From NCBI GenBank assembly GCA_950295325.1, contig OX485807.1:34504440-34568439 (forward strand): a stretch of DNA of 64,000 nt, written 5' to 3'. The translations under genes and the position numbers were made by a program. Every line of letters begins with the position of its first letter. Position 1 is the stretch's first letter. The stretch is from Polytrichum commune. Its lineage: Eukaryota > Streptophyta > Polytrichopsida > Polytrichales > Polytrichaceae. The notes beneath the pieces were generated by a model. It was not told the origin of the DNA. It did no database searches and was given only the letters and a program-made list of their open reading frames with translations. Below are positions 1 through 64,000 of the stretch, in pieces.

Positions 1-185
1 CTGTTTCTTGAGACCTGTGCTCCCTGGAGTTTGTGAAGGCAGGTGGTTCAAGGATGAAACTTATTTTGTATCATTAATTTTAAGTTACATGGGAATGGTG
101 CATAGGAACATGTTTTCAAGTGCCAGCAAGGTTTGCCAACTGTAGGTGTCTTATGCTTCCCTCACCCTTGATATTCTTGGAACAG

Positions 186-3100
186 GTGAACCAGAAGATG
201 ATGAAGTCAGCTCTCATTAAGGATCTGTACGGTGAAATTGATAGACTGAAATCAGGTACAATGATCTTTTGACTTTGACTGAACGGTTTCTCTAAGGTTG
301 CTGTTTTGTAAGTGCGACAAGTTTAAATGTGGACCTGTACTAATTAGTGACTTCTTGTTCTTACTACTTCAGAGGTTTACTCTGCCCGGGAGAGGAATGG
401 AATTTACATTCCACGTGACCGCTACTTTGAGGAAGAAGCTGAGAAAAAAGTACTTTCCTTCACAAAAGCAACGAACTCTAAGACATATCTTGTCATATCT
501 TACTTTCGAATCTTATGGTTTCTTCTGCCCAAATGCGATGAACAGGACAGGGCATTTGTTGATGTTTGCCGTGTTGATATGCACAGGCTATGGTGGACAA
601 GATTGAACGCATGGAGTTTGAATTGGAGACTAAAGACAAGGTGTGTATAGACCTTATTTGTGGGGAGGACTGGAAAATAATGACACTGTGATGGTCATAG
701 TCGAATTTTTTGATACTTGTCACAGTTCACAACGGCTGGATCATCTGACCACTGGCATAAATACTTTCTTCCAGGACCTTGAGGATTTACGGATGCTCAG
801 TGAAACCCAGAAGCAGCAGTATGCTGATCTAACTGCCAAGTTGAACAACACACAGGTACAATGCTACCCCAATATTCAAGGTCTCCTATCTGCTCCCGGG
901 TTACATGATGTTTGATTTGACGCTTCCCAATTCCCTGTACAGAAAACACTGGAGCAAACACAGGACGAGTTGCATGAAACTCATGAGAACCTGAAACAAG
1001 CCAATTTTGCTATTCGAGAACGGGACTTTGTTATTGCCAGTCAGAGGGAAGCAGGTTAGATATTCCATCAACATTCCCCTTCATGTTCCTGAACTTGATC
1101 GAATGTCTTTGCATCCTGTGCTCAGTATTGCAACCTTCTAATGTACATTTACCGTTACAGAGAAAGCCCTCGTTAGTCGGGCAGCCGAGTTGAGACAGGA
1201 GCTGGAGGCAACTACTCAAGACGTCGAGGGATTGTTTGCCAAAATTGGTACATTTTCCTCTTTTCTGAGTAAATTGTAGTTGTAGCTGTAGTAGATTACA
1301 ACACCGATCATATCCTAGTTCAATACTATTGTTTATCTAGTACACTTCTATGGTTGGACATTTAAGATTTTAAACCAAGACATTTCCTAGCATTTAGCTG
1401 TTCCCGTAATATGCTGACGCTTTGATTGTATTATAATTCTTATTATTCTTATAATCTCATAATTCTTATTTTCTGGCATTGTATTAACAGGAAGGAAAGA
1501 GGATCTTGAGATAAAGAACCAAAAGGTGGTCGAGACATTCCAAAGTGGTCTTACAGAGCATATGAAAGAGCTCCGATCCCTAGTGGTAGCTGGTGTAGGC
1601 ATTCAGCAACAACAGCTTCAGAGCTTGGAGGAGCAACTACAGTCCTTCTTGACTTTCAAAGATCAGGTTGGTTATACCGCACGCTCATTAGATTCTATCA
1701 GGGTTGTAGAACATTTTAGCTTCTCCAGTCTGACATCGTATCTCTCATTCACGATTCCTTTAATAATATTTTGGATTGGCACTTCGCGCAGGCTGTTGAG
1801 CAATTAAAGGTGAAGCTCCAGACATTGAAGGCTCTGTACACGTCCCAATTAGAATCAGTGCATTCTGTGGTGCATGGACACGAAGCTGTCTCTTCCTCCA
1901 CCTTCAAAGCCCTTGATTCCACAGTGACTGCGCACCCTTCGATCCTTGAGCAGGTATGATTACATGTCGGGTACGTTTCTAAAATCAAATTTGTTACTCA
2001 AACAAATACTAGATTTTGCTTCACGTTCAGAAACTTACACATTGCTTGGGTTGGAGTGAATCAGCTGTTGCTACGAGCTGTGGCAGATGCTCAAGGTGTC
2101 CTGGAGGAGCTGAAAGGAGAACTATCTATCCAGGGAGAGGAAGTTGCCTCATTTGCCGAACAGCAACGCAAGGTCAATCTCTTTCTTTGTCTGGCAGCCA
2201 TTAGATTGACTATGGACAGCTTCGTAGACAGCGGAGAATACTAGTTCCTAGTAGTTAATTCGTGCCAGGCCTTTTATACGTTCTAACGTCTCGTCTTGAA
2301 TGCAGGCGGCACTGAATAGTATGAGTGCTGCACGAGAAATATCAAATGTAATATTGACGTCTCTGTCAACTATGGAGAGTGACGCTGCCCAGTTTAGAGA
2401 TCATGTCAACGCAAGCTGCTCTAGCCAGGACCAGGGTCTTGCCGAACTCGCAGTGGCTTATGAGGTTTGTTGCCGTTTATCCCAATTCAGCTGTTCAAGC
2501 CTTTCCTGTGTCGATTGCAGTAATATTAGATACTTGTGTAATCTTTTTCGTCAATTATTCAATGTCTGTTTTTATTGTTGTTTTGCAGGAGCATGCGCAG
2601 GAAGAACACAAAAATCTCTTGGAGAGCATTACCACAATGTTGGCCAAATCCCTATCGCAAAGAACAGAGCTTGTAAGTGGACATTTAAACAATAGAAACC
2701 AATTGAGCTCCTGTACAACTTCTGCAAGGTGCATGCATAGTGCGAGTGTATGCTTTTTTGCCCTGCTAATTTAAGCATATGTCTCTTGCTCTTTGTCAGT
2801 CAAGCCTTACATTGCAGACTCGTATTATTTCGGTTTGTTGATGTCTGATGTATATCTTCACGCAGGTTTATGCACGTGTAACCAAGCTAAGGGAACATGC
2901 TACCCGAGATGCCTCTCTGGTGCAACAAGGCCTTGGTAAGATACAGCAGGAATCAGTTATTGCCAAGGGCCAGTTGGAAGAATACCTCACCACCGCGGAA
3001 GCTTGTGCTACGGAGGATTCGACATTGTTGTCCTCCAAGCTTTCTACACTGGAAACGAACCTGCAGACCTGGTATGTACACGTGTTTTATATATAACTTA

Positions 3101-4383
3101 ACAACCTGAATTGTACTGGTTTTATTAGTTCCCTACTTGATCTCCTATTTCATAAGTTTGCCACGTAACTGATATCATTTCCGTCTTTTCCGTATCATTG
3201 CAGTGCCAGTCACACAGAAAGGTCTAGCCAGCAGTGGCAGGGTGCTCACCAAAATATTCAAGAGCTGCAGAAATCGCATACTGCAGTTGTTACTTCAATC
3301 ATCGGGTATGTCTTTTATCATATTACAATTCTCTCAAAGTGCTTAGTGGATACACGACTGCTGCATGAGGCAGTAGCCCTGAACTGTCTCCTCAGCATTT
3401 GTGCTACATTTGACACTTCTGATGAGTCTTGTTTGCCCATTTCAGGGATGGTCTAGATGCAAATGCAAACTTGCTAGTCAACCTAAGCACAATGAATGAT
3501 TCAGCTCAATCTGAAATCGAGATCGAGAACGCGACCACCTTGACGTTTGTTGACAGTAAGTGCTCGTCCTAGCTTACCCCAGGATTGCAAATCACACTGA
3601 TCACTGCAGGTGGCATCTGATTTAACTGTCAAAAATTTGTCCGCGGGGATCAGAAAGATTATTGTCATCTTTGTATGCTTATTGTATATGAACATCATTT
3701 TGCCTTATTTTCGAAGATAGATCATGAGATCGTAGACAGGACTTCATATTTCCTTCATTAAAATTGCAATTATTTTTCTAGCACGTGTCTTTGTTCTTAC
3801 ACCCTCATGTAACAGGAACCTGCACTTTGGAGCATGAAGCAGCATCAAGGATGCAGTCCACAATGGGAGCACAAGGAATAGCAGCTGCAGATCTTCAGAT
3901 CACTCATGAAGCAAGTCTGGTTGCTGTTCAGACGCATACACACCATTGTTTCCAAGAAGAATACGAGGTACGGTTCTCACTCTGGTCTCACTGCAGATAT
4001 GATGCATAGTCTATGCTTCAGCACTAATGAGTAGTATTTCTGATGCTCATTTCTTGTTCACCATTTTTGCATGAACATCATCAGAAGATCTACTCAGTTA
4101 TTTTTCCAGCCCCTAAGGAGCACTACTTCTGCCACTACTTCTTGTTCACTTAAGTTCTGTAATGCAGGACGATGTGCCAACTTGCTCAACCCCAAGAAGG
4201 AGGACCGTTCTAGTACCCAGCCAGTTATCCATCAACGCCTTGTGTACACCGCCCCTTGATATATTGCTACACGAATTTCGAGCTAAAAACGCAGCAGGTG
4301 GAGCCGAAAGGTTGAACAAAGTATTTCAGTCGGTAGAGGCATCATTTCGAGATTCTCGAACCCCCCTCACCACCATCAACTAG
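186..4383 (+). CDS. Kinesin-5 (BimC/Eg5-type) motor protein, C-terminal part, 5' end outside the window
   Basis: Kinesin-5 is a plus-end-directed, homotetrameric microtubule motor that slides antiparallel microtubules in the spindle and phragmoplast. Sixteen exons can be placed with GT/AG borders: 186-255, 373-449, 587-640, 775-855, 943-1054, 1161-1247, 1491-1666, 1792-1953, 2065-2172, 2306-2464, 2589-2672, 2866-3071, 3204-3305, 3446-3555, 3816-3967 and 4168-4383. Together they total 1,956 nt and give 651 codons plus stop with no break. The first two exons read KMMKSALIKDLYGEIDRLKS and then EVYSARERNGIYIPRDRYF, the neck/coiled-coil start typical of plant kinesin-5. A long coiled-coil stalk follows. 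The last exon has PTCSTPRRR and a TPP...LLHEFR stretch, matching the plant BimC-box region. The motor domain lies upstream of the window. No other family fits. Confidence 0.95.
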
Positions 4384-7200
4384 GACTCTCATGTGGACGG
4401 TCACCTTCAACTTCTCATGGCTGCCTTGCACTTCCAAGGATTGCAATTCAGAGCAGTTTGCAATGCTTGTTTCATAGGTCCCGCCACTTGAGGATCATAC
4501 ATGACAATGATCCTAGATGGTTTACACGAAGTGTGGGATGGATGTTCACAGATCGTAACCACTGCTACAGCACACAGGGTGTGAGACCTACTCACAAGTG
4601 TGCGGAGAGCATCACCAACCAATTCTCCAGCTCGGGCCTTGATTCGAATTACAGGAGGCATTGACCCTGTGACTTGTATTTAGGGTTATCACTCCGGCAT
4701 ATATTGTATCTTAAGAGAACTATAATTTTGATATTTAGTTGCAACACTTCTTCATCAGCTTATTCTGCTGTAGTTGCTTGGTGCTGCCAAGGCTGAGCTC
4801 CCCATGCTTTCGCTGTCTAAATCAGCAAGTATTTAATACCTGCAATGAAACAGTTTGCACTTGTACTTGTATCCGTTTACTGAAATGTGGGGGTCGTGGT
4901 GATTTGCATTTGTTATTTCAATTTGTGGTTGAAGTTGGTGTCCTGTCTAACTGCCCTCGAGTTTCTTCACTCCTGTTTCCTTGCCATGCACTTAGTACCT
5001 ATTCGTGCAATTTGCCTACTGAACCATGTGTTTACGGTGGCCCGCATGTTTATTGGGACATCATTTGCTGCTGTACGATTCAATCCAGAGTAACTTGAAC
5101 CCTTCTACAAGGCATCTGTTTGATAGAAGCGTTGTTTTATTTATTTAATCAGACCCTTGTGCTCCGAAGCTCTCAGATTCCTTTGCCTGGGTTTGCTACC
5201 TTGGCATTCAGGATTTTTTTAATTTCGTGGAGCTAACGAAATGTCTAGAAATGGGACACTAATATCTGTGACTGCCAGGAATGAAGAAAATTAAAATCCC
5301 CTGATCAACCGGCAACCTCAGGATTCTTGGAGCTAAAACCATTTCCAGGTGTCCTAAACCTAAACATTTGGTTTCTTGCCGACGTTTCCAAAAAGGATAT
5401 ATAAGTCATAGAGTCAGACGATACTTATGGCACATATTCAAGTTACTCTACAGTGCTTAGTTTGGAATTGCTGGGATGGTGGAGAATATTGGCTACAGAA
5501 TGGGCACAAAAAGCCACACCTTTGTCACTTAGTTATTCTCTCCACCCCTCCTCTGGATCATTAGGGGTATGGGATAAGTTAAATCATTCACAGTGGCCAC
5601 ACGATTAACAAGTTGATTATCCTGTCTGTGTGCAGTGTTTCTACAGTGTACATTGCGTGCGCAAGGCCTATCCCAAGTGAATAATGAACCTGCTTTACGA
5701 ATTTCAATCCTCCATAAATGCTGATATACTTCTGTGAAAGGGCATTTCGTTAATTTGGTTATTGACACATTTGACCGTGATGTAATCTGTGAAGCATGGC
5801 CACATGGGGAACATATTGTTCTTTTTTTCTGTGTGCAGTGTTTCTGCAAATTGATCCTCCAGAGAAATTTTCACCCCACTTCATAATTTTTGGTTATCCA
5901 AAATCACTACTGTAGTTTTTGATGGAGCAATCAGTCAGTTTATTCGGGCAGACCTAACATGTGTTGTGAACTGTGAAACAATATATGTGGGCAGTGTTTC
6001 TTACTCTCACAGTTCCAGAAGACACAAGAACCCTTCAAACAAGGCCACCTCCATACCCAATGACGACATAAAAGATCACGTGTCGCCACGCAATGTATCA
6101 AGGCCCCAGAAGCAACCGACGAGCACTTGTTCGAGAGCCAGTTTCTTTGTGCGGTGAGTCTCATGGGGGGCTTTGTGGTACCAATATAAAAGTGGGCCCC
6201 AAACAGTAGGTGCATTCATAGGAGGGTTTGAGAGAGATCTGCAGCCTTGGACTCATCAGGACATCTGGTATATAATATTGGCTCAATACATCTTGGATCC
6301 ACCTACAGTCTTCAAAACTTGACTTTTTCACTTTCGAAATCTTGGGATCGATCATTGTGTTTCTCTTTGGGTGTGCACAAGCTACAGACCAGGGAGGGCC
6401 AAATTTGTTTGTTAGTGGTTTGGTCTATGCAATTGATGGAAGCAAAATAACATGCGGAACTCCCAAAATGTCCTTGTGGTACTTACCATAAAAACTATTT
6501 TATAATATTTTGGGTTTATTTCTTTTGGATGCCAATTGGGATGTGACTTTCCTTTTTACCACACGTGCCCCTTTTGCACACGAGAGTAATGCACTTCTCC
6601 TTAGATTTACATGGGACAAGCAGAGGCGCATGATTGGACGCGGCCCCACTCTTCGGACGCGGCCGGACTTCTTCACCGGGTTAGTATCAGTGATTTTATT
6701 TCTGTGCATGTTTCAGAAATTTCAAAAACCAGCTTGTTTGTCAGGCCTATTGTGGATCTTTCCAAGTCCACAAACAACTTTGGCCATGCGATTGGATCAT
6801 CAAATGCCACATTCAGTTAGCATTTGTGAATCGCGAAGATTGTCATTTCAGGTTTCATGTTTGATTTTGGCCCAAGGTAGTATGTATGGATAAAGAGACA
6901 ACCTATTTGCAAAGGCAACCTAATTGCACATAATGGTGTAGGTGAGCTTGGCCCAAGTTCATGTGTGCTAGGGGAAGACACCTTCCTCTTTGAAATAGAC
7001 TTCGGCCAATCTCACCAAAAAGTGAAAATAAAGTCTACTATATCACATCACAAGAAATAATTTTAGTTGTAGGGTGAGACTTGGATGAATTCATGAACAG
7101 ATTTATGGGAGGCAAGGATGTACTAGACTCTTATTACTTGGGGTAAGATTGATGCAACATCAATTTACAATATAATATTTTTTCTTTTTAAACAAACTAA
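4384..7200. other. 3' flank of kinesin-5 and non-coding spacer
   Basis: The first few hundred bases are probably 3' UTR; no clear polyadenylation signal decides its end. The ORFs here, such as a cysteine-rich 119-codon one at 4739-5098, have no family motif, no matching exon borders and shadows in other frames. A phrase around CTGTGTGCAGTGTTTCT occurs near 5,626 and again near 5,830. I see no gene, RNA gene or transposon end. Confidence 0.5.
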
Positions 7201-7209
7201 GGTATGCGG

Positions 7210-7580
7210 ATTGTGTTAATTGGCTACTTCTCTTTATTGGAAACTTATATTTTGATTGGTAGGTAGTTTGGTGAGGATCAAAGAAGAAACACCATAAATG
7301 TGCATGTTTAAAAGAGATTGGACTACATCTTTCAATTTCATTAACTACTTAACACTCAATAGTGAACACAACAAAGAAGACCTATGTATTGGTTAAAAAG
7401 AATCAACAAACATGGACTTTCGATAACCATAATGAAATTAGAAGGAGGTCTGATATTCAATCTGATTTTTGTTAATGCTTCATTGTAAAATTGCTAATGC
7501 GGCACAAAGTTTCATTCTGTAAACCTAGTTTGGAGAAGTTGAAGAAACGTGAAAAGTAAACCAAATATTACCCACATACC
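7210..7580. repeat. Dispersed repeat family, copy 1
   Basis: This roughly 350-bp stretch shares an ordered series of phrases with 10,050-10,400 and 48,985-49,350: GAGGATCAAAGA, CACTCAATAGTGAACAC, AATCAACAAACA, and an end near CACATACCTTA. No terminal repeats, ORF or poly(A) tail is visible, so the class is unknown. Similarity by eye is moderate and interrupted by indels, which suggests an old family. Confidence 0.5.
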
Positions 7581-7776
7581 TTAGCCTCCCTTTACCTTGG
7601 TAAGATTTGCAGGGAGCCATCTGAAAGACCAAGAAATCTGGGCCCGAGTTCTCGCGGTGATACAAAAAGGAAGGAATCTCTGCTATGATGGGCCTCAGAT
7701 GATTGAGAAGCCGAGCTAGTGGGCCCACATAATTGGGGGCGAATGGTCCCATGCGGTGGTGACATTTCTCACACTA

Positions 7777-8008
7777 CACTAACTATTGTATTCAGTGTCA
7801 CTTACTATTTGGAATTCCTTAATGCTATAGCTATTTGTTTTTTTGGTGTGTATATATATGATTTGGTCAACAAGGGTCAATTTGGTTGTTTGGACATTAC
7901 AAAATATCAACATCTTTTCTTGGTAAAAGAAACAATTTAAAAAAAGGATATAGTATTGTGTAACTCCATATAGTAAGTAATACTAAATGCATTCTTGTTG
8001 TTGTAGTG
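7777..8008. mobile_element. TA-flanked MITE, CACTAAATAT-type family (copy 1, diverged)
   Basis: The left end reads TA then CACTAACTATTG...TCAGTGTCACTTACTAT. The right end is its approximate reverse complement (ATAGTAAGTAATACTAAATGCATT). The same termini flank the elements at 10,889, 51,637 and 52,609. There is no coding capacity. The size and TA target suggest a Tc1/mariner-related (Stowaway-like) MITE. This copy is the most diverged, and its right end is approximate. Confidence 0.5.
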
Positions 8009-8725
8009 TTTAGGTTTGGAGATGTGCTCAATTTTTTGTGTTTTTATGTCCTTCGATGTGTTCCAATTTATTTTATTTTATTTTGTTTTGTTTCTTGAGT
8101 TTTGGCACATGTTTTGTTACAAACTTCTATTTTATTGACATGAAATATAGAACTTTCACAATTTCATCTTTTTGATATTCTAAACCAACAACAAAGTTTC
8201 AATGACTAAATTGGTAGACATTCGCTCATCCATGTAAGTAAGCACATAACCATAAGTTGTTGGTTAAAAAAAACACATGTGTACAAGCTTTTGATGATTT
8301 TGGTCAAAAAACCAAAGGTTGGATAATGGTTAAAAATCTAGATGTATGTTGTGTTGCCGCATCATTTAATTGGGTTGATCCATCAGTCCCTCATATTTTT
8401 TTCATAACAATATGACATTACCATAATCATTTTTATGAATAGGAATATACGCCAATAAAATCGGCATCCATGCATCAAGTATTGTCAATGTTGAACTAGC
8501 TTGTAGATGGCTGGTGATGAAGACCAATTGCCCATTTCTAGACCTTGTGAGAATTTTTTTTGAGCACCAATAGCTATGGTGTATCTATAGTAGCACCTTT
8601 ATCAGCCAAAGCCTCCCTGCATGTTAAGAAGAGAAGTGGGCCACATGAAGAAGGTACGTTCGGGCATGATTTGGGCTCTGGTGAAAATATTTCAAATTCA
8701 GCTAAGGTAATTGGGTTTCAAGTGG

Positions 8726-8769
<44 letters not shown>

Positions 8770-10049
8770 TGTATTGTCTTAACCATAAGTAAGCCAAGCT
8801 AGTAACTTATGCTAAACCCAAGGTAAAGTTACTTTAGGGTTAGGGTAGTCTCAACTAACGAATATCCACCATAGATCAGAACATCTGCATCTATGGCCAC
8901 GATGGCCTACCTAATTCTATATTAAGAGAGTGAGATCACAAGGACCTCCTTTCAAAGGTTAAAATGCGGTGGCGGTTTACCCTAAGTAACTTTTGTGTTT
9001 AGAGTAAGTGGTGCAATCGAGGTGTCTTGGGAGGTGTATGTAACTCAACTCTAACCTCGGATGCACAAGGTTCAAATGGCTAAGGAACAGGTAGAGTACT
9101 CCATGAAAGTATGTGTATTCTTGGTTGCAAACGTATGTTCATGCTGTACTTTATTGTGTGACATAGATAACAATTGGGTTCTGCTGTTATTCACCTCGTG
9201 TATGTTACTAACCCTCTCTTTGGATTTGGTTGGTGGCATGGGCACAGGTGAGGCAAACACTTTACAAATTTGACAACATCTTTAGGTGTTGCATACCAAC
9301 TTTTGTTAAAAAAATAGTGTGCACATAGGGCTTAGACATTCTCTAATGATGAGGAATGTTAAGCAGTATGTTAAGTTATGATAGGGCCTTTGAAGTGATA
9401 TTGGACAAGGTTTATACTTGAAGTTGACATACTTTGGATATGAAATACATTGCTTTACTTTAAGCACACAAAGGTAAAACCTTAGTAAGTAGTTTACTTA
9501 TGGTTGTTCACTTTCTTAGAGATATACCAAGAAATGACAAGGACCATAGTAGATAGTTGGATATGCAAGGGTGTAGCCATGGGAGAGGATCCCACCCACC
9601 CACCCGGGTTTTGAAAGGTACATGGATATGCAAAGGAATGGTATGGCCTCTTAGTAAGAGGATGTACTGCACAAAGACTAAGCTTGAAAGTAAGCATGGT
9701 TTTAAGCAAGAAAAGCCCAACTCTCTCTCTCTCTCATTTTTTGTAGGATATGAAACACGCATTCAATGCAAGATGACTAGCAAATCCAAATCGTGCATGT
9801 AGCCACTTTTTGCACAAATTTCAGAGTTTGTATGAATATCCATTTCATTGTCAAATTGAACATTATCTAAGTAAGTGAATGACCTTATAGGTCCCCCTAT
9901 TTATGTTGACTACTGTGTTTGAAAATATTGACAAATTTTGAGGACGTTGGCAATTTTTGTGAACATGTGGTTTCTAGGTGTCCATTCTTAGATTCACACC
10001 CAACCATACACCAGTAAATTATATGGGATGCAGGTGTTATTATGGTACT
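8009..10049. other. Non-coding spacer with a (CT)n microsatellite
   Basis: This stretch is AT-rich with a pure CT run at about 8,729-8,765 and a shorter one near 9,720. The ORFs are short and show no recognisable motif. I see no gene or transposon end. Confidence 0.5.
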
Positions 10050-10400
10050 TTTCTTTATTAGGCATCTATATTTGATTGGCATGTGGTTCAATGAGGATGA
10101 AAGAACAAACTCCAAAAGACACATATGTACAAGAAATTTGATAGAGACTTCAAATTTAATGAACCACTCCACACTCAATAATGAACACCTTTGGGAGGAC
10201 TAATGTAGTCGTTGATTGAATCAACAAACATGCACTTCTCATTAGCACACCTAAATCAAGGGAGATTTGATTTTGCTTCTGATACTTGTTGACACGACGT
10301 AGTTGATTTGCCAGTGCCACAAAGGTTATGTTGTCTCAACCTTTTTGCTAGAAGTTGGAGAACGTGAAAAATGAACCGAATAACATCCACGTACCTTAGG
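10050..10400. repeat. Dispersed repeat family, copy 2
   Basis: Shares with copies 1 and 3 the ordered phrases ATTTGATTGGCATGTGG, CACTCAATAATGAACACC, AATCAACAAACATG and a CCACGTACCTTAGG end. It is non-coding and its boundaries are approximate. Confidence 0.5.
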
Positions 10401-10888
10401 TGCATCAAAATTAGGCACATCTACTTTAGCATTGTCTTTCGTATACTTAGTGGGTAAAAATATTGAAATAAAATTTGATAATTAATACCCAACAAATCAT
10501 GACATCATATAAATTCATAAAGTTCTTGAAAAATACATGGACAAGCAGAAGGAAAAAAGACAAGTCGATTTTGGGACACAAAGATGTTTTGATTTTATGT
10601 CTGGAGGTAAACTGTTTTGAAAGTTTAGGTTTTGGGGAAAAAAAATTAGTTATTAGGGATTGATTGGGACACGGGATGCCAAAAAAAAAACTTTGTAGAA
10701 TCAGTCTAGGTCCCAAGTAAACTTAAGCAATTCAACCCCCTGACTCCCTACTAGAGAGTTGGCTCTCAAGGGTTGGAGTGAAACAAACCGCACACTGGTT
10801 CCTTGGAGGCAAGGGTTTAGGCATCCAACAAGGCACGAGTGTATGGATTGGTTCGCCCAAATTGCTCTCAAGTGGGTTTTATGGACTA

Positions 10889-11107
10889 CACTAAATATGA
10901 TATTTAGGGTCACTTACTATATGGATTTACGCAGTGCTATATCTTTTATACTATTGATGAAATTTTTACGAAGTAAAGTAGTTAATGTTCCATGATGTCC
11001 AAACTACATATTTCACATTTGTTGGTAAAATATACGATATGTACAATAAACAGATATAGCATTGTGTATTCCCAAATAGTAAGTAACACTAAATATCATA
11101 TCTAGTG
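10889..11107. mobile_element. TA-flanked MITE, CACTAAATAT-type family (copy 2)
   Basis: The left terminus CACTAAATATGATATTTAG is followed by GGTCACTTACTAT. The right terminus is its near-perfect reverse complement (CTAAATATCATATCTAGTG). Both ends are bordered by TA. The element is 219 bp and non-coding. The terminal CACTA resembles En/Spm ends, but the duplication is TA rather than 3 bp, which favours a Tc1/mariner-related MITE. Confidence 0.75.
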
Positions 11108-11540
11108 TACTCATAAGTTAGGGGACCTTGTCTAAAATGCTACTAAATAAATTTTACGTCAAACACTTGATAGCTGGACCTTCAATGGAATTGAATGGCC
11201 AACATATGACAAAATGAACAATTCTTCAGTTGGGCACAGGGATGATTAAATATAAACACAAATGTAAGGGATTGTTAATTGACCACAAAGAAGTGTTTTG
11301 AATTATTCTAGTTGTAAGTTGAAATGTAAAGAGAGAGGAAGCATAGTTAATATTTTGCTCCTTTTCATGTGTGTGATGAAAAATCAAATTTTGACAAGTA
11401 ATGTGATTGCATGACATGCCTTTATGGTTGTTTTTGTTAACTATGTGGTTGATTTACAACCCCTTAATATGAACATAGAAAATAAATATATGTGTAAGTC
11501 TAGAGAGAGAGAGAGACACACACACACACACACACACATA
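11108..11540. other. Spacer with a (CA)n microsatellite
   Basis: Non-coding stretch ending in (GA)n and (CA)n runs at about 11,502-11,538, directly against the TA that borders the Tc1-like element. Confidence 0.5.
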
Positions 11541-11859
11541 CTAACTCCCAAAACTGAGTCAATGACTCACTACATCAACTTCTCACACAATGCCAAGCAA
11601 ATAAAAACAGGAACATACAAACTTTCACTTATGTAAGTTAATAATCATAGTCTAGTACATCATTTCCAAAGTCTCGTATCTATTGCAAAACTACACTTGC
11701 AGAAACAATGATTTGAAGATAAATATATACATTGACTCAGTTTTGTAACCTACATATACCAATAGATCAATAGTTTGTCCACCCTCCTTTAGAAACTAAA
11801 ATAGCTTGAATACAATTGGGCATGCTATGATAGAACTTTTGACATTGCTCAGGAATGGA

Positions 11860-12175
11860 AAGAAGCTTGCACATGTTCCTACAATTGAAGCATTCCTTTG
11901 GATGGTGTTGGATACTCATTTAATTTCCGTTTCATCAGTGCGCACACATGCTCCATTGGATTTAGATTAGGTGATAGAGAAGGCCAAGTAAACACATCAA
12001 AATTTTCCATTGACAACCTTTGCTTGACTAATTTTGTAGTATGTTTAGGATCATTGTTATGCTTAAATATGACACAAGAAGGGTTCAAATGGTACCATTC
12101 AATTGTCTTCATGACCACATCTTGAAGAATGTTAAAATACAAAACTTGTGTCATCTTCCCCTTTATTTTGCACAT
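11860..12175 (-). pseudogene. Tc1-like transposase, C-terminal catalytic part
   Basis: This is the C-terminal half of a cut-and-paste DDE transposase. The frame contains NNDPKHTTKLVK and WPSLSPNLNPMEHVCALMKR, the block carrying the second D and the final E of Tc1 enzymes. Thirty-four residues separate these positions, the DD34E spacing. The catalytic aspartate is changed to asparagine (HNNDPKH; HDNDPKH in the other copy), so the enzyme should be dead. The reading frame is cut at 12,176 by the SINE, and the N-terminal half continues in decayed form at 12,391-12,760 and 14,025-14,200 beyond the solo LTR. Confidence 0.9.
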
Positions 12176-12188
12176 GTAACCCGTGCCA

Positions 12189-12377
12189 TGTTGGTCCGAG
12201 ATGACCCTAAACTATTGGATGATGGTGGAAAGATACCCAAATCTCAAGGAAGAGGTTGGCGGTTCGATTCCCGGCTGTGAAATCTCCTCTCTACTTGACA
12301 TAAAACTTGCCAAGTAGTCAACTGCCTCCTGTGCTTTGGCGATGGCATGTCGGCCATTTGTCTCAAAAAACAAAAAA
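12189..12377 (+). mobile_element. tRNA-derived SINE, copy 1
   Basis: The 189-bp element is flanked by a perfect 13-bp duplication GTAACCCGTGCCA (12,176-12,188 and 12,378-12,390) and ends in an A-rich tail, both signs of target-primed retrotransposition. Its head has a box A-like TGGTCCGAGATG and a perfect pol III box B GGTTCGATTCC at 12,261-12,271. The duplicated bases are transposase codons of the Tc1 element, so the SINE came later. A relative lies at about 49,797. Confidence 0.88.
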
Positions 12378-12760
12378 GTAACCCGTGCCACAGGAAGTCA
12401 TACAACCCCACACACAAATTGTACCACCACCATGTTTAATTGTCTAATTCACATGATGAGCTTGTAATTGAGATTCTTCACCCAACACCAAACGCGACCA
12501 TTAGACTGTAATCAATTAATCTTAAGCTTATCACTAAAAATCACCCTATATCAATCATGGATAGTCCAATCTTGATAACGTTGGGCAAATTCCAACTTGT
12601 AACTCACATTCGTGGCTGTAAACAACGACTTCTTTTGTTTCTCTGATGACCCAAGACATGCTTCATGGAGTGCACACCTCACTATGTTGGTGCTCACCAC
12701 CACATTCAATTAATTGCTCACTCACAACATTCCTCACATCTTCAACATCATCTAGTCCAC

Positions 12761-14019
12761 TGTCACCAAAAAGCCTCCACCCTTCAATTTCGTCCTAGCC
12801 CGAATGGAGAAGTTTATAATGATATGTAGAGATTTCTCTCTTTGTAACACAATGTATGATTCCAATCTATCGTTGGAATATATGCAACTTAGCCAAGTCT
12901 ATACTATGTCTTCTTACACTCCTTAATCTCGAAGTTTGGAAGTTTGGACACAGTCTCGGTTTTTTGGCTCTCAAAAATTCATATGAAGTCCAAAAATGAG
13001 TTCTTGGTATCCATGAATAGGTAATGAAGTCCTCTACATGAATATGCAATAATATTTGTACTGCCACAAAGTATATGGTCACAATTCTACGCTGTTCCCT
13101 TTGAACCTACATTTTTTCACTAGTTTTTGGAAGTTTGGACATAGTCTCGGTTTTTTGGCTCTCAAAAATTCATATGAAGTCCAAAAAATGAGTTCTTGGT
13201 ATCCATGGATAGGTAATGAAGTCCTCTTCATGAATATGCAATAATATTTGTACTACCACAAAGTATATGGTCGCAATTCTACGCTGTTCGCTTTGAACCT
13301 ACACTTTTTCACTAGTTTTTGGAAGTTTGGACATAGTCTCGGTTTTTTGGCTCTCAAAAATTCATATGAAGTCCAATAAAACTAAATGCTCCAATAAGAG
13401 ACTTTGCACATCCGCATAAGTATAAGGCTAATCAATGTAAATCCAAGTATTCAAACAAAGCCATAAATTGAACTTTAAATCATTCACACCCAACTATTAC
13501 TAACAAGAGGTCAAACCCTCTTCAAGGCCAACTAGCCTTGGCTCCTAACGTTACATCCATGTACACACACGTGCTCCTATCTTGCTTCCCATGCATCCAC
13601 ACTTATAACACGTGGAGTGCCAAGGAGCACGAAGGAAAGAGAGGATGAGTGAGGGAAGAATGAGGGATTATATAGTGAGTTTGAGGGGGTGAGCACCCTC
13701 AAGGCTCACGATAAGCCCTCGAGATTTCCTCCTACTTTGTAGGCTCTTATCCTATCTCCTAAACCTTCCTCCCTCAAATGATCAACAAGGATCCTAATTC
13801 AAATATTTAACTAACTTTGGCTTTCTACCTACCACACTTTACCAAGGTTTGTCCTTCTCCTACTTAAATCCACTCCACAAAAGCCTAATGATTCAAACTA
13901 AGCTTTCTTCAAGCTTCACTCTTTTTATATTTTTGTGAATAATCATAAATCACCAAAATACCACTTGTAATGTTTTACAAGTGTTAACAACCAATGTGGG
14001 CATCAATTTTGGGGTCACA
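12761..14019. mobile_element. Solo LTR (or LTR-only element) inside the Tc1-like element
   Basis: The sequence starts TGTCACCAAAA and ends TTTTGGGGTCACA, an inverted TG...CA terminus. It is flanked by a 5-bp duplication TCCAC (12,756-12,760 and 14,020-14,024). Removing the 1,259 bp restores continuity with the other Tc1 copy around CATCACAGTTGGTGGACTAG. There is no gag or pol. It contains an internal tandem repeat of about 191 bp. It is probably a solo LTR left by recombination. Confidence 0.85.
12940..13376. repeat. About 191-bp tandem repeat, 2.3 copies, inside the solo LTR
   Basis: Units start at about 12,940, 13,131 and 13,323 with AAGTTTGGACAYAGTCTCGG. The third unit is cut short at about 13,376. 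Units differ at only a few positions, so the duplication is recent compared with the surrounding Tc1 decay. Confidence 0.9.
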
Positions 14020-14676
14020 TCCACCAACTGTGATGGCTCTTACACACGCTTGTCATTGAGCATGAGTGATGATTCTTGGGCGCCCTCATCTTGAAGGCTC
14101 CACATGAGGAACATATTTTCTACAAATCCTAGAGCATGGAGTTTGAGAGATATCCAACTATTTTGACAGTTCGCGTGTGCTACGCCCATGCTCCAACAAG
14201 GCAATAGCATTCAACCTCTTTTCTTTTGGGTAATGCTCTCATGAGCAGAAAAAAACTTTGCAATTGTAAGAGAAAACGTCCTAAGAGACCACACTACTAA
14301 CTAGAAGTGAGATGAAGAACCCTAGGCGGTGTCCTAAACTTATTCTTGCAATTGAAGGTGAGTGGTGAAAACAACTCCAAAACATAGTCCATAGACCTAA
14401 GTTCATTCGAAACACACTTTCTCTTACATTCCTACAATAGTCAAGCTGAACTTTGGAAGAATGATGGGTAGTTTGGTTGCAAATTCGACCCAATGTATGG
14501 TTTGGCAAAAAAATCAATATTTTTTCCAGATACAACTTCCCAAAATTTGTTGTCTTTGCTAACTGACCTTGTTTTGGTTGTCACTATATACCTATATTTA
14601 TATATAGGTATATATTCGAATCTTTCATAATACACTACTATCAAAAAATTCTAGAGAAAAGGAGGTTAAGTGCCAT

Positions 14677-15025
14677 TGTAATGACTCTCAATAATAGCGA
14701 TGAAATAAGAGGCATGGTCCACCCCACCTTGAGGCTTATATGCATGTAGGAACTAAGAGTTGAATCTCTCCTCAACCTAGTCTTCAAGCATACAATTAAC
14801 TGGCTCTCCCTCCATGCCTTTGGGGTGAGTTACATGCACTTAACTAATGGTCATTACTTATGAGGCAAGAACATCGTGCAAGATCATAGTCCCAACTAGT
14901 GGGTAGCTCCCCTTTACCTTTTAGAACTATTATATCTCCTAGGGTGGAGTCCTATAGTCTCAAATAATAGATTCTAGTTGGAACTAGTAATATCAAAGGA
15001 AACTATTAGATAGATACATGCTACA
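14677..15025 (-). repeat. 3' LTR of the gypsy element
   Basis: The ends are TG...CA on the minus strand (start TGTAGCATG, end ATTACA). It shares long phrases with the right LTR, for example AAATAAGAGGCATG, CCATGCCTTTGGGGTGAGTTA and CTCCCCTTTACCTTTTAGAA. The polypurine tract lies at 15,026-15,038. The size difference from the other LTR is largely explained by a MITE in that one. Confidence 0.85.
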
Positions 15026-15299
15026 CACCTCCCCACCTAGAAATGAACATGCGCGTTCATGTACTACAAACCCCAAATTCTAATGCATGAAGACAATAGT
15101 TAAGACCCCTACTTAATTTAAACCAGGTTATGGGATTTGTATCTATATCCGTACTCCATCCCATTCACAGGGCGAGAAAATTTAATAATGACAACATGTT
15201 TACAAGATTTGGTGCACGTTTGAAATAACAAAAAAATGCCTACCCTTAAGATACCTTTTGCCAAAAGGTTTATGCACAGTTGGGGCTTCCTAGTCACAC

Positions 15300-17407
15300 T
15301 TAACACCATGACATGTAAGCTTGTCTTCCAACTTGGCTACTACATCTTACTATTCCTTGAGGACTTCTGCATTGAAGTTGCTCTCTAGCTTTGAAGAATC
15401 CGAGCCATTTTATGATATAGACTTTCTTGGGGCAAGAACGAGATCCTCTATCTTCATATGAAAGCATGCATTCTACTTCATATGATACATCCTCCTCAAA
15501 GACTAGCGGAGGGGGAGGTTGTTTACGACCAAAGAAGTGACTCGTGAAGGACATCATAAATCTTAAATGTGTTTGGCAGTTTACCAATTCCGTCTGCTCG
15601 ATTTTGAGGATAAAATGTGGTGGACATAGCCATCCTTGTCCTCATATGACCATGCAACACATTCTTCAAGATACTTGTGAATCTAGTGCCCATGTCACTT
15701 AGGGTTACTTTTGATAGACCATGAAGCGTATACACATGATCACGAAATAACCTTGTGGTTCCTTCAGCAGTAATGTATTGTGGTTGGCATAAAGTGGGTC
15801 ATTTTGAACAACTTATCCACACACACACAAAGATGGCATTATAATCATGAGTAAAATGTGTCAAGCTAGAGATAAAATCCATGTTGATCACCTCCTATCA
15901 AGGATCTTTAATGGTTCTAACAAGCTTGTTGGTTTTAAAGTAGGAGCTTTACTCCATCGGCAAATCTCACAAGATTTTATATAGCTCATGATGGACCCTT
16001 ACTCTTAGGCCACCAAAAATTTATCCGCATCCTCTTCCAAGTCTTAGCTACCCCAACATGACCACTGTACATTGCATCTTGATGTTCTTGGAGTAGGAAA
16101 AACATGATATTCAAGCCTTGGAAGGACACGTTTGGAACCACTATCACCTTATGATGCCACCAAATGTGATTCTTAAAAAACAAAATGCTTCAAAGTGTGA
16201 GGAATAAAACCAAGGATCAAGAAGACACCTTGCAATGATTGTATGATATAACTTACAATCATTGACAAACTCATGATACCCGTTACGTTGATTATCTAGC
16301 TCTCCTCGCATAGTGTTGGTCGCCACTAATTGAAAGACCATATGGCTTGAGCTACCTTGGGTGTCATCATGGCCTTATGAACACATGTGTCTAGCGGATT
16401 CTTAGTAAGGGGATCAACCATATGCATCTGTCCAGGGCAATATATCCACTTATAGACAAAATTATACTCCAAGAATTCCAACCATCGAGTTTGATGCTTT
16501 GATAGATTTTGTTGTGTCTTTACATACATGAGTGGGTTGTGATATGTCATCACAGTGTAATTAGACCCCTCTAAATAACAACACTAGGTTTGTATGGCGT
16601 GCACAATTGTTACTTACTACTACTCTCTAGTGCTATAATTCCTCTCAACAAGGAGAATTCCTTACTTCCAAAGGCAATAGGTCTTCCTCCTTGAAGTATG
16701 ATTGCTCCTGCCCTTATCCAAGAAATATCACTAACAACCATAAATGGCTCCTCTAACTTGGATAAGTTCAAAATTGACACATGTGTTAAAACAAATTTAA
16801 CATTTTCATAGGCACATTCACAATCCCCTGTCCAAATGAACTTAATCTTACTTCGTGTCAAGATGTCAAAGGTGTCAATAAAGTATAATATCAATGGATG
16901 AAGCTATGAATGTAATTGCCAAACCCCAAGAAAGACCATAATTGTTCAATTTAAAGAGGCATATGCCACTTTGTAATAGTTTCAATTTTCCTAGGATCCA
17001 CCTTAATATCATGTATGCCGACAACATGGTTTACATAGTGCAATTTGTCTTTCTCGAAATGATACTTAGCCACCTTGGCATAAAATTGATTCTCTCTTAG
17101 AACTTGGAGTACATCCTTTAAATGGTGTACATGTTCCTCTTCATTTTTTGAAAAAAAAGAAAATTATCAAGATACATCAACACAAACTTCTTGATGAACT
17201 TGGTTCATCACTCCCTAGAAAATAGTTGGGGTATTAGTAAAGTCTAAAGCTTAAGATTTGAAACTGATATTGTCGAAACGAGGGTGCATCTTTTGATATA
17301 TAAATCAAGTGACATCACCATTGATCACCATTGCCTAATACTAAAGTGTTGATGGCCTTCATTACTTTCAACTTGAAGGTATTAACAAAAGAAAATCTCA
17401 CAAAGCA
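15300..17407 (-). pseudogene. Gypsy pol remnant: RT end, RNase H, integrase, chromodomain
   Basis: Read right to left on the minus strand, several pieces are recognisable. An RT palm remnant lies near 17,200. An RT/RNase H segment at 16,610-16,894 has PFMVVSDISWIRAGAI and GRPIAFGSKEFS. The RNase H end is at 16,400-16,550. An integrase HHCC-like stretch (GHVGVAKTWKRMRINFWWP) is at 16,000-16,080, followed by an integrase core remnant at 15,520-15,735. A chromodomain (KKVYIIKWLG, then FE-KL) is at 15,300-15,490. Many stops and frameshifts show it is inactive. The chromodomain places it among chromoviruses. The RT is shortened between protease and palm. Confidence 0.85.
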
Positions 17408-17417
17408 ATGTGATGCA
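17408..17417. repeat. Left 10-bp target-site duplication of the MULE-like element
   Basis: ATGTGATGCA here is repeated at 32,146-32,155. These bases are codons of the gypsy protease active-site region, so the pre-insertion site is known exactly. Ten bases fits the 8-11 bp duplications of MULEs. Confidence 0.93.
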
Positions 17418-17545
17418 GGGGAGTGCTATCTTGTGAGCGGTGAGCAGTGAGCGGTAATTTGTGAGCGGTGAAGAAAACAAAATATTTGGTAATAGGACCT
17501 CTAATATCCTATAACCGTGGCCTAAAGAAATAATTTTTTAGGGTT
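17418..17545 (+). repeat. Left terminal inverted repeat with TGAGCGG subrepeats
   Basis: About 128 bp match the reverse complement of 30,441-30,590 through several blocks: GGGGAGTGCTATCTT, repeated TGAGCGG/TGAGCAG heptamers, GGTAATAGGACC/TATAACCGTGG, and GGGTT at the inner edge. The short subterminal repeats are plausible transposase-binding sites, as in other MULEs (inference). Confidence 0.88.
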
Positions 17546-17939
17546 CAATAATAAGAAGATTGGGGAGGACAAACAATATGAATGCTAGATTGTAAGTAGT
17601 GAGCAATGAAAAATACCAATATGTACATGACTCGGGGTTGCTAGTATGTGAGCATGCGAGTGTGAACCTGTGAGCCTTCAATTTTTTCCCGGTTATGGTT
17701 TGTAAATCCGTTGGGGGCCTATGATTGTGGAATTACATGTAAGGGTCTATAGTCCAAATGAACAACAAATGAGAATGTTGCTATAACAATTTTGTATAAA
17801 AAATGAACTAATATACATTCAACTGTTGAAATAATAATAATGTAATTGGAGACAATGTGTAAGCAAACTCATGTTGAAAATAAGTGTAGCATGTTAGAAT
17901 GTCTCACTATAATACACATCAATGTAAAATTTGAATACA

Positions 17940-19612
17940 TCATAACACCATCATGAGGGTGATATTTACGAAGTGCAAAACATAAAGAACAACAAAAGTG
18001 AATTGTAGATATAAATCGGGTAGTAGGTTTAAATTGTTGAAGTTCTTGGAAATCAAATATAAAAAATAAAAAATAGTGAGCACATGATCCATACCATCTG
18101 GAAGATAGTTGATGGACACATGCATATTAGCCACAGTAGCATCAAAGAGTTTTTCGGTCTCAATAGCCAACTACCAAATACAAAATAAATATTAAAAAAT
18201 TTGAATGATTGAAAAAATATTTTTTTTCAAAAAACATAGACAAAAAATTATCACCTGAGCCCACCAAGTAGCTTTATCAAGTCACTTAGGAAACTCTATA
18301 TCATTGAATTTTGGTTTCGGAAACTTGAGAGCCTCACGAAGAGTAGATGAATTGTTCCACCTCTCAAGCCACTTAATCTTCATAGATGTATACATTGCCA
18401 AAGTTGCTAACATCCAAAGTTTTTTTTGAATCATCTCAGGATTCTCATCGTGAGTTTCATAATGAGACTTCACCTGCTTTAGGAACATAGAAGAATGTCT
18501 AGGATCTGCAATAGAAAGTTATTTCTTTAGTTCCAAATGGGAAGTCAATCCTACCTTCTCCACAACTTTAGAAACAAATTCACCCACTGCACTTGAAGTC
18601 CAATGTGTAGAATCAGGGTATTTCTCATAAAATTTCCTTTGAGCAGTAGCAGCAACATCTCCCAACTCTTGCTACACCAAGGAAAAAACATATAAGAGTA
18701 TGATAAATCACACATAATAAAAATAAGATGTAATAAAACATATAGTTATAGAATTCAAAATAAAAAGAAAAAAAAGTAAAAGAGAACCAAGTTCTATATT
18801 TGGATTTTTATTTGGCATCAGCGGCAGTAAGATCTTCTTTGGAGACAACTTTTAAAAAATATGAAAGTGGTTGTCCAACAATGTTTTGAATGCAGCAAAG
18901 CTTATGAACAAGATTCGTACAAACATGGGATTTTTAGTTCCTCATGACAAAATAAAACAACCAATAATAAGCCACGGAAAAGAAATATACAATAAAAAAT
19001 AAACTTAAAAGAAAACCAAATGAACCGAACAAATAAAAAGAGAAGAATGAAGGAATTACCACTTCATGTAAAGTTGCCAACATAGTTGCAATATCTCCCT
19101 TGACGTCTAAAATAATACTTTCAACAGCATAATGTCAAGCATGATCATGTATATGATCTCGATTAATAATAGGCAATCATGTTTGCAAACGGTGGTTTTC
19201 ATCCTACATCATAAATATTTTGCGAGAAAAAACTTTGAGGTCCTCATCAGTTTGTCATATTTTTTCAAAGGCATCATTTGTCCGTACCCAATTTTCACTC
19301 CATGATTCAATGATATTATCGGTAACATCTATTGTTTCCCCTCATTGTTTTCCAAGGCCACGTAAAAAACCCCGTTGCCCTCCATATAACCACAAGCAAC
19401 AAAATGTGTAGCCAGGTTCATAACGTTATTTTTCAAAAAAGACCTAACAACAGGCAATGCAACCATTCGACATAGTGAAATGTTGAATTTTAATTTTGCC
19501 CTTGATTAATACCTCAACCATTCAAGACGGGAACATGTGTTGACAGTTTCTTTCTTAAAAATGCATGCAATTGCAATTCCAATTGATCTTCAGAAAGATG
19601 TATAACTTCCAT
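17940..19612 (-). pseudogene. Decayed ParB-like gene (paralogue of the ParB/methyltransferase N-terminal half), copy B
   Basis: An ATG at 19,610-19,612 opens MEVIHLSEDQ. Later fragments line up with the intact-looking gene at 24.2-30.4 kb: SLCRMVALPVV with PLCRMVPMPIV; a run ending DENHRLQTW with WDGNHRYLAW; WLERWN...ALKFPKP with WLKLWN...ALHFPKS; and KATWWAQ with KSTYWAQ. Several in-frame stops and shifts interrupt it, and the methyltransferase half is not found before the left terminal repeat. It probably belongs to outer copy B, whose transposase tail lies at 30.6-31.2 kb. Confidence 0.72.
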
Positions 19613-19619
19613 ATCTAAA

Positions 19620-20335
19620 TCACAAACATATCATCCATATGAAAGATAAAACAAAATTAAAAGAATTATATACATATGAAAGAAATCACATATGCAAACT
19701 AAAATAATATACAAAAATATTTATGAAAGTGAAAGTATACATAAGGAAAAATCACATATAAAATAGAATCTAAAATTTCAATATGGATGGCCATTAACGG
19801 CCATCTTTGTTGGACGAAAAGAAATGAAGGAAATAACTGTATACATGAAGAAATATACATATATAGGAAATAATATAAAATTTTAATAAGGGTTGAAATG
19901 AATGTAGACATGAAAAAAAATACATATATAGAAAGAAATATGAAATTTTAATAAGGGTGGAAATGAGTGTATACATGAAAAAATAAACTTATATACCAAT
20001 AAATTTGAGATGCAACCAAGGGTGGCCGTTAACAACCACACTTTTAGATGGAACATATATAAGAAATATATGTATATATGTGATTTTATTTCAAAGAAAT
20101 TATGTTGTTAAATGAAGATTGAAATCCAAGAAGGGATACCCTAAACTAGAAAATAGAAGTTCGCATCATACAAAGGATGGCCGTTGATGGCCACCCTAAA
20201 CTAGAACACAGAAGTTGGCATCATAAAAAGGGTGGCCGTTAACGGCCACACTTTTAGACGGAACATACATAAGAAATATATGTATATATGTGATTTTATT
20301 TCAAAGAAATTATGTTGTTAAATGAAGAGATAATG
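19620..20335. repeat. Repeated AT-rich block with four GTTAAC-centred palindromes
   Basis: Related palindromes lie near 19,788, 20,025, 20,176 and 20,231. The last reads GTGGCCGTTAACGGCCAC, an 18-bp perfect palindrome. A block of about 90 bp (AAGAAATATATGTATATATG...TTGTTAAATGAAGA) occurs at about 20,060-20,132 and 20,271-20,332. The transposase homology stops at the end of the second block, so this is likely the deletion or rearrangement junction between copies A and B. Confidence 0.75.
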
Positions 20336-23300
20336 CCTCCCTCTGCTGTAGTTGAAATCCAGCATCTTCAAGTGCCAAAACCTCATCTCTCGATAGATTG
20401 GTACCTATCTTCACTGGCCACGTGTTGGGTACTATAGGCCAAACCAACACATATTTCTTCTTACTGCCACTCACACAACGTTTGATGTCGTCAAGACAAA
20501 ACCAAAATTCATACTCCACATTGTTGGGAGAACGAAATTCCTTCCTGAGCCTTTTGTATGTTGGGGCAGGTGTGCCATGTTTCCCAGTCCCGACTTTCGC
20601 ATTGCACATAGTCCCTATAATGGCCTGCAGTGCGCAACATCGTTTGGCTGAGTTGGGTGGCAATCTTGCAATGTGCCACTTAGAAGCAAGACAATCAGTC
20701 TCTAACACGGATGTAGTATGAGCCACACCATGAATTGCAGAACTCAACGATTCTTCTATGCGTTGACGAGTTGCTCGAGTGTTGGGACGAGGAATGGAAT
20801 AGTTCACTTTGTCGGATCGATGAGAGTCACAATCAGCACCCGGTGGTAGGTTGAGTTTGCATTTGGTGGAACCAAAGAGTTCTGACCCTTCCAATGCACA
20901 ATCTCTAGTGTTGACGTCTTCTGCCCCTGGGTAAGACTTCATGGCATCAGCCAATATTTTTGGATCTCCACACCTGGCAGCTGCTTTGAGTTTCAAGGAG
21001 GCCGAATCAGGACCTTTACCATCAGACCCCCCTTTCAACCATGTCCGGTAATTTGCAATTTGCATGAAGGCACGGATCATGTCGTCCACTGTAGCTTCAT
21101 ATAAACAAGTCATCTTGTTGCCGGACTGTTGGAGCTATTTGTTGTGTACAGTCTCTGCAAGGTTGCATGTTGGCATTTCTGCACGCTCTTCTATTGTCAT
21201 ATCCTATGAACAACACACAAATACAAGGATAAGACAAACATAAGATAGATTATATATCTAGGTTTGGGTCGTTCGATCCAAAATGGCTGCCACGTTTGGG
21301 TCGAACGACCCAAACTGCCTACAAGGTTTGGGTCGAACGACCCAAACTGCATACAAGGTTTGGGTCGAACGACCTAAACTGCTTGTTGTTTGTTGTGTAC
21401 AGTCTCTGCAAGGTTGCATGTTGGCATTCCCGCACGCTATTTTATTGTCATATCCTATGAACAACACATAAAGACAAAGATAAGAAAAACATAAGATATA
21501 TTACATTGAGTAATGAAGTTTGATATGTACTTACAAGTAGCATATGGCCACCCCATTGTCTGTAACGAAAGTGCCAAAAATCCCAACCACTCTGAAAGGC
21601 CAAGGATGCCTTCTTCGGAGGCAGCTCCAGATGACAACCATCAAGAACGAATCACATGGTACTTGGTCTCAGCGTCGTTCATTGTTTTCGTGTCTTTGTA
21701 ATCCTTGCATATTTGTTTGTGTTGAAATTGCAAGGATGGTTTGATATACTTTTGGGTCATCTTATCCAAGCTTGCAGACCAATGGAAAAGACATGTACGC
21801 TCACGTGCAACCATGGGTAGACTTGGATCACCATCCCCGTAAATCGCCCTCACCGCATTCCAATTAGCTTGAGCACTATCAGCCATAAACCCTTTGAAGT
21901 TTACGTTTGGTACACCATTTTCTGCCATAACAGCATTCAAATCTTCCCAAAAGAGAATTTGTGCTACACCATCTTCAGATTGCATTTCACAACACGCAAT
22001 AGTCAACACTTTACAGTATCGACTGTAGTACACATGGCAAGCCATGGTCGTCCAATCCTTCAAACGTTTGACATGGTCAAACATAATCTATGAATTCTCC
22101 ATATCCCCTCCGACTTGCATCCTCTTCACAAGCTCCACACCACTACCTGGAAGGTGTACAGACATCTTCAAAACAAACACTTTGTCCTTTGACTGCCCTG
22201 GGAACCGACTACCATGGACGAATTTGAAAGCAGAGTGGTCTTTGAACGCCATAATACTATCCATAGTTCTCATTCTATTACGCAAAAAACGCTTTGATCC
22301 ACATATAAAGTTACGACAATTTGGAGACGCAAGAGTGCTGAATTTGTCCATGACGACCTCTAGGGATGAACCAACCAAGTGATGGCCTTCGACATTTGCG
22401 GGAGATTTGAGAAGGTAATCGGCCAAGAATTGTTTGTTCGCCGCCATAACTATGGCTGAATTTTTTGCTGTGGGTGTTTTCAATACTTCATTTGCAACGC
22501 ATTGGTATGTCATGTCCAATGATTCACGGCATGTACCATTGGCCACAGGGTGATCATGTACACCAAGATGAATGCAAGCCCTAGACATTCCAACGGATGT
22601 GGAGTGGATGTATATGATTCGAGCATTACACAAAGCAATGCACACAGGTGTGGAACGACATACCTTACACTCGACAATGGACTTAGTAGGGGGAACAACA
22701 CCCACAGCAAATGGGATAAAAGTTGAACCGGCCCATTCAGTGTTGTTCCAGAGGCCCCCATTGCGATTCATGTAATCACAGTAGTCATTATGACATTGGA
22801 GATGACCAACACAAGTAGAGCGCCGGAAGGACAGTCCAAAGTCATTTTGGATATTCGTGGTTTTGGTGGTGCACCAAGGGTGACCGTCGCACATCTTGTC
22901 CATGCCGTCCATTGAGCGACCATACGTATTTGGAGCTTTGAGTGCCACAGGAGGCAAGAGAAACAAAACATCACCATTAAAAGAAGATGGTAAGTACTTG
23001 ACTTCACGAACATCTATACTGTCAAAATCAATGGATGCAAGATCGGACTTTGATCTTTTTCTTGACTTTGGCAGCTTCAAGGCATCAACCATAGTCAACC
23101 CTGTAGATGAAGGTGAAGGGTGTAGTGGAGGACGTTGAGAAGGTGAGATTTGGGGAACCACCTTCTTGTACATAAGACCGCAAGGGGATTTGGCTACATG
23201 TATAGGAAGTTGGGAAGAAATAGAATGAACACTTCTAAATGGAAATGGCGATGTGTTTGAAAGATCAACAGATGCACAAATGTCATCTTCTGAATCTGAT

Positions 23301-23654
23301 AGCACAAACACACTATCATCAAGGTGCAATAGAGGGAATTTGAACTGTGGATGTACCGGATTCGTTTGTCAAAATGACAGTTGAAGCTTGCATTTGACAC
23401 TCAGAAAGTCCTATCACCCTAAATGAACCAGGTCCTAAGATCCACATAAAACCAACATCAGTTCTATTTTTTCGAACCAAAATCGTTTTATACATCTTTT
23501 CATCTACAAAGTACATCTCATGCTCTAAATACATAGTTCCTATCTGGAAGTTGAATCTCAAACTAAGTAAATTCTCTGAAACACTCACATGACCATCATC
23601 TTGGAGTGGCAAGATGAAGGGAACAAAAGATCCATGAGCTCTAATGGTAGCCAT
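20310..23654 (-). pseudogene. MULE-type transposase (copy A), nearly full but broken and lacking its SWIM end
   Basis: This is a DDE transposase of the Mutator-like group. N-terminal pieces start at 23,654 and, after a shift near 23,330, continue to 22,091. They include zinc-binding Cys/His stretches (CVGHLQCHNDYC; VECKVCRSTPVC...HLGVHDHP). The catalytic core has KDWTTMACHVYY, GFMADSAQANWNAV and CLFHW, then an intron (21,204-21,534), then NLAETVHNK supplying the final acidic residue. The C-terminal part (20,310-21,113) ends after LALEDAGFQLQQREALS. Breaks are a frameshift near 23,330, a TAG at 22,088-22,090, a shift near 21,640 and a TAG at 21,135-21,137. The SWIM zinc finger is missing; the sister copy has it at 31.0 kb. 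Confidence 0.88.
21262..21380. repeat. Palindrome array 1 (four units) in the transposase intron
   Basis: Four copies start near 21,262, 21,295, 21,327 and 21,359. The core TTTGGGTCGAACGACCCAAA has two 9-bp arms around a 2-bp centre. Spacers of about 12 bp give a 32-33 bp period. It lies inside the intron between the CLFHW and NLAETVHNK exons. The same core forms the ten-unit array at 25.98-26.29 kb. Confidence 0.95.
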
Positions 23655-24176
23655 AGAAAATCAAAACAACATATGAACAACACATCATAAAAATATGGGG
23701 TGAATGTTGCTTTTGTATAGAGTTGTGTGAGGAAATGAATGGAAATGAAAACGTGTGATACAATAATGGATGGAGATGAAAGCGTGTGATACATAACATC
23801 TAATAATATAGAAGTGGACATAGCACAATAATAGTCAGAGAATATTTACGAGCAAGATATACACAAAATGACATCAAATACTAAAAGTATTGGTAGAAAT
23901 TTAAAATATATATATGTGGACTGCCGTAGATGTAAAAAGAATTAAAAGTGGTTGGAAAAATAAATTATTGATCATTATGAATAGAACAAAGTAGGTGTCA
24001 GAAAATTTTGGCGGATATAACAAAAATAAACACATAATGACAAACGCGTCGAAATATCTCGTTCATTGAACGCCAATTACAACATGTGATCGTAATATAC
24101 GCCGGATTTTGTGAGATAGATACATTGAAAGCATAAATGATAGTACCTAATAGAAAACATATCATAGACACCAACG

Positions 24177-27100
24177 ATGGTGGACGATGTAGAGAGAACA
24201 CACGTGAGGCCGAAGAGAAGACGTAGGAAAACTTTGTATATCACTTCCGAGAAAAAGAGGTTCAGACTCAGTGTGGGGAAGAAGAATGCAAATAAGGAAG
24301 GGAAAAGAAACTTGTTGAGTACGGTAGAAGAAACTGTAAAGACACTAGATTTTGATGCGATGAAGGATGATGAAGGTGCAAAGAGCAAAGAAGATGTAGA
24401 CGATCGTATATCAGAGTCCGAATTGAAGACGGGTTCAAAGAAGACGACAAACAAAAAGGTAAGTCCGTTCAACGTTCACATAATTTGATAGTGAATAAGT
24501 TGTAAGTTAGGACGGAGAACCTTGTACGTTCACTCACATGTCATGTAGTAGCAATTTATAGAGGTTATAAATTGGAGAGAACAAACCCTATACGTTAATG
24601 CAAATGGTATATAACAGAAATTTAGGAAGGCTAGAAATCAGGAGGAAAACGCACAGGGTTTCTCCTCCCAAGTTTTTACCTCCTAAGTTGCTCTTACAAA
24701 CCCTGTCCGCTAACACACAGGGTTTATAAGAGCAATTTAGGAGGCAAAAACTTGGGAGGAGAAACCCTGTGCGTTAATGCACAGGGTTTGTAAGATCAAC
24801 TCAGAAGGCAAAAAATTGGTAGGAAAAACCCTGTGCGTTGACGCACTGGGTTCGTAAGATCAACTTAGGAGGCAAAAAGTTGGGAGGAAAAACCCTGTGC
24901 ATTAACGCACAGGGTTTGTAAGAGCAACTTAGGAGGCAAAAAGTTGGGAGGAGAAACCCTTTGCGTTAACGCACAGGGTTTGTAAGAGCAACTTAGGAAG
25001 GCCAAAGTTGCGAGGAGAAACCCTGTGCATTAACGCACAGGGTTTGTAAGCGCAACTTAGGAGGCAAAAAATTGGGAGGAGAAACCCTTTGCGTTAACGC
25101 ACAGGGTTTGTAAGAGCAACTTGGGAAGGCCAAAGTTCGGAGGAGAAACCCTGTGCGTTACCGCACAGGGTTTGTAAGAATAACTTAGGAAGGCCAAAAG
25201 TTGGGAGATAAAACGACTAGGAGAGCCTAAAAGTAAAACAAATATCTATAGTATGAATTTAAATCGATGTGCAGAGCGTAGGAGCAAAAAAACTATTCAA
25301 AACGGGGTTAGAATGCAAGAAATGAGAAATATGTCTACTCAAGTATTCATGCAGTACGTTATAGGAGCTAGAAAATGACACAAACTAGCATAATTTTTTT
25401 TTTGCCCCGAAACCCAAAATCTACGAGGTGGCCCAAAATAAGGAAATAGATAGAAGAATGAGAAAAGAAAATGATTTCAAACCAAAACAAAATATGAGAA
25501 GAATTTGTAGCTACGGAGATTTAGATAATATAGCATATTTTTGTTTTTTTTTGGACCCCATTAGCATTTTTTCGAGATTTTACAAGTTTTGGCAAATCTA
25601 CCAATTCCAGGCTATGTGCGTTAACGCACAAGGTCTATGCGCTAACACACAGGCCTTATGCGCTAACGTACAGGGTGTATGCGCTAACGCACAGTGGCCT
25701 CAAAGTTGCCAGCGCAGACCCTGTGCGTTAACGCACAGGGTCTACGCTGGCAATTTTCTAGCGGCTATGCGGGGCCACGAAGAGCCACACTAAATATGGC
25801 TGCAGGGACGATTAGTATAAATTGCCACACCCCAAAGCATTCAATCTTTTTTCTCTCATCTGTCGGACCTGAGCTCGTCGCTGCAAGCTCTCTCATCTAC
25901 AGATGCACTAGAAGGTTTGTTTGCACTTTCATGATGACTGGGTAATTACGCATAATCAGGCGTAAATTGCGGACAGTTTGGGTCGTTCGACCCAAACTGT
26001 GAGCATGGTTTGGGTCGAACGACCCAAACTGTCTGCATAGTTTGGGTCGAACGACCCAAACTGTCTGCATAGTTTGGGTTGAACGACCCAAACTGTGAGC
26101 ATGGTTTGCGTCGAACGATCCAAACCACGCGCAAAAAGTTTGGATCGTTCGACCCAAACCACGCTCACAGTTTGGATCAAGCGACCCAAACCACGCGCAA
26201 AAAGTTTGGGTCGTTCGATCCAAACTGGCTGTAGGCGGTTTGGGTCGCTCGATCGAAACCGCGTGGATAGTTTGGGTCGTTCGACCTAAACGTCGCACCC
26301 AACTTTGGTAGACCTGTAGTTGGACACACAGATCCTATGCGTTAACGCACAGGGTCTGCCCTTGTAGTTTTAGGTTGAACGGCCACCCTAATCGTACAAT
26401 ATTTAAAGGTGTAAATGGCATTGTCTAGAATAATTTTTGTCATTCTTCCTTGTGTTCATGGTATTCTGTTGTTATTGTTGTTGCTATTGCTGTTGTTTTT
26501 GGAATGTTATTGCTAATGTGTTGCTACTGGTTTTGAAATATTTATGAAATTTATTTCATTTGTTTTAGGACCAATCAATGGATTTGGAGAGAACGACTTC
26601 TATTTCTACTGATGATGATTCCACAATGCATTCAACTCAAGATCGTCCATCTCAACAAGTTCATCATTATTATGACATATCGTCAAATCTTCATAATAAG
26701 AAAAAAAAAAAAAAAATCCCTCGATGATTTTGACTCGGATGAAGATAATGATGGTGACAATAAAACTTATCAAGAAAAAGTGTGGGAGCTTACGAACAAA
26801 CGAAAGATCAATTCCACTTCCACAATTTCCTCAATCCGTGCTGGACCTAATGTTCGCTTCCGTGTACCCTTATGTCGCATGGTTCCTATGCCGATTGTGC
26901 TTCCTGCTTTGAATGGTGACATTACTAAATTGGAGGGTGATATTTTCAATGGTTATCGTGATCGTGACCGTGTGTTTTATATATCGGCCACCGATTTTAA
27001 GGGAAACTTTCAATTCGTGGATGATGAGGTTCGCGCATTTTGGAGCCCAAATTGGGCTCAAGCCAATGCCATGTTTGAATCTCAATTGGATACAGATTTG

Positions 27101-30100
27101 TCATTGACGTCATACAAGAACAAGATGTTTTTTATATGGGATGGAAATCACAGATATCTTGCTTGGAGAAATTATATTGACCGCGTATATACCGAAAATT
27201 GTGAACGTCATGTCTTTGTGGATTCTATCATTTTGGTGCCCGAGCCTGACGACAATCCAAGTTTGTTGACTGCTATGCATGACATCAACAAGTAATGTTC
27301 TTACCTATTTTTTTATACTTATTTCTAGTTTATATTTTGTTTTCCAAATTATATCATCATGAATCTAATCAATTTAATGTTTTTTTCAGGTCAACCGAGA
27401 ATTCTCACGTATCCACCAATTTGCTGCATGCTTTATATCGGATGCAAAGTATTGGCACCATGCCTTTGACTTTCTTCAGAAAACAACTGGATCCAAAAAG
27501 TTATAAACGATGTGAGGAGAAGTCCGTCAAAACTTGGTATTCTTTGACACGACCAATTTTTTTGGATTACATGTACAGTGTAAGTTCTTCTACCATTACT
27601 AATATGTGCCTTATGTTTATTCATCTTCATTTTACATTACATCTATATGTATTTATAAATATTGACTTTTGTTTGATTTTTCAGCAAGAACTTGCTGAGG
27701 CTAGCGATATTGCTCTCAACCAGTACAATGAAACTCATCCTCTTGAACGGACATCAGACGGAGTTTCAAAAGCAATGTCTATAGCTGTCAACAAAAAACG
27801 TGCAATGTTATCTTCTAGTTTTACGAAACAACTAGCGATTGCCGACATCAACCTTACCTCTGCTTTCCTTGAAGAAGTTAAGCGCCATTGGGGTTCATTT
27901 TCGGTGCCTGAAATGCTACAAGAAAAACTTCATCGTGTTGATGTCAGTAATGTGGATGCAGAAATCAAAGTTGGATGGCTCAAGCTTTGGAATGGCAATA
28001 GATTTGACAAAGATGCATTGCATTTCCCGAAATCGCCCCTCTCTACTTCTGCACTTGATGATTGGTTATCAAAGTCTACATATTGGGCACAGTTGGAAAA
28101 AAATGCTATCGAAGAGCTTCAAAGTATTCTTTCATCTCCTCTTCAGTTGCCTGCAGATGTGCCTACTCTCTCCGAGTATATCCAAACCTGGAAGTTTGCG
28201 GCTTTCAATTCAATATTCTATCGTGAATTCCAAAGCGAAAAAGTTAAAAAACACAACGGTTGGGATGAGCAACCTAATATTGATCTTGCTATGAAACGTG
28301 TATTATACAGGTACAACCTAATCTTATTATTTTTGTGATTTTTTTTATTCTATTTGACAAATTGTCATGGAATATTTGACTTACAATATTTTTGTGTGTA
28401 GGTATTTTCGATATGTTTTTATTACACATGAATGCATTATAGGGAAACCTCGTTTTTTCCCAAATTGGCGTGACACTAGTGCAGGAGATTCATGCATGTT
28501 CACTACTGAGATTTGTTTGGATTGGTCGCTCCCACATTATGAGGATTGTGGTTGGTATCTTGATTGTCCTAAAGATGCATGTCCGTCAAATGAGAAGACA
28601 ATCCGTCAGATAAATGATGCTAAAAATGTGGATCCTCGTGATACTGCAATTTTGCAAGCACAAATTGTACAGCTTAAACTTAGAGAGCCAGAACCAAAAG
28701 AGACAAAACGTCGTAAGAAGAAACATGTTCCTGAAACCAAAATACATGATCAATCGGTAATTTCACAACATGAAGAATTGCTTGTTCTTTCCAATGATTT
28801 GGATAAGAATCCATTTGGAGGCGAAAGTTCAAAATCTGGGTGGGATGTATTGAAATTTCATTACTCCAGCATCTATGACGCTATTCATCGTGCGCCAACG
28901 GATATTTTAAGAAAAGAATTATTCATACTGAAGAACTTTCTCACACTCTCGTTTGCTCGATCTACTGCTGTCAAGAACAAGTCTGAAGGGGTGGATGTAG
29001 GTCCTCCTGAGTGGATCCAATGGCGGGAATTTATTGAAAATGTAAGTATGATTATTGTTTTGGTATTTTCTCTAATATTCTTACTTTCATTTGGGTTTTA
29101 TTTTGTGTCTTATATTGTAATATGTTGTGGTATTTCAGTTCAATGACAATCGCGAATTTCATGTCATGGGAAGTTCGACTCCCTTTGCCGTTGACTTGGT
29201 TTTTCTCCAATTTTCCGACGGTCTTGACTTCAACCTCTCCAATAGACCTGCTGAAATTCCTCTTTGGAATAAATATGACAAGAACTGGATGGTTGCAACA
29301 ATGTCCTTGTGCAAGTCCATCTTGTCTGATGATGGCGTCCTCATAGTATTTTCTGCTATCCATATGCAAACCAAGAAGGTTTTGAATTCAACCTTACACA
29401 ACGGCAACATGAAAGTTCTTAGGATTTTATTTGCCTCAATTCGTACATGGTGTTCAAGGATCTAGAGTCTCCAACCTACACCGTAAGTATAACACATCAC
29501 AATTGTTTTTATTTAATTATTTTGGTGTTATTTGCATTGTATATAGTTTAAACACAATTTACATTTTTTTGTAGACTCCGGCATTTATGGCTCATGTCTT
29601 GGTAAGGGATTTTACTACCACAAAATCCACGAGACAACCAAACTCCACTTTTTTTGGCACTGGATTGAAATGCAAAAACTTGCTTTTCAATTTTGTGGAT
29701 GAAAAAAACATGTTTCTTCAAAAATCGGGAAGACCTTGGAGGGGGCCATATCAAAAATCGCCGCGTTTTTTTTCAAGATCTTATTGAATTGTTTACACCG
29801 TCGAATGGACGCGTTGTTGATTTGACATGTTCCACTGGAGCTTCTATCCTAGCAACACGCGCATGTGGCAGACATCTTCTTGCATTTGAGGGTGATAATG
29901 ACATATTTGAGCACATATTGAAACCGCTTTTGGAAAACGTTTTGAAAGAGGGGTCATCTAAGGAGAATATACAAGATCTCACAAAAGAAAATGATGACCT
30001 CTCGGATGAGGAGATGCTTGAATTTGAGTGTGAGTAAGTTTTAATACAATAAATTTTTATTCAATTCATTCGTTTCATTCAATTCATTGGTTCATTTTTA

Positions 30101-30393
30101 TTTCTTCACATTATTTACATGTTTCATCGATTTGATTTCAGGAATACGATTGGAAAGAGGACATGTCCCCGTTTTGGACACATAGACAATTCCTACGAAG
30201 TCCAAGCCGTAGCCCGCGTCTCCCATCATATGCCGAGAATGTTACAATTGCAATGTTGAATCTCGAAGATTCGGATCCAAATGAAGAATCTTGCTATAGT
30301 TCCAAAATCAATTCGCAATGCAAAGGTGCTCGAATATATATAGATGACGAGGCAAAAGATAGTTTCATGTCTAGTGCTACTACTGATGAATAA
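24177..30393 (+). CDS. ParB-like domain plus beta-class DNA methyltransferase-like protein (copy A), spliced, with frame breaks
   Basis: Eight exons fit GT/AG borders: 24,177-24,458; 26,569-27,291; 27,390-27,579; 27,685-28,310; 28,402-29,041; 29,139-29,482; 29,575-30,033; 30,142-30,393. Exon 1 encodes RPKRRRRK, a basic nuclear signal. Exon 2 has WDGNHRYLAW followed by a helical stretch and NKSTENSH, resembling the ParB/sulfiredoxin fold. Exons 3-4 form an all-alpha-like middle with a KRRKKKH patch. Exons 5-6 resemble N4C/N6A methyltransferases in permuted order: a motif IV-like strand (DLVFLQFSDG, without DPPY), then RPWRGP...FFQDLIELF and a SAM-binding-like GRVVDLTCSTGAS...GRHLLAFEGD. Breaks occur at an A16 run (26,701), near 29,430, at a T8 run (29,766) and at the last splice. 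Its function is unproven; the transcript would be divergent from the transposase. Confidence 0.78.
24641..25215. repeat. Array 2: about 63-bp repeats with a GCGTTAACGC-centred palindrome
   Basis: About nine palindromes with core TGTGCGTTAACGCACA extended by AACCC/GGGTT arms lie at roughly 63-bp spacing from 24,700 to 25,150. Spacers read GTAAGAGCAACTTAGGAGG or close variants. The first spacer (24,649-24,700) is inverted relative to the rest. Units differ by few substitutions, several of which break the palindrome in one arm only. Confidence 0.95.
25612..25760. repeat. Array 3: short GCGTTAACGC repeats and a 48-bp palindrome
   Basis: Four units of about 20 bp (TGCGTTAACGCACA-like, some GCGCTAAC) precede an almost perfect 48-bp palindrome around 25,704-25,751. 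The long palindrome has outer arms TTGCCAGCG / CGCTGGCAA and the same TGTGCGTTAACGCACA core. Another core copy lies at 26,336-26,353. Confidence 0.9.
25977..26291. repeat. Array 4: ten units of the TTTGGGTCGAACGACCCAAA palindrome
   Basis: Ten units with a 32-33 bp period continue the motif seen in the transposase intron. Spacers alternate between types (CTGTGAGCATGG, CTGTCTGCATAG, CCACGCGCAAAAAG). Many units carry one substitution in an arm. The 133-codon ORF across the array on the minus strand is a by-product of the repeat. Confidence 0.95.
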
Positions 30394-30440
30394 ATTTTTG
30401 GACTTCATGTTGTTTATCCTTCTCAACCCTCTTATTACTA

Positions 30441-30590
30441 AACCCTAAAATCATCATTTTTAAGGCCACAATTCCACGGTTATAGGATATTGGTGGCCCT
30501 ATTACCAAAATTTTCATCTTCCTCACTGCTCATAAGTTACCGCTCATCGCTCACCGCTCATTGCTCACCGCTCATAAGATAGCACTCCCC
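30441..30590 (-). repeat. Internal right-type terminal inverted repeat (end of copy A)
   Basis: Ends with GCTCATAAGATAGCACTCCCC-type sequence whose last 15 bases are the exact reverse complement of the left end GGGGAGTGCTATCTT. Inside it are TGAGCGG subrepeats on the opposite strand and the shared TATAGGATATT/CCTATTACCAAA blocks. Transposase coding sequence starts at the next base, so this end marks an insertion into a transposase gene. Confidence 0.88.
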
Positions 30591-31211
30591 CAACATTGTG
30601 TGAGTGGCAGTATGAAGAAATATGTGTTGGTTTGGCCTATAGTACCCAACATGTGGCCGGTGAAGATAGGTACCAATCTATCGAGAGAGGAGGTTATGGC
30701 ACTTGAAGATGCTGAATTTCAACTACAGCAGAGGGAGGCATTGTCCCCTTGTCGTAGGCTTTCAACAATCGCAACTCTTCCCAACCCTCGCTCGCATTTT
30801 TGTATGCCACCAAACCCGGACGTCTACCCTACATTCAGGTTTGGGAAGACAGTGCGTCGTAATCCAACAGCACCGCTGGCGGATCACAAAAACAAATGGG
30901 AAAGCACCGGACTCATGGAAGATTACTATGTGGTTGGGGTCACTGCCATTCCATATCCGGGCTTTGGAGTGATAATAAACATTGTCTCCAAATAGAATAT
31001 CACCTACCATGTCACAATTGGCGACATCCCGCATTGCACATGCCCGGATTTCACGAAAATGTCATCTCATGCATCGGGAAAAAAAGGAAAATGGGTGTAT
31101 TGTAAACATCTTTATTATGTGTTTAGATTTTTGTGCAAGGTGAATTACGAGAGTGACAAGTTCATTCATGCACCTACATATACATATAATGAGGTCATGC
31201 AACTACTATGA
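30591..31211 (+). pseudogene. MULE transposase C-terminus with SWIM zinc finger (outer copy B)
   Basis: The frame begins at CVSGSMKKYVLVWPIVPN, close to the same region of copy A (CVSGSKKKYVLVWPIVPN), and runs past the point where A is truncated. It includes VRRNPTAPLADHKNKWESTG, one in-frame TAG at 30,993-30,995, then CTCPDF...KGKWVYCKHLYYVF. That is a CxC...CxH SWIM finger, a usual C-terminal DNA or protein-binding module of MULE transposases. The stop is at 31,209-31,211. It lacks everything upstream because copy A sits there. Confidence 0.9.
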
Positions 31212-31935
31212 ACTTGCTAATATTGTAAAATGTGAGTAGTATTGCAAGTGTTCTATTAAGCAACATATATTTGAATGTCAATAAATGACATGTTTTGGTT
31301 TGGATTATTATAACAAGAATTAGTTATGGACTGAAAGTCTTTCAAATGATTCAATAACTTCAATTCTATTTAGACTACGACCCAACCGTGAGCGGTTTGA
31401 TTGAATCACACAGATAAATAATAACAAGTTTCTAAAAATAAAAAATAATCGACAAGATTCTACGTACATCCGCGTAGTAACTTTTTCTTGGTATCTGCCT
31501 ATAGATTATTCCTACTTTATCATTAGCTCAATTTGGGATAGCACCAGTCAATGTAACCAACCGGATTCGAACCCGGGTTGATCCAAACCTAATACCAGTC
31601 TCTTACACAACTCACATGTACAGGCGGATGTCTCAAAATCTAGTAGCTACCTACATATTGACTATTTCTAATATCTAATTTCCTTGCTTTTGTAGATTGT
31701 GGGCCTTAACTGAGCCCGTGAGTGGTTTGAGTGGTTCACAATTATGATACCTACATATACGTATAATGAGGTTATGCACCTACTTGAACTTGTTGGTGTT
31801 GTGAAATGTGAGTAGTTGTACAAGTGTGGGTTGTAACTACATGTATAAGGATGTCAATAAATGACATGTATTGGTTTGGATTATTATAATAAAAATCAGC
31901 AATGGATTGAAAGTGTTTAAAATGATCCATGGTAA
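31165..31935. repeat. Direct duplication of the transposase 3' end and downstream sequence
   Basis: About 180 bp at 31,165-31,345 (CCTACATATACATATAATGAGGT...AATGACATGTTTTGGTTTGG) recurs at 31,748-31,930 with scattered changes. A shorter direct repeat (GTGAGCGGTTTGA / GTGAGTGGTTTGA) lies at about 31,388 and 31,719. The duplication suggests unequal exchange or a further nested copy within the right arm. Confidence 0.75.
31467..31635 (-). ncRNA. tRNA-like segment, possibly a second SINE type
   Basis: On the minus strand a perfect box B GGTTCGAATCC sits in a T-arm-like CCGGGTTCGAATCCGG. Upstream a TGAGTTGTGTAAGAG stretch resembles a degraded box A. No full cloverleaf or clear flanking duplication can be drawn, so it is more likely a tRNA-derived SINE fragment than a tRNA gene. 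Confidence 0.4.
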
Positions 31936-32009
31936 TAGGATCCTTTCACGTGTGCTTCATTTAAAATACTGGCAATTTACAATTGAAAATATGTAATTAA
32001 TTTGTCAAA

Positions 32010-32145
32010 ATTCTGGTTATGTACCCTAAACCCGTATGTCTTTACTAAATTTGGAGTCATTGCTCATATGTTACTGCTCATTGCTCATGTGTTACTGCTC
32101 ACCGCTCACCGCTCACTGCTCATCGCTCATAAGATAGCTTGCCTC
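32010..32145 (-). repeat. Right terminal inverted repeat (outer copy B)
   Basis: The minus strand starts GAGGCAAGCTATCTTATGAG and continues with TGAGCGG/TGAGCAG heptamers, like the left end but with several substitutions in the first eight bases. The 10-bp duplication ATGTGATGCA follows at 32,146-32,155. Confidence 0.85.
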
Positions 32146-32155
32146 ATGTGATGCA

Positions 32156-32690
32156 TCACTATCCATTAAATCAAATGCATCCTAATGTGCTACTTGCACT
32201 AAGACGTTCATCATCAATTGAAATGGCAGAGTGAGCTTATTCAGAACGTGTGGCCTAGCCTCATTAATATATACTTTCCATAGTTTGAATAAGATTAAAA
32301 TTGATGCAACAATCTAAACCTTGTCAAATTGCTCTTAAGGTACTTTGACTTGTGTTTTCAACAACAAAACATGCATTGGTATCATAGGGTACCTATTTTT
32401 TACCATGCAAATAGGCCCTTAATAAATAATGAATAAGTCCCATGCACATTAGATTTTTCAATTACAATGCATGTTGCAAGAATTTAGGACGTTTGGCTTA
32501 AGCGCTCCTCTTGCTTCTTTTAACTCAAAACAAAATAAAACTCTACTCCTTATATTATAGAAAGCAATAGATTCATTCCCTTTCTTTGTAACATAACTCT
32601 AATTGTCTCCCCAACTTGAAACACGAATGCTACACATCGGAAAAGTAACAACACCCAAAACACCAAGGTAGAAGAGTTTAGCGCTCTAAT
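32156..32690 (-). pseudogene. Gypsy protease start and gag remnant, separated from pol by the MULE-like element
   Basis: On the minus strand, joining this side to 17,407 across the duplication gives a continuous protease frame, LMDSDASHCFV...FVNTFKLK. It resembles the LIDSGASH active-site motif of gypsy proteases with the glycine changed to aspartate. Upstream of it only a short gag-like remnant exists before the primer-binding site, so gag is largely deleted. This continuity fixes the order of insertion. Confidence 0.8.
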
Positions 32691-32694
32691 ACCA
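32683..32694 (-). other. Primer-binding site of the gypsy element
   Basis: The minus strand reads TGGTATTAGAGC, one base from the initiator-methionine tRNA 3' complement (TGGTATCAGAGC) used by most plant LTR elements. It lies one base inside the right LTR. Confidence 0.85.
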
Positions 32695-32695
32695 A

Positions 32696-33241
32696 TGTAA
32701 CATCTCTCCAAAATAGAGAGGAAATAAGAGGCATGATCCACCCAACCTTGAGCCTTATATACTTGCAGGAACTAAGAGTTAAATCTCCTCTCAACTACAC
32801 TATTTTGTCTGATTAGTGTGGGTTACCATTTGGGTTACTGACATGATCATATTTACCGAACCAAGTTATTTCATATTGTTCAGTGTGCATGCTAACTACC
32901 TATGTTATCTTGGTAAAAAAAGGATATTCTTAGTAAAATGCTATAGCAATGCATAACTCCAAATGATAACCCACAACAATTAGACAAAATACTTTAGTCC
33001 CAAGCATAAAGTTAACCGGCTCTCCTCCATGCCTTTGGGGTGAGTTACGTGCTCGTAACTAAGTTAATAATTGGTCATTGCTTAGGAGGTGAGATCATCA
33101 TGTAACACCATAGTCCCAAATAGTGGGTAACTCCCCTTTACCTTTTAGAATATTAGATCTCCCGGGGTAGAGTCCTCCTCTAATATTACAGATAGTAGAG
33201 TCTAGTTGGAATTAGGGATAGCAAAGGGCATTGTCACTACA
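32696..33241 (-). repeat. 5' LTR of the gypsy element, with a MITE inside
   Basis: Matches the left LTR over its length apart from a 197-bp insertion. The TG...CA ends are the minus-strand start TGTAGTGAC and end TTACA. Confidence 0.85.
32798..32994. mobile_element. TA-flanked MITE with GTGTGGGTTACCATTTGG inner repeats
   Basis: The 197-bp insertion is absent from the other LTR, so its limits are clear. The ends are inverted (CACTATTTTGTCTGATTAGTG and its complement near 32,975-32,994) with TA on both sides. Related ends surround the Tc1 element at 53.4-55.4 kb. Confidence 0.8.
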
Positions 33242-34590
33242 AGAAGTGGAGTTACATGGTTGATTCTTAATTTTTCACATTGTACTTGAAACATGTACCA
33301 TATAATTCATGCACAAGTTTAATATGAGTTTTTTATTTCATTTTTATATTCTTAGATTAACGTCTTGGATTTGAACCAACCCTTCAACCAAAGGACTGAA
33401 ATTTGAGAGCCCTTCAAAATGAAACTCATACAAGGGCTTCAATTTTGAACATTGGTTAGTCATAAACTTGTCAAGTTGGATTTAGGTAGAGACTCTCATA
33501 TGGCTACCATGAATCGTAATCCTTGAACTTTAGGCTTGTGGTTGATTCACATTAAAATTTGTTGTAGTAAACTAACTTAGAGTCCTTCAAACTTATATTG
33601 GTGTGGAATCAACTTAGAAAATTAGGTTCCATGTTACATACCACTTTGGTTGTATTTTGTTGGATAATCTAGAGGGTACCTTCATAGGCATGATTCCTTC
33701 CCACGTTAGTTCACTACATGGCACCCATTTGTATGTTATGTTAATAATACAACAATGGTAAGATGTGAGGAGTAACTATGTAAATAATAGGGAGTGGGAT
33801 AAGTCTCACAATTCTTTTGTTTGGGCAAACTTAAACAATGCCATTGACATGCTTGATGGCACGATCACGACTCATTGCAAAAGGGAGGCGAACTCCAAGA
33901 AGGTTGAAGTTTATTTGTGCCAAACCTCTCAAAGTAGGTACCATAGTAGTTGCCAAAAAGTAAAAATTGTTGTCGCCATGTTGCTTTCTATGTCGACGAC
34001 CTTGTCTTTGTGCACATCTTGATGTAGATGGGTTGTAAGTTTGTACATGATAAGTTGTGGGAGCATTCAATAGCATGCCTCTCTCATTCTTTTGGGTTTT
34101 GGGTTTAGGGTTTAGGGGGGATAATCCATCATTTCAAATGCGGGGTTGTACCTAAACTATAATATGATTTATCAGAATCTCTCATCGCAACTGTAACTAA
34201 CTCAAACTAAAAAATGTCCTAAAGTGTGTGATGGTTTGAATACCGTGACTCAATCACACTATGGATCCTAAGTGCAACCTAACGAGCTTTCTTGAGTAAG
34301 TTGGGGCTCCAGATAAATGTAGATAAATGGCTGTGACTAGCAAGTGCATTTGTTAGTCACAGCTCTAGATAAATGTAGTAAATAATAAATTGGTGTGGTA
34401 TACACTAACCATATTCAAGAAACCCAGCTATTGAGAAAGAACAATGTGTTGGACATCATGTGAAAGAGTCGGTGTTCCTCTCAGAATATAGATCTGAGAT
34501 CTTGAGAGCATGCAAATAAAATCTTATACTGTAGCTCTCTAGCAGCTTGGGCAGAAAATAATTCAATTTAGAGGTGCCTAAATTTATGGG
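33242..34590. other. Non-coding spacer
   Basis: AT-rich sequence with short ORFs lacking motifs. A short run GGGTTTAGGGTTTAGGG near 34,100 resembles two or three plant telomere units but is far too short to be a telomere. No gene or transposon end is seen. Confidence 0.45.
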
Positions 34591-34599
34591 AAATTCATT

Positions 34600-35292
34600 T
34601 TGTTGAGGTACTTCTCAAGGTTAGGTGGTTCGGGAATGCTTTGCATTTGTGCAACAACAACCTCATTATTGCCAAAGAGTCGTTTGTGTGCCATATATTG
34701 CCTTTGCTGCAACTGGAAGCCAACTTCTTCGAGCGTCATAATCTCACGAGCGATAAGGTTAGTTCCTTATTAATCTGGCCAAACATCATGACAAGATTTG
34801 ACCCACTTACATCAAGTACCTTTAATACACCTTGCAATATCGTCAAGGCAAAAGTAAAAGAATTGTTCGAAATTCTTGTTCTTGCTCCGCATATGGAAAA
34901 CTCCAAAGTATGTAGAGGCAAAAAATTGACAACGGTAGCTTCTGAGTGCATTCTCCTCTAGCCCTAGCTTGCATTGCATTCTTTCTCACAAACGGCACTT
35001 GACAAATATGCCATTGATGAACATCACAGTCACTTTCTTGAACTACAGTGACATAATGAACCGGTTCTACAATATTGGATGTTTGATTCTCACCAGGTAA
35101 TGCTGGAACATCGGCTTCGAGATTGTGTTCCGCAGATGCTGAAGGAGAATCATGCAAGCTTGTCCTCAAAGTCTTTGGAGCAGCTTTTGGATGAGAGTAT
35201 TTGATCTTGTCTAAACGATGAGAATCATCATGCGTGCCTAGTTCTACATGGAGGCGGTGTCGGGTAGAGAGGGTTCCGCCTTGGGAAAGCAC
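34600..35292 (-). pseudogene. MULE transposase fragment, copy C
   Basis: Frames on the minus strand align with the C-terminal part of the transposase at 20.3-21.1 kb: GTHDDSHRLDKIKYSHP with GADCDSHRSDKVNYSIP; ESDCDVHQWHICQVP with ETDCLASKWHIARLP; and GTNLIAREIMTLEEVGFQLQQ with GTNLSRDEVLALEDAGFQLQQ. Frameshifts separate the blocks. Together with the methyltransferase relic at 36.6-37.9 kb it repeats the divergent order of copy A. Confidence 0.82.
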
Positions 35293-35299
35293 TAGGCTT

Positions 35300-36600
35300 T
35301 TGGCTGCAACTGGACTTGTTTACCGGACCGTTGAATCTTCTAGTCTTCAAGAGTTTTGGTCTTCAGTTTCTTCAAGTCTTCAAACTCTTTCCCGTCGACC
35401 TATCCTGTTGCGGCTCTATATGGGTCAAGGGTAAGGGTAGGGTGATAAGATACCACAGGCCTCGGACGGGTAAAACGGGACGTCAGAACACGAGCTGACG
35501 TCCGAAAGATTGGCTCCTAAACTTTCAAACCCACGGTGACCAGCAATCGCGCCTCACCAATGGGAACGACAGAAAACAACCTTGTGGGTCATCAATCCGA
35601 CTTCGTTGTCACAAACATAAAACGGGGTTTTGTGGTTTCCCACATAACCCGGAACAAATTTACGATGAAAAATACAAATGCAACTAGCCTCCAAAACCGG
35701 CTTGGAATCACAAAAAAAAACACAACGAACAACGCTCTTGAGTTTTGTGAAGTTCTCAAATCTTCAAATCTGTCCGTCTTCTATGGTCAGTCGAAGCCTT
35801 GGCTCTTCTTTTTTAAGAACCAACAAACCTCCCTCCACTCAAACTAGCACAGATTTCGATTGCTAACTTCAAAACAAACAAGTGATATCACTCTTAAAGA
35901 AACAACTTTTTGAATCACAACTCCTTAGTATTTTATTTCAAAATTCCTCTCAACACAACACACACCATGCTTCAAATCAAGTCCCTTCTTCTCTACAACC
36001 TCCTCAATACCATAATAACACCACAACTCTCATCTTCACAATGTCTCTCTCTCCTCAATGCCCGAGACAAAGTTCCATCTTATCCCCATCACATGACTTC
36101 TAATCACCTATTGGTCCAAAGTAACTCAAGATAACTAAAAGGCAAGAATAAACTATGAGTAAACAAAAAGGTAATCTATTTCTATCCTTTAGTAAAGGTA
36201 ACTAAGAGTAACTATGAGTAAACATAAAGGTAATCTATTTCTATTCTTTAGCATAGGTAACTAAGAGTAACCTATGGGTACTAAAATCACAATGCAATTC
36301 TAAATACGTACACATCTATACAGTGTACGTATTTACATTACGACAGCAGCGCTTGGCCAAACCAAATATGTTTTCACTAGCATATTATGGGACGTTAACT
36401 AGAGTGTCACTTGAGCCAAGAATTTTCTCCATAGCCTTGAAAATAGATGACAAATTTCCACTTCTACTGCCCCCCCCTCCTGCTCCATTTCTCTTTATTA
36501 CTTCTTACTTTCTTCTATTTTAACATTGTTTCCTTGTTATACATACGCTCATATTCAAAGCCATTCCTCTTGGTAGGGTCTCTCCCCAATGCTATTACAC
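35300..36600. other. Spacer between the two relic genes of copy C
   Basis: Nothing here resembles the N-terminal halves or palindromic arrays of copy A, so the middle of copy C has been lost or replaced. A hairpin-like GGACGTCAG...CTGACGTCC lies near 35,480. An approximately 70-bp direct repeat (AACTATGAGTAAACA...GGTAATCTATTTCTAT) occurs at about 36,150 and 36,208. Short ORFs have no motifs. Confidence 0.45.
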
Positions 36601-36609
36601 AACAGCCAA

Positions 36610-37874
36610 CACCTTTAACTATTGAATAAGATCCATTCATTCATGATGTGGACCTCTTAATTGATGATGTCATTTTTAACTTTGTTCATTCTAACTCTGA
36701 GTTGTGCAAGGCTTCTCATGGCAAGCCTTGAAGGGGTCCTAAACAAAAGTCCGATCTCATGCTTAAGATTTTATCCATGGCATCTCTCCCCCGAATGGCA
36801 TCGTTGTAGATCACGGGGAGGTCACTTCATTGTCAAGTTGACACCACGTGTAGACAAAGTTTGCTACCCCTATATTACATGCCATATATAATTTTAAAAT
36901 TTATGATATTTTTTCTACATATACATAACCATTGATAGTATCTTTTGTATACTTTTTTGAAATTTTTAGTCTTTTTTTTTTTTTAGTAATTGTTTTAGTT
37001 CAATTCTGTGTCATTCTAGTTAGAAATGGTATGTTTTATGAAAAAAACAAATCATCAAATTTTGTTACCACTTTTGACTATGTCATAGGTACTGTGTATA
37101 TCTACTCATGAAAAAAATTGATAAAATTTTGACCCATTTTGGTGGTGCAACTTACCAAAAGAAGATTTTTTTTGGTCGCACGTGGTGTTCAACTTGACAA
37201 TGAAGTGATCTACCCGTGTTGTAGATTTAACAGCTTCCACATGTAAGTAGTTGAAACTATGTTCCCCATTCATATGCTTGCTTGAATTTTTCAACCATTT
37301 CCAATCGTATTTGTTTTTAGTTGTTTGCAAGTACTAATTAATATTTGCTTCACTTCAAGTGCATCCATCCCAACAACGATGTCTTCTAATCGCCACTTTT
37401 TGGCGTTGGAGAGTGACACTAAGCTTTTCAAGGAGATTCTTAAACCCCTCAAAGCTTTTCTTTCAACTATGCTTGCTGATGTTGTTGGGGCTTTTAATGC
37501 ACTCGACCTTGACAATGATTTGCCAGTACATGATGCCCCTCTAAATGACCTATGTGAGTAAGTTTTAACTTGGCATTCATCATACATTCTCCTATTATAA
37601 TATTTTTTTCCATCTATGTTATTCATTGGAATTTTTTGTGATGGTTGGCAGATGGGTGAGTCCTCCAAGGTTTTCTTTACCACATTTTGAATGTCCATGG
37701 TCTATGAGGAGCCCTTTAGTTTCTTTTACCCTCCCTTCATATGCACAAGGTTGAGCTCAAGCATACAATAATGTTATATCTGACACTTTGTTAGATCATT
37801 CGTGTTATCTGCATTATGATATTCGTGTAAAAGTGTACCTTGATTTGAGTGCTTCAAAATCATATACAACTTGA
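36610..37874 (+). pseudogene. Methyltransferase-like gene fragment, copy C, interrupted by a 407-bp insertion
   Basis: Ordered matches to exons 6-8 of the gene at 24.2-30.4 kb are visible: DVIFNFVHSNSELCKASHGKP then RGPKQKS (KNLLFNFV...SGRPWRGPYQKS); VVDLTAST around the insertion; SNRHFLALESDTKLFKEILKPL with CGRHLLAFEGDNDIFEHILKPL; then, after an intron, RSPLVSFTLPSYAQ with RSPSRSPRLPSYAE. The final stop is at 37,872-37,874. The ParB half is absent. Stops and shifts show it is a relic. Confidence 0.82.
36812..37218. mobile_element. 407-bp MITE, hAT-like, with 8-bp target duplication
   Basis: Ends CACGGG...CCCGTG are extended by imperfect inverted repeats of about 45 bp sharing ATTGTCAAGTTGA. 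It is flanked by TTGTAGAT at 36,804-36,811 and 37,219-37,226. It is inserted in the methyltransferase motif I codons of copy C. Eight bases fits hAT elements; MULEs (8-11 bp) are the alternative. Confidence 0.85.
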
Positions 37875-37879
37875 CTCCA

Positions 37880-40189
37880 TTATATTTATTATTTGCTTTC
37901 ATTTTGAATATGAAGTCTTAACATTTTGCTTATGCATTACTGTTGTCTTGGTGTTGCTCATATTCGTGCTTGCCTCACTAGGAAATGATGCGAGGGAAGC
38001 TCGGGTATATCCCCTTCCCTATTGCTGGTAGTAGGCGCTTCCACTTACACATGTGAATGTCAACCCTTCTCCACGTAGAGTCACACACCAAGGAAATCCA
38101 AAAATTAAACTTGTTGATGAGGGCTGATTAATGCACATCCAAGCTAGCATTGCATATGCCAATCCAATATCAAGAATGAGGGGTACATAAACAACATTTC
38201 ATTGGTGTGATTGAATTACATGCTCAGAATGACCGAGGCATGAGTCATGGGAAATTACCACCCACACTTGTTGGTGCGGGCCCTCAAGCTCTTGTTTCAA
38301 GTGGGCCCAAATGTTTTGAATACCGGTTTTAACCTTGAACTCCTAACTCGATGAGAGAATTCTTCCTTAAACATGCATTTGACCAAGTATTGAAAATCCA
38401 TAAAACTTTATGATATTCTCCTCCTGCCAGGGTTTGTGTGTGCGGTCATTGTGGCCATCTTTGAGAAAAATCTCCAGAGCTCCATTTTAGGGATGGGACT
38501 AGTCATATTCCTAGGTCGCAAGGCTGAAACTTTAAGGAATGGATGGAAGGGATGAAGAGGATATCATCATCATCATCCCCATAGCACCGACAATACTTGG
38601 TCTGGAATTTGTTGAAATACTTGTTGATGAAATCATATGCCAAATGGTGGAGCGACATACTCGGTAGGTTGATTCGAATGATGATCATTAATTCTTTGTC
38701 GACCTCTAGTCTATCTGAGACCATGTTTCTTGTGCTATTGTCCGTGGTCATGGCATGTAGATAGTCTTGTGTCATCTCTATTAACTTCAGTCGTCTTCAT
38801 TCCCCTTTGAGGTTTGTTATTACCTTCTTCTATTGACATGCTTCATTGTAATTGTAAATAAACCTGATATTAGAGCTTCTTCTAATGATCACTCACCCCT
38901 TGGGCTAACTCATATGTTTTTTACTTATTTGTATATCAGTTACTTTGTACATGGATTTATATGGCTCGTGTTCTCTCTTGTTCATTTTCTAGTTGTTATT
39001 TTTGCTCATGCTTATGTTTGGGTTATGGCTCCAACTCTTGCTCATGTTCAATCTTGCTTGTGTTCTAGCTCATGTTGTTGCTCATAGTCTCGATAGTGTT
39101 CTAGCGTACGTTCTTGCTTTTGTACTTGCTCATGTATAAGCCCAAAATGGTTGCTCATATTTGTTTTATGTTTAGAATTTACTTAGAATTGCATTTGAAG
39201 TCATTATTGGAACCTCAAAAAGGATTAAAAAGAGTGAGGCTTGGTGTGGATTTATGTTTTAGGCCTTAGGCTTAGGTAGGGTGGTTAATTAAAGGATTAG
39301 TGGCATTAGGGGGTTGGTTGGATTTATTTGAGAGTGTGTGTGTTAAGTAAGGGGAAGGGCCATGGGGTTTAATTGTTTGAATTAAGGCCTTCCCGTGTTG
39401 GTTTAGGGGTTAAGGGTTTAGTGGATAGGCTTGAGTTATTTTTAGTTGGAAGGGGTTTAAGGGATGTGTGCTTTTAGGCTCCCTCTCCCTCTCTCTCTCT
39501 TTTTTTTTTTTTTTTTGTTGAGCGGGGAGGAGCTCAACGAGCTCAAGGCTACTGGTTTTAGGATTCAGAGGCGAGCTCAAGGCTGTTGGTTTAAGGATTC
39601 AGAGGCGAGCTCGAAGGCTGCTGGTTACTAGGATTTAAGGTTGGCTAAAGGGTTGAGGCCAGTGACGGGTGATGACGGGTGTAACCCCAAACCCACACAT
39701 CGTAGTTCCTTCAAGTAATAATGGGGACTGGAGTTATAAAAAAGAGGGGGTTTAGTAGTGCTCACACTACATTATATTATGGCTAGCTACCTAAGCTTAG
39801 AAGGATGGATTAGTTTAGATCATTAGCTATCCGTGTAATTGGGTGTGCACTTGTGTGGGGTGTTGATAGGGGGTGTTAAGAGAACAATAATAGAGAAAAG
39901 CGTTTGTCAACGCTTGTACTCATGATATGGAATAAATTGGTGTGACCAAGTGGATGTGTGATGTAATGGGGATGAATGATGTTGGAAAGATTAAACTAGG
40001 GCGACTATGAATGTGAGCACCATGCCCTCACCCGGACTAGGACGCATAAGGGTGGGTGGTTTGGCCTCACATCGTGGTTTGGCTTGTGTTGTTGATCATA
40101 TTCTAGTGTGTGCTCGTGCTTGTGCTCGTGCTTGCATCCTCGCTCATGACCTTGCTTGTGTTATTTCTTGCTCTTGTTTTGCCTTTTGT
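37880..40189. other. Spacer with low-complexity TTGCTCATGTTC-type sequence
   Basis: A 90-codon minus-strand ORF at 38,503-38,775 has no motif I know. Sequence made of loose GCTCATG/TTGTGTTC phrases occurs at 38,990-39,140, 40,090-40,180 and 43,165-43,290. A poly(T) run lies near 39,499-39,516, followed by a GAGCTCAAGGCTGTTGG repeat (three units, about 35 bp) at 39,538-39,640. No gene was identified. Confidence 0.45.
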
Positions 40190-40959
40190 CACGTGAGGTG
40201 ACATCGGGGGCTAAGTCACGTCAATTTAGGAGTAAATGGACTCCACTAGGAGTCCATGTGTGTTGGGATGAGTAACGGACTCCATTGGGAGTCCTAGTTA
40301 CATGTTCATCCACTCCATGGATGAACTCCACATAGGATTGGGGTTGTATGGAGAGGAAGGCCTCTTGACTTGCCATTGTTGTCAAGTCAAGTCTTGTGAG
40401 TGTGTTTTGAGAGAGAGAGAGCTTGTTGTTGCTTTCTCATGGCTATGGTGTAGTAGATTATGAGTAAAGCCTTTGCATTCTTTCTCCACCACTTGCACTC
40501 TTGGATTCTCCCTTCGTGGAGTGAGAGATAGCTTGACTCTTGTGTGTGAATTTTAGAGTTTCTTAAGCTTTGTAAGGAGACATTTTAGTTTCTTAAGCTT
40601 GGAGAGAGAAACCCTCATACTTGACAACAAATGGCTCAAATTTTTCATTTTTTGGTTGTATTTCTGAGCTAGAATGGCCCAATATTGAGAGCAAATGAGT
40701 GATACAAGTGTTTGAAAGCTTAGTTTGTCATTTCTTGCAACCCTCAAGAAGATTTTGAGAGAAATCTTCCCATTTTTCTTTTGTTGTCTCTTTGTGTTTT
40801 CTTCAAGTGTTGATGGTTGAATCTTGAGATTCCATTTGGTCTCAAGATTCTCAAGTCACATCATTCTTGCTTGCAATTTGTAAAAGCAAAGTTTAATTTT
40901 TTTTTAAATTTACAAACAAACACAAACCAAACTTAAAATCCAAATTTTTTATAATTTTT

Positions 40960-41130
40960 TTTTGAGCTCCGGAGCTCCACGGACACTCTTGGAGCTCCAA
41001 TTCTGCACCCGGGGGCGGGCGGGCGGCACCAGCCGGGCCCCGCGGCGAGGTGGCAGCGGACCGGGGGCGGGCGGGCGGCAGCCAAACCCAGGTGGCGGGC
41101 AGCGCCAGCCTGGCCCCCACCTCCTTTCAA
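40960..41130. other. GC-rich patch
   Basis: About 170 bp of very GC-rich sequence (GGGGGCGGGCGGGCGGC appears twice) in an otherwise AT-rich window, just after a GGAGCTCCGGAGCTCC inverted repeat. It is followed by TTAGTTAATTAGG-type AT-rich simple sequence to about 41,310 and T-rich sequence to 41,420. It is probably part of the retroelement leader. Confidence 0.7.
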
Positions 41131-41488
41131 GGTAAGTACCTTACTTAACTAAGGTTAGCTTAATTAGTTTAGTTAGGTTAGCTTAATTAATTAGGTTAGT
41201 TAATTAGGTTAGTTAATTAATTAGATTAATTAGATTAATTAAGTTAGTTAACTTAATTAGTTAATTAGGTTGGTTAATTAAATTAGTTAATTAAATTAGG
41301 TTAGCTTAATTTGTTTATTTTGTTTATTTTGTTTATTTATTATTTTGGTTTTTGTTTTTTGTTTTTGTTTTTGTTTTTGTTTTTTTTAATTAAAACAATT
41401 ATTTTATTTTATTTTTCACATTTTTCACATTTTTACTTTCACCTTTCATACTTGGCATTTGACTCTCACAACTTTGAGGTTCAAATTT

Positions 41489-42000
41489 GGGGGCATACTA
41501 GCTCCGATTGGAGTGAAATTTGAGCCTATCTTGTGTGAAATTTGCCAAGAAATCCAATGGTGTAATTGGATTGTTGATTGGAATTCAAAATCGTTGCTGA
41601 AATTATTAATTTCAACGCTGATTTTTGTTTTTGGGAGCAAATTAACTCCGAACGGAGTGAAATTTGAGCCTATCTTGTGTGAAATTTGCCAAGGAATCCA
41701 ATGGTGTAATTGGATTGTTGATTGGAATTCAAAATCATTGCTGAAATTATTAATTTCAACGCTGATTTTTGTTTTTGGGAGCAAATTAACTCCGAACGGA
41801 GTGAAATTTGAGCCTATCTTGTGTGAAATTTGCCAAGGAATCCAATGGTGTAATTGGATTGTTGATTGGAATTCAAAATCATTGCTGAAATTATTAATTT
41901 CAACGCTGATTTTTGTTTTTGGGAGCAAATTAACTCCGAACGGAGTGAAATTTGAGCCTAATTTGTGTGAAATCTTCCTAGGAGTCCATTGGTGCACTTA
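41489..42000. repeat. 144-bp tandem repeat, about 3.6 copies
   Basis: Units start at 41,489, 41,633, 41,777 and 41,921 (GGGAGCAAATTAACTCCGAA or variants). Units two and three are almost identical. Because 144 is divisible by 3, both strands stay open for about 180 codons; neither product resembles a known family. It lies about 210 bp upstream of the gag ATG. Confidence 0.93.
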
Positions 42001-42213
42001 GTTTGTTGATTGGAGTCCATAATCACCTTGGAAATGAGCCTTTTCAACGCTGATTTTTCATTTTAATTACCAATCTCAAACCTTTGCACAATTTTGGAAT
42101 TCTGGGGGCATAAACACTTGGCATTTGGCAAGGGATTGCCATTTAGATAGCCCGCAACAGGTGCAGATTGCCATTACCTTGTAGATAGTTGCAGGTACTC
42201 AAGTGATTATTTT

Positions 42214-43150
42214 ATGGTGCAAACTAGGAGCCGATATTATCGATCTCCATCACCAGATTACTTGGAGGACGTGCATACCACAAATCTTGAGCCAGAGGTA
42301 GATACCAACGAGGCTTTTGAGCCTATTTCGGCGTTGGACACTACTAATAGGCTTCGGATTTGGAGTGTCGGCACGTTCGACGAAATGGAGGACGATCGCC
42401 ACAATTCAGTGCGTGATCGGTTTTCAGGTCGAGCTGGGGGCATTTCCTTGCCCGATTGGAAACTCCGGTTTCGTACCTGGATTAAGGAGAAACGCCAAAG
42501 GTCTTCCAATTTCAATGATTGGTATGCCTTTGAACTTCTGCCTCAACATTTGGAGTATGAGGCACTCCAAACTTATGAACGTTGGACAAAGGGTCATCAG
42601 CGACAACTTCGGGAGGTGGAGCAGTATTGGGAGGCTCGGGTTGAGCTCATTTCAGCCCTTAAGGATGGGGCGGTTGCTACCTTAGCTCCACCCACCTTAA
42701 AGGAGGAGGAATCGCCGGCGGAGTCTAAGGACACGGAACTAGCACTTGGGCCAATGGTGGCTAGCAGTAGCACGGCAACCCTTTCACGGGTGGCACGTGC
42801 TACACAGGCAGCATTGACGGCTGTTGGTCCACCACCTCCGTTTAATCCCCTTACTGAATTTGTCGCACATTTGGAAGTGGAGTATGGTGGGTTTCGGCGA
42901 GACCAGATGCAGCGCATCCATGATTTCCGCCGAGAGAAGGATGATACTCCACGGACCATGTATACGCGACTCGCGCGATTTGCGGTGGAGTCGGGAGGTG
43001 TTTTTGCTAAGAGTCAGCTTGTTAAAATCTTTTTGTCTAAGATTGACAAGCGGCTACTTGAGTTGGCATCACCTCGGATTATCCTCGACTACGAGGGCCG
43101 AGCTACGCTTGCACAAGCGTTTGCCGTGGTTGAGAGATGTGATCAGGCTC
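42214..43150 (+). pseudogene. Gypsy-type gag polyprotein, truncated at its C-terminus
   Basis: The ORF starts MVQTRSRYYRSPSPDYLED. It contains a capsid-like helical part (LPDWKLRFRTWIKEKR, then FNDWYAFELLPQHLEYEA) and a later segment FNPLTEFVAHLEVEYGG ... TPRTMYTRLARFAVESGG ... LVKIFLSKIDKRLLELA, typical of plant retrotransposon gag. The frame is open for about 310 codons without a break, unusual among coding remnants here. It runs into unrelated low-complexity sequence just after VERCDQALC, before any zinc knuckle or protease. Confidence 0.75.
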
Positions 43151-43162
43151 TTTGCCTTTTGT

Positions 43163-46100
43163 TCTTACTGTGTTCTTCTTTGTGTTCTTGCTCATATTCA
43201 TGCTCGTGGTTGTGCTCGTGATGGCGATTTGGCTCGTGGTCGTGGCCGTGTTCTGCTTGGTGTTCTTACTTGTGTTAGTTCTTGTGTTCTTCTAACGATT
43301 ACCCCTTACTCTCAATTAGTTTCAACCTTAAGCCTATATTATTTCTCAAAGTATCCAAATTATCGTTTTTCACATTTTTTTCATTTTTTTATATTGTGAC
43401 GTCAACCCTAATTTGGATGATGTCATCTCTTCTTTGTTAAATTTGTTTCATTTAAGTTTATATTACCAAAGATATAGGCCTTGCCACACGGTTATTGAAA
43501 TTTTGAGGAAATAAAGTTTCACTTTTCATGACTAAAAATTGAACTCACTACTCAAGAAATTTTGTTCACTCCTCATATCATAGCAACCATGGTCCTAGGT
43601 CTACTTGGATCCAATGTATCCAATAAGCTAATAAGATTTGGAGTTCGTATCCATGGTATGGGAGGACCGTGACTCAAGCTTGCACCATTCAAATTATGTG
43701 TTCAAAGGGTTTGGCGTCTCACCTCACACCTACTTTCATTGAGGGCCCACACCACTGCTACTTCTACCTCCCTATCCGCTTGGGAACAAGTGCAAATGCG
43801 GTTCCCAATGGCCAACCCCGACAGTTGGGAATGATGAATCATGTCTTGCATGTTGGGGCTATTGCTTCCGTCCCGAACGTCCATGAGGTTGTTGAATTAT
43901 TTCCACTCGTTCAACCTTACATGAATTTCTAACTTGTTGAACAACACCTATTGGGTGATGTTTGTTTGCATATTGTGGACGGTACATTGTGGGTCTTATT
44001 ATACTCATAATTTGGAGGCATTCCCCATTGTACGCCGAATTGTTTGTACAACCTGTAATGGAGAGGGGCTTTGCATGAAGGACAACAATGTGTTTGCATT
44101 ATGTGAAACAACATGCAAATACCTTTCTCTCATTTTTGAAGGTGTTGAAACCCATATTCTAGTACCAACGCCCACCATGATAGGGTGTCCCTACAATTTG
44201 GGAGCCACCCGTGACAACAACCTCATGGTGGACAACAACGCTTTCATCAACATCTTGAACCCCACCTCCAACTACATAGTTTGCCCCACATGGACGATCA
44301 AGAAGGTCCAAAATTGATTTTTGATGGACCTCATCAAATACTTTCAAACATTGATTGGGATTTGGCTCCCCATCCCCCCAATACTTAGGAGGTAACCCGA
44401 TAGGGGAGAGAGACATGGAACTGAAAAACTACATGTACAGAGAGTTCTATGCTCATGCAAAACATAAAAATACCTATTTGAGATAATTTTTGTGGTTGTG
44501 TGTAACTGTGCTTTGAATATAATTTAGTTTTCACATGTCCCTCCCTCTCCCCCTACTCTCTATGTTTTGGTTCTATCTCTTGTCTACTAGTTCTTTGAAG
44601 GCTCGATGCAAGCCATCATCGGCTCCAACTTGCAAAGCCTCTTCTACGATGCAGCCTACAATGCATCGTCCACGATCAACGACTCCAAGGAACCCTTGGA
44701 CGCCAGTGTCATGGACAACCCCCTGCCCAAGCCTTATTCATTGAATCATAGCGTTTTTATGCACTAAATATAAATGCACAACAATCTACTTCCCAAACGA
44801 CATCCCATTCGACATGATCCTCCTATAATTTGGGCTCTCAATAGCCTCCTAAATGTATCATGGTGGGCCCTTGTTCTGACCTTGGCTATGGCTGCAGGGT
44901 CAAGAGTTTCTAGAATGTGGAGGTCAAGAAAGCAAAATAAGTGTCAGCAAAAAAAAGGATTAGATAAAAAAAAAAGTGGCAAGAGAAAAATAGTGGCAAC
45001 CAAAGCCATGAAGGTCAACATTAACATAGACTTTGTACGTAAGTAGTCTTCATTTGGGTCAATTTGTTAAATGTGGCACTAGTTCGCTACTTAATTTCGC
45101 TCACTAGACCTTGTATTTCCTATTTCCCTTTAAATGAATATCTATTTTCTCCTTCAATATTGTCTCATATTTTGGTTGGCCTACCAAAACCATCTTAATT
45201 TGGGTTTGTATTTGTGTTGTGCCCTTCATTTGTGCTTGTATCGCCAATCTTAAATGTGCACATGTTTGAGTTTCAAATGCCAATCCCCATTATTTTTTGG
45301 ATTCATCTTATGTTCCTATATATCTAAATGTCTCAAAATGCTCAAAAAGTCTTAAATTACCAAATATAATGTGTTCCATACCAACAACCAATACAAATGT
45401 TACTTTAGGATAATGTACATAAAGTGAATGTCAACATGTCTTTGTTGTTATCTATGTCACACACTCATACTTTCTATAAAGCTTCGTCGTTCATAAGTTG
45501 AAATCATAACATTTGAAGAAATAAAATTGGGTACACTAAGCCAAGTGCTATCTTTCTTAAGCATATGAAAGTGTCAATCAACAAGGTGTTAGGGTTGAAG
45601 TATTAGTATAGTATAATAACAAGTAGTAGTTACCTTAGGTTATGAAATCCTAACAACATTCTCATTTTATTGTATAATATATAATAAAAAAATAAAAAAT
45701 AAAAAGGTGGTGAGAGAGAATCTTCCTTCATTTTTTAGTAGTCTATTAAATCAATGTGTTGACTCAAAATGGGCATCATGGTAATTAGAGAGACCTTGAA
45801 GAACATTGATTGCCTCCTTTCAAAAATGAACCTAAACACAGATGGGCAATTCGACCTGCACCTAATCTCCCCCAAAAGGCAAGCCCATATGTTCCTCCAT
45901 AGTCGGCTAAACATGTTTGGTTCGTCTAGATGCTCCCAATATTGTTGGGTGGACCATAGTGGTAGGGTGCACATGAAATCAAGTGCTATGAAGGTCACCC
46001 CTTTGAGCATTATCTTGGCCTCATGTAGTTGAATCTTATAGTTCCCATGGATGCGGAATAAGGTATTGGGATTGACCTGTCCCATAAATTTCCATGTTAC

Positions 46101-46304
46101 AATTTCATACTCAAGGTTCTTGCTCTATAATGTATATTTTTTTCGTTTTGGATCGGATTCAAATGAGCATACACATGCAATTCTAACATTTAGATATGCA
46201 CCCATGTTGTGGTCACTCTTTTAAATATTTGAGCAGACTATGATGAAGCTTATAGTTAAAATCATAAATATATAAAAAAAACAAAGAAAACAAACACACA
46301 CATA

Positions 46305-46348
<44 letters not shown>

Positions 46349-46529
46349 TAGATAGCAACTCCGGACCTCTTTCGAGGCCACACACACACACACCCCAAAA
46401 AGACTACTTTCACATTGAGATTGGACAACTTGCTCATAATATAGATGCCATCCCAAGTTTAGTAGTGAACACAAATGAAAGGACCTACATCTTTGTATAA
46501 AAATAAAGGCAACACAAAGTTTGGTGTTA
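43163..46529. other. Spacer with unrecognised ORFs
   Basis: ORFs at 43,669-43,932 and 43,934-44,317 (+) and at 45,735-46,085 (-) look somewhat protein-like: the second has CTTCNGEGLCMKDNNVF, the third is rich in aromatic residues. I recognise no family and find no consistent exon borders. A (CA)n microsatellite lies at about 46,293-46,346. They may be fragments of old transposon genes. Confidence 0.35.
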
Positions 46530-47036
46530 GGGCCATTTCACACACGAGACTTGAGAGCCCATGACCACTACAATTCAAGCACTCTCATTGGTGGAAAAGG
46601 CAGAGCCGGTCCAAGTTCGCTTTACACTACGCTTGAGGGACCAATGGAGCATGTGAATGCAACATGGATGTAAAGTCTACATGGATTCCTACATGGCATC
46701 GAATGCATCATGTTTCATGGTCACTTGGACTATTTTCAAAAACCACCTCTTGGAGGTAGGCCTAACACAAAACCATCGGGAGACCATGGCACTCCGAACG
46801 CTCACAACCATTAATTTATTCTATTTTATCATGTCTGACGACCCACATGAATAAAAATTCATTGAAATAGCATTTGGTTGAGGGCCAAGACACATATGAC
46901 TTCACACTATCTAGACTTGAGGGTCCGTGACCACACCACATGATTTTGGAGGTGTGTTGGGACGGCCTTTGGACACTTTCTTTTGGGCTCCCACAATTTC
47001 ATGGTCACGGCTCTTACCTCATGTGTGAAGTGACCC
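46530..47036. mobile_element. TTA-flanked MITE family, copy 1 (507 bp)
   Basis: Ends GGGCCATTTCACACACGAG and, inverted, GGGTCACTTCACACATGAGG are bordered by TTA on both sides (46,527-46,529; 47,037-47,039). Interior landmarks shared with other copies are AGAGCCCATGACCA, TTGAGGGACCAA, GGTAGGCCTAACACAAAAC and ACAATTTCATGGTCACGG. The TTA target points to PIF/Harbinger (Tourist-like). It has no coding capacity. Its orientation is opposite to copies 2 and 3. Confidence 0.85.
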
Positions 47037-47039
47037 TTA

Positions 47040-48984
47040 CAATGGACAAGTCCTCTAGTGGTCGGCCATTTCATTGTATCATGGACACTCACTTTATCTA
47101 TGTGATTATTCATAACTTTTGCATCTCAACCCCCATCTTTGGAACTTAAATGGAGAGTCTTCGTGATTTGCAATTGCTGACTTGACTGAGATGATTCTCG
47201 ATCCCATCCAACTAGTGATTCGTCTTTCAAATGTTCAAGAGAAGAACACCGCCTACAACAATCATTGGAGTGACAAAGTCACATGTAAATGATTATACAA
47301 GCTTTCATCCAAACTTGTACATATTCATCCAAAAGTTCACGACAACATCCAATTTCAATGATTATTTTTTTAAGAACATCGGAGATTTCATCCATGAAAA
47401 TCTTGGCAACGTATAGAATACGAGAATTTCTATTTTTACCGTCGCAAATTAACGATAGGTAAAAAATCACTGCGTCCAATGGTTGGGCACGGTTGTGGAG
47501 TTAAAAGTGCCCACAATAAGGCCAACACAAATATCTCGAATGAGCTCAATGACATTGTTTGGGGAAAAGCCACCATATGATGATCGTATGGATGGATGAG
47601 AAACGCCATTTTCATCCATGATCGGTCCCATGTGAGTCGATTATCGGCCATTGGTGTGACTGACGGTCCTTTAAGTTTGACTCATTGTAACTCGATTTTA
47701 TTTATTTTATTCACCCTCACATGCACGGGAGTGGGGTCCATAAGTAAAAAAGGACTGACAAATCATCTGCTGCTGCTGTGTGTGTGTGTATGTGTGCTCC
47801 TTGGCCCCAACCTCTCCATTCTAACTTAAAGGCATGTGTGTGTTATTTTCGGTTCTTTTTTTCATGTTTCTCCAACTCCTACCGAGTAGATCTACACAAC
47901 CGGAACTTGTGTTGCATTAGCAAATCTACGATTTAGCATCATCGAATCTACCTTATGTTGGTTACGATGCTTAGAGAAGTGCATGTTTGGTGATTCATAA
48001 ACTGTATTCATAGGTCCTCTGCATTGTGTTCACTGTTGAGTGTGGAGTAGTCAATAGGATCTGAAGATGTGAACCAATCTTTCAAAAACATGTGTCGTTA
48101 TGGTGTTTGGTCTTTGATCCTCACTACACTCATCGAATCTAGGGGCCCATCAAGTGAAGTGACGGAATGACATTGGCTTACTTCAGGTTTGAATTCATGG
48201 GTTGGGAGCAAGTTCATAGTGTGGGTCTACACTAGCGTCCAAGGTCAAAATCAAGCGATTTTGTTGGTCAAGACTCAAGAGCAATATTGTGGACATGAGT
48301 TTCATTATGATTCAGGTGCAAGGTATGAAACAAATGAAGTGGCATTAATGTGGCATCACTGCCCCCTAACACTCATCAATCCCTACTCATAAAATGCACC
48401 CCCAAAGTAGCGTCCATTTGAGGGGTGTTCTGGACCACAAGGTTCTTGAACTCATATCCTAATGTTGACCCACCCATATTTTGCATGTAAAGAGAGGAGG
48501 AAGGGGGGGGGGTAGTGGACCTATCCATCGTCTTCAATCAAACCTCAATCTAAATTATGCCTTAATCATTCTACGCTTATGTGGTTACTTTTCTTATTTG
48601 GACACCTATATTTGAGTGATATATGACAAGAGTTGTAACTTTAAATGCACTATGTTACTAACACGTTACTAAGAGTTTGAACTCCTACATGCTCAAAATA
48701 TATGAATCATTCCAAGTTGAATAATGAACACAATTGTGAGGACTTGTATAATTATTTATATAGACATAACATCTTCACTTTAACAATAAAAAAAATAAAA
48801 ATCATAAAAAAAGCTTATAAATGTTTCTCTCTACTCCCATTATGAAACTTGAAATGAGGACAATCATGTTTCACAATTGTTTATGGAGCGAGACGATGCC
48901 GATGCAATCCATCAACGACGTGTATGTGGAGTCGGAAGTAGGGCCACGTACCTTATTAAGGTAAATGGGTCTCAAGTGGTTTGT
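47040..48984. other. Non-coding spacer
   Basis: Short ORFs without motifs, a CTG/GT-rich simple repeat at about 47,770-47,797 and a G9 run near 48,505. Loose similarity to the dispersed repeat family occurs around 48,590-48,780. No gene was identified. Confidence 0.45.
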
Positions 48985-49350
48985 TTTCCTCATCGGGCCC
49001 TTACATTCGATTGTAATGTGGTTTAGCGAGGATCAAAGAGCAAACATCATAAAGACAAATGCTTAAAAAAGACCGAACTACATCTTCAAATATCGATAAC
49101 TACTCTACACTCAACAACGAACAAAAATCAGGAGGACCTACGTATCCAATTAAGAAATCAACAAACACACACTTCCGATAACCGTAACCGAAACAGGGGA
49201 GGTCCGATTCTCAATCCAGTTTTTGCATATGCTTGCATCATAGATTTGCTAGTGCAACACAAGCTTTGTTGTTGTGTAAATCTAACCGATCGGTAGATGT
49301 TGGAGAATGTGAAGAAAGAACCAAACAACACTCACTCACATACCTTGAGG
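48985..49350. repeat. Dispersed repeat family, copy 3
   Basis: Shares GAGGATCAAAGAGCAAAC, CACTCAACAACGAAC, AATCAACAAACACAC and ends CTCACATACCTTGAGG with copies 1 and 2. It is non-coding with approximate borders. Confidence 0.5.
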
Positions 49351-49796
49351 TGGGCATTGGGCACCAGAAAAGGCAGGGAGACAAAGTCCATTGTATGAAG
49401 CATGAGGAGAGGGAGGGGGTGCAAGTCAAGCTTTAATGGTGTGTGTCCACCCACCAACTGGCCATTGGGGTGTGACCCCTCCATTTTGCCACCTAACCCC
49501 ATTCACCGAAATGGTGTTGCAATCCGCGTCATCTCTAAGCTAAAGCATTAGAAATGTCTTGATTTCAACTCGGGTTGTGTTGTTTCGGCTGGGTTGCTTG
49601 TTTTTTGGGTTCTTTTGTAATTGAATTTTTCAATTTGTGCCAAGAAAAAACAATTAAAAAAATGGTGTTACAATCTGCGTCATCTTTAAGTTAAAGCATT
49701 AGAGACATCACCCTACCATGGGCACATCCAGTCTCCACACACATTTTCTATTGATGCGTTGGATTGAGAATTGTCTCGTTTCATTTAGAACCCGAT

Positions 49797-49945
49797 TTGG
49801 TCCGAGATGACCCTAAACTACCGGTGACAGTGGAGAAGTACCCATTTTTGAATGGAGTGGCTGGCGGTTCGATTCCCGTTGTGAAATCTTCTCTATGTTG
49901 GGTAGGTAGGAAGCCAAGAGCCCGCCCACTTCAAGGTAGGCAGTA
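49797..49945 (+). mobile_element. tRNA-derived SINE, copy 2 (3' end unclear)
   Basis: The head TTGGTCCGAGATGACCC, CTAAACTA and GGCGGTTCGATTCCCG match the SINE at 12,189, including the perfect box B (GGTTCGATTCC at about 49,864). The body diverges afterwards (GTGAAATCTTCTCT shared, then different). No A-rich tail or flanking duplication is visible, so it is older or truncated. Confidence 0.75.
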
Positions 49946-51031
49946 AACCCCACCCTGCACCAAGAGGATTCTTGAACAAGGGAGAGCCAACAGGCTCATA
50001 TTCACGTGGGATTGGGTGACATTGTTATTTATATACATTTAGAAACCAATTGCAAATCATGGACATTGTCATGTCATGTGTCAAAATTGGAGTTGAAATG
50101 TAAAAGCTACGATGTGAGAGATCAAGTGCATGCAAAAGTTAGGTGACCTTGTTGTAGACTAATCCAAATTAATCGGTGTGGGAAAAAAGTAATTGCACGA
50201 GAAAAAAATGGTTGCCATGACAATTGTGTATCGGGAACCCAAAAAAAGGTTGGAGGTGAGGTGGAGCTCACTTTATGTTCACCTAGTGCCACCTTACACT
50301 CACACATTCATTCGTTGATGCCACGATTTTATTGCCCAAGCGGATAGGGTGATAGTGTATTCGCTCGATCGCAAAATCCCAACCCTCCGTTTCACCTAAT
50401 TTCAACCATTGATGGTGGGGCTAGCTATAGCTACGATATACAATGGTTGATGGGCACCATGTGATGCCATTGACCCTAACCCCTTCTTAGCCCACTCCCC
50501 TTGGTGATGAATAAATAAATGGATTGTTATAGACTATCCCAACGACCCTTTGCTTCCTCTTTAGGGCTCAAGGAAACCATTGACATAGTTTGTTATGTGA
50601 AGTATATCACCTTTATGATACATCCAAGCCTCAACTTCCATGCAAAGGAGTATGTGGGCCTACAAAGACATGGCCACTTTAAACCTTGAAGGCATCAATG
50701 TGTGTTCTATGGTTTAGGCAATACTTTATACATGCCCCAACAGGTATGGAATTCAAAGTTTACTTGGCTTATGAAAACGATACTATGTATATATAGCACA
50801 ATATATTTTAAATAGGAATTGACACTAAAATCACATGTAAGAATAGTGATAAGATATGTGTGATACACATTACGGTTATTTACATGACCCCAAATCTCAA
50901 CAACAAAAAAAAGATTCATATATGTGTATCCTTCACATGAAAGAATGCAATTCATGGGAGTTGGGAACGTTGTTGAAGTTTTTAGCTAACCACAACATTG
51001 TGTGATTTAGAAACCTTTGAAGAACCCCTTA
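49946..51031. other. Non-coding spacer
   Basis: No ORF above background, terminal repeat or RNA gene was seen. Confidence 0.45.
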
Positions 51032-51532
51032 TGGTCACTTCACACACGAGGCAAGAGCCGTGACCATTAAATTGTGACAACCCAAAAGAAAGTGTCCAAA
51101 GGCCATCCCAACACACCTCTAGAATCATGTAGGGTGGTCACGGACCCTCAAGTGTCGTGTGAAGTCATATGTGACCGGGCCCTCAACCAAATGCTATTTC
51201 AATGAATTTCTATTCATGCGGATCCTCAACCATAATAAAATAGAATAAATCATCGGTTGTGAGCGTTCGAAGTGCCACGGTCTCCTGGTTTTGTGTTAGA
51301 CCTACCTCCTAGACGTTATTTTAAAAAAATACTCCAAGTGACCATGAAACATGATCCATTCAGTGCCATGTAGGAATCCATGTAGACTTCACATCCATCT
51401 TGCGTTCACATACTCTGTTGGTCCCTCAAGCATAGTGTGAAGCGAACTTGGACCGGCTCCGCCTTTTCCACCAACGAGAGTGCTCGAAGTGTATTGGTCA
51501 CGGGCATCAGTCTCATGTGTGTGAAGTGGCCC
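51032..51532. mobile_element. TTA-flanked MITE family, copy 2 (501 bp)
   Basis: Ends TGGTCACTTCACACACGAG and, inverted, GGGCCACTTCACACACATGAG, with TTA on the left and TAA on the right. The interior follows copy 3 closely (AAGAAAGTGTCCAAAGGCC, CATGTAGGAATCCATGTAG). Confidence 0.85.
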
Positions 51533-51636
51533 TAAGTTGAAATCTAGGTGCAAAATACAAGTCAAGCATGTGAGGAATCCATTTTTAGACGTGATTGCAT
51601 TTGTATATTAATTTCATATTACCGTGTGCATAACTA

Positions 51637-51973
51637 CACAAAATATGATATTTAGTGTTAGATACACTAAATACGAACACTACACTAAATATCACTAACC
51701 CTATGAAAGTAAGTAACATTAAATGTAAACTCAAACACCAAATATCATCTATGGTAATATGTGAAAGTTACATGCACGAATTTAGTGTTTAGTAGGAAAG
51801 AGGTGGCAACAAGGAAGGCGATTGACTGTTTCACGGGAAAGAGGTGGCAACAGGAATGCGGCGGCAACACATTTATGTCTAACACTAATTATCAAAGAAT
51901 TGAAAATTAGTGTTGAGCAGAGTAGGGTGGTAAAACACTAAATCTAATCAAACACTAAATATCATATTTTGTG
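51637..51973. mobile_element. TA-flanked MITE, CACTAAATAT-type family (copy 3)
   Basis: Ends CACAAAATATGATATTTAGT and the exact inverted form (CACTAAATATCATATTTTGTG) border a 337-bp non-coding element flanked by TA. An internal GGGAAAGAGGTGGCAACA phrase occurs twice. Confidence 0.83.
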
Positions 51974-52608
51974 TAGTGTTGAAACACAATTTCATTAAAT
52001 AATACCTTGCTATGATTTATTTTTTAATGAGTATTTGCAAGTAGAATCTTACATGTGCTTTATGGGCATGTTGATGTATGAAATTTAGCGTTTCAACCAT
52101 ATGGGACATGCTACATGATTCGTATCAATTGTCTATTATAGGAACCAACATTTGAGCTTAAAATTCTTCTTCTTAAGCCACATCACCTATCATATCAATA
52201 TGTTGGAAGACAACACCACAAGTACCATGGTCTATCCATAATGCCCATAGTAATGGTCCCCCACAACTAGAAACTATATGATATGTGTTACGATGTTGAA
52301 TCATACAATTATTAAGCCACTATATGATGGTCTCTTTCCAAAGAAAGAAGTTGCATCTTTAATACTCTAATAATTTACAGATTTTTGATCAAAAAATTCA
52401 CAGTATAAAACATGAATGCTCCTTATAGACTAGAGAATTGTGGTATTAAAGGAGGGCTATGTTCATGTCATACGCGATTTTATTGAACGCAACCAAGGAG
52501 CCGTGTAATGTTATGTAAATTACAATTTCAAGCAACATCAATTTCATTGATTTTGATCGCATTGTACTAGTAATTATATGTTTTTTTTAATGTCAATCCT
52601 AAGTGCTA
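51974..52608. other. Non-coding spacer between two MITEs
   Basis: AT-rich; nothing recognised. Confidence 0.45.
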
Positions 52609-53006
52609 CACTAAATATGATATTTAGTGTCATATGGCATTTTAGGACACTACGGTAACTTCTTTTTAGTGACACGTTCTATGAAAAAGTTTACAAATTT
52701 TTGTCATCCCAACTTACTTTCAGTCCGTCCAAATGCCAGTTATTGAAAGAAAAAAGTTTATGGGTATGATTTGCGTCGTAATAAATTTATGGTATGGATG
52801 ATTGAAATTTGGATGAAAAATCACTTTGTAACCGACAATACTTGCAACACTATAAAACTACAATGCCCAATTATTTTAACAAGGAATGACAACTATTGTT
52901 AGGATGACATTTAGTGTTGGTGACACTCCACCACGGTTTACAACTAGTATTGAGTAAGACAATTAGAATTGGTGACCCTAAAATATCATATATAAAAACA
53001 ATAGTG
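52609..53006. mobile_element. TA-flanked MITE, CACTAAATAT-type family (copy 4)
   Basis: The left end CACTAAATATGATATTTAGT and the right end TAAAATATCATATATAAAAACAATAGTG carry the family palindrome, with TA on both sides. 398 bp, non-coding. Confidence 0.72.
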
Positions 53007-53503
53007 TAGTAAAAAACAATAGTATTTAGTGTAGTAAAAAGCAATAGTTGTTACTTTAGTGCGCAAAGTAGCCCCCAAAAGAGGCCTTTTAATATGTCCA
53101 ATTATCTCATAAAAAGCCTGCCACCACACTACAGTGGAGGTTCAAAAGGCAACGAGGCCGGTCAAAGAACGGCCACCTCAGCTAGATCCGGCATTTCCAC
53201 GTATGAGCGGCCGCCAGGTCAGCAGTAGTTTCGGTCCTCGCTGGATACATGGCAGCCAATCAATGGCCTTGGATCTGACGCGTGGATGAAAGGAATCCGA
53301 AAGATATGCGAAAGAATGGATTGGTGGTGTCCATTGGCCAGGAAATTTTGATTCGGCACAATAATAAGTAGCATAGTTAAAAGGGCCTAAATAGACTCTA
53401 CCTACCTAGTACACTCCATTGTTTGGTCTAATTAGTGTGGGTTACCATTCGGATTTTTACATGTTGCTATAACATTTTCATGTTTCACTCAAATAACATG
53501 TTA

Positions 53504-55232
53504 CACTAACTCTCAAAACTAAGTCTGTTAGCAAAACAACAAATTTGAAGAATTTGGGAAATTATTCATTTTTTTGTCAAACCGTAAGTTGGGTCAAATG
53601 CGCAACCAAGTTGGCTATCATCCTTCTAAAGTTCAGCTTGAGTATTTTAGCAATGAGAGAGAAATTGCATTTTGAATGAACTTAGGTCTATGGACTCAAT
53701 TTTGGAGTTGTGTTCATCACTCACCTTCAAATGCAAGCATTAACTCACATTGTTGCCTAGGGTTCTTCCTCTCACTTTTGGTTAGTAGTGGGTCTCTTAT
53801 GAGATTTTCCTCTGATAATTGCAAAGGTTTTCTTTGCCTATGAGAGCATTAGCAGAAGAGAAGGGGTTGAATGTTGTAGCCATGTTGCAACATGGGTGTA
53901 GCACACGTGAAGTGTCAAAATAATTGGGTATCTCTTGGTCTACATGCTCTGGGATTCATAGAGAGTGTGTTCTTCACGTGGAGTCTTCAAGAAGAGGTTG
54001 CCCAAGAAGCATCACCTCTGCTCAACAACAAGTGTGTGTAAGAGCCATCACAGTTGGTGGACTAGATAATGTTGAAGACGCTAGGAATGCTTTGAGTGAG
54101 TAGTTGAACGTGGTAGTGAGCACCAACAAAGTGAGTTTGTAATTGATATTTTCCATCATTCACCCAACACCATATGTGACCATTAAACAGTAATCGATTG
54201 ATCTTAGTCTCATCACTAAAAATCATCCTCACTTGAGTTAGACAATTAAACGTGGTGGTGGTGGTACAATTTTTGTGTGGGGTTGTATGACTTCCCGTGC
54301 CATGGGTTACATGTGCAAGATAAAGGGGAAGATGACACAAGCTTTGTATTATAACATTCTTCAAGATGGGATCATGAAGATAATCAAATGGTACTATTTC
54401 AACCCTTTTCATGTCATATTTCAACATGATAATGATCCTAAACATACTACAAAATTAGTCAAGCAACAATTGTCAATGAAATTTTTTGATGTAATTAATT
54501 ACTTGGCCTCCTCAATCACCTAACCTAAATCCAATGGAGCATGTGTGGGCACTTGTGAACTGGAAAGTAAATGATTATCCAACATTAAGCAAAGGAATGC
54601 TTCAATTGTAGAAACATGTGCAAGCTTCTTTCCATTTCATCACCCTTGAGCAATGTCAAAAGTTCTAACATAGCATGCCCAATCATATCTCGGGGGGGAC
54701 ACTTCACTATACTTTGTGTGAACACGCGCGTTAAAGGGGTATTTAAATGAGGCTATCACATAATTGGAATATTCGAGGTACATTCTCAAATATTTCAGGT
54801 ATATTCTTGGTATATACTCTAATTATTCCTTACTTGAATTTTAAGCATCATGTATTACATCTAACTTTTTCTAAATTTTATTGCTCATGAATAAAATACA
54901 CCCTATATTTTAATGCACCATGTTTACTAATTTTCCTAAGTGTCCTCCCCAAGAGTCATATCCAAGCTATTTTAGCTTCTAAAGGAGGGTAGACAAATTA
55001 TTGATCTATAAGTAGACGTAATTTACAAAACTAAGTCAATGTATATAGTTATCTTCCAATCGTTATTTCTCCATGTGTAATTTTGCAATAGACATGAAAC
55101 TCTGGAAATGATGTACTAGACTATGACTATTAACTTACGATAAGCAGAAGTTTGTATGCTTGTTTTTATTTGCTTGGCAATGTGTGTGAAAATTGATGTA
55201 GTGAGTCATTGACTCAATTTTGAGAGTCAATG
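53504..55232 (+). mobile_element. Tc1-like (DD34E) transposon, copy 2
   Basis: The 1,729-bp element is bordered by TA. The ends CACTAACTCTCAAAACTAAG and, inverted, CATTGACTCTCAAAATTGAG are imperfect inverted repeats. Size, target and transposase agree with Tc1. Its 3' 300 bp matches 11.54-11.83 kb in reverse. Confidence 0.88.
53840..54650 (+). pseudogene. Tc1-like transposase, nearly full length but broken
   Basis: The N-terminal HTH-like part is in fragments (HGCSTREVSK, RRGCPRSITSAQQQ). The catalytic half reads GGGGTIFVWGCMTSRAMGYM, then HDNDPKHTTKLVK with the second Asp intact; a frameshift near 54,495 precedes LNPMEHVWALV with the final Glu. Several stops interrupt the N-terminal half, and the first catalytic block is not clear. 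DD34E enzymes are common in animals and fungi but unusual among plant mariner-like elements (mostly DD39D). Confidence 0.87.
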
Positions 55233-55360
55233 TAAGTAGTTAGTATGCACACCAAAGAATATGATATAATTAAGTTGGTAGAAACTGGTAATGTTGGTAA
55301 AAAGTTATAACAACCCATAAACTTCAAATGGTAACCCACACTAATTAGTAAAATATAGTT

Positions 55361-57286
55361 TAGCCTTTGAGAAAATCCTATAACAATAACATATTAATAA
55401 AAAATATGGAAATAGGATATGACAGTATTTGTATGCATATTTGACAATATTATACAGGGATTGTTAAATCAACCACACATTGGTTAAAACAACAACAACA
55501 ACATGTAAGGTGTCAACTAGGCTCAAATGTACGTTAAGGGGGGGGGGTCACTTCCTATTAGATTAATTATACGTGTGCAATAACATAGTAATTATTGGGG
55601 GGCTATGTATCTACTAGAATGGAGTATAAGGTATGCTAATTTTCAAAATAATGGTAATTATTGTGATTATTGGCACCCTATGGGTATTTATAAATTGGCA
55701 CATAATTGATTTAATGAAACCCTATATTTATGACATGTAAAAAAAACCCCCCAATTCCCCAAAGTCCTTAAAGTGTATGATTAACTATAAGCCTCGGAAG
55801 AAGCACATGTGCAAAACAAGGAACACAAGCAACCTATAGGGTTCAAGGTTTATGATTTGAAATCATAGTCAACCTTGGTGCAAAGCAACATAGTAGTATA
55901 CTAACGTAATCGGATGACCTCTGGCGAAGAGAATCAACAAAGAAATCGTAATCGGGAAGGTGAAGAGAGTGAGTGTTTGTCTGTCTAGCAGGAACGGAGG
56001 AGATCAATGGAGGAGGGTTACATCGGTCAAATCCGACGGTCGAGAAAGCACAGGCAACGTGGCCTCACCAGAAGCCAGAAGCTGCTTTCATTGCCCATAG
56101 ACTTCTTCTCGATAACGACAATAAATTCCATGTACATGTCATAAACAAAAGAAGACAAGAATCACATTTTCATGTTCATTAACACAATTTTAAGGTTTTC
56201 AAAATTATGGCATAGTCACGGGGGTGCACTCATTTTTAGAACTAGGAATCATGTACGTGCATGACCTTGAGATCAATACCCCTACTATACAAGTTTTTCT
56301 CCCTCTTAAAAATAGTATATGTACAATATGTAGCTAATAAATCCCCTCGAATACATACAAAAGCGATAATTGAATAAATCGTATAAACCCCAATCATATG
56401 TAAATGCCAAAGAGATCATATGGAAAAAGAATGGCTAAAATACTCTTAGCAAGACGTATTTATTTATCATTGATGAAAGCATTGAACACTTGTTCGTCCA
56501 TTGGATGTAACTTATACAAGTTTGTTTCTACAATGTAAGTCAATGCAATAATGGTTTCTAACTCTACCATCAAATGATTTGTCAAATCATAGGTCCACAT
56601 TGACCCATTCTTATTTTGATACCAACATAACCTTATTTCCATATTGAAAGGCTAGTTCTAGAAGTCAATTAATTGTTGATATTCAATCCACATGTTGCCA
56701 ATTTTGCGGCGCATCCTATAGACCCTTCCTAAATACCAAGTCTTGGTGGTCAATGTTTAGGCTGACTTGCTTTTTTCATCCATGATGAATGAGATAAGTT
56801 AATGAGAAGAAGAAAAATATAATTAAATTTAAAAAATTGTCTTTTAGCAAAGTAGTCATGTTCACAATTGATGGCATTAAATGGTCATTTTAATTAAGGA
56901 AGAAGATATTAACCCCGATAGGATGAAAATCCACTATAGTCACATGTGACAAAGACTATTGCCCATCAAAAGACTATTGCCCAACCTAAAAGAGCTTCAC
57001 AACTGACGTAGAAACATGTCATTAAGTTTTTAGGAGTTGTCAAATAGGCCATATCCATACACAATTGAAACATGCACTAATGAACTCTAAAAGGGAGAAT
57101 ATTGAATGATGAAATGAAATGGAATGGAAATTTGGAAAGAAATGCCCTAGATTGTTATAGAATTCCTTAAACCAAGGTGATATTAAAACCTTATAAACAC
57201 CAAACTAATGTTCCTTGATATTTAATACCTTGAGTTGTTTGCTGCTTTGTTTTAACCCATATTAAAACCTTAAATTATAATATGAT
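55361..57286. other. Spacer with one unrecognised minus-strand ORF
   Basis: A frame at about 56,460-56,760 (-) reads RVYRMRRKIGNMWIEYQQL, a stop, then LCWYQNKNGSMWTYDL. The tryptophan spacing is faintly WWE-like, but the evidence is too thin to name it. Nothing else was seen. Confidence 0.35.
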
Positions 57287-58520
57287 GTGAAGAAGTTTTG
57301 TCATTACATGATCAAGAATCGATTCAAATTTATTATTAACCACTATGCCCTCATCCACCCAGTCAACCGACCAATAGTTTCAGTCCGAATTACAAGATGG
57401 ATAATGTTGTTGATGGAATATGATGTTGAAATCATCTTCACACTGGGAACCATGCACATTGTAGCAAATCATCTCTCGTGAATGATCTTAAATTGACCTC
57501 GATAGTTTTTTCCAACCCGTAACTTGATGGTTTTCATTCAAATCAATGAGCCAAAATCATATCTTCAAACTGGAAACAATTTTGTTAAAATGGCTTTACC
57601 TTTCACTCTAGTCCATGGTATTCTACTCAAATAAGGCATATACGACAAGATTAGATGGTACCTATGCACCATCAAAGCACAACTTGTCATCCTAAACCTA
57701 CACGCAGTCATCATCGGCAACCTTTTGAGTCCCAATTCAACAATTCAAAAAATATCGCGCATAGGATATACATGGAAAACAATGTACCAAGACGTATTTG
57801 ATTTACATAAACAATGTCATTCATGCAAGAAGTTAGAAAACTTCCTCAAAAGCATTAATGCTCGATTACACTCCATTATGCCATTATCACCCTTTTGCGA
57901 TGGGGATTGCATTTTATTGGACCCATAACGCCAATCACCAAGTTTACTCATAACACATATATCCTAGTAGCCAAAAACAACTCAACCAAATGGGTTGACG
58001 CTAAAGCCATCCATACAAATATGGCTAATGTAATAACTCGTTTTTAATACAAATCAATATGCTCATTTTGGATGCCCATTCAAAATTATCTCCAATTAAG
58101 GCACTCATTTTATTAATGATGTGATCACAACACTCATGAACAATCATATCATTAAGGATTGAGTGTCCACACCCTACTACCCAAGGGCAAGAATAAACAA
58201 ACAAAACTCTTGTCGCCATGATTGCAAAAATGATCAACATTCACATAATTGATTGGGAGAATTGCTTGACATGAACCTTGTGGACATATTTCACCACTCA
58301 CAAAGTCACATTTGGTTTAATACCATTCAATTTACACCTACACATAATAAATACCTACTAAACCGAATGTATAATTCCGACATTCAAACCACATCATGCC
58401 AAGAGATTGTCAATCATATCGAGGTTTTGCAGCACACTTGCATGATCTACACCAACTTGAAAAATGAAGAGAGATCGGGTACAATGAAAACAACCCTAGC
58501 CATAAGAACCCTTGCATAAA
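57287..58520 (+). pseudogene. Gypsy pol remnant: RNase H and integrase
   Basis: KKFCHYMIKNRFKFIINHYA and a following segment ending GTMHIVANHLS match the gypsy RNase H C-terminal region. At 57,725-57,928 IGYTWKTMYQDVFDLHKQCH plus SCKK resembles the integrase zinc-binding domain (one His pair partly lost). From 57,955 the integrase core is visible as YILVAKNNSTKWVDAKA...VSTPYYPRA in pieces across frames. Many stops show it is inactive. The RNase H and core resemble a different gypsy lineage from the chromodomain element; no chromodomain follows. Confidence 0.8.
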
Positions 58521-58979
58521 CAATCTCATATCTAAGTTGAATCCCACAACAAATAAAACCCAAGCCAAATATTTTGTAACAAGATTACAACATGGTGATA
58601 ATGTGTGGTTCAATCAAGTCATGGGCATTTTAGGATCATTTCATCTCATATACCATTGTGATGTTGTATTTGCACGCACTTTGGAGTGCACAATGATCTC
58701 ATGCCAAGGAAGTTGAATTGATTGGAATTATATCCTTGATTGTTTGTGCAAAACAATCTCAAACATCTATACCATAGACCATGTAGAAAAATTGCCATGG
58801 GTCCGTTCCACATTAGGTTTTTGGCTTGAACCCTAGTTGATCCCTCGTAAGAATGTTTTTGACACACTTGGGGACAACCCATCCATTGTAGGCTACTACA
58901 ACTTACCACTTTCATAACAATTGTCGAATCAAAACATACCCACATCCAAACCATAGGAAAGGGAAGCTAATCTCAAATG

Positions 58980-60060
58980 TAATATGAGGTGGCAGGACGA
59001 ATGGAAGGCTTAGAAGGCGAATATGTGTTAGCCCAACTACAAATGTTAGTAGACACGTTAACATCCACCATAATTGAAATCAACATGTACATCAAGCAAC
59101 TTCAACACCAACTCAGGGAACAAAAGCTAACATCCATGGAGCGCACAACTCAAATCGGGGATTTGTGTCAATTCTCACAACATAAAAACACAAGGTCAAA
59201 CTCCTCCGACATGAAAAACTTGAGCTCACAATGAAGTCCGCGGCAACCTCACACACCACGTGTGAACAACAAATAAGTCTTTTGAAGTCAAATAGCACAA
59301 CATAGTGGGAAACAATGAATTTCTAGAGGTCTTGAATATAACATATGGAGAGGGCCACGCACAAGCTAAGACAACAGTTAGACGAGGTTCTCATGGAAAA
59401 CACCAGCTTAAACGTTCAACTCAAGAAAGCAAAAGATCGAATCGATAACATCACGGATGAATTCAAACAATTGCAAACAACATGGAAGGCGATGAAGCGG
59501 CTCACTCATAGGCCGGGATCAAGGAAAAGGGTGATTGCAAAAGTCTTGGAATAGTTAAGATTGGCACCTTCCCCTCAAATTAAATTTTTTGATTTGGACA
59601 ACTCACCAAGGCACAACCTATCCTTTGAAGCCACGCCACACACAAAGTCGATGCCCCTCATCTACAAAGGCAAGTCGGATTACAAATCAACACCTAAGGT
59701 GCCCTCCACTTTCCCACCAAAGAAAATACACTAGCCAAAGTTCCGTTGGTGGAACATTTGAATGATAACTCGGACTTCATCTCCCCCAAGAAGAAGAAAA
59801 ATGCATGATCTACCCAAGACGTCTTACACGTTGCATTGTTAGTTTTTTGCACGAGTTAGTGAAAGAGCTCAACATTCGTGATCATATAAACCCCAAAGAA
59901 ACAAACAACGGTGAATCAAGTGGCTCGGAAGACCCACAAATCAAAATTGATAGTCGGGTACTCAAGTATATCACCAACATGCCCGATTTGTTCGATATGT
60001 ATTGCACACCTTTGTCTTGTCCATTATGCACATCTAAGCATGTGAATGGGGTGGTATATA
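58980..60060 (+). other. Coiled-coil-like ORFs after the gypsy pol remnant
   Basis: Three open frames, 58,989-59,234, 59,345-59,554 and 59,805-60,071, are rich in charged and leucine residues with heptad-like spacing (for example LRQQLDEVLMENTSLNVQLK). They follow the integrase on the same strand and may be parts of one extra retroelement ORF, as some plant gypsy elements have downstream of pol. No homologue is recognised. Confidence 0.4.
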
Positions 60061-60998
60061 CCGTACGTTAAGGGCAGCTTCGGCGCTCTCTTGCCGAATA
60101 ATTATTAAAAGTAAAAAATAGTGTTCGGCACCTATAAATAGTATATTCATATTTTCGGCAATTTTCTCTTTTAATTTTTAAAATTCAGCTTAAATTCATT
60201 TTTAATTTCCTATTTAAGCTTATATCTTGTACATCTCTCTTGCATTGAATGACAAGTAAGATGTGAGTGAAGAGTAGAGAATGCTCTGTGCTTTATGCAA
60301 GTAGAGTGGAGTTGTGTTCAACAATGCATATGGGATATGTAAACTTTGAGGTGAAGCACCGAGTTAGACTTCATTTTTATAACTCACATAACATTTGCAT
60401 AGAGTCTTCAAATGACATAAAATTTGTTGGAGGTGAAAGATTACTTGATTTGTAAAATTTGCTTAGACCAACAAAATTTCAAAAAAGTTGATCTTCTATG
60501 CACAAATGAGCTCCGAAAAACTGTTATGAACGCATTTTAATTTTTTGATCTTTACACGGCTGCAATGTTTTGTCCATATCTTTTGCATAAAGACTTATTT
60601 TGACACAAAACTTATTGGAGGTGGAAGAAGGATTGATTTATCAACTTTTGTTAGTTGGACAAAATTCTATAAAACTTCATCTTCTATGCTCAATTGGACT
60701 CCAAAAATTTGTGTACAACACATTTGAAAAGCCTCACCTAGTCTTGCTACTTCTTAACCCATATTCTTTGTGGACTAATGTAAGTGAGCTTGATTACAAA
60801 AGGAGCACCTTCTCTCCTTCAAAATTCACATATGCGTCCACTGTAAGTAAAACTCTAGTGAGAAGTAAAAAATTCTTACTTTTTGGCAATTTTGAAAAAT
60901 AATTAATTTTTTATTCGGCAAAAATGCCAATAATATTCCAAAATTTTCGGCGTCTATTTTTAGAATTATTTTGTGCCGAAGCTGCCCTTAACGTACGG
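60061..60998. mobile_element. 938-bp non-autonomous DNA transposon with about 24-bp inverted ends
   Basis: Left CCGTACGTTAAGGGCAGCTT plus CGGC, and the exact inverted form on the right, bordered by TA. Inside is a partial duplication of its own sequence (ACTTCATTTTTATA... and AAAACTTCATCTTCTATGC-like halves). There is no transposase. The superfamily is unclear: the TA border fits Tc1/mariner, but the TTAA within the end could also be a target. Confidence 0.75.
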
Positions 60999-62014
60999 TA
61001 TGCACACACGTTGCAAGGCTATCAAGTCGTCAATCGGACTTCATTGAGCATTAGTAGTAACGTTTCAAAATCTCCATGAAGGAAAAAACCTAAGCAATTA
61101 AAGATCTCCGTCGGCAATATGAGGACGGAACAACTTTTTGGTTGCGTTTCGCAAGATCAAGTATCGCATGAGCGTAATTCTTCTTTAATTCCAGGATTCC
61201 CTATTTATAAGGAGCACTTAGGTATGTATTGTGATCTTTTCGACAAGCATTTGTAAATTCTCAAGTTTTTAAATTGTAGCCACTTTCTTTGGAAAGAGAC
61301 CATCATGTAGATGCCTAGTAATGTTACAAACCGATTGCTTGCATTTGTTTGAATTGCATAATTTGAGGGGTACATGAAACAATATGTGTACTACATTGAT
61401 TATCCCATTTAGTATGTGTGGTACTAGTTCCCAAAACACACACTATTTTTCCAAATCTCAAAATTTGTGGGGGCTGAAATTTCTATTAAGCAATATTGAA
61501 TTCATGAATACATGCTCATTTATCATACATTTCAAGAAATTAGTGTGTGCTCTACAGTGCTTGTACAGTGCATTATTTGTTTCGTTGATCTCGAAGAGGC
61601 TTTGCCGACACCACTCACTCACGAGGCATCTCCCAACACTGAAAATTTGAAGAGAGCTTGCATTGAGAGTTTTTCCAACACTTTGACACTGGATCTTATG
61701 GTGACACTAATCGCATAGTGTGAAGAAATCTAGTATCACCTTCACTAACTTCCCACACACACTACTAGCCCACCTTCCCTAATAGGGAGAATCAGGGCAG
61801 TGACTCGGAAAGTTACTTCACATAGTTTTAATGAAAAAAATTTGCCAACTCAACTTGAAAATGGGACTCACAGAATACTTATGCAGGCTTATGGCTGGGG
61901 AAATGGCCATAGAATAAGAAGAGGAAATTTGTTTTTGCAAGAACTTCAGTACTTTTAGCGTATTGTAGGTACTTGTAATACAACTTCTTTGCAGATAACC
62001 TCAGCGAGATTCAA
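60999..62014. other. Non-coding spacer
   Basis: Short ORFs lacking motifs; nothing recognised. Confidence 0.45.
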
Positions 62015-62512
62015 GGCCACTTCACACACGAGCCAAGAGCCGTGACCATGAAATTGTGAGAGCCCAAAAGAAAGTGTCCAAAGGCCGTCTCGAGACACCT
62101 CCAAAATCATGTAGTGTGGTCATGGACCCATGAGTGTAGTGTGAAGTCATATGTGACCAGGCCCTCAACCAAGTTCTATTTCATTGAATTTCTATGCATG
62201 CGAGTCCTCACACATGATAAAATAAAATAAGTTAACGGTTGTAAGTGTTCAGAGTACCAACCTATCCCGGTTTTGTGTTAGGCCTACCTCGAAGAAGTCG
62301 TTTTTGAAAATAGTCCAAGTGACCATGAAACATGATCCATTCGATGCCATGTAGGAATCTGTGTAGACTTTACATCCATCTTGCATTTACAAACTCCGTT
62401 GGTCCCTCAAGCATAGTGTGAAGCAAACTTGGACCAGTTGCGCCTTATCCACCAATGAGAGTGCTTGAAGTGTATTGGTCACGGGCTCTTGGTCTCATGT
62501 GTGAAGTGGCCC
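62015..62512. mobile_element. TTA-type MITE family, copy 3 (498 bp)
   Basis: Ends GGCCACTTCACACACGAGCC and, inverted, GGGCCACTTCACACATGAGAC. The borders CAA/TTG are not a clean TTA. The interior matches copy 2 over nearly its whole length. Confidence 0.83.
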
Positions 62513-62557
62513 TTGACATCGCGTTTAATGTGTATGTTTGTATGGTAAGAGATACAA

Positions 62558-63055
62558 TGCCACTTTACACACAAACCAAAGACCCGTGACCATGAAAATA
62601 TGAAGGCCCATGTGAAAATCACTCAAAGGCCATATTGTGGGAAATATAATTCCAATCTAGCAATGGCCTTTGAGCCATGAAGCTTAGTGTAGAGTGAAAT
62701 TGGATTGTATTGAGGGACTGCAATATACGATCCGGTTTGGGTCCCTACCCATGGCAATGTAATATTTCTAAGAGCCAATGGCAATTAAACTAACCACCAT
62801 GGTCTCTTGTTTTGCATTAGACACATCTCATTTTGATAGACCTAATGCATAATCTAGTAGATCATGAAAATTTATGGACTAGTTGTGATGTAGGACATTG
62901 TTTAGAGTTTCTCCCATTCAATTTTCTTTAGTCCCTCGTGTCTTCAAGATCTAGTGCAAAGTGAACTTGGGCCATCTCCGGCTTCTCAACCAATCACATA
63001 TTATTTGTAAAGCATGGGTTGGCAAAGACCCTTGAGCTCGAGTGTAAAGTAGCTC
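62558..63055. mobile_element. TTA-type MITE family, diverged copy 4
   Basis: Ends TGCCACTTTACACACAAACC and, inverted, GAGCTACTTTACACTCGAGC plus the shared GACCCGTGACCA phrase. The length is like copies 1-3 but the interior differs, so this is a sister subfamily. Confidence 0.65.
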
Positions 63056-63349
63056 TTAGTTATTTATATCATTTGTTGCAATTAAATTATGGACATTTAC
63101 ATAGTGTGAACCAATATTTAGGTTTGACCAACAAACCGGATTTGAGTTGCTTAGAGATAGGGTGGAGACGCATGGTAGTGCAACATCACTAGAAACACAA
63201 GTGGTAGAACATGTCACTTTGCTTGGCACGAAGGTGTGAGCATTACAAGGGGCACGAAGTGTTCAAAACGCAACGCATAACATTACTAAGCAATTGAATG
63301 TTGTGTCTTTTTGAAACTAAGATTTGATAGGAAAAAAATGTTGGGCTTA

Positions 63350-63688
63350 GGGCGCTTCTTGCACATGAGATTGAAGGCCCACGACCATTGCATTCTAAGA
63401 TCTCTCGTTGGTTGAAAAGGCGGAGACTATCCAAGTCCACTTCATGCTAGAAGGTGAAGGCCTAATGACCCAAAAATAAGTATTGTGAATGAAAAGTTTA
63501 GAAAGATTCCTACATGGCAAATCGCAAATAATGTTTCATGGTCTACCAAAATTTGTGTCCACCCCGCCTCCAAGAAGTAGGCCTGATACAAATTACGGCT
63601 AACCATGTTAGTGGTACATCATTTTGATGAGAAATCAAGGGCCCTCCTAATTACATGGTCAAGGCCCTTGACTCGTGTGAAGTGCCTC
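63350..63688. mobile_element. TTA-flanked MITE family, short copy 5 (339 bp)
   Basis: Ends GGGCGCTTCTTGCACATGAG and, inverted, GAGGCACTTCACACGAGTC, with TTA on both sides (63,347-63,349; 63,689-63,691). It keeps GGTTGAAAAGGCGGAG and CCACGACCA landmarks; the middle is deleted. Confidence 0.75.
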
Positions 63689-63691
63689 TTA

Positions 63692-64000
63692 AAAGTTCAT
63701 GTAGGATCTAGTGCCAACACTATAACACAACACCCAAAAGTGGTCACTAATGGTGTGGGTAATCACACCACGCCACCCCTTGCATTACAATACACATCAT
63801 GAGAGTACCGAAAATGTGGGCATCCCCAGCAATAGGGGGCCATAAGAGAGTGCTTAAAAGCAAGCCTCCAACAACTTCTGCACTTTCATGCAACTTATAG
63901 AGTTCACTTTTCTTTTAAAATCTCATACATCTGGGAAATTTTCAAGAGCCCACATAATAAAGATCGAAAGATATTAAACTCAGATGCAAATATTCAAAAT
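63692..64000. other. Non-coding end of the window
   Basis: Nothing recognised. Confidence 0.45.

Follow-up and report, generated by a model that had tools for sequence, protein, structure and literature searches.

What does a gene that appears to join a ParB-like block to a methyltransferase fold do inside a plant transposon? The question is raised by a stretch of 64,000 nucleotides from the moss Polytrichum commune, the whole of which is referred to here as the window. In it, an eight-exon gene runs divergently from a MULE-like transposase, and the original prediction held that such a gene could modify the DNA of the element that carries it.

A decayed composite element

Terminal repeats and a perfect 10-bp target site duplication delimit a unit at positions 17418–32145 of the window. 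The two copies of the duplication, ATGTGATGCA, can be read in the sequence at 17408–17417 and 32146–32155. MULE target site duplications are given as 8–11 bp in the available text of PMC6446971, and the perfect 10-bp duplications of the window and of three further loci lie within that range. The sequence GGGGAGTGCTATCTT occurs exactly at both 17418–17432 (plus strand) and 30576–30590 (minus strand), and long terminal inverted repeats are 84% identical between 17434–17520 and 30474–30560.

Comparison of the repeats indicates that the unit has several sources. Its left terminal repeat (17418–17582, plus strand) is of the type found on the ParB-gene side and is the end of a B-type element; the sequence from 17418 to 18071 is 95.7% identical to the B-type locus L046. 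The outer right terminal repeat (32056–32145, minus strand; AAGATAGCTTGCCTC) is of the transposase-side type, and the right end of an inner A-type element, a ParB-gene-side terminal repeat, lies internally at 30474–30590 (minus strand). A single simple element is ruled out by this element end at 30590 and by the B-type left piece; the unit is a decayed structure that combines an A-type element with remnants of B type. One of these remnants is a decayed copy of the ParB gene (18252–19553, minus strand) comprising the 5' two thirds only, without the methyltransferase exons that L046 has. Beyond the unit, the methyltransferase part of a C-type gene remnant (36666–37865, plus strand) adjoins a diverged 3' remnant of a transposase (34587–35319, minus strand). 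The composite build, the second gene copy, the C-type remnant and the palindrome arrays described below were all absent from the original prediction.

The transposase gene of the inner element (20310–23654, minus strand) lacks its 3' end. The predicted MULE-like transposase is present, though broken: its frame changes twice and it contains two in-frame stops when set against the transposase P0001, to which its main stretch is 83% identical. A transposase 3' part with a SWIM-like CxC...CxH motif lies at 30591–31211 (plus strand), where the Pfam SWIM profile scores 17.1 bits (E 0.004), below the cut-off of 19.6. A C-terminal SWIM zinc finger is common in MULEs, and not universal. Pfam Transposase_mut matched just two of 21 transposase relatives (best E 0.034) and did not match the L054 transposase protein, and a D-D-E layout like that of the MULE motif was judged by eye.

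The partner gene

The partner gene lies on the plus strand, between one terminal repeat and the head-to-head start region. Exon 1 (24177–24458) encodes a basic KRRRRK stretch, and exon 2 (26569–27291) the ParB-like block KMFFIWDGNHRYLAW. Exons 3, 4 and 5 occupy 27390–27579, 27685–28310 and 28402–29041. Exon 6 (29139–29482) covers the methyltransferase motif IV region, which reads QFSDG in this copy, exon 7 (29575–30033) holds motif X/I (VVDLTCSTGAS), and exon 8 lies at 30142–30393. The exons are 70–94% identical to those of the loci L039 and L041, which bears out the predicted eight-exon structure; exon 1 is present in 24 of 30 transposase loci, with 89–94% identity in 23 of these. Relative to L041, the reading frame of the window copy is broken in exon 2 (at a run of A), exon 6, exon 7 (at a run of T) and exon 8. 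The copies in L039 and L041 likewise carry breaks or stops, and exons 2–6 are open over their full length in L043 and L044. The protein that the gene encodes is about 1,170 residues long; its N-terminal exon is basic, a WDGNHR block follows, and the C-terminal part has an N6/N4-methyltransferase fold.

A census of the 408-Mb host genome places this arrangement well beyond one locus. The end sequence GGGGAGTGCTATCTTNTGAGC, with at most one mismatch, occurs at 327 places (154 + 173), against none for a reversed-pattern control; the element is a large, many-copy one. The proposed search for copies sharing them yielded three other loci with both ends and perfect 10-bp duplications, ATCGAAGTTA, CTGCCTACAC and CCCGGGTAGG, read by eye. 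A-type exon 4 stands head-to-head 3.3–6.9 kb upstream of 44 of the 61 scored transposases, where about 0.002 would be expected per transposase. In the part of the genome with listed ends, 48 of 63 A-type exon-4 genes have an end repeat within 6 kb on the expected side, mostly at about 2.9 kb, and 15 have none; the expected tie between gene and ends thus holds for most copies and not for all. Among 100 ends listed, 52 have no A-type exon 4 within 6 kb. Seventeen transposases have no A-type exon 4 within 12 kb. The exon lies about 15 kb from two of these, and two others carry a diverged form of the gene, B-type at C1:65022994 and D-type at C5:16873296. At least three subfamilies, A, B and D, have proteins that can be aligned end to end, C is known as a remnant only, and all four lineages share the same gene placement and orientation. 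The partner gene is a regular gene of these elements.

The expectation that every related transposase's element carries the gene was not upheld. In one element (L054/L058), examined on one side, no partner gene was found in the 6.9 kb upstream. This transposase represents a subfamily at about 50% identity, and the gene therefore belongs to a clade rather than to all relatives.

Further afield, a query the size of one exon matched 60 proteins at E ≤10, all but one of which (59) were below 1e-6. The joined A protein (residues 180–1100), set against 5.8 billion proteins, had no match at E ≤0.01 among 4501 candidates, which is probably due to introns that break up the gene in proteins predicted without splicing. 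Searches of viral contigs and a phage tblastn search gave no match.

The ParB-like half

A DG[NH]HR-type motif is typical of the ParB/sulfiredoxin superfamily. WDGNHR is present in A, B and D, within a conserved KM[FL].[IV]WDGNHR..AW, and some metagenomic exon-2 fragments have altered forms such as WDGNHI and WDDIHI. Searches of Pfam, PHROG, NCBIfam and PDB sequences gave no ParB profile match for the partner protein. The N-terminal half has one weak Pfam match, DUF1015 (E 0.054), and a fold model of exon 2 reached a pLDDT of 38.7, too low to judge the fold. The predicted ParB/sulfiredoxin-like block is thus retained as a motif and not as a profile match, and the ParB identity of this half, read from WDGNHR, is tentative.

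The N-terminal half could instead have a fold unrelated to ParB in which DGNHR arose by chance; the protein would then be a DNA-binding protein with a methyltransferase fold that belongs to a different class. The unmatched ParB profiles and the weak DUF1015 similarity would fit such a protein, but it is somewhat unlikely given the extended motif kept across A, B and D and a ParB-methyltransferase pairing already known from algal transposons, as described in the available text of PMC12477816.

Subfamily-specific palindrome arrays

Within the window, long palindromes of the kind sought are confined to the unit. A scan for arms of at least 9, a spacer of at most 2 and a G+C content of at least 0.35 found seven in the unit, none in the rest of the window and none in 20 mononucleotide shuffles. 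Array P1 (AAACCCTGTGCGTTAACGCACAGGGTTT; eight copies with a 64-bp period) occupies 24698–25207 in intron 1, with single P1 sites outside the array at 25612, 25719 and 26333. Array P2 (GTTTGGGTCGNNCGACCCAAAC; 32-bp period) lies in intron 1 at 25973–26291 and again at 21261–21382, between transposase coding blocks and presumably in an intron, while a remnant of a B-type array (GTGGCCGTTAACGGCCAC) is found at 20138–20249.

Genome-wide, the A core (P1) is perfect at 444 places and its control at none. Of the first 50 places listed, 45 are found in the 7-kb windows on the 5' side of A-type exon 4 copies, which together make up 0.33% of that stretch. Tandem palindrome arrays particular to the subfamily precede the ParB/methyltransferase exons in A, in B and, less clearly, in D. 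The palindrome sequences of the B and D arrays differ, and the D array is short, with two perfect sites found. The 64-bp unit is 90.9% conserved outside the palindrome against 96.3% within it, so recent array expansion accounts for part of the conservation. These arrays are new here and recall parS sites or the target repeats of VANC proteins; the palindromes may be docking sites of the subfamily's own partner protein.

A possible role in self-recognition

The reading favoured here, with a probability of about one half, is that the partner protein is an accessory protein for self-recognition, of an anti-silencing type, that would bind sequence-specifically and in a ParB-like manner to the palindromes of its own subfamily. 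Its ParB-like half would bind them in dimeric form, in the manner of ParB on parS, and the protein would load onto copies of its own subfamily and there counter host silencing or ready the element for transposition, much as VANC functions. A closer likeness to parS and ParB is tentative: partner protein and subfamily-specific palindrome arrays of 18–32 bp would have co-diverged, and the dimer would load, spread and shield or mark its own subfamily only, with the A form lacking the catalytic motif.

The arrays might alternatively serve the transposase, or host silencing by way of transcribed hairpins, and the partner protein might act in another process such as the replication or repair of transposition intermediates. 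P2 does also lie between transposase coding blocks, and long palindromes can form hairpins. This is nevertheless unlikely, as an array precedes the ParB/methyltransferase exons in each of A, B and D, and the subfamily split of the arrays runs parallel to the divergence of the ParB gene. Transposases, moreover, normally bind terminal repeats, and those here hold another repeat, GTGAGCG.

The methyltransferase half

The predicted methyltransferase-like fold is supported by profile comparisons. A D-type relative passes the PF01555 (N6_N4_Mtase) cut-off of 26.7 bits with 29.9 (E 6.6e-7; profile positions 163–216 of 221). Exons 6 and 7 of the A-type L041 fall under it (21.4 bits, E 2.7e-4; positions 30–218) and match PHROG 67 at 1.5e-8, and the B-type query had no match to PF01555. 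One search of PDB sequences returned six weak matches (E 0.24–0.6), five of them methyltransferases, including DpnA. The exon 7 piece matched a designed protein best (6e-5), with no stretch passing alone; of two further PDB searches, one gave no matches and the other three unrelated weak ones. Motif IV precedes motif X/I, as in the PF01555 family.

In N6/N4 amino-methyltransferases, the catalytic motif IV is (D/N/S)PP(Y/F/W). Where the family has DPPY, the moss proteins differ, with mostly QFPDG in A (QFP[DN]G or one-change variants), DYPDG in B and DIPDG in D. Each of the 25 A-type sequences listed begins the motif with glutamine, and none has DPPY; the genomic part of the scan demanded P and G in set positions and would therefore miss odd copies. 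In B and D the initial Asp is retained, and Pro2 and Tyr4 are missing. The amplified A form therefore probably lacks amino-methylation activity, and the replaced motif speaks against the suggestion that the element modifies its own DNA in the case of the window copy.

An active self-marking enzyme would bind the element and add 6mA or 4mC to the element's DNA, with GTTAAC in the palindromes as one conceivable target. In line with the original prediction, this would help the element to escape silencing or would mark transposition substrates. The fold, the Asp retained in B and D, and palindromic sites suited to symmetric methylation agree with this, and a similar role is suggested for algal ParB-methyltransferase elements in the available text of PMC12477816. 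Yet it is doubtful in view of the glutamine in the A-type sequences listed, the incomplete motif of B and D, and the fact that the amplified form, among those counted, is A. For a self-recognition protein, the A-type half would be likelier to serve in binding (of cofactor, DNA or a partner) than in methylation, while methylation by B and D would still be conceivable, with the GTTAAC core of the B palindrome as a candidate site.

Pooled pN/pS, from 4–11 copies per exon that are few and related, is 0.17 for exon 2, 0.30 for exon 3, 0.20 for exon 4, 0.29 for exon 5 and 0.31 for exon 6. Exon 7, the motif I half, has 0.70 in four ungapped copies (0.71 with frame-shifted copies included), which suggests that decay of the methyltransferase half may be under way in A. 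That the gene is an ordinary captured passenger without function, in the style of Pack-MULEs, is scarcely credible: breaks or stops in the window copy, L039 and L041 and the L054-type element without the gene would suit it, but the values for exons 2–6, the fully open copies in L043 and L044, and retention in the same place and orientation by four diverged lineages speak against it.

Comparison with known systems

Bacterial ParB-parS systems combine a DG[NH]HR-type motif with palindromic DNA sites. The moss element has both, and differs in lacking a profile match and in having its sites in tandem intron arrays of a eukaryotic transposon.

A closer precedent for the protein is the 21.5-kb Sola1-1_Ec32 of Ectocarpus, which encodes, antisense to its transposase, a 1104-residue protein with ParB and N4C/N6A methyltransferase domains (PMC12477816). 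As far as descriptions allow the proteins to be compared, both are products of similar size encoded on the opposite strand of a giant DNA transposon, and the class of proposed role is shared; in the moss, the divergent position inside the ends and the methyltransferase match are present, with ParB recognised by motif alone. The algal element differs in superfamily (Sola1) and host lineage, and the available part of its account mentions neither palindrome arrays nor loss of the catalytic motif, unlike the moss element. The view that no such MULE had been described stands in so far as a literature search found no ParB-methyltransferase accessory gene for MULEs; as transposon accessory genes, however, they are not the first of their kind, given this algal pairing.

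In Arabidopsis VANDAL MULEs, VANC anti-silencing proteins bind subfamily-specific tandem repeats in introns and other noncoding regions (PMC5735166, PMC10398659). The moss elements likewise combine a MULE, an accessory gene and fast-diverging, subfamily-specific tandem motifs in noncoding regions. The VANC21 motifs, in contrast, are 9 bp long and in one orientation, against moss palindromes of 18–32 bp, and the available text of these accounts does not describe VANC as a ParB-methyltransferase. The palindrome arrays supply each element with several well-defined predicted binding sites that vary from subfamily to subfamily, so that discrimination of self from non-self is testable by simple DNA-binding assays. 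If the favoured reading is true, it would link the ParB-methyltransferase accessory genes of algal transposons with the VANC-type, sequence-specific anti-silencing of plant MULEs.

Composition of the window copy

The MULE-like unit at 17418-32145 is flanked on both sides by a perfect 10-bp duplication, ATGTGATGCA, bearing out the terminal repeats and target duplication of the original prediction. Its left end begins GGGGAGTGCTATCTT; the identical 15-mer lies inverted at 30576-30590, and the outer right end is of a different type, AAGATAGCTTGCCTC. Both peculiarities are explained by BLASTN matches to other copies. The left part aligns with the B-type copy L046 (95.7% identity over 17418-18071, 85-86% over 18065-19893), and L046 5097-7323, which contains the methyltransferase exons, is absent from this B-type piece. 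An A-type element occupies approximately 20329-30594, with 96% identity to L048/L049 over 20329-21381 and 92.9% to L041 starting at 23616. The remainder of the unit, which begins at 30592, is an element end of the transposase side, with identities of 93.2% to L048, 93.1% to L049, and 91.7% to L051. These alignments make the unit a composite, in which an A-type element is combined with B-type remnants; nesting and then deletion would have produced it.

The predicted eight-exon gene was confirmed at 24177-30393, with GT-AG introns. In its L041 counterpart, the exons splice in a single reading frame except for two stops, both in exon 5, while L043 and L044 have full-length open exons 2-6 (the exons read). 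In the window, breaks interrupt exons 2, 6, 7, and 8 of the gene, and the transposase has two frame changes and two stops; the window copy is therefore dead.

Several other features lie outside the unit. Ty3-like reverse-transcriptase/RNase H fragments were seen by eye on the minus strand just to its left (16326-17163), and tandem arrays of 192-bp and 144-bp units occur at 12935-13381 and 41486-42025, respectively. An end-like GCCAAGTGCTATCTT at 45540-45554, with three mismatches, may mark another element or be due to chance; three matches turn up in 12 of 100 shuffles.

Distribution of the gene and its subfamilies

The host genome comprises 408 Mb in seven contigs of 42-78 Mb, a number compatible with a plant of n=7. 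The end repeat of the ParB-gene side occurs at 327 places and its reversed control at none. Immediately inside the end, seven of the first eight places listed have the 3' part of the A-type gene; the remaining place has a B-type piece. A-type exon 4 gave 151 matches, 150 of which merge into at least 137 genes. At least 44 of these 137 have a listed transposase within 12 kb; the true number may be higher, as the search scored only 61 transposases among 2784 first-look candidates. Exon 1 adjoins 24 of 30 transposase loci (23 at 89-94% identity, one at 38%).

The proposed tie between gene and ends holds in large part. In the stretch with listed ends (C1, C2, and C3 to 23.4 Mb), an end repeat lies within 6 kb on the expected side of 48 out of 63 exon-4 genes, mostly at ~2.9 kb, and is lacking there for the other 15. 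Conversely, exon 4 is present within 6 kb of 48 of the 100 listed ends and absent from that distance at 52. Of the 61 scored transposases, 44 have an A-type exon 4 in head-to-head orientation, 3.3-6.9 kb away. Relatives lacking the gene may exist: one L054-type element showed no ParB-type gene in the 6.9 kb upstream of its transposase. Upstream of that transposase there is also a tandem array of 234-bp units, at least 4.5 kb long (L058 953-5420).

The head-to-head arrangement recurs in the B-, C-, and D-type subfamilies; A, B, and D are alignable end to end. L046, adjoining transposase C1:65022994, contains a full-length B-type gene with one or more stops, and L047+L052, adjoining C5:16873296, contains a D-type gene with an open 577-aa methyltransferase exon; each gene is head-to-head with its own transposase. 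A C-type remnant in the window has a diverged transposase remnant next to it, likewise head-to-head. A protein kinase domain is additionally encoded at the D-type locus (Pfam Pkinase, 3.2e-10; L047, bases 2904-4013 of the reverse complement of L052+L047). It lies on the strand of the ParB gene, with the transposase on one side and the ParB exon on the other, and could be a separate gene or an N-terminal part of the ParB-methyltransferase gene.

Perfect 10-bp duplications were seen by eye at L041/L048 (ATCGAAGTTA), L049/L050 (CTGCCTACAC), and L051/L046 (CCCGGGTAGG). At the rearranged L039/L040 locus, two L040 end repeats are flanked by TTCAACTTGA and its reverse complement; this flank fits, by eye, unoccupied C-type sequence at ~37190 of the window, and the flank at the end of L039 does not match it. 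At two loci, 17418-18774 and L005, the end repeat and B-type exon-4-like sequence are nearly the same distance apart, ~0.8 kb. The B-type copy in the window is a derivative without methyltransferase exons, so it may have moved in that form.

The encoded protein and its constraint

A methyltransferase fold is supported by profile matches. PF01555 matches the D-type protein above cut-off (6.6e-7, profile 163-216 of 221) and exons 6+7 of the A-type L041 below it (2.7e-4, profile 30-218); PHROG 67 matches the same A-type exons at 1.5e-8, and a Pfam search with the B-type query gave no match. Motif I is present (STGAS). The first Asp of motif IV is catalytic. This motif is DYPDG in B and DIPDG in D, but A-type sequences mostly have QFPDG (variants include QFPNG and QFSDG), with Gln first in all 25 listed (14 metagenomic, 11 genomic). 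Because of this replacement, the A-type protein is probably inactive as an amino-methyltransferase.

The N-terminal half is likely ParB. Its predicted ParB/sulfiredoxin-like block is present as KM[FL].[IV]WDGNHR..AW, conserved in A, B, and D and altered in some metagenomic fragments, but Pfam, PHROG, NCBIfam, and PDB-sequence searches returned no ParB profile match. The fold model of exon 2 is of poor quality (pLDDT 38.7).

Pooled over all pairs (Nei-Gojobori), which are not independent because the copies are related, pN/pS was 0.17 and 0.30 for exons 2 and 3 (four copies each), 0.20 and 0.29 for exons 4 and 5 (six each), 0.31 for exon 6 (11), and 0.70 for exon 7 (four). Constraint looks strongest on the ParB-like part and weakest on the motif I part. 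Over similarly related pairs with dS > 0.02, median dN/dS was 0.36 for the transposase (30 copies) and 0.49 for exon 1 (22 copies).

Subfamily-specific palindrome arrays

Each alignable subfamily carries its own palindromes. A-type elements have AAACCCTGTGCGTTAACGCACAGGGTTT in intron 1 with a period of 64 bp (11 core sites with up to three mismatches in the window, 22 in L039, and nine in L041), and GTTTGGGTCGNNCGACCCAAAC, with a period of 32 bp, in the same intron and also between coding blocks of the transposase. The B-type palindrome, AATAAGGGTGGCCGTTAACGGCCACCCTTATT, forms a 105-bp array that follows exon 1 and precedes the ParB exon; two of its five sites have the full 32 bp. The D-type TTGTGCGCTGGCGCACAA occurs twice in a 104-bp array, which spans 2.6 units. 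CGTTAACG is common to the A and B palindromes.

A scan for arms of at least 9, spacers of at most 2, and G+C of at least 0.35 found seven palindromes inside the unit, none elsewhere in the window, and none in 20 mononucleotide shuffles of the unit. The A core occurs at 444 places genome-wide (reversed pattern, 0); of the first 50 places listed, 45 are located 5' of an A-type exon 4 and at most 7 kb away. Palindrome columns are 96.3% conserved versus 90.9% for the rest of the repeat unit (30 units, three copies), a modest difference. Shared location and parallel divergence suggest that the arrays and the protein are linked.

Comparison with known systems

The terms ParB and methyltransferase do not occur in the main text of a MULE review (PMC6446971), and among the open-licence PMC papers listed for MULE/Mutator-like elements and related subjects, we recognised none that describes a ParB-methyltransferase gene in a MULE. 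In algae, the Ectocarpus transposon Sola1 is reported to carry a ParB-methyltransferase gene opposite its transposase (PMC12477816). By analogy with VANDAL/VANC, the accessory protein may recognise its own subfamily through its palindromes, and this would then counter silencing or prepare transposition. PMC5735166 describes subfamily-specific sites arrayed in introns together with a DNA-binding accessory protein: VANC21 motifs form tandem repeats in the VANC21 and VANB21 introns and upstream of VANA21, and the motifs used by VANC6 differ from those of VANC21. Here too, subfamily-specific arrays in introns accompany an accessory protein that is putatively DNA-binding.
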